A stretch of DNA of 42,817 bases, taken from positions 1-42,817 of IMG/VR virus record IMGVR_UViG_3300009417_000012, one strand, 5' to 3'. The notes beneath the pieces were generated by a model, which saw nothing but the letters and a program-made list of their open reading frames with translations, was not told where the DNA came from and ran no database searches. Positions 1-42,817 of the stretch are shown here, in pieces. Source of the stretch: a virus. The number at the start of each line of letters is the position of its first letter. The first letter of the stretch is position 1. Made by a program: the position numbers and the translations under genes.

Positions 1-3000
1 CACCGGAACCTGACCGCCGGGGACGCACCGGCGTCGGCTCGTCTCAAAGGCACGACCGAGAACATCCGCGGGTTCCTTCGGGATGTCGGGCGGAACGAGA
101 ACAACTTCTACAACCGGCACGTGAAGGGGCTGGTCAATCACCGGCGTCCGCTTCAGCTGCTGACCCGCCAGATTCGTACCCGGCTGGCCAGCAACGAGCA
201 GCTGAACAACGTCGCGCAGTCGATTCTGAACGGGTACGACAACGCCAGCAAGAAGGATCGGGTGAAGCTGAAAGGCGATGAAGACTCGACCGAGGCGGGC
301 AATCAGGAGACGATCGCCCGGGGGTTCTTCGACACGCTCCTGAACGGGGCGACCGGGCAGCAGGCGGCGGAGATTCTCCGGGACACGACGGCCTTGTACG
401 AGCGTATGCGCCTTGGAGAAAACGACGCGCAGCGCCAGTTCGAGGAGGGCATTCAGGTGCTCGCCGGGCAGCTCGACGAGGGGTTCGCGCTCCTGTCAGG
501 AGCCATGGAGGGGCGCCAGTCGAAGCGGAACGTGTATGAGTTCGCCGATGCGTACCGTCGCTACAAGCACGGCATCGAGCGGAACGACGCGTTCCTGTAC
601 GACTTCACCAAGGACGCCGGCAAGGACAAGAACCTGAAGCTCCGTACGCACCTGTCGAAAGACGTGATGAAGGAGCTGAAGGCCATCCGCAAGCGGGTGC
701 GAAGTACTGGTAACGACGTGCTCACACCCCGGGCAGCGTTCACCGCCGAGAAGCGTCTGATCGATCAGCACCTGCCCCCTGAGGCACGGGCCGAGATGGT
801 CGAGCAGATCGCAACGACCGGGCCCGAGAGCACGACGCCCGAGCTACTGCGGAAGCTTTCCGAGATGGAGGTCACGGCGTCCGAGCAGGTCGCACTCGAC
901 AGCGTCACGGACACGCTCGCGCAGATGCTCGAGCTGGACACGGAGGTGCTCGACACATGGAACGGCGGCAGTCGTAACTTCGATGACGCCGTCGAGCGGT
1001 TCAGCTTCCAGTTCTACTCGCCGCAGTGGGTGGAGGATTCGGAGAAGACGAACGACTATGAGATCGGGAGCGGCGTGAGCGATCCGATGATGACCTCGTT
1101 CGAGGCCGCACAGGGCACGATTCGTCAGACGACATCGCCGATCGCGAGCATCATCACGAAGCTGAACCGTACGTACCACGACCGGCACGACAACGAGATA
1201 TCGAAGGACGTCATCACGCTGTGGGCTGCGGCCCAGACCGCCGAAGGAACAGCGGCCCTTGGTCGCGGGTTCGGCACCGGTGTCCTGACCTTCGTCGAGA
1301 AGACAAGCCGGGAGTACGACAAGTTGAAAGCCAAGGTGCACCCGAACAAGTTCGTGCACCACTTGCAGGGCGACTCGACGGGGCTCTCTGATCTGATCGC
1401 GAGTGGTGCACGCGGGGACTTCAACGAGCAGCTGCGAAGCGACCCGAGTAACTACGTGGCGGTGCTCACGTACGACGCGAAGAGCGAGATACCTGAGCTG
1501 ATCAAGGGAAAGCGCGAGCGGAGCGAGTTCGTGCAGCGCCTCCGCCAGTCGGACAACCTTGCCGCGCAGATCGTGTCGAACGGGGCGCGGACGATTGGTA
1601 GCTTCCACACGAAGTACGACCCGGCGTTCCCCGTCATCAACTTCGTGCGGGAGACGATTGCCTCCTTCGCCGTGGTGTCTGCCCGTGAAGGCTGGCAGGC
1701 GGGGGCAACCTTCGGCAAGGAGTCGATGGGCGCGGCGCTTCGTATCGCACCGAAGATGGCGCAGTACTTGTACTGGCAATCAGAGACAGGAGCCAAGGCG
1801 GCCAAGCGGTTGAGCGAGCTGCAGGCTGACCCTGAGATGCAGGACTTCCTGCAGTTCTTCGAGACAGGAGCACCGGTCCAGTTTGCCCGCTCCATGTCGC
1901 TCAACTCCCGGGTGGAGGACTTCATTGCCACCATGCGATCGAAGGGCCTGACCCCGGACGAGCTCGACAATCTCGGCCGCATCGACAAGCTGATTCAAGT
2001 GGCGCCTACCATGACGGACCTGATCAGTCGCTACGCCGCCTACCGTACGTTCATGCGAGCGGGTAACTCCTCACAGGAGGCCGCGTTCCAAGCCCTGAGC
2101 ATCGCCGACTTCGGTCAGACAGGCGGCTCACGTGCGGCGGATCTCGGCGCGCTCAGTTACATGTTCTTCCGCTCCGCCGTCGTGGGTGCCACGCAGATCG
2201 TCGACTCGCTTCTCGACAGCCAGTACAACTTGGAAGCGGCGGGCGTCGCCGGCGGGGCAGCCACCGCGCTCTTCGCCATGGCGTGGGCGATGGCCGGTGA
2301 GGATGACGACGGCAACAACAAGTTCCTCACACAGGGTTCCAGCACGACGCACTTCAAGTTCTTCATTGGCGATGAGATCCACCAGATCCCGTACAGCTAC
2401 AACGGCTTCACCGCCATAGGAGCAGCGACTGTCCAGTCTTTGTTCGGACTCACCGGCAATCAGTCGTTCGTTGAGAGTGCCGGTAACATCGTGGACATCG
2501 CGATCAATAACGTGACGCCGGTCTCGAACAACATCCCGCTGACTGATGACCTTGGCAACCTGAGCTTCGCCCGGGTGGGGCAGAAGCTCACCGACCTTGC
2601 GAGCCCGAGCCTGATCAGTCCGCTGGTGGCGCTTGGTATGAACACTGACAACTTCGGCAACGAGATCACGCAGGAGCCCGGCTCCTTGGGCAGTCCCGGA
2701 TACTACGGGCGGCCCTACAATTCAAGTGGTCGGCAGATCGGTACGGCATCGGAAGCGATCGCCAGGTTCTTGGCGGAGAATACCGGACTCAGCCCTGACG
2801 TACGGACTATCCACTTTCTCACCAACGAGATGATCAACGGGCCGGCGGCCTTGGCCGACATGGCACTGGAGTGGGGGCGGGTATTGACTGGGCGTGAGTA
2901 CGACGCCAACTGGAAGCGGGCAGCGCTACCCTTCGCTGGCCTAATCGGCGCTCCCTACAATCAGCGTCGGGAGCAGTACTACCAGCTGTGGGGGCAACAG

Positions 3001-3285
3001 AGCAGCATCGAGAGTTCTATCCGTACGCTTGAACGTAGCGGCCTGTCCGAGGCAGAGGCCCGCGCTCGGGTGTCTGACGCGATCGGCGTCGAAGGATTGG
3101 CGGGGCTCGATCTTTTCAAGGACCTGAATGGCGACGTGCTCAGTACCGCCACCGACATGAAGAACATCCGACTCAATCAAGTGATGACCAGTGCCGAACG
3201 AGCTACTCGGTACAAGGCATTGCAGGAGCAGCACGATAGTCAAGTTGCTACACTCGTCAAACGTATAGAGGAATTGACGGAGTAG
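1..3285 (+). CDS. Large polyvalent virion protein, C-terminal 1094 residues (5' end outside window)
   Basis: The frame is open from the first base, so this is the 3' part of a longer gene. A GTG at 121 is only an internal codon. The first 450 visible residues are charged, helical and rich in Glu, Lys and Arg. Around residues 680-760 a segment with YRTFMRAG, SQEAAFQALSIADFGQTGG and LSYMFFRSAVVGA resembles the large polyvalent protein-associated domain LPD38. A hydrophobic Gly/Ala stretch (AAGVAGGAATALFAMAWAMAG) follows and could be a membrane segment. LPD-type giant proteins of phages are usually packaged in the capsid and ejected into the host. No protease, transglycosylase or RNA polymerase motif is visible in this part. 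The domain name is by pattern recognition only; that it is a large virion protein is more certain. The GH16 gene follows after 3 bases. Confidence 0.7.
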   Translation, partial: HRNLTAGDAPASARLKGTTENIRGFLRDVGRNENNFYNRHVKGLVNHRRPLQLLTRQIRTRLASNEQLNNVAQSILNGYDNASKKDRVKLKGDEDSTEAGNQETIARGFFDTLLNGATGQQAAEILRDTTALYERMRLGENDAQRQFEEGIQVLAGQLDEGFALLSGAMEGRQSKRNVYEFADAYRRYKHGIERNDAFLYDFTKDAGKDKNLKLRTHLSKDVMKELKAIRKRVRSTGNDVLTPRAAFTAEKRLIDQHLPPEARAEMVEQIATTGPESTTPELLRKLSEMEVTASEQVALDSVTDTLAQMLELDTEVLDTWNGGSRNFDDAVERFSFQFYSPQWVEDSEKTNDYEIGSGVSDPMMTSFEAAQGTIRQTTSPIASIITKLNRTYHDRHDNEISKDVITLWAAAQTAEGTAALGRGFGTGVLTFVEKTSREYDKLKAKVHPNKFVHHLQGDSTGLSDLIASGARGDFNEQLRSDPSNYVAVLTYDAKSEIPELIKGKRERSEFVQRLRQSDNLAAQIVSNGARTIGSFHTKYDPAFPVINFVRETIASFAVVSAREGWQAGATFGKESMGAALRIAPKMAQYLYWQSETGAKAAKRLSELQADPEMQDFLQFFETGAPVQFARSMSLNSRVEDFIATMRSKGLTPDELDNLGRIDKLIQVAPTMTDLISRYAAYRTFMRAGNSSQEAAFQALSIADFGQTGGSRAADLGALSYMFFRSAVVGATQIVDSLLDSQYNLEAAGVAGGAATALFAMAWAMAGEDDDGNNKFLTQGSSTTHFKFFIGDEIHQIPYSYNGFTAIGAATVQSLFGLTGNQSFVESAGNIVDIAINNVTPVSNNIPLTDDLGNLSFARVGQKLTDLASPSLISPLVALGMNTDNFGNEITQEPGSLGSPGYYGRPYNSSGRQIGTASEAIARFLAENTGLSPDVRTIHFLTNEMINGPAALADMALEWGRVLTGREYDANWKRAALPFAGLIGAPYNQRREQYYQLWGQQSSIESSIRTLERSGLSEAEARARVSDAIGVEGLAGLDLFKDLNGDVLSTATDMKNIRLNQVMTSAERATRYKALQEQHDSQVATLVKRIEELTE

Positions 3286-3288
3286 CAC

Positions 3289-4263
3289 ATGTCGGTATTG
3301 CCAGCGGGTTCCCAAGCAGGTCCGGTATTCGATCTGCACAATCAGGTCTCCCTGCTTGGAGCCAAGGACTTCTTCATGGAGGAGCCATGGAGTCATAAGG
3401 TTGTCACTAACGGGAGCCAGCACCGGTACGTACCTGATTTCGCTCAGGCGCTGGCCGAAGGCGTACTCCGTTTCGAGAACGATCAGTTCCGCATCGTGCC
3501 CATGTGGGAGCGTGGCGCCGACACGGTGAAGAGCGCGGTACTCACCACCCAGAACGACGTCGACAAGTGCCTGCACGTGGGCGAGGCGATGTTCTTCACA
3601 GCGACGCTCCCATGGGGCAAGGGCCTGTGGCCTGCTATCTGGTTCCTGCCCTACTTCCCGTTTGGTGAGTGGCCCGAGGACTACCGGACTCGAGTACTGC
3701 CCGAGATCGATGTGATGGAGTCAGTGAACAAGGACAACGTCCGGTGTTACTACACTAACCGGCACACCTACAACGCGCCGCTCCCCGGCAGTTCCTTCAC
3801 TGATCTCCTGATCAAGCACACGTGCCCGGCGGGCTATGACCTGTACCAGAACGGACACACGTACGGCATCTACCGGGAGGAGGACGCCGTGCACCTGACG
3901 CTCGACAACATGGTGGTGAACAGCTTCCCCGCCATGCAGGAGGACATCATGCAGGGCCCGTGGACGGCGCTTGTGAATCTCGCCGTAGGCGGCGGCTGGC
4001 CGGGGCCGTTCGATACGCGTCAGGCGCCTGACCCCCGACATCACTTCATCATCCATGACTGGCGCAGGGCGGAGATCCGCCGCGCGGCTGGCAAGGAGGA
4101 TCAGAAGCCCGAGCTGAACCCCAACCGGGATGTCATCGCCCGACTGAACAAGCTTCAGGGCTGCGTCGAAGCGGCGGTTACAGAATGCTTTGACGAAGAT
4201 CGCGCAGAACTTCAGTGGCCCCCGCCCGTACGTACCGGGAACTCGCCATCATCCGATCAATAG
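3289..4263 (+). CDS. Glycoside hydrolase family 16 protein (putative virion depolymerase)
   Basis: A 324-residue protein with the GH16 (laminarinase/agarase/lichenase clan) signature. GLWPAIWFLP lies at about residues 112-121, and the catalytic motif E-I-D-V-M-E at 139-144 supplies the nucleophile E139 and acid/base E144. The later strand NLAVGGGWPGPFD is typical of the fold. GH16 enzymes cut internal beta-glycosidic bonds in beta-glucans or algal galactans; the substrate cannot be read here. There is no signal peptide, which fits a phage structural or lysis-released enzyme rather than a secreted bacterial one. A GGAG ribosome site overlaps the stop of the preceding virion gene, so the two are co-expressed and it is probably a virion-associated depolymerase. 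Its last 86 bases overlap a minus-strand gene. Confidence 0.88.
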   Translation: MSVLPAGSQAGPVFDLHNQVSLLGAKDFFMEEPWSHKVVTNGSQHRYVPDFAQALAEGVLRFENDQFRIVPMWERGADTVKSAVLTTQNDVDKCLHVGEAMFFTATLPWGKGLWPAIWFLPYFPFGEWPEDYRTRVLPEIDVMESVNKDNVRCYYTNRHTYNAPLPGSSFTDLLIKHTCPAGYDLYQNGHTYGIYREEDAVHLTLDNMVVNSFPAMQEDIMQGPWTALVNLAVGGGWPGPFDTRQAPDPRHHFIIHDWRRAEIRRAAGKEDQKPELNPNRDVIARLNKLQGCVEAAVTECFDEDRAELQWPPPVRTGNSPSSDQ

Positions 4264-5113
4264 CGTTGTGGGTCTGCACGTCGTACAGGATCGACGTCGT
4301 GTACTCCCGCGCCAGCCCGATCGTCAGCGCGTAGGTCGTCGACTCATCGCGTGTCTCGCGAAGAGCGACGATGTTCGATAGCTCATAGGGCAGCGCGCTT
4401 CGTTCAAAGGTCACGACCGCGAGCCGGGGGAGTGTCTTGCGGGTGAGGTACAGCTTGTGGGTGTGGTCCCAGAAGCTCGTACCTTCCCGACCCGACGCAG
4501 GCTTACCCAACGTTGACGGCCCGTCAGCGACGTCGGGGTCGGTCATCGTGTTCATGTACCACCAGAGATCCCGACAGGACAAGGCGTCACGGTTCTGTCC
4601 TGACCCGCTCAGCATGCGACTGATCAGCATGCCGGAGACCAGCCGACTGACTCGCTCGAGCAGGACCTGCGGCACGTAACGACGCGTGGCGTGGTCTCTC
4701 ATCACCTGATACGCCGCCTCCCGCATCAGCTGGTGGATCTCATCCCGGTTCTGCAGGTGATGCAGGAGCTGGCCGAGCGGCAATCGAGAGCCCTCTCGCA
4801 TGAGGGTGTCTGAGGCCGCCGCTCCTATCGTCTGCCGCGCGAACAGCTCGGCCGTGGCGGGAGCACGGGGTGGCAACTCAAACGCCTTGGCGGGCGGGTA
4901 GCGGGTGTCGCTCCACGGGAGGGGGGACGAGTCACCCCGCCGCCTGTTGTGGTTCGTGAAGTCGTACAGGGGGTAGCCCGCTTGTATGAATGTCCAGTCC
5001 CGCACGTCCATGTCGTGGAGGAACAGCTCACCGATGAAAGTGAACCGCTTGGCCGACAGCTCAAAGCCCGCGGGCAGCCGCACGGTACCGTAACTATCGG
5101 TGACAGGGTTCAC
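4178..5113 (-). CDS. Unknown protein, last gene of the minus-strand block
   Basis: A 311-residue protein I do not recognise. I start it at the GTG at 5113, because that GTG overlaps the TGA of the primase gene as GTGA, the coupling used throughout this genome. A TTG at 5143 would add 10 residues. The sequence is soluble, Arg-rich and mixed alpha/beta. It has a segment with aromatic and Asp residues (LHDMDVRDWTFIQAGYPLYD), no transmembrane helix and no Cys cluster. Position directly after the primase-helicase suggests a replication-linked or late-early function, but nothing in the sequence proves it. The 3' end runs 86 bases into the convergent GH16 gene. Confidence 0.75.
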   Translation of the reverse strand: MNPVTDSYGTVRLPAGFELSAKRFTFIGELFLHDMDVRDWTFIQAGYPLYDFTNHNRRRGDSSPLPWSDTRYPPAKAFELPPRAPATAELFARQTIGAAASDTLMREGSRLPLGQLLHHLQNRDEIHQLMREAAYQVMRDHATRRYVPQVLLERVSRLVSGMLISRMLSGSGQNRDALSCRDLWWYMNTMTDPDVADGPSTLGKPASGREGTSFWDHTHKLYLTRKTLPRLAVVTFERSALPYELSNIVALRETRDESTTYALTIGLAREYTTSILYDVQTHNAIDRMMASSRYVRAGATEVLRDLRQSIL

Positions 5114-8100
5114 AGGTGGGGCAACCAGCGCATGTCGAAACAATAGTATCGCAAGGGTTTCATGTCGAACTCGACCGTACTCAGCGCGCTGATCTTTGAC
5201 TCATTCTTGATCACCGGCATGCGGTGCGTGATGGCCCTGTGCTCGTAGGTCGGGAGGTTATGGGCCGGGCCGAACGCGCGGGTCAGTGCCTCGAGCTGCT
5301 TCATCTCCCCGGCCAGTGTGAAATGGCGACCCATCTTGTCGACCTGTGTTTTGACGTAGGAGCTGAGCACCGTGCGGGTGGCATACAGATACCCGTCTTT
5401 CCGGAAGACCTGTGTGTCGGGGGCAGGCACCGTGGTTCGATCTTCCAAGGCGTTGAACCACGCTTCGGCTTCGGCCTTGTCTCCGGGGATGGCGTTCAGT
5501 GACATGGCGTGCAGGAGCGCGGCGAAGTCCGTCGTGTGATTCGTCACCGCCTCCCGTGCCTGCTCTCGTAGCTCGCTGGAGAAGCCTGTCATCTGGGCCT
5601 TGAATTTATCCGCGATGTTGTGCCCGGGGAACATCCGATCGAGCACCTCCGACGACGCTCGGGTGACAGCAAGATGCTGCAAGCGGAACCGGGCACTGCC
5701 CCCGAGATCGGTGACGGTCAGGTTGGCTTCGATGTTCTCGTACTCAGCCAGTATCTCGTCGACCCGAGTCTTCACCGCAGCGAGATTGTTCATGACCACC
5801 TGCACGAACTCGAGCCCGACCGAGCCGTGGTACTGGCGTGCCGAAATGAGCGCCTCGTCGAGTATCTTCTTGACTTTCCGATCGACGTCATTTATCTGCG
5901 GGATGTCCACCACCCGGGAGAGGGCGGCAGGATCGACGCGGCTCCTGAGCCCCCCGATCAGATCCGACAACGACTCGTTGCTGGTTGATATGACACTGTT
6001 ACACCACGTGTTCCCGTCGCGGATCTGACGCCCGAAGTTCTGGGTTGCGTTACGGGTACTTCTGTTGGTCACCTCGTACGCAAGGTCGTGCGCTTTCTCT
6101 GGGTCCATGTGAGTCATCTCGTCAAGGAACAGCGGGAGATGATTCATGTTGCCGAGCGATATCCGGATGCCCGCCGGCGTGTCCCGTGCTGTGGACATCT
6201 TGCAGTTCGGGTGGTACCAGACACTCATGGCAAGCTTCATGGCGAGCGTCTTGCCTCGCCCCGTCTTGCCGTACAAGCAGAGCATGGGCCCGGTACTCAC
6301 GCTGTCGAGCGCGCTGTACAGGACTGAGCCGAAGCTCGCCATGATCAGGATGAACGCTGCTCGGCCCTTCAGCCCCATGTCGACGACCGGGAGGAGGACG
6401 TTCTCCACCCACTCCTGACCGGTACCGCCGGGCGTCATGGTGATGGGCTTCGACCGATCGATCAGCTGGTTCTCGATGCTCTTGCTCATGGGGCGAAGCA
6501 CCATGTCCGTCGGCCGAACTTCGGCGTAGGGGGTGACGAAACAATCCGGATTTTGCCAGCCCAGCTGCTCATAGCAGAGAGCTGCATCCTTCTCTATGCT
6601 GCTCGCCACCCGACGGTAGTAGTCGGCCAGCTCCTTGGCGTTGATGACGGTCACCTTCGGGTGGATCAGCGCCTCGCTCAGTCGGTTGGCGTTCTTCAGG
6701 TCCTCCCCGAAAATGGTGAAGACCTTTGCGATACCGATAGTTGTGTCCCACCGGGCAAACAGGGCCCGCTCGCAGAGATCCCCGTCGTCGACCCTGACCG
6801 GGCGACAGATCACGTCTTCGACGAGGAAGATAGGCGGCGAGCAGATGGGTATGTATTGCGTGTCCATGCCCGGGCCCTTCTTCGCCTTGGTCTCCTTGAC
6901 CCGGAACAGCGTCTCCTCGTTGGCGACGTACTCCGTACTGACAGAGGACAGGAACATGGCCGCCACGGATTCGAACGTCGGGCAGCTGTCGAGCTTCCGA
7001 GCCCGGGACGTGGGTACGGTCATCGCCATGTAGGAGGCAGGCGTTACCTGTACGGGAGCAGCGTTAGGCATCGTCGGGTCGGGCAGGTACTGCACGGCGT
7101 TGTTCGCATGGGCGATCGGGTTGGTCCCGACGTTGTGCACCGGGCACCCGGCGCAGTGCTTCTTCATCTGCCCCCACTTGTCACAGTGGAACGGGGCGGT
7201 GGAACTCCCGAAGCGGTATAGCTCCTCGTTCCAGTCACTGTCATACCCGGGCCACTCCCCAACGATTTTATGGAAGTAGGCACGCTTCGCCTCGTGCTGA
7301 CCCCAGTCCTTCGGGTCGAAGTCGAGTGATGGGTCGACGCTCCGGCTCGTGAGGTTGCCGAACATCTGCACGTCCGAGCGGTTACCGCTCGCGCCGTTGT
7401 CGAACGATCGTGCGGAGGCCTCGATGAACTCCCGGTACGCTGCGCACTCCTGCATCAGCATGTCCCGATCGCTCGTGAGTGTCGTGCGTGTCCATGAGGA
7501 AGCGGCCGCGGCCGTTGCCCGCTCGTCCCGCTCCTCCTGCTCGGTGATGGCGTCGTCGAATGAGGCGTAGCCTGCAACAGCGGCGAGGGCTTCCCGCTCG
7601 TAGACGCCCGCGAGCTTCTTGTGGTTCTCACCGATCGCCTGCGTCCCGCACTTGCCGGTCGAGCCCGGCGCACGAATCAGGCCCGTCATGCGGTAGCCCG
7701 CTTGCCGGTCAACGACCAGTCCGAGAGGCTCGAGCACGTGCCGGTACAGACCCAGTGCCATCACCGTGCGGGCGTCGACAAGGTTCTTGTCGCACATCCA
7801 GTACAGGTGGTATCCGTTGGAGCTGGTCAGGATGTAGGTCGGGGGGTGCCGCAAGCGCTTGAACGCGGCGACGACCCCGGTCTCGTCAAGGGTCTGCTCC
7901 TTCGTATCGATGTCCGCCACGATGAAGTGACGGCTGTGCTCCTCGAGATTTGTTCGTGCATGGCTCGGCTGATTGACGCCGGGCGTCTTGGCTGCGGCCA
8001 CCATCATGTGGATGGACTTGCCGAGTGATCGTGCTTTCTCCGCTCGGTTAGCGAGCGTTTCGGGGTGGCATTTTACAACGCTTACATAGCCAGAGGCCGG

Positions 8101-8190
8101 GCTGCTGGGGTCACAGGCTAGGTACGCCCAACAGGACGAGTCGTTCGGGAACGCGAGCTCGTAGAACTCGCGCAGCTGCGCTGTATCCAT
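5110..8190 (-). CDS. Primase-helicase: archaeo-eukaryotic primase domain fused to a DUF927/SF3-like ATPase
   Basis: A 1026-residue replication protein. The N-terminal half has archaeo-eukaryotic primase (PrimPol) motifs: hydrophobic-DID at residues 93-95 (metal-binding Asp pair), SSNGYHLYW at 123-131 (the sxH motif) and a third acidic site near D161. A Cys/His cluster (FHCDKWGQMKKHCAGCPVHN) before the centre is likely a zinc site. The C-terminal half has Walker A GKTGRGKT at about 636-645, Walker B LPLFLDEM about 45 residues later, and STSNESL as a sensor, as in DUF927-type phage helicases. It should make primers and unwind DNA at the fork. No strong Shine-Dalgarno sequence precedes the ATG. 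A terminator-like hairpin separates it from the SSB-like gene, so it may be expressed at a lower level. Confidence 0.9.
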   Translation of the reverse strand: MDTAQLREFYELAFPNDSSCWAYLACDPSSPASGYVSVVKCHPETLANRAEKARSLGKSIHMMVAAAKTPGVNQPSHARTNLEEHSRHFIVADIDTKEQTLDETGVVAAFKRLRHPPTYILTSSNGYHLYWMCDKNLVDARTVMALGLYRHVLEPLGLVVDRQAGYRMTGLIRAPGSTGKCGTQAIGENHKKLAGVYEREALAAVAGYASFDDAITEQEERDERATAAAASSWTRTTLTSDRDMLMQECAAYREFIEASARSFDNGASGNRSDVQMFGNLTSRSVDPSLDFDPKDWGQHEAKRAYFHKIVGEWPGYDSDWNEELYRFGSSTAPFHCDKWGQMKKHCAGCPVHNVGTNPIAHANNAVQYLPDPTMPNAAPVQVTPASYMAMTVPTSRARKLDSCPTFESVAAMFLSSVSTEYVANEETLFRVKETKAKKGPGMDTQYIPICSPPIFLVEDVICRPVRVDDGDLCERALFARWDTTIGIAKVFTIFGEDLKNANRLSEALIHPKVTVINAKELADYYRRVASSIEKDAALCYEQLGWQNPDCFVTPYAEVRPTDMVLRPMSKSIENQLIDRSKPITMTPGGTGQEWVENVLLPVVDMGLKGRAAFILIMASFGSVLYSALDSVSTGPMLCLYGKTGRGKTLAMKLAMSVWYHPNCKMSTARDTPAGIRISLGNMNHLPLFLDEMTHMDPEKAHDLAYEVTNRSTRNATQNFGRQIRDGNTWCNSVISTSNESLSDLIGGLRSRVDPAALSRVVDIPQINDVDRKVKKILDEALISARQYHGSVGLEFVQVVMNNLAAVKTRVDEILAEYENIEANLTVTDLGGSARFRLQHLAVTRASSEVLDRMFPGHNIADKFKAQMTGFSSELREQAREAVTNHTTDFAALLHAMSLNAIPGDKAEAEAWFNALEDRTTVPAPDTQVFRKDGYLYATRTVLSSYVKTQVDKMGRHFTLAGEMKQLEALTRAFGPAHNLPTYEHRAITHRMPVIKNESKISALSTVEFDMKPLRYYCFDMRWLPHL

Positions 8191-8208
8191 GTCATAGGCA
8201 AGTGTTTG

Positions 8209-8243
8209 AGAGCAAGAAGGGCGGCCGGAGAACCCGACCGCCC
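8209..8243 (-). terminator. Terminator-like hairpin between SSB-like and primase genes
   Basis: On the minus-strand transcript GGGCGGUCGG (8234-8243 region) pairs with CCGGCCGCCC (8219-8228) over 10 positions, including one G-U pair, with a 4-5 base loop. It is followed by UUCUUGCUCU. The U-run is imperfect, so it may be a partial terminator that lowers transcription of the primase relative to the SSB-like gene. Confidence 0.5.
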
Positions 8244-8253
8244 GGGGGCGCTA

Positions 8254-9543
8254 CTACCAGAGGAGTCCGTCATCGTTGACGGCGGACGCATCCGGGCCTG
8301 ACGGGCTAGTGTCAGACGGGGGTGAGGCTACCACAGGAGCTGCGGCCGGGGCGGCAGCGGGCGCTGCTGGTGCCGGTACAGCTGCCGCAGACGCCGGACC
8401 AAACGACGCCGGGGGCGGCGCAAGGGGCGACGGTGCGGGGGCCTCTTGTGTAGGGGCCGCGGCAGGCTCCGGAGGGACGAGTCCCGGAGCCTGCGCGGCA
8501 GGCGCTGGAGCAACAGCAGCGGCGACGGGCGCTGGTGCAACTACAGCTGCCGGTGCCGCCGCTGGAACGGGCGGTACCGGGTGAGATGCGGGAGCCACAG
8601 ACCCCGGAGCTAACGGCGCAGGACTTGCCAAACCTGCTGAATCTACCGCTCCCGCAACTGGTGCGCTGGCTGCCGGTGGCGCGACGGGGGTGGTCGGTAT
8701 CTCCGACTCCTCGACGCTTGATGCCACGGCACCCAGCATGTGTTCGAAATCATAGGGACTTGCTTCGACGATGCGCGCAATCTCTGCCACGTCCGCCGCC
8801 GTCAGTACGTACGTGCACCCCCACAGCGCCTTGCTCATGCTGCCCGGGCGCTGGTCAAGGTGCAGATCGCACAAGACCTGATTGGGCGCGGCTCCTCGGG
8901 TCCCGAGCTTGGCCTCGAACTCGGCCATGGAGAAGAGCTGCTGCGCCTCGAGGGATTCGCCGAAGAGGGTCGATGCGTTGATCGACATCTGACACACCTC
9001 GTCGACCCAGCCCACAGTACCGTCGGGGTTCTTGATGCCGGGGATCACGAGAATCGGTAGCTTGTACTTGCACGCCTTGCTCCCACCCTCGCCGCTGCCC
9101 TTCTGGTTCTTGGGGCAGGTGTTGCAGGTCGCGGATTGCCGATCGGCCACGGGGATGTCAGCGTCGGGCTTGATGCCGTCCGCTGCCCGACAGAGCACGC
9201 GGCCCTTCTGGGTACCGCTCACGTCGTACGAGCCCTCGAAGCAGAGCCGGGAGACGGCCTTTGCCGTGCGCACAATGGCGAGAGAGAACTGGCGGGGGTC
9301 GGCGGACAGGGCGACGGGCTCGCCGCCGCTTGCCTGATAGAAGATGCCGTGCTGCAGCACCTTGATGCGCGGGTACTTGACACCGCCGATAGTCGCGTCG
9401 TAGCTGGTGCCGGTATCGACGGCGGCGACCGCGCCGGAACCGGTGAAGATCGAAGGCAGCGCCGCTGGCTGCTGGGCCTGTGCCGCGGCAATAGCGACGG
9501 CGGAGTTGGGCGCCTGCCCGTTCGGGGCGTTGAGTATGGCCAT
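8254..9543 (-). CDS. Putative single-stranded DNA-binding protein with long Pro/Ala-rich tail
   Basis: A 429-residue protein. Residues about 40-280 form a compact domain with YPRIKVLQHG near the start and a conserved Cys pattern (CNTCPKN then KACKYK), like the zinc-bearing SSB-type or single-strand annealing-type proteins of other phages. From about residue 290 to the end it is a low-complexity Ala/Pro/Val tail, closing with an acidic-hydrophobic tip NDDGLLW. That tip resembles the protein-interaction tips of SSB and T7 gp2.5. An AGGAGC ribosome site sits 9 bases before the ATG. Its neighbours are the helicase, nuclease and primase genes. The SSB role rests on the tail, the zinc pattern and the position, not on a full OB-fold match. 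Confidence 0.6.
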   Translation of the reverse strand: MAILNAPNGQAPNSAVAIAAAQAQQPAALPSIFTGSGAVAAVDTGTSYDATIGGVKYPRIKVLQHGIFYQASGGEPVALSADPRQFSLAIVRTAKAVSRLCFEGSYDVSGTQKGRVLCRAADGIKPDADIPVADRQSATCNTCPKNQKGSGEGGSKACKYKLPILVIPGIKNPDGTVGWVDEVCQMSINASTLFGESLEAQQLFSMAEFEAKLGTRGAAPNQVLCDLHLDQRPGSMSKALWGCTYVLTAADVAEIARIVEASPYDFEHMLGAVASSVEESEIPTTPVAPPAASAPVAGAVDSAGLASPAPLAPGSVAPASHPVPPVPAAAPAAVVAPAPVAAAVAPAPAAQAPGLVPPEPAAAPTQEAPAPSPLAPPPASFGPASAAAVPAPAAPAAAPAAAPVVASPPSDTSPSGPDASAVNDDGLLW

Positions 9544-9555
9544 GCTTGTTAGCTC

Positions 9556-10014
9556 CTACTGTTGAGTTTTGACCTTGATGTCAGAGATGGTTTCGATCGC
9601 GGTGCCATCGGGCAATTCCCCGGTGTCATCGCGGTGCTTGGCGATGGCCGTCGAGCCCGCCCGCTTGTGAAGGAAGCCGTGGATACGGTTGGCCGGGTCC
9701 TGCAGCAGCCATGCGTAATAGGCGTCCCAGTCTTTCACAACGGCGACCTCTCGGTCAACAACCTCAATCGCACCGTTGGTGAACTTCGCGCTCTTCTGCC
9801 CCTCGCTCAGGGACACCCGGGTGATGCGGTCGGACACGGACTTCAGGATGGCGGCGTACTGCTTGTGTGCCTGCATCAGTGCGGCGTCCACCAGCTCAAG
9901 CTGGTACATGTATGTGAACAGCTGCTCGGCATCGTCGAGTCCTTGGAAGTGGTCCTTCCACTGGTTAACGAACTCATCCGATACGGGTACTGTAACACTG
10001 GTTGGCTCGGTCAT
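9556..10014 (-). CDS. Conserved phage protein of unknown function upstream of the SSB-like gene
   Basis: A 152-residue protein. The start is the ATG at 10014, which follows AACAGGAGCTGAC; a longer frame exists but has no ribosome site. The central part is helical. The C-terminal third (WDAYYAWLLQDP, then KRAGSTAIAKHRDDTGELPDGT) matches a pattern seen in many phage hypothetical proteins encoded beside recombination or single-strand-binding genes: an aromatic-rich helix, a KR-x-S/G...A motif and a GELPxG turn. No catalytic motif is visible. The stop codon overlaps the ribosome site of the SSB-like gene, so the two are probably co-translated. It may serve the SSB-like protein, but this is inference from the neighbourhood. 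Confidence 0.8.
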   Translation of the reverse strand: MTEPTSVTVPVSDEFVNQWKDHFQGLDDAEQLFTYMYQLELVDAALMQAHKQYAAILKSVSDRITRVSLSEGQKSAKFTNGAIEVVDREVAVVKDWDAYYAWLLQDPANRIHGFLHKRAGSTAIAKHRDDTGELPDGTAIETISDIKVKTQQ

Positions 10015-10025
10015 GTCAGCTCCTG

Positions 10026-10157
10026 TTAATAGAACACCTTCACAAAAATGTGAAAAGAAAACAGCCCAATGAGTAACCACACGGCGTCACTCACACGGAA
10101 GTCGCCGATACCTGCGGTCCAGATATCGAGCACGCGTTCTTTGTGCTTACCAAACAT
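10026..10157 (-). CDS. Small single-pass membrane protein (43 aa)
   Basis: A 43-residue reading frame starting MFGKHKERVLDIW. It begins 2 bases after the helicase stop and ends 11 bases before the next ATG, so it exactly fills a gap in a tightly packed operon. Residues about 24-42 (AVWLLIGLFSFHIFVKVFY) form one hydrophobic helix after a charged N-terminus. A CAGGA element lies 4-8 bases before the ATG. Function is unknown; membrane anchoring or host membrane interference is possible. Confidence 0.55.
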   Translation of the reverse strand: MFGKHKERVLDIWTAGIGDFRVSDAVWLLIGLFSFHIFVKVFY

Positions 10158-10159
10158 GG

Positions 10160-11779
10160 TTATCCTGTGAATTTACTGGCAAGGGCGACGAGATCCAGCT
10201 CTCCTCGGGAGCGCTGATCCTCTGCCCGGAGCCGTGTGTATATCTCTTTCTCGAGATCACTGCTCACGACGGCGACGATACCGACACAGGTCTTCGTGGC
10301 ACTCCGTGCAGCGAACGGTCGGTCGTTCGCCTGCACCCACGTCTCGGGCTTGTACGTCGGGGACAACCACACCACCGAGTTGGCAGCGTCAAGGGTGAAG
10401 CCGTGCATCACCGAGTCAGGGTCAGCAACTAGGAACTGCACCTTCGCATCGGTCTGGAACCGGGGCTCGACTTGGTTTGCCTGCTTGTCCGTCGTCTTCC
10501 CATACAGGGTGAGTACCTCGGTGCGGGTCCGCTTGGCGAGGAGCGCAGCCACCGCCTCAAGCTGAGACGTGAACGAGCACAGCACAATCACCTTGGCGCT
10601 GGTCTCCTTCCACTGCTCGATGCACACATTCACCCGCTCGCTGATCGCCTTGTCGAACACCACGGCGTTACGCTCCACGTCATAGACAGCGCCGGTCGCC
10701 ACCTGCAGGAGCTTCCCGACAAGGACCGCCGCGTTCGCCGCCCGTATCTTCTGGTCCTCGATGTGAACAATCTTGTCCTTCGCCATCTTGGTGTAGGTCG
10801 TCTTCTGACTCTGGACGAACGGCACCTCCTCGGTGTGGTGCGTGACATCTGGCACGTCGAAGCACTCGTGTCGGAGCGCCCGGGAGCAGGGCCGCAGGGC
10901 GTTCACGATCAGGTGCTCGACGTTGTCGCGCTGCTTCCACACCTCATGATCGCCCTTCTTGAACGAGTACTGCGTCAGGTCCCGCCACTTGCTGTACGGC
11001 ACCGTGATACTCAACGGGTCGATCATCCGGCACAGCTCAAACAGCGTCTCGGGCAACCCCGTGTTCACCGTACCTGTCATGAACACCACGCGGAGCTTGG
11101 GCTGGCGACAGAACAGACGGAGGTTAGTGGACCTGTCCGCTGACGCATGCCGGAACATGTTCGACTCGTCGACGACCACCATGTCGAACTTCGCTTTCAT
11201 GATCGCGTTCGATGCCGTGTTCATCTTGTCGTGGTTGGCAACAACGATCTCGATGCGCGGGTCTGAGCAGATGTTCACGAAGTTCTTGATCGGCCCTGCT
11301 CCTGACTCGCACCGCCGGTGTGGCATGATCTGGAACAGGGTCTTCAACCACGTGCTCGAGATGATACGGCGGGGGCACAAGATCAGCACCCGCTTGATAT
11401 CCTCTGATCGAAAGAGCCTGTCGATCGCCCACGTAGCAGACGGCGTCTTGCCGGTACGCGGATCGTCGAGCACCCACGTTCGCTTGTTCCGGACGATGTT
11501 CCTCACCGTCGTGGGCTGGTGAGCGTACGGCGTGAAGGGCCCGGGGTAGGGGTAGTTCTCGAGCGGGTCCGGGGGCTTGACGTCAGCGGCGACGAGCAGC
11601 TTGTCGGAGTGCTGGTTGTAGGGGGTGCCGAACCACCCCGGCCAGTTCGGTATCGGTCGTGCGAAGTTGGTCGGGGCGGGGGGTTTGAACAGGACTACGG
11701 GGAGTCCGTCCTTGTTGTAGAAGATGCGTGAACTTTCCGGATCATGTTCATGGCGATCATCTGCTTGGTTTTCGTGCAC
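10160..11779 (-). CDS. SNF2/DEAD-type helicase
   Basis: A 539-residue superfamily 2 ATPase. Motif I is DDPRTGKT (Walker A), motif II is VVVDESN (a DEAH-box variant), motif III is MTGT. The second RecA-like domain has SVVWLSPTYKPETWVQANDR, ending in the QxxDR-like motif VI of SNF2 proteins (QxxGR). The frame stays open to 11938 with an ATG, but that would bury the first 53 residues inside the VRR-NUC gene. A GTG at 11779 with GGAGC 10 bases upstream is the better start. It overlaps the VRR-NUC gene by 85 bases. VRR-NUC plus SNF2 helicase is a recurring phage pair, probably for processing branched or recombining DNA. Confidence 0.88.
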   Translation of the reverse strand: MHENQADDRHEHDPESSRIFYNKDGLPVVLFKPPAPTNFARPIPNWPGWFGTPYNQHSDKLLVAADVKPPDPLENYPYPGPFTPYAHQPTTVRNIVRNKRTWVLDDPRTGKTPSATWAIDRLFRSEDIKRVLILCPRRIISSTWLKTLFQIMPHRRCESGAGPIKNFVNICSDPRIEIVVANHDKMNTASNAIMKAKFDMVVVDESNMFRHASADRSTNLRLFCRQPKLRVVFMTGTVNTGLPETLFELCRMIDPLSITVPYSKWRDLTQYSFKKGDHEVWKQRDNVEHLIVNALRPCSRALRHECFDVPDVTHHTEEVPFVQSQKTTYTKMAKDKIVHIEDQKIRAANAAVLVGKLLQVATGAVYDVERNAVVFDKAISERVNVCIEQWKETSAKVIVLCSFTSQLEAVAALLAKRTRTEVLTLYGKTTDKQANQVEPRFQTDAKVQFLVADPDSVMHGFTLDAANSVVWLSPTYKPETWVQANDRPFAARSATKTCVGIVAVVSSDLEKEIYTRLRAEDQRSRGELDLVALASKFTG

Positions 11780-12108
11780 GCTTGCAGTTGCTCCAGTATG
11801 TTGGGGAGTTCGCGGATGAATACTTCCGCCCCGTCGAGGCCACCCACCAGATAACACGTTCGTGGCATCCACTCGTCTCGCTCCTCGGCGTAGTCCTCCT
11901 GCAAGGGGGAGCGGGGCATCCCGTTCTGGGCCTTGCATTCGATGCGTATGGGGAACGGACCCAGATCCACGAAGAGATCCGGGCGACCGTTACTGTTGTA
12001 CCGTACAGCTGGCGGCTTGTCGATCATCACCGTCAGCCCGGTAGCGTCGCCAAACCGACGGAGATCCCGCTTCAGTTTGGCGACGACTTTCTCTTCTGGT
12101 TTAGCCAC
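11695..12108 (-). CDS. VRR-NUC domain nuclease
   Basis: A 137-residue PD-(D/E)XK nuclease of the VRR-NUC family. The core is GRPDLFVDL followed by RIECKAQNG: the metal-binding Asp, then the E-x-K pair. The N-terminal helix (KPEEKVVAKLKRDLRRFG) is typical of the family. VRR-NUC proteins are structure-specific nucleases that act on Holliday junctions or flaps. The start is GTG at 12108, just inside the 50-residue membrane gene. The gene overlaps the downstream helicase, so the two products are likely made in step. Confidence 0.88.
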   Translation of the reverse strand: MAKPEEKVVAKLKRDLRRFGDATGLTVMIDKPPAVRYNSNGRPDLFVDLGPFPIRIECKAQNGMPRSPLQEDYAEERDEWMPRTCYLVGGLDGAEVFIRELPNILEQLQACTKTKQMIAMNMIRKVHASSTTRTDSP

Positions 12109-12253
12109 TGATAATGTACCTGAATGAAAGAGCGAGAACGATCTGGAAAATTATTATGATGGCGGCGCCGGTCATGAACCCGTAAGTGAAGTCCAGTACG
12201 CGGCTCGGAATTAATTCAAACGTCTTGACGCGCTTTGTCCCTTGAAGATTCAT
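12101..12253 (-). CDS. Small membrane protein (50 aa)
   Basis: A 50-residue frame beginning MNLQGTKRVKTFEL, with one hydrophobic helix around GAAIIIIFQIVLALSFRYI near the C-terminus. Its ATG overlaps the TGA of the 33-residue gene as ATGA, and its TAA overlaps the GTG start region of the VRR-NUC gene. It has no good ribosome site and probably relies on translational coupling. It could be a holin-like or membrane-disturbing protein, but no homology is recognised. Confidence 0.55.
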   Translation of the reverse strand: MNLQGTKRVKTFELIPSRVLDFTYGFMTGAAIIIIFQIVLALSFRYIISG

Positions 12254-12351
12254 ATCGGTATTATTCCATTGTAGAAGGCAAGACCAAACCAGAAGGGCAC
12301 TGATACCCTGAGAGCTATCAGCGCCCCTTCCAACCACACGGCGGGACTCAT
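12250..12351 (-). CDS. Very small membrane protein (33 aa)
   Basis: A 33-residue frame starting MSPAVWLEGALIAL, with a hydrophobic, aromatic helix (VPFWFGLAFYNGIIPI) to its end. It is supported by exact ATGA overlaps on both sides: with the secreted Cys protein upstream and the 50-residue membrane protein downstream. Function is unknown. Together these three genes form a mini-cluster of envelope-directed products inside the replication operon. Confidence 0.5.
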   Translation of the reverse strand: MSPAVWLEGALIALRVSVPFWFGLAFYNGIIPI

Positions 12352-12668
12352 CCGCAGTACCATATGGCTTGGTTGTTGATGTACACGTACCGGCACTGCT
12401 GCCGGGGCTGGCTGAAGTTGTTGCGCTGTTGGAAAGTGTTCTGCGGCTGCTGATTGTAGTCGCAGACCCAATGCGCTTGGCCGTCAACATACACGTATTT
12501 ACAATTGGTTGTGTAGGCCTCCGGCTCGTCGGCTCGCGCTTCGTATGTCGTGCTGCCCAACACCAGCACAAGGAGCAGCAGCCAGAACATCGGCAGCCCT
12601 TCGTCACGGCGTCGGTGTGCGGCCCGGGTGCGGGGTGAGTTACGTCGTCGATCGGTAGGGCGGGTCAT
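12348..12668 (-). CDS. Secreted protein with two Cys-bracketed YVY repeats
   Basis: A 106-residue protein started at the ATG at 12668, which overlaps the nuclease TGA (ATGA) and follows AAGGAGCAGCGAA. A basic N-terminus precedes a signal peptide core (FWLLLLVLVLGS) and a likely signal peptidase I site after EARA. A second start at MFWLLL would give a conventional short signal. The mature part holds two 14-residue repeats, CKYVYVDGQAHWVC and CRYVYINNQAIWYC, joined by a Gln/Asn-rich linker. Each repeat begins and ends with Cys, so one disulfide per repeat in the periplasm is plausible. I know no family for it. Superinfection exclusion, envelope binding or lysis timing are guesses. Confidence 0.7.
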   Translation of the reverse strand: MTRPTDRRRNSPRTRAAHRRRDEGLPMFWLLLLVLVLGSTTYEARADEPEAYTTNCKYVYVDGQAHWVCDYNQQPQNTFQQRNNFSQPRQQCRYVYINNQAIWYCG

Positions 12669-13384
12669 TTCGCTGCTCCTTCTTTGTCGCTGTGGACACA
12701 GTGGTCCTTGGTTAACGGGCAGTAGGGACACAAGCCCGAGGGTGAGGCTTCCCAGTCTTCCGGATCGTTCGGATCTTTCCGGGCGACTCGGTCGGCCAGT
12801 CGAATAACATCGTGCTGCAGGTCGATCAACTGACCTCGCTCGATTCTCAGTGGGATGGCGGGGACTTGCAAGTCCTCCTTGATGAACGTCAGGTCCGCTC
12901 GGATCGTCATGATGTTGGGCTTCGCCAGAAACAGTACCATCGCCTGTTGATAGAGCTGATCGAGATCAGCGTAGCCGCTCTTGCCTGTCTTCCAGTCGGT
13001 GATATAGGCGATGTCGTCCCGCTCCAGCACGAGATCAATGAAGCAGGTGTAGAAACCGTTCTTCGAGAACGGGGCTCCCAGCGTCCAGTCGGGCATCACC
13101 GTGCAGCCGAACTCGGCGTGGGTGAAAGTGATCCCTGTCGGACGATCCTTCGCCATCCGCTCCTTGACCTTCTCGAGACGGGCGAGCACCCAGTTGTACT
13201 GCCTGAACTTGGAAGGCAGGTCCGTCTCGCCGTGTTTCAGGGCCATCTCGATGGCGGCGTGGATCGCCTTACCCTCGCCGGCCCCGTCGTACTTGCGTCT
13301 TACGGCGCGAGTGAAACGGACGTAGTAGAACTGCTTCTGACAGGTGGCAAAATCTTTGAAAGCGGAGTAGCTGTATGCGTTCAC
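12665..13384 (-). CDS. RecB/Cas4-like PD-(D/E)XK exonuclease with predicted Fe-S cluster
   Basis: A 239-residue protein. GKAIHAAIE near residue 40 gives the conserved His; CFIDLVLE gives the metal-binding Asp; ITDWKTGK gives the D...K core; QLYQQAMVLF gives the Q/Y motif of RecB-family nucleases. One Cys at the N-terminus (FATCQKQFYY) and three at the C-terminus (LCPYCPLTKDHC) are spaced as in the 4Fe-4S clusters of Cas4 and AddB nucleases. It probably degrades or recombines DNA ends. The start is a GTG overlapping the upstream TGA, after AGGAGAGACC. It sits next to the DNA polymerase gene, as in many phages. Confidence 0.9.
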   Translation of the reverse strand: MNAYSYSAFKDFATCQKQFYYVRFTRAVRRKYDGAGEGKAIHAAIEMALKHGETDLPSKFRQYNWVLARLEKVKERMAKDRPTGITFTHAEFGCTVMPDWTLGAPFSKNGFYTCFIDLVLERDDIAYITDWKTGKSGYADLDQLYQQAMVLFLAKPNIMTIRADLTFIKEDLQVPAIPLRIERGQLIDLQHDVIRLADRVARKDPNDPEDWEASPSGLCPYCPLTKDHCVHSDKEGAAK

Positions 13385-13590
13385 GGTCTCTCCTGTTTGG
13401 GTGGGGCGTGATTACCACACCAGTCGTGCAAGTCTATGTAGGTCCAGCCGCTCGACTGCCGGGCGTCCTCACGAATCTCTTGGTTACTGACGAAGCGATC
13501 GAAGAACACGCACCGCCAGCAGCCGGGGTGGTCACAGTCAAGAAGTACCCGCACGGTCTTAGTACCCTCGGTCGTTCGGGTGATTGACAT
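13381..13590 (-). CDS. Small Cys-rich protein between polymerase and nuclease
   Basis: A 69-residue protein with CDHPGCWRC near residue 19 and WCGNH near the end, so it is likely a small zinc-binding protein. The ribosome site TAGGAGCAGCGC lies directly before the ATG, 9 bases after the polymerase stop. The TGA overlaps the nuclease GTG. Unlike the array proteins at 18919-26798 it lacks the C-terminal P-x-F tail. Its role is unknown; it may help polymerase or nuclease. Confidence 0.75.
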   Translation of the reverse strand: MSITRTTEGTKTVRVLLDCDHPGCWRCVFFDRFVSNQEIREDARQSSGWTYIDLHDWCGNHAPPKQERP

Positions 13591-13599
13591 GCGCTGCTC

Positions 13600-15633
13600 C
13601 TATTTGATGTCGCCATAGACGCGACCGAGTTTCGGCTTGCACACCAGCGGTGGCATGTCAGGCCAGTACGGACGATACGATTCCTCAAGGATGCGCTGGA
13701 TCTCAGGCAGGTACGCTTCGGCCTGAGCCTCGGGGAGCAGGCCCACCAGCTCATCGTATATGTTATGTGCTACCCGCACGCCCAGTTGTTTTTCAATCAG
13801 GAACTGAGCGTGCGTCATGATCTCGTTAGCCAGACTCTGCGCCAAGTTCTCCACGAGCAGCGCACCGTACACGTTGCTGCTCCAGCCCGGACCCCGGGAG
13901 GAGTAGGACAAACCTTCGGACGACAGGTGCAGGTCTCGATAGTTCATGCACGTACCGCTGGGCCAGCGGACCACAGCAACGCCTTGCTCATGAGAGTAGA
14001 AACCGATGAGTGTTTCCGTCGGCAGGTTCAGGTGCTGGCCCAGCGTCTCTCGGTCGATCGATCCACTGCGGGCGACCTGATTCAATAGCGCATCGCAGAA
14101 CCGCCACGCCGCAGGCAGCGCAGGGTGCTTGACCTTGCGGAAAGTGTCGACGATCCGCATCGCATCCATGTGGTCGATGCCCAGCGAGATGCCCAGCCGC
14201 TCTGCTCCTGTGCCGTACTGACAGGAGAGCTGCCCGATCTTGCCCATGAACCGCTGATCAAGATCGACCGTCGCAGGGTCAACACCAAACGCCTCAGCGT
14301 ACAGATCCACATACATGTCTCGGTCGTTGAGGATGTAGTCGATACCCGTCTGATCTCGCACCATCCATCGAGTGATGCGCAACTCAAACCCTGAGTAGTC
14401 CGCCGCGAAAAGAACGTACCCCGGAGGAGCCTCGATGCAATTGCGTACGATCCCCTTGCTGGGCCAGTTCAGGGGGTTGCCCCCTGACCCGTCACTGCCC
14501 GTCGGCCTGTGGGTGTGAGCCCCTGACGCCACGATATGCAGGGGGAACGCACCGCCCAGCGCCTTGGCAATTCGGGAGTATCGATAGTTACGCTTATCAC
14601 GGCTACCCGCTGACACTTCCCCCTTCAGGTCCATCATGCGCACCACATCAGGCGGTGTGTAGGGTGAGTTGTAGATCCGCTTCCACTCGGGGTGAGCCTT
14701 GCTGGCGAGCGCTATCTGTTTATCGGGGTCGCTCGGGCTCGGGATCGTGGGCCACCCGCCGGGGTAGATCGCATCCATGATCTCCTTGAACTTGGCAGAC
14801 GACCGAAGCTGACTCGCCTGTATACCCTGCGAGTCCATGTAGTCCTTCACCTCTTGGTCCTGCAGCTCCTGATGGTGGCGCAGCTTCTCGTGATCGAGCC
14901 GAAGCACGGGGTCACACATCTGGCGCAAGGCCCAGTCGATAAAGTACCGGCGGATAGCGGGGATCTTGCCGTCCATCTTCTCCCACACGGCCCGGAGTTT
15001 CTCCACGTCTTGGTAGGCGTAGACCAGATAGGCTTCGAGATCCGCCTGATCTAGGTCTTGAGGGTGCTTGCCCATGACACTGAACAGGCCACGCCGATCC
15101 TTGGCCTGCCGCTCCTCCTCGCCGTTGCCCAGTACGTACGTCTGGTAGCAATCCTCCAGTGACTGGCCGTGCATGTACCGCTTCGACCCTCGCGTTCGTG
15201 TATAAGCTGAGCCGTTCAGGTACTGGTCCATCATCATCGTGCACACGCACTGCCCCGGCACGAGCCCCGTGTGGTAGCGGATGTAGGAGAAGTCGAACGC
15301 TCCGTTGTGGGCGACCACGGGGCGATGCTCATACCCGCGTCCGACCAGAATTCTTTTGAGCTGCGCCGCGGGAGTCTCATCGAAGCTCCCCGGTGCAGCG
15401 GGCTGACGGGGTAGAAGCAAGGGGGTCACCCCCTCGCCCGGCATCAGCGGATCATCAAGGATCACACACTGCGGATGCGACAGGGGGTGCACGTTGTACT
15501 CCCACGTGCTCATGTTCTTCAGGCTGCACCCGTCATCGAAGTAGGTCTCGAGGTCGAGGAACAGCGGCGCGTTGCCATGCCCAGTGGGGTATGGGTTGAT
15601 GACTGCTCGGGGCGAACTAGCGGGGGTGTTCAC
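13600..15633 (-). CDS. Family A DNA polymerase with 3'-5' exonuclease domain
   Basis: A 677-residue replicative polymerase. The exonuclease domain has FLDLET (D27, E29), VVAHNGAFD (N110 to D114) and YAYQD (D209), a DEDDy set, so proofreading should be active. The polymerase domain has motif A ADYSGFELRI (D412), motif B RFMGKIGQLSCQYG (R461, K465, Y473) and motif C NIYDELV near residue 640, where Y replaces the usual H of the HDE triad. The start is GTG at 15633, overlapping the previous TGA (GTGA). It is the main polymerase of this phage and lies with nuclease, helicase and SSB-like genes in one operon. Confidence 0.95.
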   Translation of the reverse strand: MNTPASSPRAVINPYPTGHGNAPLFLDLETYFDDGCSLKNMSTWEYNVHPLSHPQCVILDDPLMPGEGVTPLLLPRQPAAPGSFDETPAAQLKRILVGRGYEHRPVVAHNGAFDFSYIRYHTGLVPGQCVCTMMMDQYLNGSAYTRTRGSKRYMHGQSLEDCYQTYVLGNGEEERQAKDRRGLFSVMGKHPQDLDQADLEAYLVYAYQDVEKLRAVWEKMDGKIPAIRRYFIDWALRQMCDPVLRLDHEKLRHHQELQDQEVKDYMDSQGIQASQLRSSAKFKEIMDAIYPGGWPTIPSPSDPDKQIALASKAHPEWKRIYNSPYTPPDVVRMMDLKGEVSAGSRDKRNYRYSRIAKALGGAFPLHIVASGAHTHRPTGSDGSGGNPLNWPSKGIVRNCIEAPPGYVLFAADYSGFELRITRWMVRDQTGIDYILNDRDMYVDLYAEAFGVDPATVDLDQRFMGKIGQLSCQYGTGAERLGISLGIDHMDAMRIVDTFRKVKHPALPAAWRFCDALLNQVARSGSIDRETLGQHLNLPTETLIGFYSHEQGVAVVRWPSGTCMNYRDLHLSSEGLSYSSRGPGWSSNVYGALLVENLAQSLANEIMTHAQFLIEKQLGVRVAHNIYDELVGLLPEAQAEAYLPEIQRILEESYRPYWPDMPPLVCKPKLGRVYGDIK

Positions 15634-15839
15634 GCCGTGTGTGTCCGGTGCTTGTCGCGGTGAATCTCTGCTTCCAAATCCCGCAGCTCCTTCTGCTTGC
15701 GCTTCATCTTTCTGCAGGCTGCACGGTACTTGTGCTCTGCTTCGTCTCGCTCAGTCTCGTAATAGCCAGCACGAATTCTCAGATTCTCAATAGCCTGTTC
15801 AAGGCCAGCAATTAGTTCCGCGTTTTCATCGGCGCCCAT
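15630..15839 (-). CDS. Small coiled-coil protein upstream of DNA polymerase
   Basis: A 69-residue, highly charged helical protein (ENLRIRAGYYETERDEAEHK, then KMKRKQKELRDLEAEI) that should form one long coiled coil. GACAGGAGCTGAGA precedes the ATG, and a GC hairpin lies about 10 bases further upstream in the leader. The stop overlaps the polymerase GTG, so translation of the polymerase is probably coupled to it. Function is unknown; a polymerase accessory or oligomerisation factor is possible. Confidence 0.8.
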   Translation of the reverse strand: MGADENAELIAGLEQAIENLRIRAGYYETERDEAEHKYRAACRKMKRKQKELRDLEAEIHRDKHRTHTA

Positions 15840-15841
15840 TC

Positions 15842-15900
15842 TCAGCTCCTGTCAGCGCCCCGCCCGGGATGGGCGGGGCTAGGTCTACCTACTCGCTGCC
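15842..15900 (-). repeat. Intergenic GC-hairpin repeat, copy 1
   Basis: A nearly 60-base element also found at 16226-16285. It holds a perfect 9-bp hairpin (GCCCCGCCC at 15857-15865, complement at 15871-15879), the shared ribosome-site sequence of the downstream gene and the end of the upstream gene (Gly-Ser-Glu-stop). There is no U-run, so it is not a normal intrinsic terminator. It sits where it could affect mRNA stability or translation. Confidence 0.8.
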
Positions 15901-16221
15901 GATTTGCTCGTTTGCCAGTCTGATCACCTTCTCCCAAGCATTGACACTCGCATAACTTTTCTGCAAAGCGGCTTGCAGCATGGCCTCATAGCCTGTCGCC
16001 AGAGCAATAGCCTGAATGTCAACATGCTCAGCTTCTGCGATCTGATGCTTGTTCTTTCTGTTTGCGGTCTGGCTGTCCGCGATGGAATGAATCAGACTTC
16101 TAGCTTGGTCGAACGCTCTTTGCGCTGTGATCAAAACCTCTGCCCATTGAGCCTCGTCGGCCTCGATAAGTACGCCGTGATTCTCCACAGCGCTTGCCAC
16201 TGTCATTTTTTTCTTGGTCAT
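15889..16221 (-). CDS. Hypothetical helical protein (110 aa)
   Basis: A 110-residue helical protein (MTKKKMTVASAVENHGV...) with no Cys and no recognisable motif. It is led by CAGGAGCTGACAAG. It ends in GSE, the same codons that end the next upstream gene, because both 3' ends lie inside copies of the same hairpin repeat. It is co-directional with the DUF3150-like gene and the polymerase. Function is unknown. Confidence 0.75.
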   Translation of the reverse strand: MTKKKMTVASAVENHGVLIEADEAQWAEVLITAQRAFDQARSLIHSIADSQTANRKNKHQIAEAEHVDIQAIALATGYEAMLQAALQKSYASVNAWEKVIRLANEQIGSE

Positions 16222-16225
16222 CTTG

Positions 16226-16285
16226 TCAGCTCCTGTCAGTGCCCCGCCCGGGAGGGGCGGGGCTATGCACTACCTACTCGCTGCC
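16226..16285 (-). repeat. Intergenic GC-hairpin repeat, copy 2
   Basis: Second copy of the element at 15842-15900. The stem is 16241-16249 with 16255-16263 around a 5-base loop, flanked by the same CAGCTCCTGTCAG and CTACCTACTCGCTGCC blocks. The stems are identical, while the loop and a short stretch outside differ. Confidence 0.8.
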
Positions 16286-17203
16286 CGTCGTTATGCAGCT
16301 GGACTCGAGGTTGAACGCCGTGGTCTCGAGTGAGCTCCGCAGTGTCTGCACCTTGGCCGCATCGAACAGATCATTGTTCGTGGTGGCCGGACCAAACACT
16401 TTGAAGTCGTCGAAGTTATCGAGGAAGTGCGGGAACTTCCGGCAGAAGTTCGAGACATCAGGGGCTGTGTCACCGACGATCGCATCCGCCGACTCGCACG
16501 CCGTACGCAAGGCGTTGAACGTACGACGACTGACGGCGGTCTCGCCGCCGACCACGGTCAGGAGATCCCGGCACTCGTCCGCAAGCTTGCGTCGAATCTG
16601 ATCAAGCATGCGATCGAGCTGCTGGCAGGCGTCGGCGGCAATACGCTCGACCACCTGAGGGGGCAGCGCACTGCTCGCGTTGTCGGCCATCGCTTCGACG
16701 AACGCCTGCGTCTCGAACTCGGCGATGTAGTCTGCCGCCGCCACATAGGGGAACTTGTTGAGGGGTACCTCGAACTCCCCGGCGGATGACAGGCACTTGG
16801 CCCGGAAGTTATCCCATGCCGTCGTCGGCACAAGATCATGGCTCTTGATGTAGCTGTCAGCCACGGCGGTGCGCTCCTTGCGAGTCGTCTCGATGACATC
16901 GAGCGCAGCCTGCAGCTTGTCCACCGGGATGGTGAACTCCATGCCCTTGCCGGGTCGGGCGTTGAGCCAGCCCATACTACTGATCGTGCGCTTCAGGGTG
17001 TTGCGGATCTTACCGTCCTCTTTCTGCAGGTCGGTCGGGATCAGACTGAACGAGGTCTTCGCCTTGGCGCCGGCCTGCTCCTCGAGCAGGAGATCGGCTT
17101 CCTTGATGTGCGCCGTCTGCCGGGGGCTGGAGGTGTGGACACGGACAGTCACAAGCGTCGACCGTGCACGGTCATGGAACTGCTGATTGATATTGGTGTT
17201 CAT
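16274..17203 (-). CDS. DUF3150-like protein, partner of the CobS-like ATPase
   Basis: A 309-residue protein started at the ATG at 17203 (MNTNINQQFHDRARS); an upstream ATG at 17290 has no ribosome site. The N-terminal part has a beta strand with LVTVRVHTSS, then helices, and a short segment (ISSMGWLNARPGKGMEFTIP) with the look of DUF3150 proteins. These are encoded beside phage MoxR/CobS ATPases. The rest is helical with scattered Cys. It lies directly after the CobS-like gene. DUF3150, CobS-like and CobT-like genes recur together in phages, so it is probably the third component of that machine. The family call is by context and general resemblance. Confidence 0.6.
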   Translation of the reverse strand: MNTNINQQFHDRARSTLVTVRVHTSSPRQTAHIKEADLLLEEQAGAKAKTSFSLIPTDLQKEDGKIRNTLKRTISSMGWLNARPGKGMEFTIPVDKLQAALDVIETTRKERTAVADSYIKSHDLVPTTAWDNFRAKCLSSAGEFEVPLNKFPYVAAADYIAEFETQAFVEAMADNASSALPPQVVERIAADACQQLDRMLDQIRRKLADECRDLLTVVGGETAVSRRTFNALRTACESADAIVGDTAPDVSNFCRKFPHFLDNFDDFKVFGPATTNNDLFDAAKVQTLRSSLETTAFNLESSCITTGSE

Positions 17204-17298
17204 GTGGTTGTCTCTCGTTAGGCAAGATAGATTAACGTACGTTTTGTGGGGTAGGCCATCCGTGGCCTGAGTATAAGTACGCCAGCTCACGCAGCAGC

Positions 17299-18774
17299 TT
17301 AAAAATACTGCTCGTCTTTGCTGGCTGGTGCCGCTGGCGATGTCGCTACCGGCGTGAGCGGCGGCGCAGCCACGGCCGGAGCAGTAGGCAATGCGGCGGG
17401 CTGTACTTGCGGCGCAGGCGGCACCACAGGAGCCGTGACGCTCAGCTCCTCGGTGTCCACCGCGACCTGCTTGCCGAAGTTCACGGCGTGGCCTGCCGTC
17501 TTGGCAGCAAGCCGGGTGAAGGCCGCGACGAACCCCTGCATGAGGGCTGAGTACACCGCCGGGTCCATGTCCTTGATGCGGGAGCGGGACAGCTCCTTGC
17601 CCTGCACCCCGACCTGTGCCTGACGCCTGACGAGGTAGGCCACGATGCAGGATGCTGCCGTCTCTGGCATGCGCTTGACGTACGTGATGTACGCTGCCAC
17701 GTTGAGCGGCGTCAGAGCGGGCAACAACATGCGCACCTGCATCGACTGGTGCAGCGCCCCCTTGGGTGTGTCGGCACCCTCGGGATCGTTCTCGACCTGT
17801 TCCATCGTGGCGAACCGGTCGGCCAGCTCCATGGCGATGTACAGCTCATGCGCCACAGCCTTGGGTACCATGGCCTCGAGGATCTCCCGCTTGAAGGCCG
17901 GCGAGTACTCGCTGCCTTGGTGCCTGAGATCCATCATCTCGAGCGAGACCTCGTGCCACGTCGCCGGGTTCAGTCCGTTGACCACGGGGATGGCGGACCC
18001 GTAGTCCGGCTCCTTGTCGTCGTCATCGAGCACGTTCAGCCCCTCCACTCGGCCGTTGCTCGCCACGCCAGTCAGGCACACCAGCGAGGGGTGATCGTTC
18101 AGCACCTTCTCGACTTCCGGGGCGAGTACGCCCCGCTCCCCGAGGTACTCGACCACGTCCGGCGCTTCCGGTCGGATGCGGAACCACTTGCTGATCCGCC
18201 GAGCGAGGGGACCCGTCAGGAAGTTGCTCGCCGGCATGTCCTCGGGTCGGTTACCCATGGCGATGAACGAGATCCGCGACTTGTCGGCGTCACTGAACTG
18301 GTGGGTGCCGACGCCCTTGTAATCCATCAGTGCCAGCAGCACGGCTTGGAAGGGAGGGATACCCAGATTTATCTCATCGATCGCGATGACCAGATGCTTG
18401 GTCGGGTTGTCGATCAGGAGCTGCGTCGCCTCGTGGTACCAGATCGGCACGGCGTAGTCACAGGCTACCGTCGGACGCTGGCTGTAGGGGTCGACGTAGG
18501 TGTCGCCGGCAACCAGCGCACCCCGCACCGTGATCTCGTCGTACATGGCGCAGTTGAGGACGTTGACCATGACGCCATCGCAGCCATTGGGGTGGCCGGC
18601 AAGATCCTGTGCGGTGATGGTCGATGCGAGGTCGGTGACGGTCTGTGTCTTGCCAGCGCCACTCGGACCCATGATGCCGAAGCTCTGACCTCGGATGAAG
18701 GACCGGCGGATGTGCTCACGGAGTCGCGTGGTGCCGACTTCGGGAACGAACTGAACACTCATTTGATTGGACAT
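17299..18774 (-). CDS. MoxR/CobS-like AAA+ ATPase
   Basis: A 491-residue ATPase. Walker A GPSGAGKT lies at about residues 35-42, Walker B LVIAIDEIN about 95 residues later, and FIAMGNRPED is the sensor 1 region of MoxR-family proteins. CobS and MoxR ATPases work with a VWA-domain partner to remodel or load metal into target proteins; that partner is the gene at 20809-22560. The last 60 residues form a Pro/Ala/Val tail ending in an acidic-aromatic tip (SKDEQYF), like the tail of the SSB-like protein. The ATG at 18774 follows TTGAGAGC. A promoter about 110 bases upstream gives it separate expression from the small-gene array. Confidence 0.88.
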   Translation of the reverse strand: MSNQMSVQFVPEVGTTRLREHIRRSFIRGQSFGIMGPSGAGKTQTVTDLASTITAQDLAGHPNGCDGVMVNVLNCAMYDEITVRGALVAGDTYVDPYSQRPTVACDYAVPIWYHEATQLLIDNPTKHLVIAIDEINLGIPPFQAVLLALMDYKGVGTHQFSDADKSRISFIAMGNRPEDMPASNFLTGPLARRISKWFRIRPEAPDVVEYLGERGVLAPEVEKVLNDHPSLVCLTGVASNGRVEGLNVLDDDDKEPDYGSAIPVVNGLNPATWHEVSLEMMDLRHQGSEYSPAFKREILEAMVPKAVAHELYIAMELADRFATMEQVENDPEGADTPKGALHQSMQVRMLLPALTPLNVAAYITYVKRMPETAASCIVAYLVRRQAQVGVQGKELSRSRIKDMDPAVYSALMQGFVAAFTRLAAKTAGHAVNFGKQVAVDTEELSVTAPVVPPAPQVQPAALPTAPAVAAPPLTPVATSPAAPASKDEQYF

Positions 18775-18886
18775 GTGATAGCTCTCAAGTTGGTGGTGAT
18801 AGAAAGTAAAAGATGGTACGGGTACAACGGCAAGTATTTAATACACGCAATACACTACAAACAACACACCGCATAGCAGTGCAGGT

Positions 18887-18915
18887 ATTGTACCTCACCT
18901 GCGCTGCTCCTGCAA
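18887..18915 (-). promoter_or_regulatory. Sigma70-like promoter upstream of the CobS-like gene
   Basis: On the minus strand TTGCAG (18910-18915) and TACAAT (18887-18892) are separated by exactly 17 bases. The -10 differs from consensus at one position. It lies just past the last array gene and would give a leader of about 100 bases before the ATPase ATG. The same TACAATACC -10 block recurs in the plus-strand promoter at 31192. Confidence 0.6.
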
Positions 18916-18918
18916 TGC

Positions 18919-19134
18919 TTACAGATTCTTGAAGTGGGGCGCTTTTATGTAGTCGAACATCGGAGGTTGGTTCCTTAGTTGGAGCCCAAGGGACTGCGTA
19001 CAATGGCGACATTTAATCCGCTGTGCGCCGTCGCGGTTTGCGCGCATGACGTCAAAGGAAGCTGTCGCCACGATCTCGTAGTCGGTACACCCGCAACAGG
19101 GCATGCTGGATTTGTACTTTAAAGTTTTTTTCAC
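18919..19134 (-). CDS. Array protein, zinc-type (71 aa), last of the array
   Basis: A basic start (MKKTLKYKSS) is followed by MPCCGC and then IKCRHC, and the tail is KAPHFKNL. The start is a GTG overlapping the preceding TGA; the ribosome site AAGGAGCACAGC is formed by the last codons of the upstream gene. It is the last array gene: its own end has lost the KEHS codons and no coupled gene follows, only the promoter of the ATPase gene. Confidence 0.8.
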   Translation of the reverse strand: MKKTLKYKSSMPCCGCTDYEIVATASFDVMRANRDGAQRIKCRHCTQSLGLQLRNQPPMFDYIKAPHFKNL

Positions 19135-19358
19135 GAGCTGTGCTCCTTGAATATAGGAGCCTGGATAACGGACACGCCGCCTATGTCGGCCGAATACCCG
19201 TGTTTATAGCCGCAGTTCTGGCATGTTAGGGAGTTCGATGAGAGCTGATTAGCATCGCGCCACTTCCCCCACCCTTGGATCAGGTTATTCAACGGGCTCA
19301 CCCCACAGCACGGCAAGGCCCGGCGCTTGGGTATGCGCGGCTTGGCAAAGATACTCAT
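19131..19358 (-). CDS. Array protein, zinc-type (75 aa)
   Basis: The sequence has ALPCCG, a 34-residue variable middle rich in Asn, Ser and Trp, then LTCQNCG, and ends QAPIFKEHSS. The first Cys pair is adjacent (CC) rather than CxxC, as in all four members of this sub-block. The terminal Lys-Glu-His-Ser codons contain the ribosome site of the next gene. Confidence 0.8.
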   Translation of the reverse strand: MSIFAKPRIPKRRALPCCGVSPLNNLIQGWGKWRDANQLSSNSLTCQNCGYKHGYSADIGGVSVIQAPIFKEHSS

Positions 19359-19588
19359 AAGCTGTGCTCCTTGAAGTTGGGCATGTGCAGCGGGGTTACG
19401 TAAGGCTGGGACCCTGCGTAATCACAGCTTAGGCGAGCGACATACTCCGTGTAGCAATATCTGCACTTGAGTATGTGCATAATGTCGAAGCTGTGCATGT
19501 CCTCGATCGTACGGTACTCGTAACAGTTATCGATGTAAGGGCAGAAGCAGCAGGGTGTGCGCACGTGCGTGTCGAGCTGCTTATTCAT
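19355..19588 (-). CDS. Array protein, zinc-type (77 aa)
   Basis: The start MNKQLDTHVRTPCC is chosen because the ATG overlaps the upstream TGA and follows AAGGAGCACAGCTC. It is the Cys-richest member of this sub-block, with PCCFC, DNC, LKCRYC and LSC. The tail is HMPNFKEHSL. The seven Cys could bind more than one metal ion or form disulfides; the minimal four-ligand site is PCC/C plus CRYC. Confidence 0.8.
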   Translation of the reverse strand: MNKQLDTHVRTPCCFCPYIDNCYEYRTIEDMHSFDIMHILKCRYCYTEYVARLSCDYAGSQPYVTPLHMPNFKEHSL

Positions 19589-19860
19589 GAGCTGTGCTCC
19601 TTGAAGACGGGGACTTGGGTGAACCTGAAAGCCGGCGGGTCGCCTCTGAGGTAGTGACACAGGTGGTCGCCGCACCCTTCACACCGGGCAAGCGCTAGTT
19701 GATAACACCCGCTGTCCGGCAAGTCGAACAACAGACGCGTAAGCAATAGTGTTTGACTATTCACACTGCCGCAGCACGGCATCATCAGATCGGTTGGCAA
19801 TTCTTTTCTCTTGCCGAACGCCCGGCGAATTCCAGAGAAAAGTTTTTTCGTTTTGCTCAC
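19585..19860 (-). CDS. Array protein, zinc-type (91 aa) with basic N-terminal extension
   Basis: I start at GTG 19860, overlapping the upstream TGA; an ATG at 19875 would add five residues. The N-terminus MSKTKKLFSG is basic and shares KTKKL with the two minimal genes before it, which suggests that starts are exchanged between units. The zinc pattern is MPCCG then ARCEGCG, and the tail is QVPVFKEHSS. Confidence 0.75.
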   Translation of the reverse strand: MSKTKKLFSGIRRAFGKRKELPTDLMMPCCGSVNSQTLLLTRLLFDLPDSGCYQLALARCEGCGDHLCHYLRGDPPAFRFTQVPVFKEHSS

Positions 19861-19964
19861 GCGAGCTTCAACCATATGAACCCGGGCATGCGAAGACGAA
19901 ACCCGTAGTCAAAAGGGGGTAGGTCCACATGCACGAAGAAGTACTTCAGCTTCTTGGTTTTCAT
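19857..19964 (-). CDS. Minimal array peptide (35 aa)
   Basis: It starts MKTKKLKYFFVHV and ends RMPGFIWLKLA. It has no Cys. Start and stop overlap both neighbours by 4 bases. The first six residues match the next gene upstream exactly (MKTKKL) and the DNA around the start is repeated there. Confidence 0.65.
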   Translation of the reverse strand: MKTKKLKYFFVHVDLPPFDYGFRLRMPGFIWLKLA

Positions 19965-20092
19965 AAGTCCCACCCACGTAGCAACCATATAAACATAGGT
20001 ATCCTCACGCACTTGTAGCTTGGCCGCGTGCCGGGGATCTGCCTGAGCTTGGGGAGAAACAACGGGTAGCGCTGGAGCTTCTTGGTTTTCAT
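19961..20092 (-). CDS. Minimal array peptide (43 aa)
   Basis: It starts MKTKKLQRYPLFLPK and ends VRIPMFIWLLRGWDL. It has a single Cys and no zinc pattern. It is supported by ATGA overlaps at both ends and by the P-x-F-x-W-L tail at the same distance from the end as its neighbours. It is a separate frame from the long open frame that crosses it. Confidence 0.65.
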   Translation of the reverse strand: MKTKKLQRYPLFLPKLRQIPGTRPSYKCVRIPMFIWLLRGWDL

Positions 20093-20208
20093 ATATCCAC
20101 CTCGTTTTCCAGCCATATAAATCGCGGCATGGTGAACCATATCGACACACCCCCGCTAGAGTAGCCACCGTAGCCGGTGAAGTCCCTGAAGTATTCGATC
20201 CTTCTCAT
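20089..20208 (-). CDS. Minimal array peptide (39 aa)
   Basis: It starts MRRIEYFRDFTGYGG, is rich in Gly, Tyr and Ser, and ends FTMPRFIWLENEVDI. It has no Cys. ATGA overlaps bound it on both sides. The tail is followed by five charged residues, as in the neighbours. Confidence 0.65.
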   Translation of the reverse strand: MRRIEYFRDFTGYGGYSSGGVSIWFTMPRFIWLENEVDI

Positions 20209-20342
20209 ACCCACACCACCCTCCTGTCCAGCCATAGGAAGCTGGGCATGGGGATCATGAACGTGTTTGCGTACAAGTCGCTCAGTATGTGTATGTCTTT
20301 CGGCAGGGAGTGCAGCTCGGCGTGCTTCAGAAGCCTAGCCAT
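20205..20342 (-). CDS. Minimal array peptide (45 aa)
   Basis: It starts MARLLKHAELHSLPKDIH and ends IPMPSFLWLDRRVVWV. It overlaps the upstream gene by 16 bases instead of 4; its ATG lies in the last codons of that gene (TTATGGC). A helix followed by the tail is likely. Confidence 0.65.
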   Translation of the reverse strand: MARLLKHAELHSLPKDIHILSDLYANTFMIPMPSFLWLDRRVVWV

Positions 20343-20449
20343 AAGAGGTAATCCCTGTCGTCCAGCCATGTGAATCGAGGTGCGAAAAAAGCACAACGCC
20401 CCTGATCAAAGACCCTCTGTACGAAGTAGTGCCGTAGCTCCTTGTTCAT
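20327..20449 (-). CDS. Minimal array peptide (40 aa)
   Basis: It starts MNKELRHYFVQRVFDQG and ends with FFAPRFTWLDDRDYLLWLGF. Its first five residues, MNKEL, are the same as those of the zinc-type gene at 22785-23030. One Cys is present. The ATG overlaps the upstream TGA. It is too short to stand alone as evidence; context and tail support it. Confidence 0.65.
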   Translation of the reverse strand: MNKELRHYFVQRVFDQGRCAFFAPRFTWLDDRDYLLWLGF

Positions 20450-20604
20450 GAGAACAGCGCCTTTCGTATGCGCTCGGACTTGAACACGGGGAAGTAAACG
20501 AGGATGCGCTTGGGCTTGTGCACAGGGGTTCCAGTGAGAATGCCGAACCGGTCGCTCGGAGTAAAGGATACTGCCACGCTAAAAGTTCCAAGGAATCTAT
20601 TCAT
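20446..20604 (-). CDS. Minimal array peptide (52 aa)
   Basis: It starts MNRFLGTFSVAVSFTPSDRF and ends YFPVFKSERIRKALFS. It keeps P-x-F-K but lacks the W-L that follows in the other minimal genes, so it is intermediate. It has no Cys. ATGA overlaps bound it on both sides; the junction GTGCAATGA before it recurs at the next gene upstream. Confidence 0.65.
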   Translation of the reverse strand: MNRFLGTFSVAVSFTPSDRFGILTGTPVHKPKRILVYFPVFKSERIRKALFS

Positions 20605-20714
20605 TGCACCGGTTCCCCGATCAACCACTTGAAGTCCGGCATGAGAACCATGTCGAAGTAGCAGGGAGTAGCGCAGTGGATGCTGAGTACCCGACGATTG
20701 AGATGCTTGATCAT
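20601..20714 (-). CDS. Minimal array peptide (37 aa)
   Basis: It starts MIKHLNRRVLS, has one HCATPC pair that could be a remnant of a zinc site, and ends VLMPDFKWLIGEPVQ. It shares P-D-F-K-W-L with the gene just upstream, so the two may be recent duplicates at the tail. ATGA overlaps at both ends. Confidence 0.65.
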   Translation of the reverse strand: MIKHLNRRVLSIHCATPCYFDMVLMPDFKWLIGEPVQ

Positions 20715-20812
20715 TGCACTAACCTCAATGACAGCCACTTGAAGTCCGGACCGATCACGGCTCCCCAAAAATCGGGGTGGTACCACGTCCGGACGGCGAG
20801 AACCCGGCTCAC
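20711..20812 (-). CDS. Minimal array peptide (33 aa), overlapping the VWA gene end
   Basis: The start is a GTG in GTGA, sharing 3 bases with the VWA stop codon. The peptide has P-D-F twice: YHPDFWGA in the middle and IGPDFKWL near the end. It is the shortest member and the first gene after the VWA gene, so its translation should follow that of the VWA protein directly. Confidence 0.65.
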   Translation of the reverse strand: MSRVLAVRTWYHPDFWGAVIGPDFKWLSLRLVQ

Positions 20813-22560
20813 TTGATCTTCAGGTGCGTGGCCGGCACCCCCGTCGCTGTTGCATAGCTCCCTGACGTCACCGCCCGGGCCACCGTCTCGGAGCAGTTGT
20901 TCTCGGGCGATACCCACACCACCCGCTGAGGATTGATGTCACGGATCAGTCGGGGGTTCGGTACCTGCACATAGCAGTCGGTACCGATAATCAGCGTCCC
21001 CGCACCATCAAGCTTGGGAATCTCACCGACGTCCATCCGGCGACGCATCTCCTGCAGCGGCTTGTCGAGAGACGTGCCCCCGCCACCCCCCATGTCGAAC
21101 ACGTGGCCCGTGGCGTTGTTCTGGTCCACCACGAGCGTCGGGTAGGTGTCGGTGTCGAACGGGACGATGGCAAGCGAGCTGCCCCCGGCGCCGGTCACGA
21201 TCGTGGTCAGGGCGTAGATCAGCTCGCCGATGCCACCCCCTGCCCAGACCATGCTCCCTGACACATCGAGGAGCGCCGCACACTCGACCTGCGGAGCGTA
21301 GCGGGAGGGAAGATACACCCGACTGAGGGCAGGCTCCGCCCGGCAGCGTCGGAGGCTCGAGCGATCGCCGGCACCGGCCGTGACGGCGAGCATCGACTCG
21401 CTGAGTACCTGCCGCCAGTCGACCTCACGCTGAGTGCGAGCAACACGATGCTTCAGGTCGAGCACGCCCGCCTCCATGCCGGCGCACTGGCTGGCGGTGC
21501 TGGCGAGGTTCGTGTCGATCATCGCTTCAGCGTTGGCCTTCGCGTCGGCCCGCTCCTGTGCACTCTCCGGCTGGTGCGTCGCATCCGACTGGCCGCCGGG
21601 CTCGGACACCCCCGACACAAGGTGACCCTCACCGCCGTCGCTGTTGTCCGTGTCGGGCAGGCTGTCACCCGCACCCTCTTCACCATCACCACCCTCGCCG
21701 TCTTGGGGCTCCTCGTGGGTGAGGTGCTCGGCAAGGTAGTTGAACACGCGAGCGCAGCCGACCGCCTTGGTCATGGTGTCAGGCTCATCAAGGTCCGAGA
21801 GGAACCGGACCACGTCCTGCCGGGTACCGTCGTCGAGCTGCAGCTGAGCAAGCGTGCTCGCCAGTGCACCGGCAGCAAACCGGGCATGACAGCGAAAGAA
21901 GTCTGCATGCAGGGGCGCCACGTTCCGGGAGGTCTCGGCCAGCGATCGATCGTGGATGGCGTCGAGCACAAGATTCGCCAAGAACCGGGCGAACTTCGCC
22001 ACCTTGGGCTGATCGTTCCGGAACAGCGTCGGGAATCCATACTCAATGAGAAGATCCCCGTCAGCGTAGTGCTTCGCCTCGTGGATAGCGATGCTCCTGA
22101 AGCGCTTGTATCGGTCCGTGAAGTCGTTGTCGTCCCGCGCCTCATTACGCCTGCCGATGCACCACAATACAAGATCCGGGTGGTACACCATCGTATCGGC
22201 AGACACGCCCATGGTCCTGACCGGGTGAGGCGAGAAGACACTCGCGGGGTCCCGGAACATGGCGAGCGTGAACTCAGGTGTTGCCACACTGAGCTGGGAC
22301 AGCAAGATAGAACAGGCAAGCACGTCGTCTACGCTGGAGGCCATGCCCTCACCCAAGAGATTCTGCAGCGCGTCGTGTGCCTCGGTGCAGCGGCGAGCGA
22401 ACAGGGGAGAGTATAGGTACTTGGGGTGCACACTCACACCGGGGACGTTGGCGTGCGCCTCTTCGCATTCACGGGGTGGGTCGATGACGGCATCGAGGGT
22501 CGTTGCACCCTCGGGCAAGTACGCTTCGTCGGGCAAGGGTAGATTGTTGAGATCGATCAT
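20809..22560 (-). CDS. CobT-like VWA-domain protein
   Basis: A 583-residue protein. The N-terminal half is helical with HEAKHYADGD near the middle, a metallopeptidase-like HExxH variant (HEAKH) seen in VWA-associated phage and bacterial proteins. An acidic, Gly-rich linker (EEPQDGEGGDGEEGAGDS) is typical of CobT. The C-terminal third is a VWA domain whose MIDAS starts with LLDVSGSM (D432) and continues with GGGGGTSL and IIGTDCYV. The partner ATPase is at 17299-18774. CobT-like proteins bind CobS-type hexamers and present targets. AGGAGCTGAACAAC precedes the ATG. It splits the small-gene array into two blocks, and the first tail peptide overlaps its stop. Confidence 0.85.
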   Translation of the reverse strand: MIDLNNLPLPDEAYLPEGATTLDAVIDPPRECEEAHANVPGVSVHPKYLYSPLFARRCTEAHDALQNLLGEGMASSVDDVLACSILLSQLSVATPEFTLAMFRDPASVFSPHPVRTMGVSADTMVYHPDLVLWCIGRRNEARDDNDFTDRYKRFRSIAIHEAKHYADGDLLIEYGFPTLFRNDQPKVAKFARFLANLVLDAIHDRSLAETSRNVAPLHADFFRCHARFAAGALASTLAQLQLDDGTRQDVVRFLSDLDEPDTMTKAVGCARVFNYLAEHLTHEEPQDGEGGDGEEGAGDSLPDTDNSDGGEGHLVSGVSEPGGQSDATHQPESAQERADAKANAEAMIDTNLASTASQCAGMEAGVLDLKHRVARTQREVDWRQVLSESMLAVTAGAGDRSSLRRCRAEPALSRVYLPSRYAPQVECAALLDVSGSMVWAGGGIGELIYALTTIVTGAGGSSLAIVPFDTDTYPTLVVDQNNATGHVFDMGGGGGTSLDKPLQEMRRRMDVGEIPKLDGAGTLIIGTDCYVQVPNPRLIRDINPQRVVWVSPENNCSETVARAVTSGSYATATGVPATHLKIK

Positions 22561-22572
22561 GTTGTTCAGCTC

Positions 22573-22788
22573 CTAAGTGTAGAGGTGGGGGAAGTAGGGT
22601 GTGGTTATGGGGTGGTCCAGCTCCTCGGCTTCCGTGGGGTACCTTTGGCCCCTACTGTGGTCACAGCGTGAGTAGTGGTAGCTTTCCCAGTAGATTTGGT
22701 TAAGCAGCGCTCTTCGAGAACCCTCGCCGGGAGCAGGGTAGCTCGCCATGCAATGACCGCACCGGGGAATAACCTTCAGGGTTTTCAT
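22573..22788 (-). CDS. Array protein, zinc-type (71 aa), just upstream of the VWA gene
   Basis: The start MKTLKVIPRCGHC is set by ATGA overlap at 22788. The second metal pair is SRCDHS. The tail TTPYFPHLYT lacks the basic end of other members and its stop is followed by the ribosome site of the VWA gene, 12 bases before that ATG. Confidence 0.8.
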   Translation of the reverse strand: MKTLKVIPRCGHCMASYPAPGEGSRRALLNQIYWESYHYSRCDHSRGQRYPTEAEELDHPITTPYFPHLYT

Positions 22789-23030
22789 TCCGGTTCTCCG
22801 TATACGTGTACGAACCAAGGCGTAGGAACGGGGTGGGCGAGGTGCTGCGCGAAACTGACTACCCCATGATGCCGGGGATGTCTATGTTCACATCTCAGGT
22901 ATTTTCCATGCTCCTCAGGAGTACGCCTTACCAAACGTCTCCAGCGCTCATCATCAGTCTCTTCGTATCTGTCTCTGTGTGCCGCCGTGCAAGCACCACA
23001 CCGGACGACGACACGCAGCTCCTTATTCAT
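22785..23030 (-). CDS. Array protein, zinc-type (81 aa)
   Basis: MNKELRVVVRCGAC opens it; YLRCEHRHPRHH gives the second site with several His. The end is HPVPTPWFVHVYGEPE, almost the tail of the two genes at 23247 and 23471, and the DNA there is the third copy of a shared repeat. It overlaps the upstream gene by 8 bases. Confidence 0.82.
   Translation of the reverse strand: MNKELRVVVRCGACTAAHRDRYEETDDERWRRLVRRTPEEHGKYLRCEHRHPRHHGVVSFAQHLAHPVPTPWFVHVYGEPE
22809..22845 (-). repeat. Tail-coding repeat, copy 3 (most diverged)
   Basis: Encodes the Pro-Thr-Pro-Trp-Phe tail of the gene at 22785-23030. It shares the block CCAAGGCGTAGGAACGGGGT with the copies at 23248 and 23472. Confidence 0.75.
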
Positions 23031-23250
23031 CGCCCTGCTCTATCAAGTGGGCGAGCAGCGGGGCGCGGATCTCCAAGTTGGCGCCGTGAATCATCGGATC
23101 GAAACAGTGGCACCGTCTCCACAGCTCCAGCTCGAGCTGCAAGTTCTGCGTAGGAGGCGCATAGGCTCCTGCGATGGGAGCGTACGCGCCCGCCGCACCA
23201 CAGCGCCTGCAGCGGGGGAAAGACTCGAGTGTTCTCGTGGTTGGTTTCAT
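23023..23250 (-). CDS. Array protein, zinc-type (75 aa) with altered tail
   Basis: The start is MKPTTRTLESFPRCRRCG, chosen for the ATGA overlap after GGAGCACAGTC. The middle carries an internal repeat (GAYAPIAGAYAPP). The second site is RRCHCFD. The tail is IRAPLLAHLIEQGDE: Leu replaces the conserved Phe, so this member tests whether the Phe is essential. Confidence 0.8.
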   Translation of the reverse strand: MKPTTRTLESFPRCRRCGAAGAYAPIAGAYAPPTQNLQLELELWRRCHCFDPMIHGANLEIRAPLLAHLIEQGDE

Positions 23251-23474
23251 GACTGTGCTCCATACAGGTACGCAAACCAAGGCGTAGGAACGGGGTGGCT
23301 GAGATCCTCGGAGTGATAGGGGCCTCGCCTGCCCTGTCGAGAATGTGAACACTGGTCGTATCGGTATGCTTCTTTCCGGTTCTCGTCCAAATACGTACCG
23401 AGCGGGTAAAAACCGTCTTCTTTTTGGTACAACGCGGTGCACTCACCGCAGCGAGTGATGATCGTGATCTTCAT
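23247..23474 (-). CDS. Array protein, zinc-type (75 aa)
   Basis: The sequence MKITIITRCGECTALY is close to the gene upstream (TLTIITRCGECGALF). The second site is YDQCSHS. The tail HPVPTPWFAYLYGAQS is identical to that of the upstream gene, and the tail DNA is nearly identical too, so this pair is a recent duplication or gene conversion. Confidence 0.83.
   Translation of the reverse strand: MKITIITRCGECTALYQKEDGFYPLGTYLDENRKEAYRYDQCSHSRQGRRGPYHSEDLSHPVPTPWFAYLYGAQS
23248..23302 (-). repeat. Tail-coding repeat, copy 2
   Basis: About 50 bases nearly identical to 23472-23526. Both encode the last residues of a zinc-type protein, the ribosome site GGAGCACAGTC and the ATG of the next gene. Confidence 0.85.
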
Positions 23475-23719
23475 GACTGTGCTCCGTATAGGTACGCAAA
23501 CCAAGGCGTAGGAACGGGGTGGGCGAGGTCGGAGGCGACGTAAGTTATACGCCGGGTGCCGTGAGCGTCCCGCAAACCGTGCTGGCAATCTTGGAATCGC
23601 TTTCTTTCTAGCGGGAAGGCGTCCCACAAATCGAGAACAGCCCGGGAGTGCCCCGAACCGTCAAACAATGCCCCGCACTCACCGCAGCGCGTGATGATCG
23701 TGAGTGTTTTCTTTCTCAT
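23471..23719 (-). CDS. Array protein, zinc-type (82 aa)
   Basis: The start MRKKTLTIITRCGECG is set by ATGA at 23719; the longer open frame upstream is ignored because it runs through another gene. The second site is FQDCQHG. It ends HPVPTPWFAYLYGAQS. It is the likely parent or sister of the next gene downstream. Confidence 0.83.
   Translation of the reverse strand: MRKKTLTIITRCGECGALFDGSGHSRAVLDLWDAFPLERKRFQDCQHGLRDAHGTRRITYVASDLAHPVPTPWFAYLYGAQS
23472..23526 (-). repeat. Tail-coding repeat, copy 1
   Basis: First copy in transcription order of the repeat at 23248-23302. It differs at a few bases before the ribosome site and at its far end. Confidence 0.85.
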
Positions 23720-23928
23720 ATATCCTCCCGCTGGGGTAAGTGGTGGAACCGCGGCGCGTCGACACCGCGAAACAGGGCTTCGTTGTGCTGGCACTTGTCG
23801 GCGTACTTCAGCTCGTTTCGAGTCTGTGTTGATAACCCCGGCTTACCGCGCAGGCCGTGCATGGCGAGACCGATCAAGGCGGCAGCGCCACACACGGGAC
23901 AGCGGAGGCGGGAGGCAAGGGCTTTCAT
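23716..23928 (-). CDS. Array protein, zinc-type (70 aa)
   Basis: MKALASRLRCPVCGAAALIG opens it; the second site is DKCQHN. The tail is VDAPRFHHLPQREDI. The stop is in ATATGAG, which also starts the next gene. The middle is rich in Gly and Leu. Confidence 0.8.
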   Translation of the reverse strand: MKALASRLRCPVCGAAALIGLAMHGLRGKPGLSTQTRNELKYADKCQHNEALFRGVDAPRFHHLPQREDI

Positions 23929-24134
23929 GGGGTGTTCTCGAGAAGGTGTCGGAACACAGGCGCCGGCATGTTTCGAAGCGAACGTACGCACCGCAAGAAG
24001 AGGCGCGACTCCGTGACAGCCACCGGATTCGCTCGATCCACCTCACTCATCAGGAGCGGGTCGACGTTGGCGAGCGCCCCGCACACCCGACAGCGCCGCC
24101 GGATCGCCACGCGGCGAGCCCGGCAGATGTCCAT
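23925..24134 (-). CDS. Array protein, zinc-type (69 aa)
   Basis: A GTG at 24140 overlaps the DUF3310 TGA, and an ATG two codons on at 24134 has better spacing from AAGGAG; I use the ATG. The N-terminus is very basic (CRARRVAIRRRCRVCG). The second site has one clear Cys (LRCVRS). The tail is MPAPVFRHLLENTP. Confidence 0.77.
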   Translation of the reverse strand: MDICRARRVAIRRRCRVCGALANVDPLLMSEVDRANPVAVTESRLFLRCVRSLRNMPAPVFRHLLENTP

Positions 24135-24136
24135 AG

Positions 24137-24376
24137 TCACTCCGCTCCTTCCCGTTCCCGGCGGGCGATCTCACGATCGACATACCAGCGGGCCTTGCGA
24201 AGGTCTTCCAGCGTCTTGCCCTTGTGGTCCGCCCGCCACAGGTACTTGATGGCGTTGCCGATATTGAAGGGCATGTGCTCTATCACGTCGATGCACTCGA
24301 TACCCGAGCCGTTGGCGTTGTAGTGCGGCGGGTGGTCGACCGTCTCGGGTGGGTTTGGTTTGTATTCCATACTCAT
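24137..24376 (-). CDS. DUF3310 protein
   Basis: A 79-residue protein with the full DUF3310 pattern: HPPHYN, then ECIDVIEHM, NAIKYLWRADHKG and DLRKARWYVDREI. The family is common in phages, sometimes labelled nucleotide kinase, but its function is unproven. It is the only array insert with no Cys pair and no P-x-F tail. ATGA and GTGA overlaps tie it to both neighbours, so it was inserted without breaking the coupling chain. Confidence 0.92.
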   Translation of the reverse strand: MSMEYKPNPPETVDHPPHYNANGSGIECIDVIEHMPFNIGNAIKYLWRADHKGKTLEDLRKARWYVDREIARREREGAE

Positions 24377-24597
24377 TGGTTTCTCCAGCTGTCGTATCGA
24401 AATTCAGGCGCGTGGATCTGTGCTCCTCCCTGACGGAAATGCTCGCACTTAACGATCGGCCGCCGGATCGTGTGGACAGGCGGACCGCCGTTGTCGGGGA
24501 CGTGTGTGCTCCTGAGCGGCGGGACAAACTCCCCGCACACACTACAGCAGACGCGAGAGGTCAGCCGCGTGAACGGCTGACCCACCCGAACGATCAC
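24373..24597 (-). CDS. Array protein, zinc-type (74 aa)
   Basis: The start is GTG at 24597, overlapping the stop of the fused gene. The sequence has SRVCCSVCGEF, then VKCEHFRQGG, and the tail is IHAPEFRYDSWRNQ. The middle is Pro- and Arg-rich. Confidence 0.8.
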   Translation of the reverse strand: MIVRVGQPFTRLTSRVCCSVCGEFVPPLRSTHVPDNGGPPVHTIRRPIVKCEHFRQGGAQIHAPEFRYDSWRNQ

Positions 24598-25379
24598 TGC
24601 TCCACACTGCCTGCCGCTGACGCACGCTCGGCAGAGAGAGCCAGACCGCGATTCATCAGGTCTTGGAAGTACGCGTCGTCGGCGGCGACCCCCTCGATCA
24701 GCTCGAGAGCGGCCTCGTGGTTGATAGCCGCAATGAAATACTGCTGCATCTTCTCTTTCTCGTCTCTCGGATAGTCGTTGTCCATCGTGGCGTACATGGC
24801 CTCGAGCACGCTCTCAGGCAGGCCGACTTCTGTCAAAGCCAACAGGTTCACGTGCTCGAACGCAGCGCACTGGGGCGAGAAGTCAAAGGTCGTCGGGGGG
24901 GATTTCAGGAGATCCATCACGTCGAGCTTCGCGATCAGGTTCTCGAACACAGCCGGGGTGATGAACTGTGCCGCATACTGGCGCTGCACCCCCTCGTTAT
25001 CCGTGTAGTTCTCGTAGTTAAGCGGGTAGGTTGTGTCCGGGTGGTATCCCGTCGCCGGCTGGTCGGCCGGGTGGATAGCGGGAAGGATGCGCGTGGTGGG
25101 TGTTGTTGCAGTCATGGTTTTTCTCTCTGGTGGGTGGGACGGGTGGAGGGTCGTGCGTTTGAACTCAGGTACGGGGGTCAAGGCATGATCGATGATGAAC
25201 TGCTCGAGGGTCGCGCCGCGTTTGCTGCATCTGAAGTAGTTCGGGCAGTCTTCACAGCCGCCGACGATACCGATGGTGCGGGTACGGTCCAGGTAGCCGT
25301 TAGAGTACAGGTATTTTATCGTACAATTCAGGCTCCAGCAGTTAGTGCACAGCACAGTCTGGTAGTCCGGGCGGTTCAT
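24594..25379 (-). CDS. Array protein fused in frame to an unknown 170-residue domain
   Basis: A 261-residue product. The first 80 residues are a normal zinc-type unit: CTNC, GGCEDC, and the tail ALTPVPEFKRT. There is no stop after the tail. The frame continues through a Pro/His linker into an acidic helical domain (from MTATTPTTRILPAI) that I do not recognise. An ATG at 25115 with AGAGAG upstream could also start a separate 173-residue protein, so both a fusion and a short form may be made. The start at 25379 overlaps the upstream stop after AAGGAGCACAGGTC. Confidence 0.75.
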   Translation of the reverse strand: MNRPDYQTVLCTNCWSLNCTIKYLYSNGYLDRTRTIGIVGGCEDCPNYFRCSKRGATLEQFIIDHALTPVPEFKRTTLHPSHPPERKTMTATTPTTRILPAIHPADQPATGYHPDTTYPLNYENYTDNEGVQRQYAAQFITPAVFENLIAKLDVMDLLKSPPTTFDFSPQCAAFEHVNLLALTEVGLPESVLEAMYATMDNDYPRDEKEKMQQYFIAAINHEAALELIEGVAADDAYFQDLMNRGLALSAERASAAGSVEQ

Positions 25380-25594
25380 GACCTGTGCTCCTTGAAAGGG
25401 GGCTTGCACGCGGCAGGCTCCCAGTTCCACTCTCGCCAGTGGAACCGGCACATGTAGCACATCTTTCGGCTGTAGCGCGCTCGATCGATCCCTCCTCGAT
25501 AGGCATGCATAGCCCTCTGAAGGGCCGACCCGTAGTCGTCCGCGCCGCAGTTCGGGCAGCAGGGTATGGCGTCAAGGGTTTTATGGGTCTCCAT
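25376..25594 (-). CDS. Array protein, zinc-type (72 aa)
   Basis: METHKTLDAIPCCPNCG opens it, with CYMCRFHW as second site and tail AACKPPFKEHRS. It shows the CC/CxxC start and KEH end of the sub-block at 18919-19860 although it lies in the other block, so sub-blocks exchanged parts or share a parent. It overlaps the upstream gene by 14 bases after GAGGAGCTGCG. Confidence 0.83.
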   Translation of the reverse strand: METHKTLDAIPCCPNCGADDYGSALQRAMHAYRGGIDRARYSRKMCYMCRFHWREWNWEPAACKPPFKEHRS

Positions 25595-25880
25595 CGCGCA
25601 GCTCCTCGGGTATGTAGTACTCGAACAGGGGAGAGTTGATCAAGGTGTAAGGCGCACAGCTCGCTTGACAGAACAGCTTGCCGGGCTGTCCTGTAAATAC
25701 GTGCTCGTATGAGTCGACGTTCTCCCAGACAGTCTCCCAGTTCTCGGCAAATTGATCTGGCTCTGTTGGGAAGGGCCCATCCACAGGCAAGGCCAGTCGT
25801 TTGTGGCGTGTGAGCAGGCGCGACGGGCGGCCGCACTTGTGGCAGCGGGTGATGACTTGTATGGGCTCGGTCTTGTTCAT
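25581..25880 (-). CDS. Array protein, zinc-type (99 aa)
   Basis: The longest unfused member. MNKTEPIQVITRCHKCG starts it; the middle is about 55 residues; the second site is LFCQASC. The tail is NSPLFEYYIPEELRDGDP. The last codons supply the ribosome site of the next gene. TAATG joins it to the upstream gene. Confidence 0.83.
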   Translation of the reverse strand: MNKTEPIQVITRCHKCGRPSRLLTRHKRLALPVDGPFPTEPDQFAENWETVWENVDSYEHVFTGQPGKLFCQASCAPYTLINSPLFEYYIPEELRDGDP

Positions 25881-26116
25881 TATCTACTCCAAGGAACAGC
25901 GGGCGCGGCGATCCAGCGCTGTTGGTAAGTGACGCCGTGGCGGTCAAGATCGTCGAAGTTGACGCCATACTCGAGCTCGGACACGCAGTGGTCCATGCAA
26001 TGAATCACGGCGGCGTTCTCCTCGTGAGCCGTAGCTGGTCTATCCAGCTCCGCCGAGTTGTACAGCGCCCCACAATACAGGCATCGTTTGCTCTTGGTAA
26101 GTTCATGCTCTTTCAT
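25880..26116 (-). CDS. Array protein, zinc-type (78 aa)
   Basis: The start MKEHELTKSKRCLYCG is set by ATGA at 26116. The second site is IHCMDHC. The tail is WIAAPAVPWSR, in which Phe is lost but Pro and an aromatic remain. It is the weakest match to the tail rule among the zinc-type genes. Confidence 0.78.
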   Translation of the reverse strand: MKEHELTKSKRCLYCGALYNSAELDRPATAHEENAAVIHCMDHCVSELEYGVNFDDLDRHGVTYQQRWIAAPAVPWSR

Positions 26117-26334
26117 GGTGTCACTCTCACGTCCGGATACTTGTTTTGGTAGGCAAGCACGGGCGTTTTTATGGTTTTCTGATGGGTCCAGTGGTGGGCC
26201 TGCATGCACTGCTGATGGGCGCGATGCTCCTCCCGGTTCTCATTGGATGGCAGGGCGTTGTATATGTAATAATAGCTGCACGCCCCGCACGCACCGCAGC
26301 GCACGACGGTCTCGAGTCGTTTATGTTTTGGCAT
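26113..26334 (-). CDS. Array protein, zinc-type (73 aa)
   Basis: MPKHKRLETVVRCGACGAC opens it; QQCMQAHHWTH is a Cys/His second site. The tail is IKTPVLAYQNKYPDVRVTP, with Leu-Ala in place of x-Phe. It overlaps the upstream gene by 14 bases. Confidence 0.8.
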   Translation of the reverse strand: MPKHKRLETVVRCGACGACSYYYIYNALPSNENREEHRAHQQCMQAHHWTHQKTIKTPVLAYQNKYPDVRVTP

Positions 26335-26551
26335 GGCGATACCTGAAGGCCGGGGCGTAATGGAAACTCTCGTGGCACTGCTCCTCGCAGATATCGAACA
26401 GGCGCAGCTCCTCTGTTTTCTCTTTCTCCTCGCCGGGCGCGTCTCTGAGATGCCATAGGGCGCCGCACCCCTGACAACGCTCAGCCGTGTCAAGGAGTAT
26501 CGCTCGCCTGCGTCGAGCGTGTAGGTTAGACAGGATCTCTTCACTCTTCAT
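26321..26551 (-). CDS. Array protein, zinc-type (76 aa)
   Basis: A 22-residue basic N-terminus (MKSEEILSNLHARRRRAIL) precedes ERCQGCG; the second site is DICEEQCH. The tail is YAPAFRYRHAKT. AAGGAGCAGCACGCC lies inside the end of the upstream gene and precedes the ATG. Confidence 0.82.
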   Translation of the reverse strand: MKSEEILSNLHARRRRAILLDTAERCQGCGALWHLRDAPGEEKEKTEELRLFDICEEQCHESFHYAPAFRYRHAKT

Positions 26552-26798
26552 GGCGTGCTGCTCCTTGGGGTGGGCGCCGGTGTGAGAGCTGGTAGCGAAA
26601 GAAGGGCGTGATGAGGTTCACGCTGCTGAGCCAGTGCTTCGAGGTGCGGCAGGTGTGATGCAAGCGCCGCTCCTCTGCCGACTCCCGGGAGCTGGCAGAG
26701 GAGGATGTGTTTCTGCTCTTGTAGACATAACTGCGTGCTCCGCAGATGGAGCAGCGAAGCACGCAGGGCACGGTGTGGCGGTCAGGGTCCAGCGCCAT
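26541..26798 (-). CDS. Array protein, zinc-type (85 aa), first gene of the array
   Basis: The start MALDPDRHTVPCVLRC follows CGGAGCAATCACG and is about 40 bases from the promoter at 26840. The first site is RCSICG, the second HHTCRTSKHW. The Ser-rich middle is low complexity. The tail ITPFFRYQLSHRR is followed by 11 extra residues that overlap the next gene. Confidence 0.8.
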   Translation of the reverse strand: MALDPDRHTVPCVLRCSICGARSYVYKSRNTSSSASSRESAEERRLHHTCRTSKHWLSSVNLITPFFRYQLSHRRPPQGAARHEE

Positions 26799-26839
26799 CG
26801 TGATTGCTCCGGTGGGTGGGGGTTGTAGTGGTAATGATG

Positions 26840-26868
26840 AATATACATGTACTGTCTGGGTGTCACAA
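26840..26868 (-). promoter_or_regulatory. Sigma70-like promoter of the small-gene array
   Basis: On the minus strand TTGTGA (26863-26868) and TATATT (26840-26845) are separated by 17 bases; the -10 matches consensus at five of six positions. It lies between a strong terminator and the first array gene, so the array begins a new transcript here. Confidence 0.65.
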
Positions 26869-26878
26869 AATGAAGGCC

Positions 26879-26906
26879 AAAAAAATCCCGGCCACAAGGG
26901 CCGGGA
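26879..26906 (-). terminator. Intrinsic terminator after the 177-aa gene
   Basis: On the minus strand CCCGGCC and GGCCGGG form a perfect 7-bp stem (26899-26905 with 26887-26893) with a 5-base loop, followed by A and seven T (26879-26885). This is a textbook Rho-independent terminator. It isolates the array from the gene upstream. Confidence 0.92.
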
Positions 26907-26941
26907 AAGGGTGGGTGGATCGTGTGTTGGTTGACTAAGGG

Positions 26942-27475
26942 TTAGCCGAACCTGAGCTCGGAAGCGAGATCACGGATGCGCTCAATGACTTGCTCCTTGT
27001 CGTCCGAGAGATCAGCGCCGAACACCTGCTCCCACAAGGGGTTGGTGTCGCAGTCATTGAGCTCCTCGCCATTCGCGTCCTCGCCGCCGTACAGGGCGGG
27101 GAAGAACCTCATGCCGACGTCTTCGTAGTCGAGCGGCGTGTCGGGGGTGTGGTTGCTCTGCATGATCTTCACTTCATCGAGAAAACAGATCACGGCCCAG
27201 CCAAGGGCGCAGGCGCTGGCGCCGCACTCGGGGAGGTTCTGCCCATCTCGGGACCAGACCGCCCGGCTGACGAGATCGCGCATCGGCAGGTAGTGGGCCG
27301 TGCAGGCGCTGTCCGGGTTCTCTGCCATACGAGCGCGTACCTCGTCGTCAGGGCGGGTGGCGAAGCGGTTCATCTTAATGCGATCGGCGGGCACATGAAG
27401 GTCCATGTACTCGGCCAGCTTGTGGAGATTGTCCGCCGTGGTGATGTCGGGATGTGTAGTAGATGTACGTGACAT
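26942..27475 (-). CDS. Conserved hypothetical protein with CxxxAC-GWA motif (177 aa)
   Basis: The start MSRTSTTHPDITTADNL is the ATG at 27475 after CACAGGAGCACAACACACC. The protein opens with a helix (DNLHKLAEYMDL) and has PECGASACALGWAVICF, a motif I associate with a widespread family of small bacterial and phage proteins of unknown role. The C-terminal half is acidic and ends with helices. It is expressed alone: non-coding DNA lies upstream and a strong terminator downstream. Confidence 0.82.
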   Translation of the reverse strand: MSRTSTTHPDITTADNLHKLAEYMDLHVPADRIKMNRFATRPDDEVRARMAENPDSACTAHYLPMRDLVSRAVWSRDGQNLPECGASACALGWAVICFLDEVKIMQSNHTPDTPLDYEDVGMRFFPALYGGEDANGEELNDCDTNPLWEQVFGADLSDDKEQVIERIRDLASELRFG

Positions 27476-29007
27476 GGTGTGTTGTGCTCCTGTGAGGTAG
27501 GTGAAACGAGTAAACCTTTCCGGTTGGCAAGAATTACTGAGGTTTCGTACTTCAGCTGTACGCTGAGCAAACAAGCCTGTTTACGGTCGAAAACCGCACA
27601 AACCTGTTTGGTAAGCGCTCAGAAGGAGCTTCGATCTAAGGGTGATGGACGGCGCTAGACTATGGCCGACACCGGGGCGGTTGAGAAAGTCGCTTAGGGG
27701 AGCTTAAAACCGTGCTCCTTGGGGTGTTTCGGCGGCTGGGGGTGGGAACAGAGTCGATTAGGGGCTTGGAAGGGGCGCGGATTTGCTGTTCCTAGCCGTT
27801 TTACTGGCGAAGCATACAGTGATTAAAAACGTTACAGAATTGGGATTGTAAATACCTCAACCAACTCAAAGACTTAGGTGCTTTTTAGGGGGTCTTGTAA
27901 CGTTTTCGAATGGGGGTTGTTGCGCTTTTTGAGGCCAAAAGAGCGGTTATTTTGGCGAAACGTCACGCTTTTTTCGATTTGTAACGCTCCGAAATTCGCG
28001 TAAAGTTTTGATAAGCAAAACAAAACAAAGAAAACATACCTGTACTACTACTACAATTTATTAGATAAGAGAGAGAGTAGTAGTGCTGAGAATTTGCAGG
28101 TTTTCTAGGCTGAATTTGGCTGTAACAAAATGGCAAATAAACGTACGTTTTTCGCTAAAAAAGTACTTTTCTCCAATAGCTATGGATGTTTTGGCGTTAC
28201 AGCTTTTGATGTTGTATTATTTCAGGGAAAAATCGCTGGGAGCCGCGTTCTGCCTATATGGCTATTGAGGTGTCGTAAGTGTATGCGTCCGATTCTGTAA
28301 CGTTTTGGACGAGAACGTACGTCACATATCGCAAAAACCGCTGCAAGTTGTTGAATCTTGCGTTAAATTTGGAATTTGGAAAAATTGAAAACCCATACAA
28401 TTCCTCAAAAAGCGCTCGTTTTGGACTTCTGGAGGTACGTCATATAGGCCTGATTCGGCTAAGCTCCTTGCTGTGACGCGACGCAAAATTGCCTGACCCC
28501 CGCGACCCAATTTTGTTACATTTTGGAGTATATGACGTACGTTATGACCCAACTTTATCTGAACTACGTTAATCCGCCTAAAAAGTTCGGATTCGTACTG
28601 CATATATCTTCCCTCAAACAGTAAGGAACGGCACGCCCATACCACCAGACGTACCGCTCCTCAGTTGTCACGTTAGTTACGTTACCTGTAGGTGCTGCGC
28701 GACCCGAAAAGAGAGTGCTAGACCCCTTGCTCCGTAGGGTTATTAGCGTGTTTGTACACACTTATTAACACTTGCCGGCTATCAAACAGGCAGGAGCGGA
28801 CGCCACGCTGGTAACGTGCGTCGTGCTGGGGGATCGATTCGCTGTGAAGCTACTCGACCCTATATAGGCGCGTGTCTCGCCATCTATCCTGCTGCTGTAC
28901 CGCGATGCGCTCACGGGATACGAACCCGGCCACCATCGTGGTGCTAGCTGCCCCGGCCTACAGTCAGGGACTTGGCGTTACGTACAGATTCGGGCGTTAG
29001 CCTTTAC

Positions 29008-29058
29008 CTGTCAGGAGCGGGGTCAACCACAATACAAGGTTGACCCCGCTCCTGACAG
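29008..29058. repeat. Perfect 21-bp inverted repeat with 9-base loop
   Basis: The left arm 29008-29028 (begins CTGTCAGGAGCGGGG) and right arm 29038-29058 are exact complements around ACAATACAA. Folded RNA would be very stable on either strand. No U-run follows, so it is not a standard terminator. The right arm contains CAAGGTTGACCCC, which is related to the repeats at 30146-30231. Confidence 0.95.
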
Positions 29059-29059
29059 A

Positions 29060-29082
29060 TACCCCGGGCCGATCCCGGGGTA
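29060..29082. repeat. Perfect 9-bp inverted repeat
   Basis: TACCCCGGG (29060-29068) and CCCGGGGTA (29074-29082) surround a 5-base loop. It begins one base after the 21-bp inverted repeat and lies just past the stop of the 60-residue gene, so the two hairpins form a tandem pair at that transcript's end. Confidence 0.9.
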
Positions 29083-29094
29083 CCGTACTACCGA

Positions 29095-29277
29095 CTACTT
29101 ACTAAGCTGTGCTCCTAGCTCCGGGGTCGTGCTGCCCGTGAGCTTCGCCATGCGCTTGCTGGCCGATCTGGCCTGCCGACTCGGCAGGAGCCGCGTGGCG
29201 GGCTTGGCGCGGTCTCGGTTAGGGTTACCGGCTTTCTTGCCGTGACGGGACGTAGGAACGGCGCTGTAGACAATCAT
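29095..29277 (-). CDS. Small basic protein (60 aa)
   Basis: A 60-residue, Arg/Lys/Ser-rich protein (MIVYSAVPTSRHGKKAGNPN...) with no Cys or membrane segment. The ATG overlaps the upstream TGA (ATGA), which is the main evidence that it is a gene. Its last codons contain TAGGAGCACAGCTTAG, a ribosome-site sequence like those in the array, but no start codon follows. A nucleic-acid-binding role is possible from the charge only. Confidence 0.6.
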   Translation of the reverse strand: MIVYSAVPTSRHGKKAGNPNRDRAKPATRLLPSRQARSASKRMAKLTGSTTPELGAQLSK

Positions 29278-29927
29278 ACCGCTTCGCTCTCGGCACCCAT
29301 CTCCTCCGGCGTGGCGAGGGGCGCGGCTTTCTGCGCCGCCGGGCTAGCGTCGAGTTCGGCGCGTACGGTACGGACCAGAGACACCTTAAAGTAGTGGGCG
29401 AGGTCCGCATCCTCGAATTGCGGGTTGTCTTGCAGCAAGCGCTTGATGGCGGCGCGAGCTACTTTCTCTGCGTCGAGTGGTGCAGGTTCAGCGCTGAGCT
29501 TACCCACCGCTACCCACTCAAACCATGCGTGGCCGCACGTACTGATCGTAGACTCATACTTGTCGGCCTTGCCGCCGTTCTTGGCGATCCAGTTACCGTC
29601 TTTCTGGATGAGCTTGACTTTCACCAAATTCTCGTTGAGGAAACCGGCGAGCCTGTCGACGTTCAAGCCGTGCGTGTTCTGTACGATCTCTAAGACCGCC
29701 GAACACACCGCTACGGCGTCGTCACGTTCCGGCATGGCATCGATGGCCATGCACCACTGCTGTACGGTATCTCGCGCCGCCGTGATAGACGCAGCGAACG
29801 ACCCGGCTTGCTCACGTATCGTAGCAATTGCGAGTGCCGCATGATCTACGGTATCTGAGTCTTGCTCGTCTTGCTCATCTTGTACGTCAACTGACATGGT
29901 GTCAGGCTTGGCTTGTTGCTTGGTCAT
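29274..29927 (-). CDS. Hypothetical protein (217 aa)
   Basis: A helical, acidic protein. The N-terminus is rich in Asp, Gln and Glu (VDVQDEQDEQDSDTVDHAA), the middle is mixed, and the C-terminus is Ala/Pro-rich. One segment (KNGGKADKYESTISTCGHAWFEW) looks like a folded core. No known family is recognised. TGGAGCTAAC lies before the ATG at a long spacing, and two tandem 11-base repeats are immediately upstream, so it may be regulated there. Confidence 0.7.
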   Translation of the reverse strand: MTKQQAKPDTMSVDVQDEQDEQDSDTVDHAALAIATIREQAGSFAASITAARDTVQQWCMAIDAMPERDDAVAVCSAVLEIVQNTHGLNVDRLAGFLNENLVKVKLIQKDGNWIAKNGGKADKYESTISTCGHAWFEWVAVGKLSAEPAPLDAEKVARAAIKRLLQDNPQFEDADLAHYFKVSLVRTVRAELDASPAAQKAAPLATPEEMGAESEAV

Positions 29928-29945
29928 GAGGTCTGTTAGCTCCAG

Positions 29946-29967
29946 TTATGTACAACTTATGTACAAC
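29946..29967. repeat. Tandem 11-bp direct repeat before the 217-aa gene
   Basis: TTATGTACAAC occurs twice with no gap (29946-29956 and 29957-29967), close to the start of the minus-strand gene. Further upstream are GTACATGTAC and AGTACATG (around 30040-30066). Short repeats at one DNA-helix spacing suggest a repressor or activator site; the protein that would bind is not known. Confidence 0.75.
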
Positions 29968-30145
29968 GTTAGGTACTGCGATTCCATCCCGAGAGCCGGA
30001 TGCCCTTGGGATTAGGTACAGCATAGCAGAAACCGTGCAGTACATGTACGTTAGCGGCAAAGTACATGCATTAGTTTAGTTACAAACTGGTAATGTTTCG
30101 TGAGATTCCGCACGTTCCGGGGGAGCCAAGGAGCGCGGCTACACT

Positions 30146-30231
30146 GCAACCTTGACCCCACGCTACAACGCAAGCCTGGCCCCTTGCTCCTGAATACAAG
30201 GCTGACCCCGCCACAGTGCAAGCATGGCCCC
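30146..30231. repeat. Four degenerate CAAG-TGRCCCC repeats at about 24-base spacing
   Basis: GCAACCTTGACCCC (30146), GCAAGCCTGGCCCC (30170), ACAAGGCTGACCCC (30196) and GCAAGCATGGCCCC (30218) lie in one 440-base stretch (29928-30367) that has no convincing gene. A CCCCCGGGGG palindrome follows at 30234. Their spacing of 22-26 bases is near two helical turns, so a protein array may bind one face. Confidence 0.7.
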
Positions 30232-30367
30232 CACCCCCGGGGGCACCCTTGGACCGAGCTCCGGTGGCGAGGCTCCCACCCCCCACCCCCGGTACCGCGC
30301 GCGCCAAGGAGCAGCGCTTCACAGGAGAATTAGTTTTTTTGAGCTAGGAGCAGCGCAAGCGGGGGTA

Positions 30368-30631
30368 TTATTTTTCCGCCTCCCCACGCGGAAAAATCCC
30401 CGGGAGCCAACGTCTGAGATCGTGAAGATCCGATAGGGCATCAGGTATGAGCTGAGGAACCTGAGTGACCTGCTCCCAAAACACCCCATCCACGCTCACC
30501 CGATCGGAATTACGTACCCGCCCGATGAGCAGGAATTCCGCGACTTCGTTAGAAGAATACACACCCACGACTCGCTTACCCTTCAGCACGTACCACTGCT
30601 TGGCGTCGTTATCGTCAGAGATCTTGGGCAT
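30368..30631 (-). CDS. GYF_2-like domain protein (87 aa)
   Basis: The start MPKISDDNDAKQWYVLKGKRVVGVY gives the W-Y...G-K...G start of GYF_2 (DUF4339) domains. SSNEVAEFLLIGRV, SDRVSVDGVFW and PQLIPD follow in the usual order. GYF domains bind proline-rich peptides; two proteins here have such tails (8254-9543 and 17299-18774). TAGGAGCACAAAAAAAT precedes the ATG. A 9-bp inverted repeat (30371-30379 with 30388-30396) covers the 3' end. Confidence 0.72.
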   Translation of the reverse strand: MPKISDDNDAKQWYVLKGKRVVGVYSSNEVAEFLLIGRVRNSDRVSVDGVFWEQVTQVPQLIPDALSDLHDLRRWLPGIFPRGEAEK

Positions 30632-30667
30632 ATTTTTTTGTGCTCCTACGCGGGAGGCCTGTCTTAC

Positions 30668-31147
30668 CTACGGTTTCCAGACAGCCAGCTTCGCGTCAAG
30701 ATCTGCTATATCGCAGTACAGGATATCGCCCCCACAGCCCGACATCCTCCGGCAAGCAATGGCGCAAGCTTCCATGGCCGATGCGCCAAACTCCATCGCG
30801 CCCACGGCAACTTCACCGCCCGCGCCCCAGCCATAGATAGAGAGCTGCTCCTCGATCGGGCAGGCGTTGCCCTCAAAGGTCGTAACTCGCAGGTCGCTAC
30901 CCACAGCAATAACGGCCGTGCGGTCGTCGTCCGCAGCAAGGAGCTTGGGAAACTCGCTCGCGCCCAAGCCTTTGGCGTACCAGTCGGCAACGAGCTTGCT
31001 ACTTCGGTAGGAGCCGACGATACCGACCACTGCGCCAGGGTCTTGATCGACCCCCCGCCAGAGTTTCGTGCAGCTGCCGAGCAGGCCTCCGTACTCGGAC
31101 TGCGAATCGGAAGCAATGTACCGCCCGTCCCACGCGATGACAGTCAT
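30668..31147 (-). CDS. HslV-like Ntn-hydrolase (putative phage protease)
   Basis: A 159-residue protein starting MTVIAWDGRYIASDSQ. Removal of Met would expose Thr as the nucleophile, as in HslV and the proteasome. A Lys in CTKLWRG and GIVGSY fit the fold. Small HslV-like proteins beginning T-x-IAxDG are common in phages and their substrates are not known. The start at 31147 has AGGTG upstream; an ATG further up at 31246 has no support. It is the first gene of the minus-strand block, divergent from the structural block, so it is probably early. Confidence 0.8.
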   Translation of the reverse strand: MTVIAWDGRYIASDSQSEYGGLLGSCTKLWRGVDQDPGAVVGIVGSYRSSKLVADWYAKGLGASEFPKLLAADDDRTAVIAVGSDLRVTTFEGNACPIEEQLSIYGWGAGGEVAVGAMEFGASAMEACAIACRRMSGCGGDILYCDIADLDAKLAVWKP

Positions 31148-31191
31148 TATAGGTATGCACCTGTTTGAAAGAGCCGGCAGATTACCACCCC

Positions 31192-31219
31192 TTGACAATA
31201 CCTGCACAGCTCCTACAAT
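31192..31219 (+). promoter_or_regulatory. Consensus sigma70 promoter of the structural block
   Basis: TTGACA (31192-31197) and TACAAT (31214-31219) with a 16-base spacer; all six -35 and five of six -10 bases match. It lies in the divergent gap, 26 bases before the first plus-strand ATG. The host RNA polymerase should use it, so a phage polymerase is not needed for this block. Confidence 0.8.
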
Positions 31220-31244
31220 ACCCGCCTTGCAACCGGAGCCTGGC

Positions 31245-31901
31245 ATGGACCAACCTGACCTGCGATACAGCCTCGGCGTGATAGAACAACAGCCTCCATG
31301 GTACTGGCGAATGATCGGCCGCCGCTACTGGAAAGGGTGGCGGGTCGTGATGATAGTCAATGACGGGCGTGATGACGAGGAGCTGGAGATCCGTAGTCCC
31401 CCGGCGAAGCGCCCACCCAACCCCCATGACGTCGCTCAGGCGACCATCAAGGTGCACATGCGGGTGCTTACTCACATGCGCAACTACCTAGACCGCCCGA
31501 TCGCCCAGCTCCCCGAACCTCCACCCCTACCGAAAGACTACCCCCATGGCCGCCAAGAAGAAAACCACCAGCAAGAAGAAAGCTACGAGCAAAAAGCGCT
31601 CCGCCGCGCAGCAGTCCGCCGCGCAGTTGACACCACGCTCGGCCTCCGCTACCAGCAAAAAAACTTCCGGCAAGAAAAGATCCAGCCGGTCAACCCCCCA
31701 GTCTTCCCCTCGCCCCTCACCGGCGACGCGTTCAACTTCCCGCCCCACTTTTCGACGAAAGCACCGCTTCCCACGACACCCCGAGGAGATCGGCAACGTG
31801 AAGGTGAGCGTCGTCGAGATGAAAGTGAAAGCGGGGTCACCGAACTACAGGCCGCTGATCGAAGCCGTCGAGAAACTCCTCAAGGCGGGAAAGACCGATA
31901 G
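31245..31901 (+). CDS. Hypothetical protein (219 aa) overlapping the next gene
   Basis: The ATG at 31245 follows CCGGAGCCTGGC. The first 100 residues (MDQPDLRYSLGVIEQQPPW, then WYWRMIGRRYWKGW) look like a real protein with a basic, Trp-rich strand. After the point where the next gene starts, the composition becomes Gln, Arg and Glu-rich low complexity, probably shaped by the other frame. The frames share 356 bases. Function is unknown; position before TerS suggests packaging or early virion assembly. Confidence 0.6.
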   Translation: MDQPDLRYSLGVIEQQPPWYWRMIGRRYWKGWRVVMIVNDGRDDEELEIRSPPAKRPPNPHDVAQATIKVHMRVLTHMRNYLDRPIAQLPEPPPLPKDYPHGRQEENHQQEESYEQKALRRAAVRRAVDTTLGLRYQQKNFRQEKIQPVNPPVFPSPLTGDAFNFPPHFSTKAPLPTTPRGDRQREGERRRDESESGVTELQAADRSRRETPQGGKDR

Positions 31902-32046
31902 CGTCTCGCACGTCACACGAGCGGCACTGATCATGGCGGCGAGCGACCCGGCCGCTTTCAGGGACGTGATCGCCAAGCTTCCCAACCCGAAGACGGCGCG
32001 AGGAGGTACGAGTCGCCGTACCCGCGTCAGCAACGTGGGCTATTAA
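31546..32046 (+). CDS. Basic Lys/Ser/Ala-rich protein with a C-terminal folded domain
   Basis: A 166-residue protein. Residues 2-75 are histone H1-like repeats of Lys, Ser, Thr and Ala (AAKKKTTSKKKATSKKRSAA), expected to bind DNA without sequence preference. Residues about 80-166 form a domain (VKVSVVEMKVKAGSPNYRPL, then helices). Third codon positions in that domain are strongly G/C, as in real genes here. No ribosome site is seen. It may compact or coat DNA during packaging. It overlaps the previous gene in another frame. Confidence 0.7.
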   Translation: MAAKKKTTSKKKATSKKRSAAQQSAAQLTPRSASATSKKTSGKKRSSRSTPQSSPRPSPATRSTSRPTFRRKHRFPRHPEEIGNVKVSVVEMKVKAGSPNYRPLIEAVEKLLKAGKTDSVSHVTRAALIMAASDPAAFRDVIAKLPNPKTARGGTSRRTRVSNVGY

Positions 32047-32074
32047 CCCGCTGGGAGCGTGGCATACTGTACAC

Positions 32075-32833
32075 ATGGCACGCTCCCGGACGCTTTGCAA
32101 GGACACATCTCATGTCCGCATACCGGCTCTCCCAGAGTCGAACGTGGATCGCTCCTCGCCAGATATCGGCGTGGCGGCGAGCGAGCGCGCGGCCCGGTTA
32201 CCCACCATCAACCGGGAAGAAGCGCTGAACCAAGTGGCCGCCGTACTCGGCGACTCGGATACCGCACGTCAGCTGGGCAAGATCGTGCATGCCGCCGGGC
32301 ACGCGATCGAGATATTGTCTTTGTTGGGTTACCCCGCGCTACGGCACCTACGTACGCAGGGCTTCTCGCTCCACAAGATCGCCACAGACTTGAGATTGAA
32401 CGTCGCGGACGTGGCGGCGTTCGTCGCGGCCCAGCCGGGGTACGAGGTCGATGCGATGGAGGACGACGAGGCGTTTGCCGACGCGCTCGCGTTCAAGCTG
32501 TATCAGGAGATGGAGGACGCGTCGACCGACCACTCACTCAACCGAAATCAGCTCGAGCTCTTCAAGGTCAGGAAGGACCTGCTGGTGGAGCTTGCCAAGC
32601 GGAGCTCGAATCGCTGGGCCCAGAAGCCGCAGGAGCAGACGAGCCACATGCCGTCGCTCAACATCAATCTCGGCGTCACCGCCCCCGTCAGCGGCCATAC
32701 GAACGCCGAACAGCCCCGGGCGACCAAGGCCCCGGCACAGGACACGGAGCCAACTCTTGAAGGGGAATACACAGACGGCCTTGAAGACGTACCCGACAAC
32801 ATCCCCCGGATCGCAGCAGTCGACTTTGAGTAA
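32075..32833 (+). CDS. Putative terminase small subunit
   Basis: A 252-residue protein. A helix-turn-helix-like segment (FSLHKIATDLRLNVADVAAF) lies near residue 100, and an acidic helical middle and a Pro-rich end follow. It lies upstream of TerL with only tiny genes between, which is the usual TerS place. No Shine-Dalgarno sequence precedes the ATG. The call is from position and the helix-turn-helix; it could also be another packaging or regulatory protein. Confidence 0.55.
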   Translation: MARSRTLCKDTSHVRIPALPESNVDRSSPDIGVAASERAARLPTINREEALNQVAAVLGDSDTARQLGKIVHAAGHAIEILSLLGYPALRHLRTQGFSLHKIATDLRLNVADVAAFVAAQPGYEVDAMEDDEAFADALAFKLYQEMEDASTDHSLNRNQLELFKVRKDLLVELAKRSSNRWAQKPQEQTSHMPSLNINLGVTAPVSGHTNAEQPRATKAPAQDTEPTLEGEYTDGLEDVPDNIPRIAAVDFE

Positions 32834-32990
32834 GAAACCCTACAAGTCGAAGCTGGTCGCGTACGTGTGGGCGTCTACGGGTTCTTACTGTTGCTCAATA
32901 TTTCCGGCAAACTCTGATGTTTCAGCTTTGTTAAAGCGTTTCCAATTGGGCGCCCGCCTGATCTACAGCCCCTTTTTACACGATGTCTGA
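32826..32990 (+). CDS. Tiny KPYKSK paralogue 1 (54 aa)
   Basis: The frame starts with TTG (overlapping the TerS stop) and reads MSKKPYKSKLVAYVWASTGS to LIYSPFLHDV. The gene at 33218-33385 matches it along its whole length: KPYKSK, VAY-W, CS-FPAN, LLK-F, GAR-IYSPFL-DV. That match is strong evidence for both genes. It ends in GATGTCTGA, in which the next ATG lies. Function is unknown. Confidence 0.65.
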   Translation: MSKKPYKSKLVAYVWASTGSYCCSIFPANSDVSALLKRFQLGARLIYSPFLHDV

Positions 32991-33225
32991 CGAGAAACCC
33001 TACAAGTCTGCGATCATGTTCCAGCTCTCGGGGAGTGCCTGCTTGCGCAGCGTCTTTGATCTCGAAGCAGCTTTTCAACTGAAGGCTATGATGGAAGACG
33101 CCGGTAAGATACGCCCGGGAGACGACTCGTATGTTGTGGATTCCAAGTTCCTCGTGACGGTGTGGGTATTCTGCCCGTTTGATATTGGAGAGGGTTTGGA
33201 TTCCGCGGGGTGCGTCCGTGTCTGA
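32983..33225 (+). CDS. Tiny KPYKS paralogue 2 (80 aa)
   Basis: It starts MSDEKPYKSAIMFQLSGSA, sharing only the first residues with the two flanking genes; the rest is different and has FLVTVWVFCPFDIGEG near the end. The ATG is inside the previous stop region (ATGTCTGA). The same N-terminus on a different body suggests domain exchange at the start. Confidence 0.7.
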   Translation: MSDEKPYKSAIMFQLSGSACLRSVFDLEAAFQLKAMMEDAGKIRPGDDSYVVDSKFLVTVWVFCPFDIGEGLDSAGCVRV

Positions 33226-33385
33226 CAAGAAACCCTACAAGTCGAAAACAGTCGCGTACCGCTGGGCGCCCACAGGCTCAGTCCATTGCTCGCGATTTCC
33301 AGCAAACTTTCCGAATTCGACGTTACTTAAGCTCTTCCACATGGGTGCCCGCATCATCTACAGTCCATTCTTACCCGATGTCTGA
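33218..33385 (+). CDS. Tiny KPYKSK paralogue 3 (55 aa)
   Basis: The start is GTG, again inside the previous stop (GTGTCTGA). It reads MSDKKPYKSKTVAYRWAPTG to IIYSPFLPDV. It is a duplicate of the gene at 32826. Its GATGTCTGA end contains the ATG of TerL, whose own first residues (MSD) match the tiny genes. Confidence 0.68.
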   Translation: MSDKKPYKSKTVAYRWAPTGSVHCSRFPANFPNSTLLKLFHMGARIIYSPFLPDV

Positions 33386-35168
33386 CCTAGACCCGATCGA
33401 GGGTTTCCCTCACGACGCCTCCGCTCTTGATGAGCTGACCGACGACGTCCGCTCCATGCTCGAGGGTAACGACGAGGAGCGGGACAACACGAGCATCTTC
33501 GCGAGCTCGACGGTACTGCGCTCGCTGAACCAGCAGCTGGAAGAAGATCACATCGATGATCGTCTTTCGCTGAAAGACCTGATGATGTTCTCGGACCCCG
33601 ATCAGGTGATCGAGGACGGGCCGCAGGGTAAGTCGCTCTTCGAGAAGCCGGCACTGCCAAGCCAGCGAAAGACTAGGGATATCGACTACATACCGAACCC
33701 GACGCCGCTGAAATACCACCGCGACAACGACTCGCGGATCAAGGCGCTCATGTCGGGGGTGGGTATTGGCAAGACTTCTGCGATGGCGATCGAGCTGGTG
33801 AGACTTGCTCAGCGTCAGGCGCCCGACAAGCACGGTGTGAGGTACACGAAATGGGCAGTGATCCGATCCACATACGCTCAGTTGAAAACAACAACGCTCC
33901 CCACGTTTTTGGAGTGGTTGCCCCCTCAAGCCGTGAAAGTCGTTTATGGCTCGCCTATAACTGTGCTGATGCAGATGAGGCTCCCCGATGGGACTACTGT
34001 CCATGCCCAGTTTTTATTTTTTCCATTGGACCGCCCGGCTCAGGTCGCGAACTTATTATCTCTTGAGATCACAGGAGCAGCGATCAATGAAGCGGCGGAG
34101 ATCAAGATCCCGTCGATCGTCAAGGTCCTCTTGAGTCGATGCCGGTATCCGCGGGGGTCGACCGCGCCCATCACATGGAAAGGGATCTTGCTCGACTACA
34201 ACCCGCCGCCGATCGGCAGCTGGCTGTACAAGATGTTCGAGATCAACCCGGACCCTCGATACAAGCTCTACAAGTACCCCCCGGCGGTGCTGATCCGGCG
34301 AGATCCGACAGATCCGGAAGACCCGAAGCTCTGGACGTTCGAGCCGAACCCTGACGCCGAGAACGTACAGCACGTGGCGGACGGCATGAAGTACTGGCTA
34401 GACCTAGCCGAAGACTACCGCTACGACTGGCCGATGCTGCAGCGGTTCGTGCTCGGCCAGTACACCTACGGCGGGCAGGGCCGGCCGGTGTATTCCAGCT
34501 TCTCTGAACGGCGGCATATCTTGCGGCCCGACAAGGAAGCGTACCGCACGACGCCCTTGGTCATCGGATTCGACTTTGGGATGTACACCGCCGCGGCGAT
34601 CACGCAGCAGCAGGAGCGGAAAGTCGTCCTGCTGGATCTCTTGGCGGTACCCGACTCGGGGCTCGAGATGTTCATCGATGACTATCTCTTGCCCTTGCTG
34701 AACAAGCGGTACGTCGGTATACCGCGCATCGCCACGGGAGACCCGAGCGGCGGGAACCGCTCGCCGATCGACAAGGCAAGGTGCATCACTTACCTGAAAC
34801 AGCGGGGGTTTCCCTACCACCACTGCAAGTCCAACAGTATCAGTGTCCGGCTCGAGGCGGTGAATTCGCATCTCAGGGCCGAAGGACGCTTCGGGGTGAA
34901 CCAGCGGTGCGTCGAGGCGATCACGTCGTTCTCAGGCGGCTACCACTGGGACGCGAGCAAGGAGCATCTGGGCATCACCTCTGACAAGCCGGCGAAAGAC
35001 GACGCGTCGCACGGCATGGACGCAGTGCAGTACGCCCTGATGTACTACAACGTGGGAGCAGGGCGACATACTAACGAGGGGCAGTACAATATGCCGAACG
35101 GTGCGTCGCTCAGAAAACCCCGATTCGGTTTGAAGAAGACGCCAGCGCAAGGTAACTGGATGATCTGA
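33378..35168 (+). CDS. terL: Terminase large subunit
   Basis: A 596-residue packaging motor. The ATPase domain has Walker A SGVGIGKTSA at residues 126-135 and a Walker B-like strand with ITGAAINEAAE at about 231-241. The nuclease domain has GFDFGMY (D399), ATGDPSG (D455) and DDASHGMDA (D541-D542), the three acidic sites of RNase H-fold terminase nucleases. It cuts concatemers and pumps DNA into the procapsid. The ATG at 33378 overlaps the end of the third tiny gene. The first 60 residues are acidic. Confidence 0.95.
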   Translation: MSDLDPIEGFPHDASALDELTDDVRSMLEGNDEERDNTSIFASSTVLRSLNQQLEEDHIDDRLSLKDLMMFSDPDQVIEDGPQGKSLFEKPALPSQRKTRDIDYIPNPTPLKYHRDNDSRIKALMSGVGIGKTSAMAIELVRLAQRQAPDKHGVRYTKWAVIRSTYAQLKTTTLPTFLEWLPPQAVKVVYGSPITVLMQMRLPDGTTVHAQFLFFPLDRPAQVANLLSLEITGAAINEAAEIKIPSIVKVLLSRCRYPRGSTAPITWKGILLDYNPPPIGSWLYKMFEINPDPRYKLYKYPPAVLIRRDPTDPEDPKLWTFEPNPDAENVQHVADGMKYWLDLAEDYRYDWPMLQRFVLGQYTYGGQGRPVYSSFSERRHILRPDKEAYRTTPLVIGFDFGMYTAAAITQQQERKVVLLDLLAVPDSGLEMFIDDYLLPLLNKRYVGIPRIATGDPSGGNRSPIDKARCITYLKQRGFPYHHCKSNSISVRLEAVNSHLRAEGRFGVNQRCVEAITSFSGGYHWDASKEHLGITSDKPAKDDASHGMDAVQYALMYYNVGAGRHTNEGQYNMPNGASLRKPRFGLKKTPAQGNWMI

Positions 35169-35461
35169 TGCCCGACAAGAAGCTGTTGCTCCCTGAAGTA
35201 CTGCTCGCCGGGACCGCCGGGCCGGTTCTCCGCGAGTACCGCGTGATCTCCCAGATCACCCAGAAGGCCATGGCCGAGCAGCTGCAAGCGCGCCCTGACA
35301 CGCTGAGCGCCTATGAGCGGGGGCACTGCGGATTGCCGGCGAGTCTCATGATTCGGTATGCTGAGGCGCTGGGGATGTCGGTCGTGCTCTTTGACACCCG
35401 AGAGTTCGGACTGTCCTATCCGGAGCATGTCGTCCTGTCCCCCGGCGACGATCAGGAGTAA
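35168..35461 (+). CDS. Small helix-turn-helix (XRE-like) protein
   Basis: A 97-residue protein. ITQKAMAEQLQARPDTLSAY is a helix-turn-helix of the Cro/XRE kind, followed by ERGHCGLPASLMIRYAEALG. It probably binds DNA as a regulator. A regulator between TerL and portal is unusual but known in phages, where it may time late genes. TGATG couples it to TerL. Confidence 0.85.
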   Translation: MPDKKLLLPEVLLAGTAGPVLREYRVISQITQKAMAEQLQARPDTLSAYERGHCGLPASLMIRYAEALGMSVVLFDTREFGLSYPEHVVLSPGDDQE

Positions 35462-35464
35462 GGC

Positions 35465-37654
35465 ATGGCGAACAACACCGCACACCTCCGTCGGGTCATG
35501 AACCCGACCAGCCGGGTGGTGGTCCCCTCCTCTGCGCCCATTGTGAAAGGGTTGCAGCAGGAAGTCTCGATCGGGGGGGACAAGCAGAACGAGGCGAACC
35601 GCATCCGGGTAGAGAACGCCCGGGTCGACCGGGAGCGGGCTCGAGAGCACAGGAACGCGGAAGATACGGACTCGGCGCTTGGTCAGTACGTGGAGCAGGC
35701 GGCGCACGACGCGTTCAGCAACAAGTGTTCGAACGGCATTCAGGATGAGCAGCGGAAAGCGCTCATGGCCTACCACACGGAATTCGCCTGCGAGGAGCTG
35801 GCCTGCCTGCCCGACGGGGGAGCCGCGGCGCTCTACTACCCGCTGATCGAGATGATGACCAAGCGGATGTACGCGTTTCTGACTGACACGCTCAGTGCCG
35901 AGACCGGTCAGCCGACGTTCGACATGCGGCCGACGACAATACCGGACGTGCCGCCCGTGCTCTTGGACCGGGCCACGCAGTCGCTCGTCAGCGAGATCGA
36001 GCTGCTCTTGGCGACAGGCGTCGTACTGACCGAGACGCAGGTGACCGAAGCGATCGACCTGATGGCCGACAAGCTCATGGAAGAGGCGAAAGCGGAGAGC
36101 GAATACGCGGTCAGGCGCTGCAAGCACGAGGTCAATGACCGACTCGACGCGACGAACTACTACACAGCGTACTTCCGTACGTTGTTCGACATGGTGCTCT
36201 TTGGTACTGGGGTCTTGTACGGGCCGTTTCCCACGTTGGATCGGAAGGCGGCGTTCACGTCGAAGAGCAAGCCGGTGTTCGACTACCGGAAGAACCTCGG
36301 ATTCCAGTCGCTCGACATGACGCACTTCGCGCCGAGTCCATGCAGCACGGACACGCAGGACGGCCGGTACTGCGTCTACTTCGAGAAGATGTCGAAGTCG
36401 GATCTCATGCGCGCGGCGTCGTGCGACTGGCACAAGGAGAACATCGACTACATCCTGCTGCGTCATCCGACGGGCTACAGCCACTGCAAGCACGGGCAGT
36501 TCGGGGACATCGATCAACTCCGGGGGTCCGCGTTCAATCGCGAGGACAAGATGTATGACATCACCCGTTACTGGGGTGAGATCGACGGGCGCATGCTGAT
36601 TGCCAACAACGTGGAGTCGTACGGCGGCCAAGAAGTCGACCCGGAGATGTGCTACGAAGTGGAGGTCTTTACCTGCGCCGGGATGCCGATCCGGATTCAA
36701 CAATCACTGGACCCGGCGTGCAAGCGGCCGCTACACAAGGTCGTGATGTACGAGTGCCCGGGCGCGTTCCACGGTCGGGGCACGTACCACCGCCTGAAAG
36801 ACACGCAGTCGCTGATCAACTCGGCGATGACCGCCATTCCGTACGATCTGTCGTTCACAGCGTTCCCGATCTTCGAAGTCGACAAGTCGCTGCGCGAGAC
36901 TGAAGACGGTTCGGACGAGGCGATCGATCTGGAGCCGGGCTCGGTGCACATGAAGAACAGCCTGAACACCGGCACGGCGGGCAACATGATCGGGATACAT
37001 CAGCTGCAGAGCCACGTGAACCTGTTCTCAGGCCTGATCGCCGAGCAGATCGAGCACGCTGAGACGCTGCTGGGACTGCCGCGGTACTTGGCCGGAGGAG
37101 CAGTGGGCTCAGGGGCTACACGCACGGCCTCAGGACTCGCACAGCTACAGAGCAACGCGTTCACCAACCTGAAGTGCATCATCCGGAACGTGGATCTGGG
37201 GCTGACCAAGCCGTCGATCGAGCAGCTGCACCGGCTTGTCATGGTGACGAGCGACAACCCGGATATCTTCGGGGATATAGAAGTCGTGGTTCTGGGCCAT
37301 ACGACCCAGCTCGCACGGCAGATCCACCGGGATTCTTTGCAGACAGACCTTGGCGTGCTGCTGCCGTTCTTCCAAGCGGGGCTCATACCGGTCGAGGGGG
37401 TCATGGACATCCTTCGGGAGTTCCTCACCCAAGGCGGATACGACCCGCGGAAGACGATCCCGGACAGCCAGTACGAGGAGGCGAAAGCGCGCGAGCTGCA
37501 AGCCGCCATTGCCACCATATCGAACATCTCCGGTGGGGTCGCAAGCTCTGCGGCGGCCGGCGGCGCGCTCGGTGGGCAGCAATTGACCGGCGGCGTGTCG
37601 GCAGGACAACCCGGTTTGCAGCCGCCTCAAGGGGCTCCACAGCTACTGCAGTAG
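35465..37654 (+). CDS. Portal protein
   Basis: A 729-residue protein. The middle has GTGVLYGPFPT and a stem/wing-like region; RGTYHRLKDTQSLINSAMTA and ATRTASGLAQLQSN, then LKCIIRNVD, match the long helix and clip region of podovirus-type portals. The C-terminus is Gly, Gln and Ala-rich. It forms the 12-mer ring for DNA entry and exit and the tail joint. CAGGAGTAAGGC precedes the ATG. No scaffold or capsid gene follows immediately. Confidence 0.88.
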   Translation: MANNTAHLRRVMNPTSRVVVPSSAPIVKGLQQEVSIGGDKQNEANRIRVENARVDRERAREHRNAEDTDSALGQYVEQAAHDAFSNKCSNGIQDEQRKALMAYHTEFACEELACLPDGGAAALYYPLIEMMTKRMYAFLTDTLSAETGQPTFDMRPTTIPDVPPVLLDRATQSLVSEIELLLATGVVLTETQVTEAIDLMADKLMEEAKAESEYAVRRCKHEVNDRLDATNYYTAYFRTLFDMVLFGTGVLYGPFPTLDRKAAFTSKSKPVFDYRKNLGFQSLDMTHFAPSPCSTDTQDGRYCVYFEKMSKSDLMRAASCDWHKENIDYILLRHPTGYSHCKHGQFGDIDQLRGSAFNREDKMYDITRYWGEIDGRMLIANNVESYGGQEVDPEMCYEVEVFTCAGMPIRIQQSLDPACKRPLHKVVMYECPGAFHGRGTYHRLKDTQSLINSAMTAIPYDLSFTAFPIFEVDKSLRETEDGSDEAIDLEPGSVHMKNSLNTGTAGNMIGIHQLQSHVNLFSGLIAEQIEHAETLLGLPRYLAGGAVGSGATRTASGLAQLQSNAFTNLKCIIRNVDLGLTKPSIEQLHRLVMVTSDNPDIFGDIEVVVLGHTTQLARQIHRDSLQTDLGVLLPFFQAGLIPVEGVMDILREFLTQGGYDPRKTIPDSQYEEAKARELQAAIATISNISGGVASSAAAGGALGGQQLTGGVSAGQPGLQPPQGAPQLLQ

Positions 37655-37749
37655 GAGCGGGGCGGACTAGCCCACCTGAATTGTCGTAGGTTTCCTGAGA
37701 TCGCGTAAGCCCCAGTACAGTGGCCCCACTTGCCCGGGGGCTGCTTGTG

Positions 37750-38148
37750 ATGATCTTTGACGGGGACCCAATTCGTGTCGGCGATCGCTTGTTTGATACA
37801 CGTCGTGACACGTCGGTCCATATCCTGAAGCTGTACAGCGATCGGGTTCTGGCCAAGATACCGGGTCAGGGCTCGGTCACATATAGCTACGGCGGCGTCG
37901 AGCGCGGCCGGACTTCCAAGTCGCTCTACTGGCACGACCCGCGCGTGATCATTCCGCGCAAAGCCGCGGTTGAGTGGGCGATTCAGCGCGACACGTTGCG
38001 AGGGCTTTGCCAGCAGATGTCCCACTTCATGGAGATGGCTCATTTCGAAGAGCCAGAAGAGCTCGACCCGGATGAGATTCGTTCGCTCGAGGAGTCGTTT
38101 GTCGATGTTGAGCTCGTGCGCGGGATGGCCCGCTCGGCGGGACGCTGA
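37750..38148 (+). CDS. Hypothetical structural-region protein (132 aa)
   Basis: The ATG at 37750 (a GTG one codon before is possible) begins MIFDGDPIRVGDRLFDTRRD, which looks like a beta-rich small domain with Gly-Asp turns. The C-terminal half is helical and acidic (EEPEELDPDEIRSLEESFVD). It is the first gene after the portal. The ribosome site is weak. Function is unknown; virion assembly or decoration is likely from position. Confidence 0.75.
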   Translation: MIFDGDPIRVGDRLFDTRRDTSVHILKLYSDRVLAKIPGQGSVTYSYGGVERGRTSKSLYWHDPRVIIPRKAAVEWAIQRDTLRGLCQQMSHFMEMAHFEEPEELDPDEIRSLEESFVDVELVRGMARSAGR

Positions 38149-38528
38149 TGGCGACTGCGATACCGTACCGATCGATTGGCAGTCTGAGCGCCAAGTCGTC
38201 TTGTCTGTGCGTGCCGAAAGAGAAGCCGACTTGTTTTCGTTTTTCGGTCGACACGCGCTGCGTGTGCGTGGTGCTCTGGGGTCTGGAGGGCCGCACGTTT
38301 GGGCTTGAGCGCTTGCGTCTTGATGACGCCTGCAAGGTTATTGGCTCGGTGGCTTACCCGCCCGAGTGTCCCTACGTTTTCGACCATGACGGCGAGGAAC
38401 TGATCATCGCGAAGCCCGGCACGTACGAGATTTGTTCTTGCGACGACGAGCCGCTGCCGCATTCCTTCGAGGTCGAGAAGCGCTACTTGTCGGACTGTCA
38501 GGCTACCCTTGGAGTGAAGGTCGCATGA
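38148..38528 (+). CDS. Cys-rich small virion-region protein 1 (126 aa)
   Basis: The sequence is MATAIPYRSIGSL then CLCVPKEKPTCFRF and TRCVCVVLW, with later Cys in ECPYVF, ICSCDDE and DCQ. It has a beta-rich look with PGTYEICSC near the end, which matches PGEYQFTLADC in the next gene, so the two are distant relatives. TGATG couples it to the previous gene. Disulfide or metal stabilisation is likely. Confidence 0.75.
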   Translation: MATAIPYRSIGSLSAKSSCLCVPKEKPTCFRFSVDTRCVCVVLWGLEGRTFGLERLRLDDACKVIGSVAYPPECPYVFDHDGEELIIAKPGTYEICSCDDEPLPHSFEVEKRYLSDCQATLGVKVA

Positions 38529-38872
38529 ACTGCTGCCGAACCCCGCCGGGGGTGCAGATGCCGTGGAACGAGTGCGAAGCCTCAGCGGTGTCGTTCAAGT
38601 TCAAGGTCCGCAACGGCTGGAAGGCGCTGGTGAAAGTTCACCGCGTGCCCGAAGGCCTGTGCATGTGCGTTGATGAGTGTATTTGGACGTGCTGCTGTAC
38701 GCGTTTTGAAGCGGTGCCCGTTCTTGATGAATGCGGCTGCGAGCTCTGTGTCGACGAGTCGACGACGTTCGAGCTACCTCCCGGGGAGTACCAGTTCACA
38801 TTGGCCGATTGTGACGGCTTGCCCGTCGTACCCGTACCGGAAGACATTCTGGTCACGGTCCATCACCTATAG
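38525..38872 (+). CDS. Cys-rich small virion-region protein 2 (115 aa)
   Basis: The start MNCCRTPPGVQMPWNEC is set by ATGA overlap at 38525. It has about 14 Cys, many in pairs (CCC, CGC, CMC), and the tail PGEYQFTLADCDGLPVVPVP. It is related in plan to the preceding gene. No known family is recognised. It is probably a tail or fibre-base protein. Confidence 0.75.
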   Translation: MNCCRTPPGVQMPWNECEASAVSFKFKVRNGWKALVKVHRVPEGLCMCVDECIWTCCCTRFEAVPVLDECGCELCVDESTTFELPPGEYQFTLADCDGLPVVPVPEDILVTVHHL

Positions 38873-38880
38873 GTTTCATC

Positions 38881-41034
38881 ATGGCTTGCAAAGGCGGTTC
38901 TTCGATAAGTTTTGATCCGGCGACGTGCGTGTTGTCGGGCACAGGTCCTGACGGCAATCCGGTTTCGTATCCGATTGGCGACGCCATTGCGGCGAAGCTT
39001 AATCTGGGCGGTGTCACGTGGGACGCAGAGACCTGCACCCTCACGGGGCGGGGTCCGGACGGCGTCGAGCGCGAGTTCGACATCGGGGCGGCGGTTGCCG
39101 ACAAACTCGAGACGGACTTCGTCGGGTGGGACCCCGAGACTTGTATCCTCCGGGGAGTGACTGAATCCGGGGCGGTTGAATCTTTCGATATCGGTGCGGC
39201 GGTTCTGGCTAAGTTGCCGCCGCCTGTAGCTTCGACGTTTGACTACGCTTCGGCGACGCACATTGTCACGCACAACGGTTCACCTTTCCAGTTGAACTGC
39301 GGCAAGTTCGACTTCGATCCGCTGACCTGCGAACTGTCGTACGAGAACGAGAAAGGTGTTCTGACTTCGTACTTCATTCCGCAGGATCGGTTCATCTACG
39401 ATCGTGATACCTGCACGCTGACCATACTGGACGCCAAGGGGGGTCCGGGCATCGTGGTTCCTGTAGGCGTGCCGGCCGACGAAGTGTGTCTCGAGTTTGT
39501 ACAGAGCGCAGCGGGTTGTGCGCTGTCGTTCACTTACAAGAACAAAGCCATGCTGGTGCCGCTGCCCAACATGCTGGTGGGCTGCGAGTACACGCTCGCG
39601 ACTAACACGCTGCGCCTGCTGACGTGCGACGGCCAAGGCAAGGACGTCGTGTTCCCGAAGGCCAGCCTGAATTGCCTGACGCTGGATGACGGTACGCAGG
39701 TCATGGCATTCGACAACGGGTGCCCGGGTGGACAGAAGATGTTTAACATCCCCGCCATCAAGATCGACACCGACAACCTCACGGTTGCCGGATCAGTTTT
39801 GACTTTCGGCTTTGGCGGCGACGGCAACGACGCGACGGTCAGGGTCGATGTTTGTCAGCTTGTCGCAGAAAACTGCAACGCCACGATCAGCGACATCCTG
39901 CCGAACGGGTTCTCGTTTGTCGACAACGCAGGCAACCCTTTCACTCTGACGTTCGCCAACTGCTGCACATACCAAGGCGTCAACGGAACGCCGTTGAACG
40001 CGGACGCGCCGCCTGTGGGTCCGGCGTACGTAGGAGCCAAGGCCGACGGCGACACGCTTGTCGAGTGCCACCCGAACGGGCTGTCATATTGGACGTGCGT
40101 CGAAGGAGCGTGGAGCCTCGACTTCATCAAGGTGCTGGACAACAACCGCCAGTACTACCTGATCGACGCGACCGAGATAGATATGGCTGAGCCGCCGGCA
40201 CTGCCGCCTGAATCACCCCGCACGGCTAACAAGCTCGACGGCGACACAGTGATGGTTTGCTACCCGAACGGGTTCTGCGCTTTCACTTGCGTGTCAGGCG
40301 TCTGGGTCCGCGATTGGTGCAAGGAGTTTGTAGAACCGCCGACTCTTCAAGACGGAGGTTCTAACCTTGTCGCCGACGACGGTGTGACCATCGGTCCGAT
40401 TCTCGGAAAAGACGGGAACCCTATTGACACGGACAGTGCTCGAGTATTCACTTTGGGCGATCTGGCAGACCCGGATCGCGGCCCGGTTCAGGACATTCGC
40501 TGCGTCGATCAGACGATCCAAGCGACCTACTGTGATGACAGCCAGATTTGTTTCGCCCCCTCATACCAGAGGCGCACGGGCGGAGCGCTGCCGCCGAATA
40601 TCGTTGTGGGCGACCCGGCGAGCGATACTCCGCTGGCCGAATTCTGCGTCGACGTCGTGTTGCCCAAGTGTCCGGTAAACGTCCGTCTTGACACTTACTT
40701 CTCTTACAAGCTGCGAAGGGCAGGAGACGGCGATTTTGCAGGACGTCTGGTCTTCCACCCGCAGTACAGCGTTGACGGCGTCGCGTGGTTCAACATGGCT
40801 ATAGGGGGTGTCGACGACATTAACTACAACGGACAGACTTCTAGCGTCATCGGCGAGATCAGCTTCAATGACTGGGCTTTCACCACGGTAGCTCTCTCAG
40901 GCGCGCAGCAGATTTGTTTCAGGCTGCTACTGGTTACCAACGGCATGACGGCTGGACTGGCGGATGCCGAGACGATGAATGGCACTGTGAGCTGGATGGG
41001 AATGGTTTGCTGTGACCCCGCAACGTTGGGTTAA
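38881..41034 (+). CDS. Repeat-built tail fibre-like protein (717 aa)
   Basis: The N-terminus has repeats of about 36 residues beginning (F/W/Y)D-x-x-TCxL: residues 11 (FDPATCVLSG), 47 (WDAETCTLTG), 83 (WDPETCILRG), 145 (FDPLTCELSY) and 173 (YDRDTCTLTI), plus a degenerate one at 120. A second repeat pair lies further on: GDTLVECHPNG...TCVEGAW and GDTVMVCYPNG...TCVSGVW. The Cys at the start of each repeat is conserved. The C-terminal part is a beta-rich domain. It fits a trimeric fibre or baseplate-like adhesin. It lies between Cys-rich small proteins and a tailspike. Confidence 0.78.
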   Translation: MACKGGSSISFDPATCVLSGTGPDGNPVSYPIGDAIAAKLNLGGVTWDAETCTLTGRGPDGVEREFDIGAAVADKLETDFVGWDPETCILRGVTESGAVESFDIGAAVLAKLPPPVASTFDYASATHIVTHNGSPFQLNCGKFDFDPLTCELSYENEKGVLTSYFIPQDRFIYDRDTCTLTILDAKGGPGIVVPVGVPADEVCLEFVQSAAGCALSFTYKNKAMLVPLPNMLVGCEYTLATNTLRLLTCDGQGKDVVFPKASLNCLTLDDGTQVMAFDNGCPGGQKMFNIPAIKIDTDNLTVAGSVLTFGFGGDGNDATVRVDVCQLVAENCNATISDILPNGFSFVDNAGNPFTLTFANCCTYQGVNGTPLNADAPPVGPAYVGAKADGDTLVECHPNGLSYWTCVEGAWSLDFIKVLDNNRQYYLIDATEIDMAEPPALPPESPRTANKLDGDTVMVCYPNGFCAFTCVSGVWVRDWCKEFVEPPTLQDGGSNLVADDGVTIGPILGKDGNPIDTDSARVFTLGDLADPDRGPVQDIRCVDQTIQATYCDDSQICFAPSYQRRTGGALPPNIVVGDPASDTPLAEFCVDVVLPKCPVNVRLDTYFSYKLRRAGDGDFAGRLVFHPQYSVDGVAWFNMAIGGVDDINYNGQTSSVIGEISFNDWAFTTVALSGAQQICFRLLLVTNGMTAGLADAETMNGTVSWMGMVCCDPATLG

Positions 41035-41061
41035 AAGAAACGCGATGTTTTGTGAACCCCG

Positions 41062-42387
41062 ATGCCGATCAAGTGCCCCCGTTTTATGAACACGTCACTT
41101 AAAGCTCTTCTGGAAGGGGCGGCGAACAACAGCTGCGTTGAGCTATCCGGCGAGTATATTGTCGACCAGCCAATAGTAGTGACCAACAAGTCTTTGCACC
41201 TAAGGGCTTGCGGGTGTGTGACGATCAAACAGGCATTTGACCCAGCGCAAGAGAAACCTATTATCGGGTTTTATGACTCGGGCGACACCCGGCTTACGGG
41301 CCGGTTTAAGTTTTATGGTTTGGACACTCCAGCTCTTTATGATTCTCTATACCCTCTTACAGGACCAGCTAAAAATAACAATAATTATTCTGCGTTGGAA
41401 TTTAGAAACAGCCCGTCTATATGCGTAGACAATGTATACGTGGAAGGCAAGATAACAGGCATAACACTGGATAAGTGCCCGGAATCCACGGTAGGAAAAG
41501 TAGAAGGTCTGGGTTTTGCTGATCAGTTGACTTCACTTAGTAATTGGCACATTTTAATCAGGGACACAAACTCGGAGAATGTTAGCCAGTACAGAATAAC
41601 ATCGGATAACTTTGGCTCTACTGTTTTGTGCGGCGCGTACAGCTACAAGTATTTCGACAGCGTCCCCACGAAAATTAAATACTTGGATTCTATAACAGCT
41701 AAAAGAATAGGGGATCACGGGGTATACATAACTTCGGGAAGCCGCAATGTAATACTGGACGGGTACCATTTTAGCGATTGTAAAAGCTCCACTGTTCGCG
41801 TAGACGAAACAGGCGCGACTGTAAAGAACGGTTACGTTGAAGATAGCAATGTTGGCGTATCGGTCAGAGCGGATTGCGTCACTGTTCACAGCCTCAAATG
41901 TGATCGGTCGAGAGAGGCGGTCCGGGGCAGCCCCAACCTCCAAACAGGCGCGCGCCCCTCTAACTGCGATGTAGACAGGGTCACTTTGGAAGACGGGGTG
42001 ACAGCTGCGGTGATGGGGTTTTTCGAAAAATCGAGCCTGAGTAACATCTGTGTCCGAAGCGGGTCTTGTTTTGGAGTTTTCCTCCGCGGCGGTTACGGGG
42101 TAAACCTGCAAAACCTGCAGGGAGAAAACACCAATAGAATATTACTTCTGGCCCGGGGGGTAAGAAATTTGTCGGCCCGCAACGTTAAAGCGTATAGCGC
42201 TTCGTCTGCTTATTTGGGGCATAACGCTTACGCGGTTCTCGACAACGTAGATCAAGGAACGTTCCACGATTTTTATTCTGATGCGGGGGGCGTTCGGGAA
42301 ATAAGCACGAGCTCCGACAATCTTTTTTACGACTTAGATTCTGGGGTTCCCGACCTTATTCAGGGGTCAGCCCCGCGAATGCTTTGA
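41062..42387 (+). CDS. Parallel beta-helix tailspike protein
   Basis: A 441-residue protein. Short strand-turn units dominate ([20 protein letters not shown], then [20 protein letters not shown] and more), as in right-handed beta-helix tailspikes and pectin lyase-like enzymes. Such proteins bind or cut host surface polysaccharide. The gene uses many A/T third codon positions (AAT, TAT, TCT), unlike its GC-rich neighbours, which suggests recent acquisition. There is no strong ribosome site; an ATG at 41086 is an alternative start. Confidence 0.8.
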
Positions 42388-42400
42388 CGAGTTGGTTTAT

Positions 42401-42817
42401 ATGGCTACGAATTCTAGCTGCGCGTGCTCTTGCAATTGCTTGAGCTGCCGGATCAAAGTGATACTGGCGGAGTGCTTTGAAAACACTGATGTCATGGGGG
42501 AGCTGCGCTGTGTAGAAGCGCAGGACGGCGCTTCTCTGACAGTGCAAATCCGACATCCCATTACAGGCGAGGTGCTGTCGGGCCCGTGCACGTTGACAGT
42601 CCCCGCTGGCGCTCAAGGCGCCCCCGGACCTACTGGCGATCCGGGCCCTGCTGGCGACCCCGGACCTGATGGTGACCCCGGACCTGACGGTGACCCCGGA
42701 CCTGACGGTGGCCCCGGACCTACTGGCGATCCGGGCCCTGCTGGCGACCCCGGACCTGCTGGCGACCCCGGACCTACTGGCGATCCAGGCCCTGCTGGCG
42801 ATCCGGGCCCTGCTGGC
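42401..42817 (+). CDS. Collagen-like fibre protein (N-terminal 139 residues; 3' end outside window)
   Basis: It starts [20 protein letters not shown], a Cys-rich cap, then a beta-rich segment and from about residue 68 a collagen-like Gly-x-y run ([12 protein letters not shown]...) that continues to the window edge. The cap may trimerise the fibre through Cys. Collagen-like repeats are common in phage fibres and vary in length. Third codon positions alternate between near-synonymous units, so the DNA repeat is not exact. Confidence 0.9.

Follow-up and report, generated by a model that had tools for sequence, protein, structure and literature searches.

Tandem expansion of zinc-ribbon genes in a phage genome has a published precedent. 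Bacillus phage G carries a lineage-specific zinc-ribbon expansion of about 35 copies (e.g., gp32, YP_009015343.1), for which nucleic-acid binding was proposed, the products acting as gene-specific transcription factors or DNA-packing proteins (PMC7824862). We recovered 36 zinc-ribbon copies from the 500-kb genome of phage G, most of them in one end-to-end array. In this main array (352.5–371 kb, 31 ORFs read) the genes encode about 180–220 aa, and among the copies read nearly all those in the array end in a common tail, (Y/L)WKENDRYLAK, which stops a few residues before the stop codon. The locus described here adds to this known phenomenon, and the preliminary description of the DNA erred in holding that no phage locus of the kind had been described.

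The window, i.e., the whole stretch of 42,817 nucleotides of viral DNA analysed, contains exactly 27 tiny genes, all on the minus strand at 18919–26798, which makes precise an earlier count of at least 27 genes running in one direction. The members encode 15–99 aa, with one (m07) fused to a larger protein, and two non-members, a DUF3310 gene and a VWA gene, interrupt the array. From upstream to downstream, the features are:

26886–26906, minus strand: strong terminator-like hairpin with a T7 run, shortly upstream of the array
26840–26868, minus strand: promoter-like TTGTGA-N17-TATATT, some 40 bases before the start of m01; it matches the consensus but does not exceed shuffle expectation
26541–26798, minus strand: m01, 85 aa, ribbon (CSIC ... 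HTC..H), tail TPFFRYQL
26321–26551, minus strand: m02, 76 aa, ribbon, tail APAFRYR
26113–26334, minus strand: m03, 73 aa, ribbon, weakened tail TPVLAYQ
25880–26116, minus strand: m04, 78 aa, ribbon, weak tail APAVPW
25581–25880, minus strand: m05, 99 aa, ribbon, tail SPLFEYY
25376–25594, minus strand: m06, 72 aa, ribbon, tail KPPFKEH
24594–25379, minus strand: m07, 261 aa, ribbon unit, tail VPEFKR, followed by a further domain (about 180 aa)
24373–24597, minus strand: m08, 74 aa, ribbon, tail APEFRYD
24137–24376, minus strand: DUF3310 gene, non-member (PF11753, E 8e-17)
23925–24140, minus strand: m09, 71 aa, ribbon, tail APVFRHL
23716–23928, minus strand: m10, 70 aa, CCCH ribbon, tail APRFHHL
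23471–23719, minus strand: m11, 82 aa, CCCH ribbon, tail TPWFAYL
23247–23474, minus strand: m12, 75 aa, CCCH ribbon, tail TPWFAYL; AF2 model made
23023–23250, minus strand: m13, 75 aa, ribbon, weakened tail APLLAHL
22785–23030, minus strand: m14, 81 aa, CCCH ribbon, tail TPWFVHV
22573–22788, minus strand: m15, 71 aa, CCCH ribbon, tail TPYFPHL
20809–22560, minus strand: VWA protein, non-member, distant relative of N4 gp25
20711–20758, minus strand: m16, 15 aa, tail-only minigene, MIGPDFKWLSLRLVQ
20601–20714, minus strand: m17, 37 aa, tail-only, MPDFKWL
20446–20604, minus strand: m18, 52 aa, tail-only, FPVFKSE
20327–20449, minus strand: m19, 40 aa, tail-only, APRFTWL
20205–20342, minus strand: m20, 45 aa, tail-only, MPSFLWL
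20089–20208, minus strand: m21, 39 aa, tail-only, MPRFIWL
19961–20092, minus strand: m22, 43 aa, tail-only, IPMFIWL
19857–19964, minus strand: m23, 35 aa, tail-only, MPGFIWL
19585–19860, minus strand: m24, 91 aa, CCG-type ribbon, tail VPVFKEH
19355–19588, minus strand: m25, 77 aa, ribbon, tail MPNFKEH
19131–19358, minus strand: m26, 75 aa, CCG-type ribbon, tail APIFKEH
18919–19134, minus strand: m27, 71 aa, ribbon, tail APHFKNL
17299–18774, minus strand: MoxR-like AAA+ ATPase, distant relative of N4 gp24, first gene past the array

The stop-on-start arrangement noted earlier was found as a 4-nt overlap at 20 of the 29 operon junctions; 26 junctions overlap by 1–16 nt, the three exceptions being those at which the VWA gene, m16 and MoxR begin. 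No stop codon separates the ribbon unit and tail of m07 from its further domain; a gene of its own could begin at the internal ATG near 25116. A second IMG/VR contig, a second assembly of the same phage, has the same locus with one mismatch, so the array is not an assembly accident.

A zinc-ribbon plan had been ascribed to all products, and it stands for 19 members (CxxC ... CxxC or CxH), with the pattern C..CG in 13 small proteins as compared to 0.11 expected. It fails for m16–m23, eight consecutive genes of 15–52 aa without zinc ribbon that keep little besides the tail. Some of these tail-only members also retain basic N-termini, e.g., MKTKKL. A proline near the end is present in 27 of 27 members, and the residue at +2 is F in 24, L in two and V in one. 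P-x-F lies within the last 22 residues in 23 of 26 members (shuffle mean 1.8, maximum 7; 5000 shuffles), 6–21 residues from the protein end, and W, Y or H stands two residues after the Phe position in 20 of 27. The consensus is [A/T/M]-P-x-F-x-[W/Y/H]-L; tails are weakened in m03 (TPVLAY), m04 (APAVPW) and m13 (APLLAH), and P-x-F-x-W-L is kept in seven of the eight tail-only genes. The C-terminal peptide of FtsZ has the consensus [I/V]-P-x-F-[L/I]-R. Mimicry of this peptide was rejected, as Arg occurs two residues past Phe in only one of 27 members (m07).

In leave-one-out profiles, 16 of the 19 ribbon members scored above at least 297 of 300 shuffles in which all Cys and the P-x-F marks were left in place, showing at the level of sequence comparison a common ancestry that extends beyond these marks. 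Mark-keeping shuffles scored as well in 158 of 300 cases for m07, whose membership rests on the marks only, in nine of 300 for m08 and in 44 of 300 for m25, whose homology to the whole set was not demonstrable beyond the marks. Neighbouring genes resemble each other more closely than when the gene order is permuted (0 of 5000 permutations), which argues for tandem duplication, and DNA repeats of 46–61 nt cross gene junctions. These results bear out the earlier reading of repeated duplication and divergence.

In 24 of 27 members the called frame outscores the other five (binomial p ~4e-16). Shine-Dalgarno matches of 4 nt or longer are found before 73% of operon starts as compared to 26% of random positions, and the codon bias of the coding frame holds even across the tail-only block. 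In the tail, Pro codons are invariant at positions 1 and 2 and free at position 3 (CCC/CCT/CCG), Phe codons are free at the third position, and the x residue varies at all three codon positions, so that what is conserved is the protein sequence, not the DNA. That the members are translated and under selection is indicated by codon usage, ribosome sites and synonymous tail-codon variation. Because the family is confined to one lineage, selection between orthologues is not measurable. Judged from sequence, these analyses show common descent, tandem duplication, coding and amino-acid-level selection on the tail.

Apart from the second assembly of the same phage, no relatives of the array were found in the searched family libraries, structures, phage records, viral contigs and species genomes. 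Pfam, NCBIfam, PHROGs, PADLOC (whose models cover defence, not anti-defence) and PDB sequences gave weak, scattered matches, one per member and none convincing, and no known DNA-binding ribbon family or fold matched. Single-query searches with VWA, TerL or m11 returned the same phage only, as did an alignment of m11, m12, m14 and m15 among viral contigs; the latter found nothing in species genomes. No such array was seen in 80 TerL relatives (30–35% identity) and 19 SNF2 relatives by scans that rely on short conserved peptides and could miss distant arrays, and profile A1, which recovers 18 members in the window, found no members in 40 TerL-relative records. Searches of GenBank phages with m11, m03 and m26 (tblastn) gave E 0.6 or worse; a match of m11 in Stenotrophomonas phage CM2 was discarded as antisense to an annotated gene, and a search for the FKEHS DNA pattern hit one contig, by chance. 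Proteins of the Lar restriction-alleviation family (PF14354) are small zinc ribbons from phages and have two Cys pairs. The array shares this feature, but membership was rejected as a search of the window with the Lar model, even at E 10, found nothing.

Phage G and the window are alike in having many tandem zinc-ribbon paralogues per genome (19 ribbon members of 27 in the window), with a variable middle, one common C-terminal tail and genes set end to end. They differ in the tail (P-x-F-x-W-L in the window) and in gene length, the window members being shorter (m07, 261 aa, excepted), and no tail-only block like m16–m23 was seen in the parts of phage G read. Only Cys positions align between the profiles (hhalign probability 3.5%), the array profile has no matches in phage G at E 10, and no sequence homology of window members to gp32 was detected. 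That the same plan recurs with unrelated sequence argues that the plan itself is selected.

We tentatively favour, at a probability of roughly 0.4 for the whole, an explanation in which the constant tail binds one shared partner and the variable ribbons bind different targets, providing a repertoire for host takeover. The array would be a tandemly amplified family of tiny proteins in one translationally coupled operon. In a full member, an N-terminal strand would be followed by a zinc ribbon, variable in its middle, and by the constant C-terminal peptide. This peptide would contact a single shared partner, which may be another member or a hub of phage or host origin. The diverged ribbons would contact different targets, and the array would act as a set of modulators during host takeover; the tail-only minigenes would be members that lost the ribbon and still make the constant part. 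Net charges of −4 to +9 are what differing targets would lead one to expect, and not a nucleic-acid role common to all members. The anti-defence or host-takeover function suggested in the preliminary description is possible.

A doubtful but substantial alternative is binding of nucleic acid by the zinc ribbons: in line with the proposal for phage G (PMC7824862), the members would regulate transcription of specific genes or pack DNA, and the P-x-F tail would be a structural strand closing the fold. In an AF2 model of m12 (mean pLDDT 75, pTM 0.64), residues 61–65, part of the tail, form a C-terminal strand, so that the tail may belong to the fold rather than serve as a docking peptide; a Foldseek search with this model against PDB and a viral library gave no match at E <= 0.001, and a poor model of m27 (pLDDT 58.8) was set aside. 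While the basic N-termini of some tail-only members also suit nucleic-acid binding, not all members are basic, eight retain the tail after loss of the ribbon, and the searches matched no DNA-binding ribbon.

A role of the members as clients of the MoxR-VWA chaperone pair, or as its interchangeable adaptors, with the tail as a handle for the VWA/AAA+ machine, is unlikely. The VWA gene lies within the array and the MoxR gene directly past it. Rhizobium phage RHph_TM3_14A, which is syntenic with the window, and Acinetobacter phage Presley each encode about ten small diverged proteins with one short motif upstream of the pair, and one IMG/VR relative also has a differing tiny-protein set with a common motif next to it. 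The motif of TM3_14A and Presley is A..MLLG or A..NLLG, N-terminal in the former and C-terminal in the latter, and comes without zinc ribbon. Phage G has a VWA homologue (E 2e-57), but about 53 kb from its array; six other phages have the pair and no such array, motifs differ among phages, and the co-occurrence is biased as TM3_14A and Presley were found via early-region genes or the pair itself. The narrower version, in which the ribbon of an interchangeable adaptor grips a host or phage target and the P-x-F-x-W-L tail presents it to a VWA hub, is quite improbable. If true, it would give the phage a programmable remodelling system, on a plan that other lineages would have evolved with motifs of their own (MLLG, WKENDRYLAK).

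It is fairly improbable that the array arose by near-neutral tandem duplication, is prone to drift and persists through the need for gene-to-gene translation, with the tail-only block as decay. Extreme divergence among members, ribbon loss in m16–m23 and the weakened tails would be in accordance with drift, yet the coding-frame codon bias persists in the tail-only block and the shortened genes are the strictest on the tail. That a DNA element recurring at gene ends, a ribosome or recombination site, gave rise to the tail as a by-product is hardly credible: FKEHS tails contain AAGGAG, the ribosome site of the next gene, and DNA repeats are centred on junctions, but most tails lack the embedded site, the distance of the motif from the end is not fixed, and the codon pattern at P, x and F largely refutes such an origin.

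Under the favoured explanation of one shared partner and many targets, the question of the binding partner is directly testable, as the shared tails are short peptides. A self-duplicating family matched by no public library takes up about 14% of this 43-kb phage record. Together, the window and phage G, with the same plan in unrelated sequence, point to a recurrent, little-described strategy in which a constant tail is combined with many variable mini-proteins.

The 27 tiny minus-strand genes of this phage (m01-m27 in transcription order) are, as their sequences show, a coding, selected and tandem-duplicated family that combines a constant tail with a variable body. Both the span (18919-26798) and the count in the preliminary description were exact. 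On the minus strand, the locus runs from a hairpin and a promoter-like site, whose match by itself is no better than shuffle expectation, through m01-m08, a DUF3310 gene, m09-m15, a VWA gene and m16-m27 to a MoxR-like AAA+ ATPase gene.

26906-26886, minus strand: terminator-like hairpin, first element of the locus
26868-26840, minus strand: promoter-like site between the hairpin and m01

Genes overlap by 4 bases at 20 of 29 junctions and are separated by gaps at only three. A second IMG/VR contig carries the same locus with one mismatch. Elsewhere in the window, plausible genes are sparse over a long stretch in which GTAACG/ACGTTAC words recur (27580-29250), possibly an origin or control region. 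A near-terminal tandem direct repeat of ~83 bases (42622-42704 and 42712-42794) is ~90% identical, and the structural gene region encodes a 717-aa protein (38881-41034) with ~33-aa repeat units FDP.TC.L.G.GPDG...FDIG.A...KL.

The proposed common zinc-ribbon plan holds for 19 of the 27 members and fails for eight. Ribbon members open with an N-terminal strand, often K-x-L, and close with the tail; between these, the first knuckle is usually RCxxCGA and is separated by a variable stretch from the second, which is CxxC or CxH. In an 11-member alignment, the Arg ahead of the first Cys and the Glu before the second knuckle are nearly invariant. The consecutive members m16-m23 (15-52 aa) lack the ribbon, and seven of these eight end in P-x-F-x-W-L. 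Member m07 has no stop after the array unit and continues into a further domain of ~180 aa (24594-25116), for which a Pfam search gave no match above cut-off.

Of 26 members, 23 have P-x-F among their last 22 residues, whereas 5000 shuffles averaged 1.8 such members and never exceeded 7, and the C..CG pattern occurs in 13 small proteins (0.11 expected). Leave-one-out profiles showed kinship beyond these marks: with every Cys and the tail marks held fixed in the shuffles, 16 of 19 ribbon members outscored at least 297 of 300 shuffles. The other three (m07, m08, m25) fell short, and their kinship therefore rests on marks and position. None of the tail-only members was individually tied to the ribbon profile in this test. 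Alignment of the CCG-type set to the main set with hhalign matched a single Cys knuckle, yet m24, m26 and m27 passed the leave-one-out test; the two ribbon types may therefore be separated by either a deep or a shallow split.

Neighbouring members are far more similar than distant ones (mean z 4.8 vs 1.1; 0/5000 permutations as high), and DNA repeats of 46-61 nt span gene junctions. As the preliminary description had supposed, the array thus grew by tandem duplication and fast divergence, in part through ribbon loss.

Indirect evidence suggests that the members are translated. In 24 of 27 members (p about 4e-16), including 7/8 tail-only genes, the called frame looks more coding-like than any of the other five, and 73% of starts follow a Shine-Dalgarno match of at least 4 nt (26% of random positions do). 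The codon of the tail Pro is invariant at its first two positions and differs only at the third (CCC, CCT or CCG); Phe is encoded by TTC or TTT, and the residue between them is free to vary. It is the protein motif that is conserved, rather than a DNA element.

The array had been thought unlike any described phage locus, but a zinc-ribbon expansion of ~35 copies is published for Bacillus phage G (PMC7824862). A profile built on five of these copies recovered 36, most of them in one run at 352.9-371.0 kb. In the stretch that holds this run (NC_023719, 352500-371500), genes lie end to end and nearly all share a WKENDRYLAK-type C-terminal tail; the sections of PMC7824862 that mention the expansion do not mention a common tail. 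A VWA homologue is likewise present in phage G, ~53 kb from its array. The two arrays are alike in plan but unlike in sequence: the one in this medium-sized phage is a new version of the phage G type, unrelated to it in sequence.

We infer that the constant tail would contact one common partner, while the variable ribbons would contact different targets, most likely during host takeover. This reading draws its best support from two points: the tail persists where the ribbon has been lost, and an unrelated phage has come to the same plan. In the leading alternative, the ribbons would bind nucleic acid, the role put forward for the phage G expansion (PMC7824862), and the tail would belong to the fold. 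An AF2 model of m12 (11-row alignment; mean pLDDT 75, pTM 0.64) folds the variable part into two helices and has strands at 5-9 and 61-65, which presumably pair; the second strand and a short helix at 68-71 jointly hold the tail. Foldseek found no match to this model. Binding of array members to the MoxR-VWA pair is attractive from gene position but appears less probable.

No array homologues were found beyond this phage in GenBank phages, viral contigs, species genomes or family libraries. Of the genes beside the members, VWA is distantly related to N4 gp25 and MoxR to N4 gp24. The pair can evidently do without an array: six other phages that have it lack a motif-sharing tiny-protein set. Among the phages found to be syntenic, Rhizobium phage RHph_TM3_14A is the nearest; it shares MoxR, VWA, PolA, RecB-like, VRR-NUC and SNF2 genes and carries in the same slot a different set, ~11 tiny proteins without a Pfam or PHROG family; its relative IMGVR 3300020045_008024 encodes at least eight with the same segments. 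Acinetobacter phage Presley has 9-10 small proteins, whose C-terminal motif resembles the N-terminal motif of the RHph_TM3_14A set.

RHph_TM3_14A (MN988472), 8651-13144, 20760-21053 and 24508-24726: tiny proteins with A..M(L/M)(L/M)G..Y and D..T.EP segments
Presley, 1773-4680, 6314-6838 and 15568-15867: small proteins with C-terminal A(R/K).NLLG(I/L)

The array in the window is one of several motif-sharing tiny-protein sets found here.
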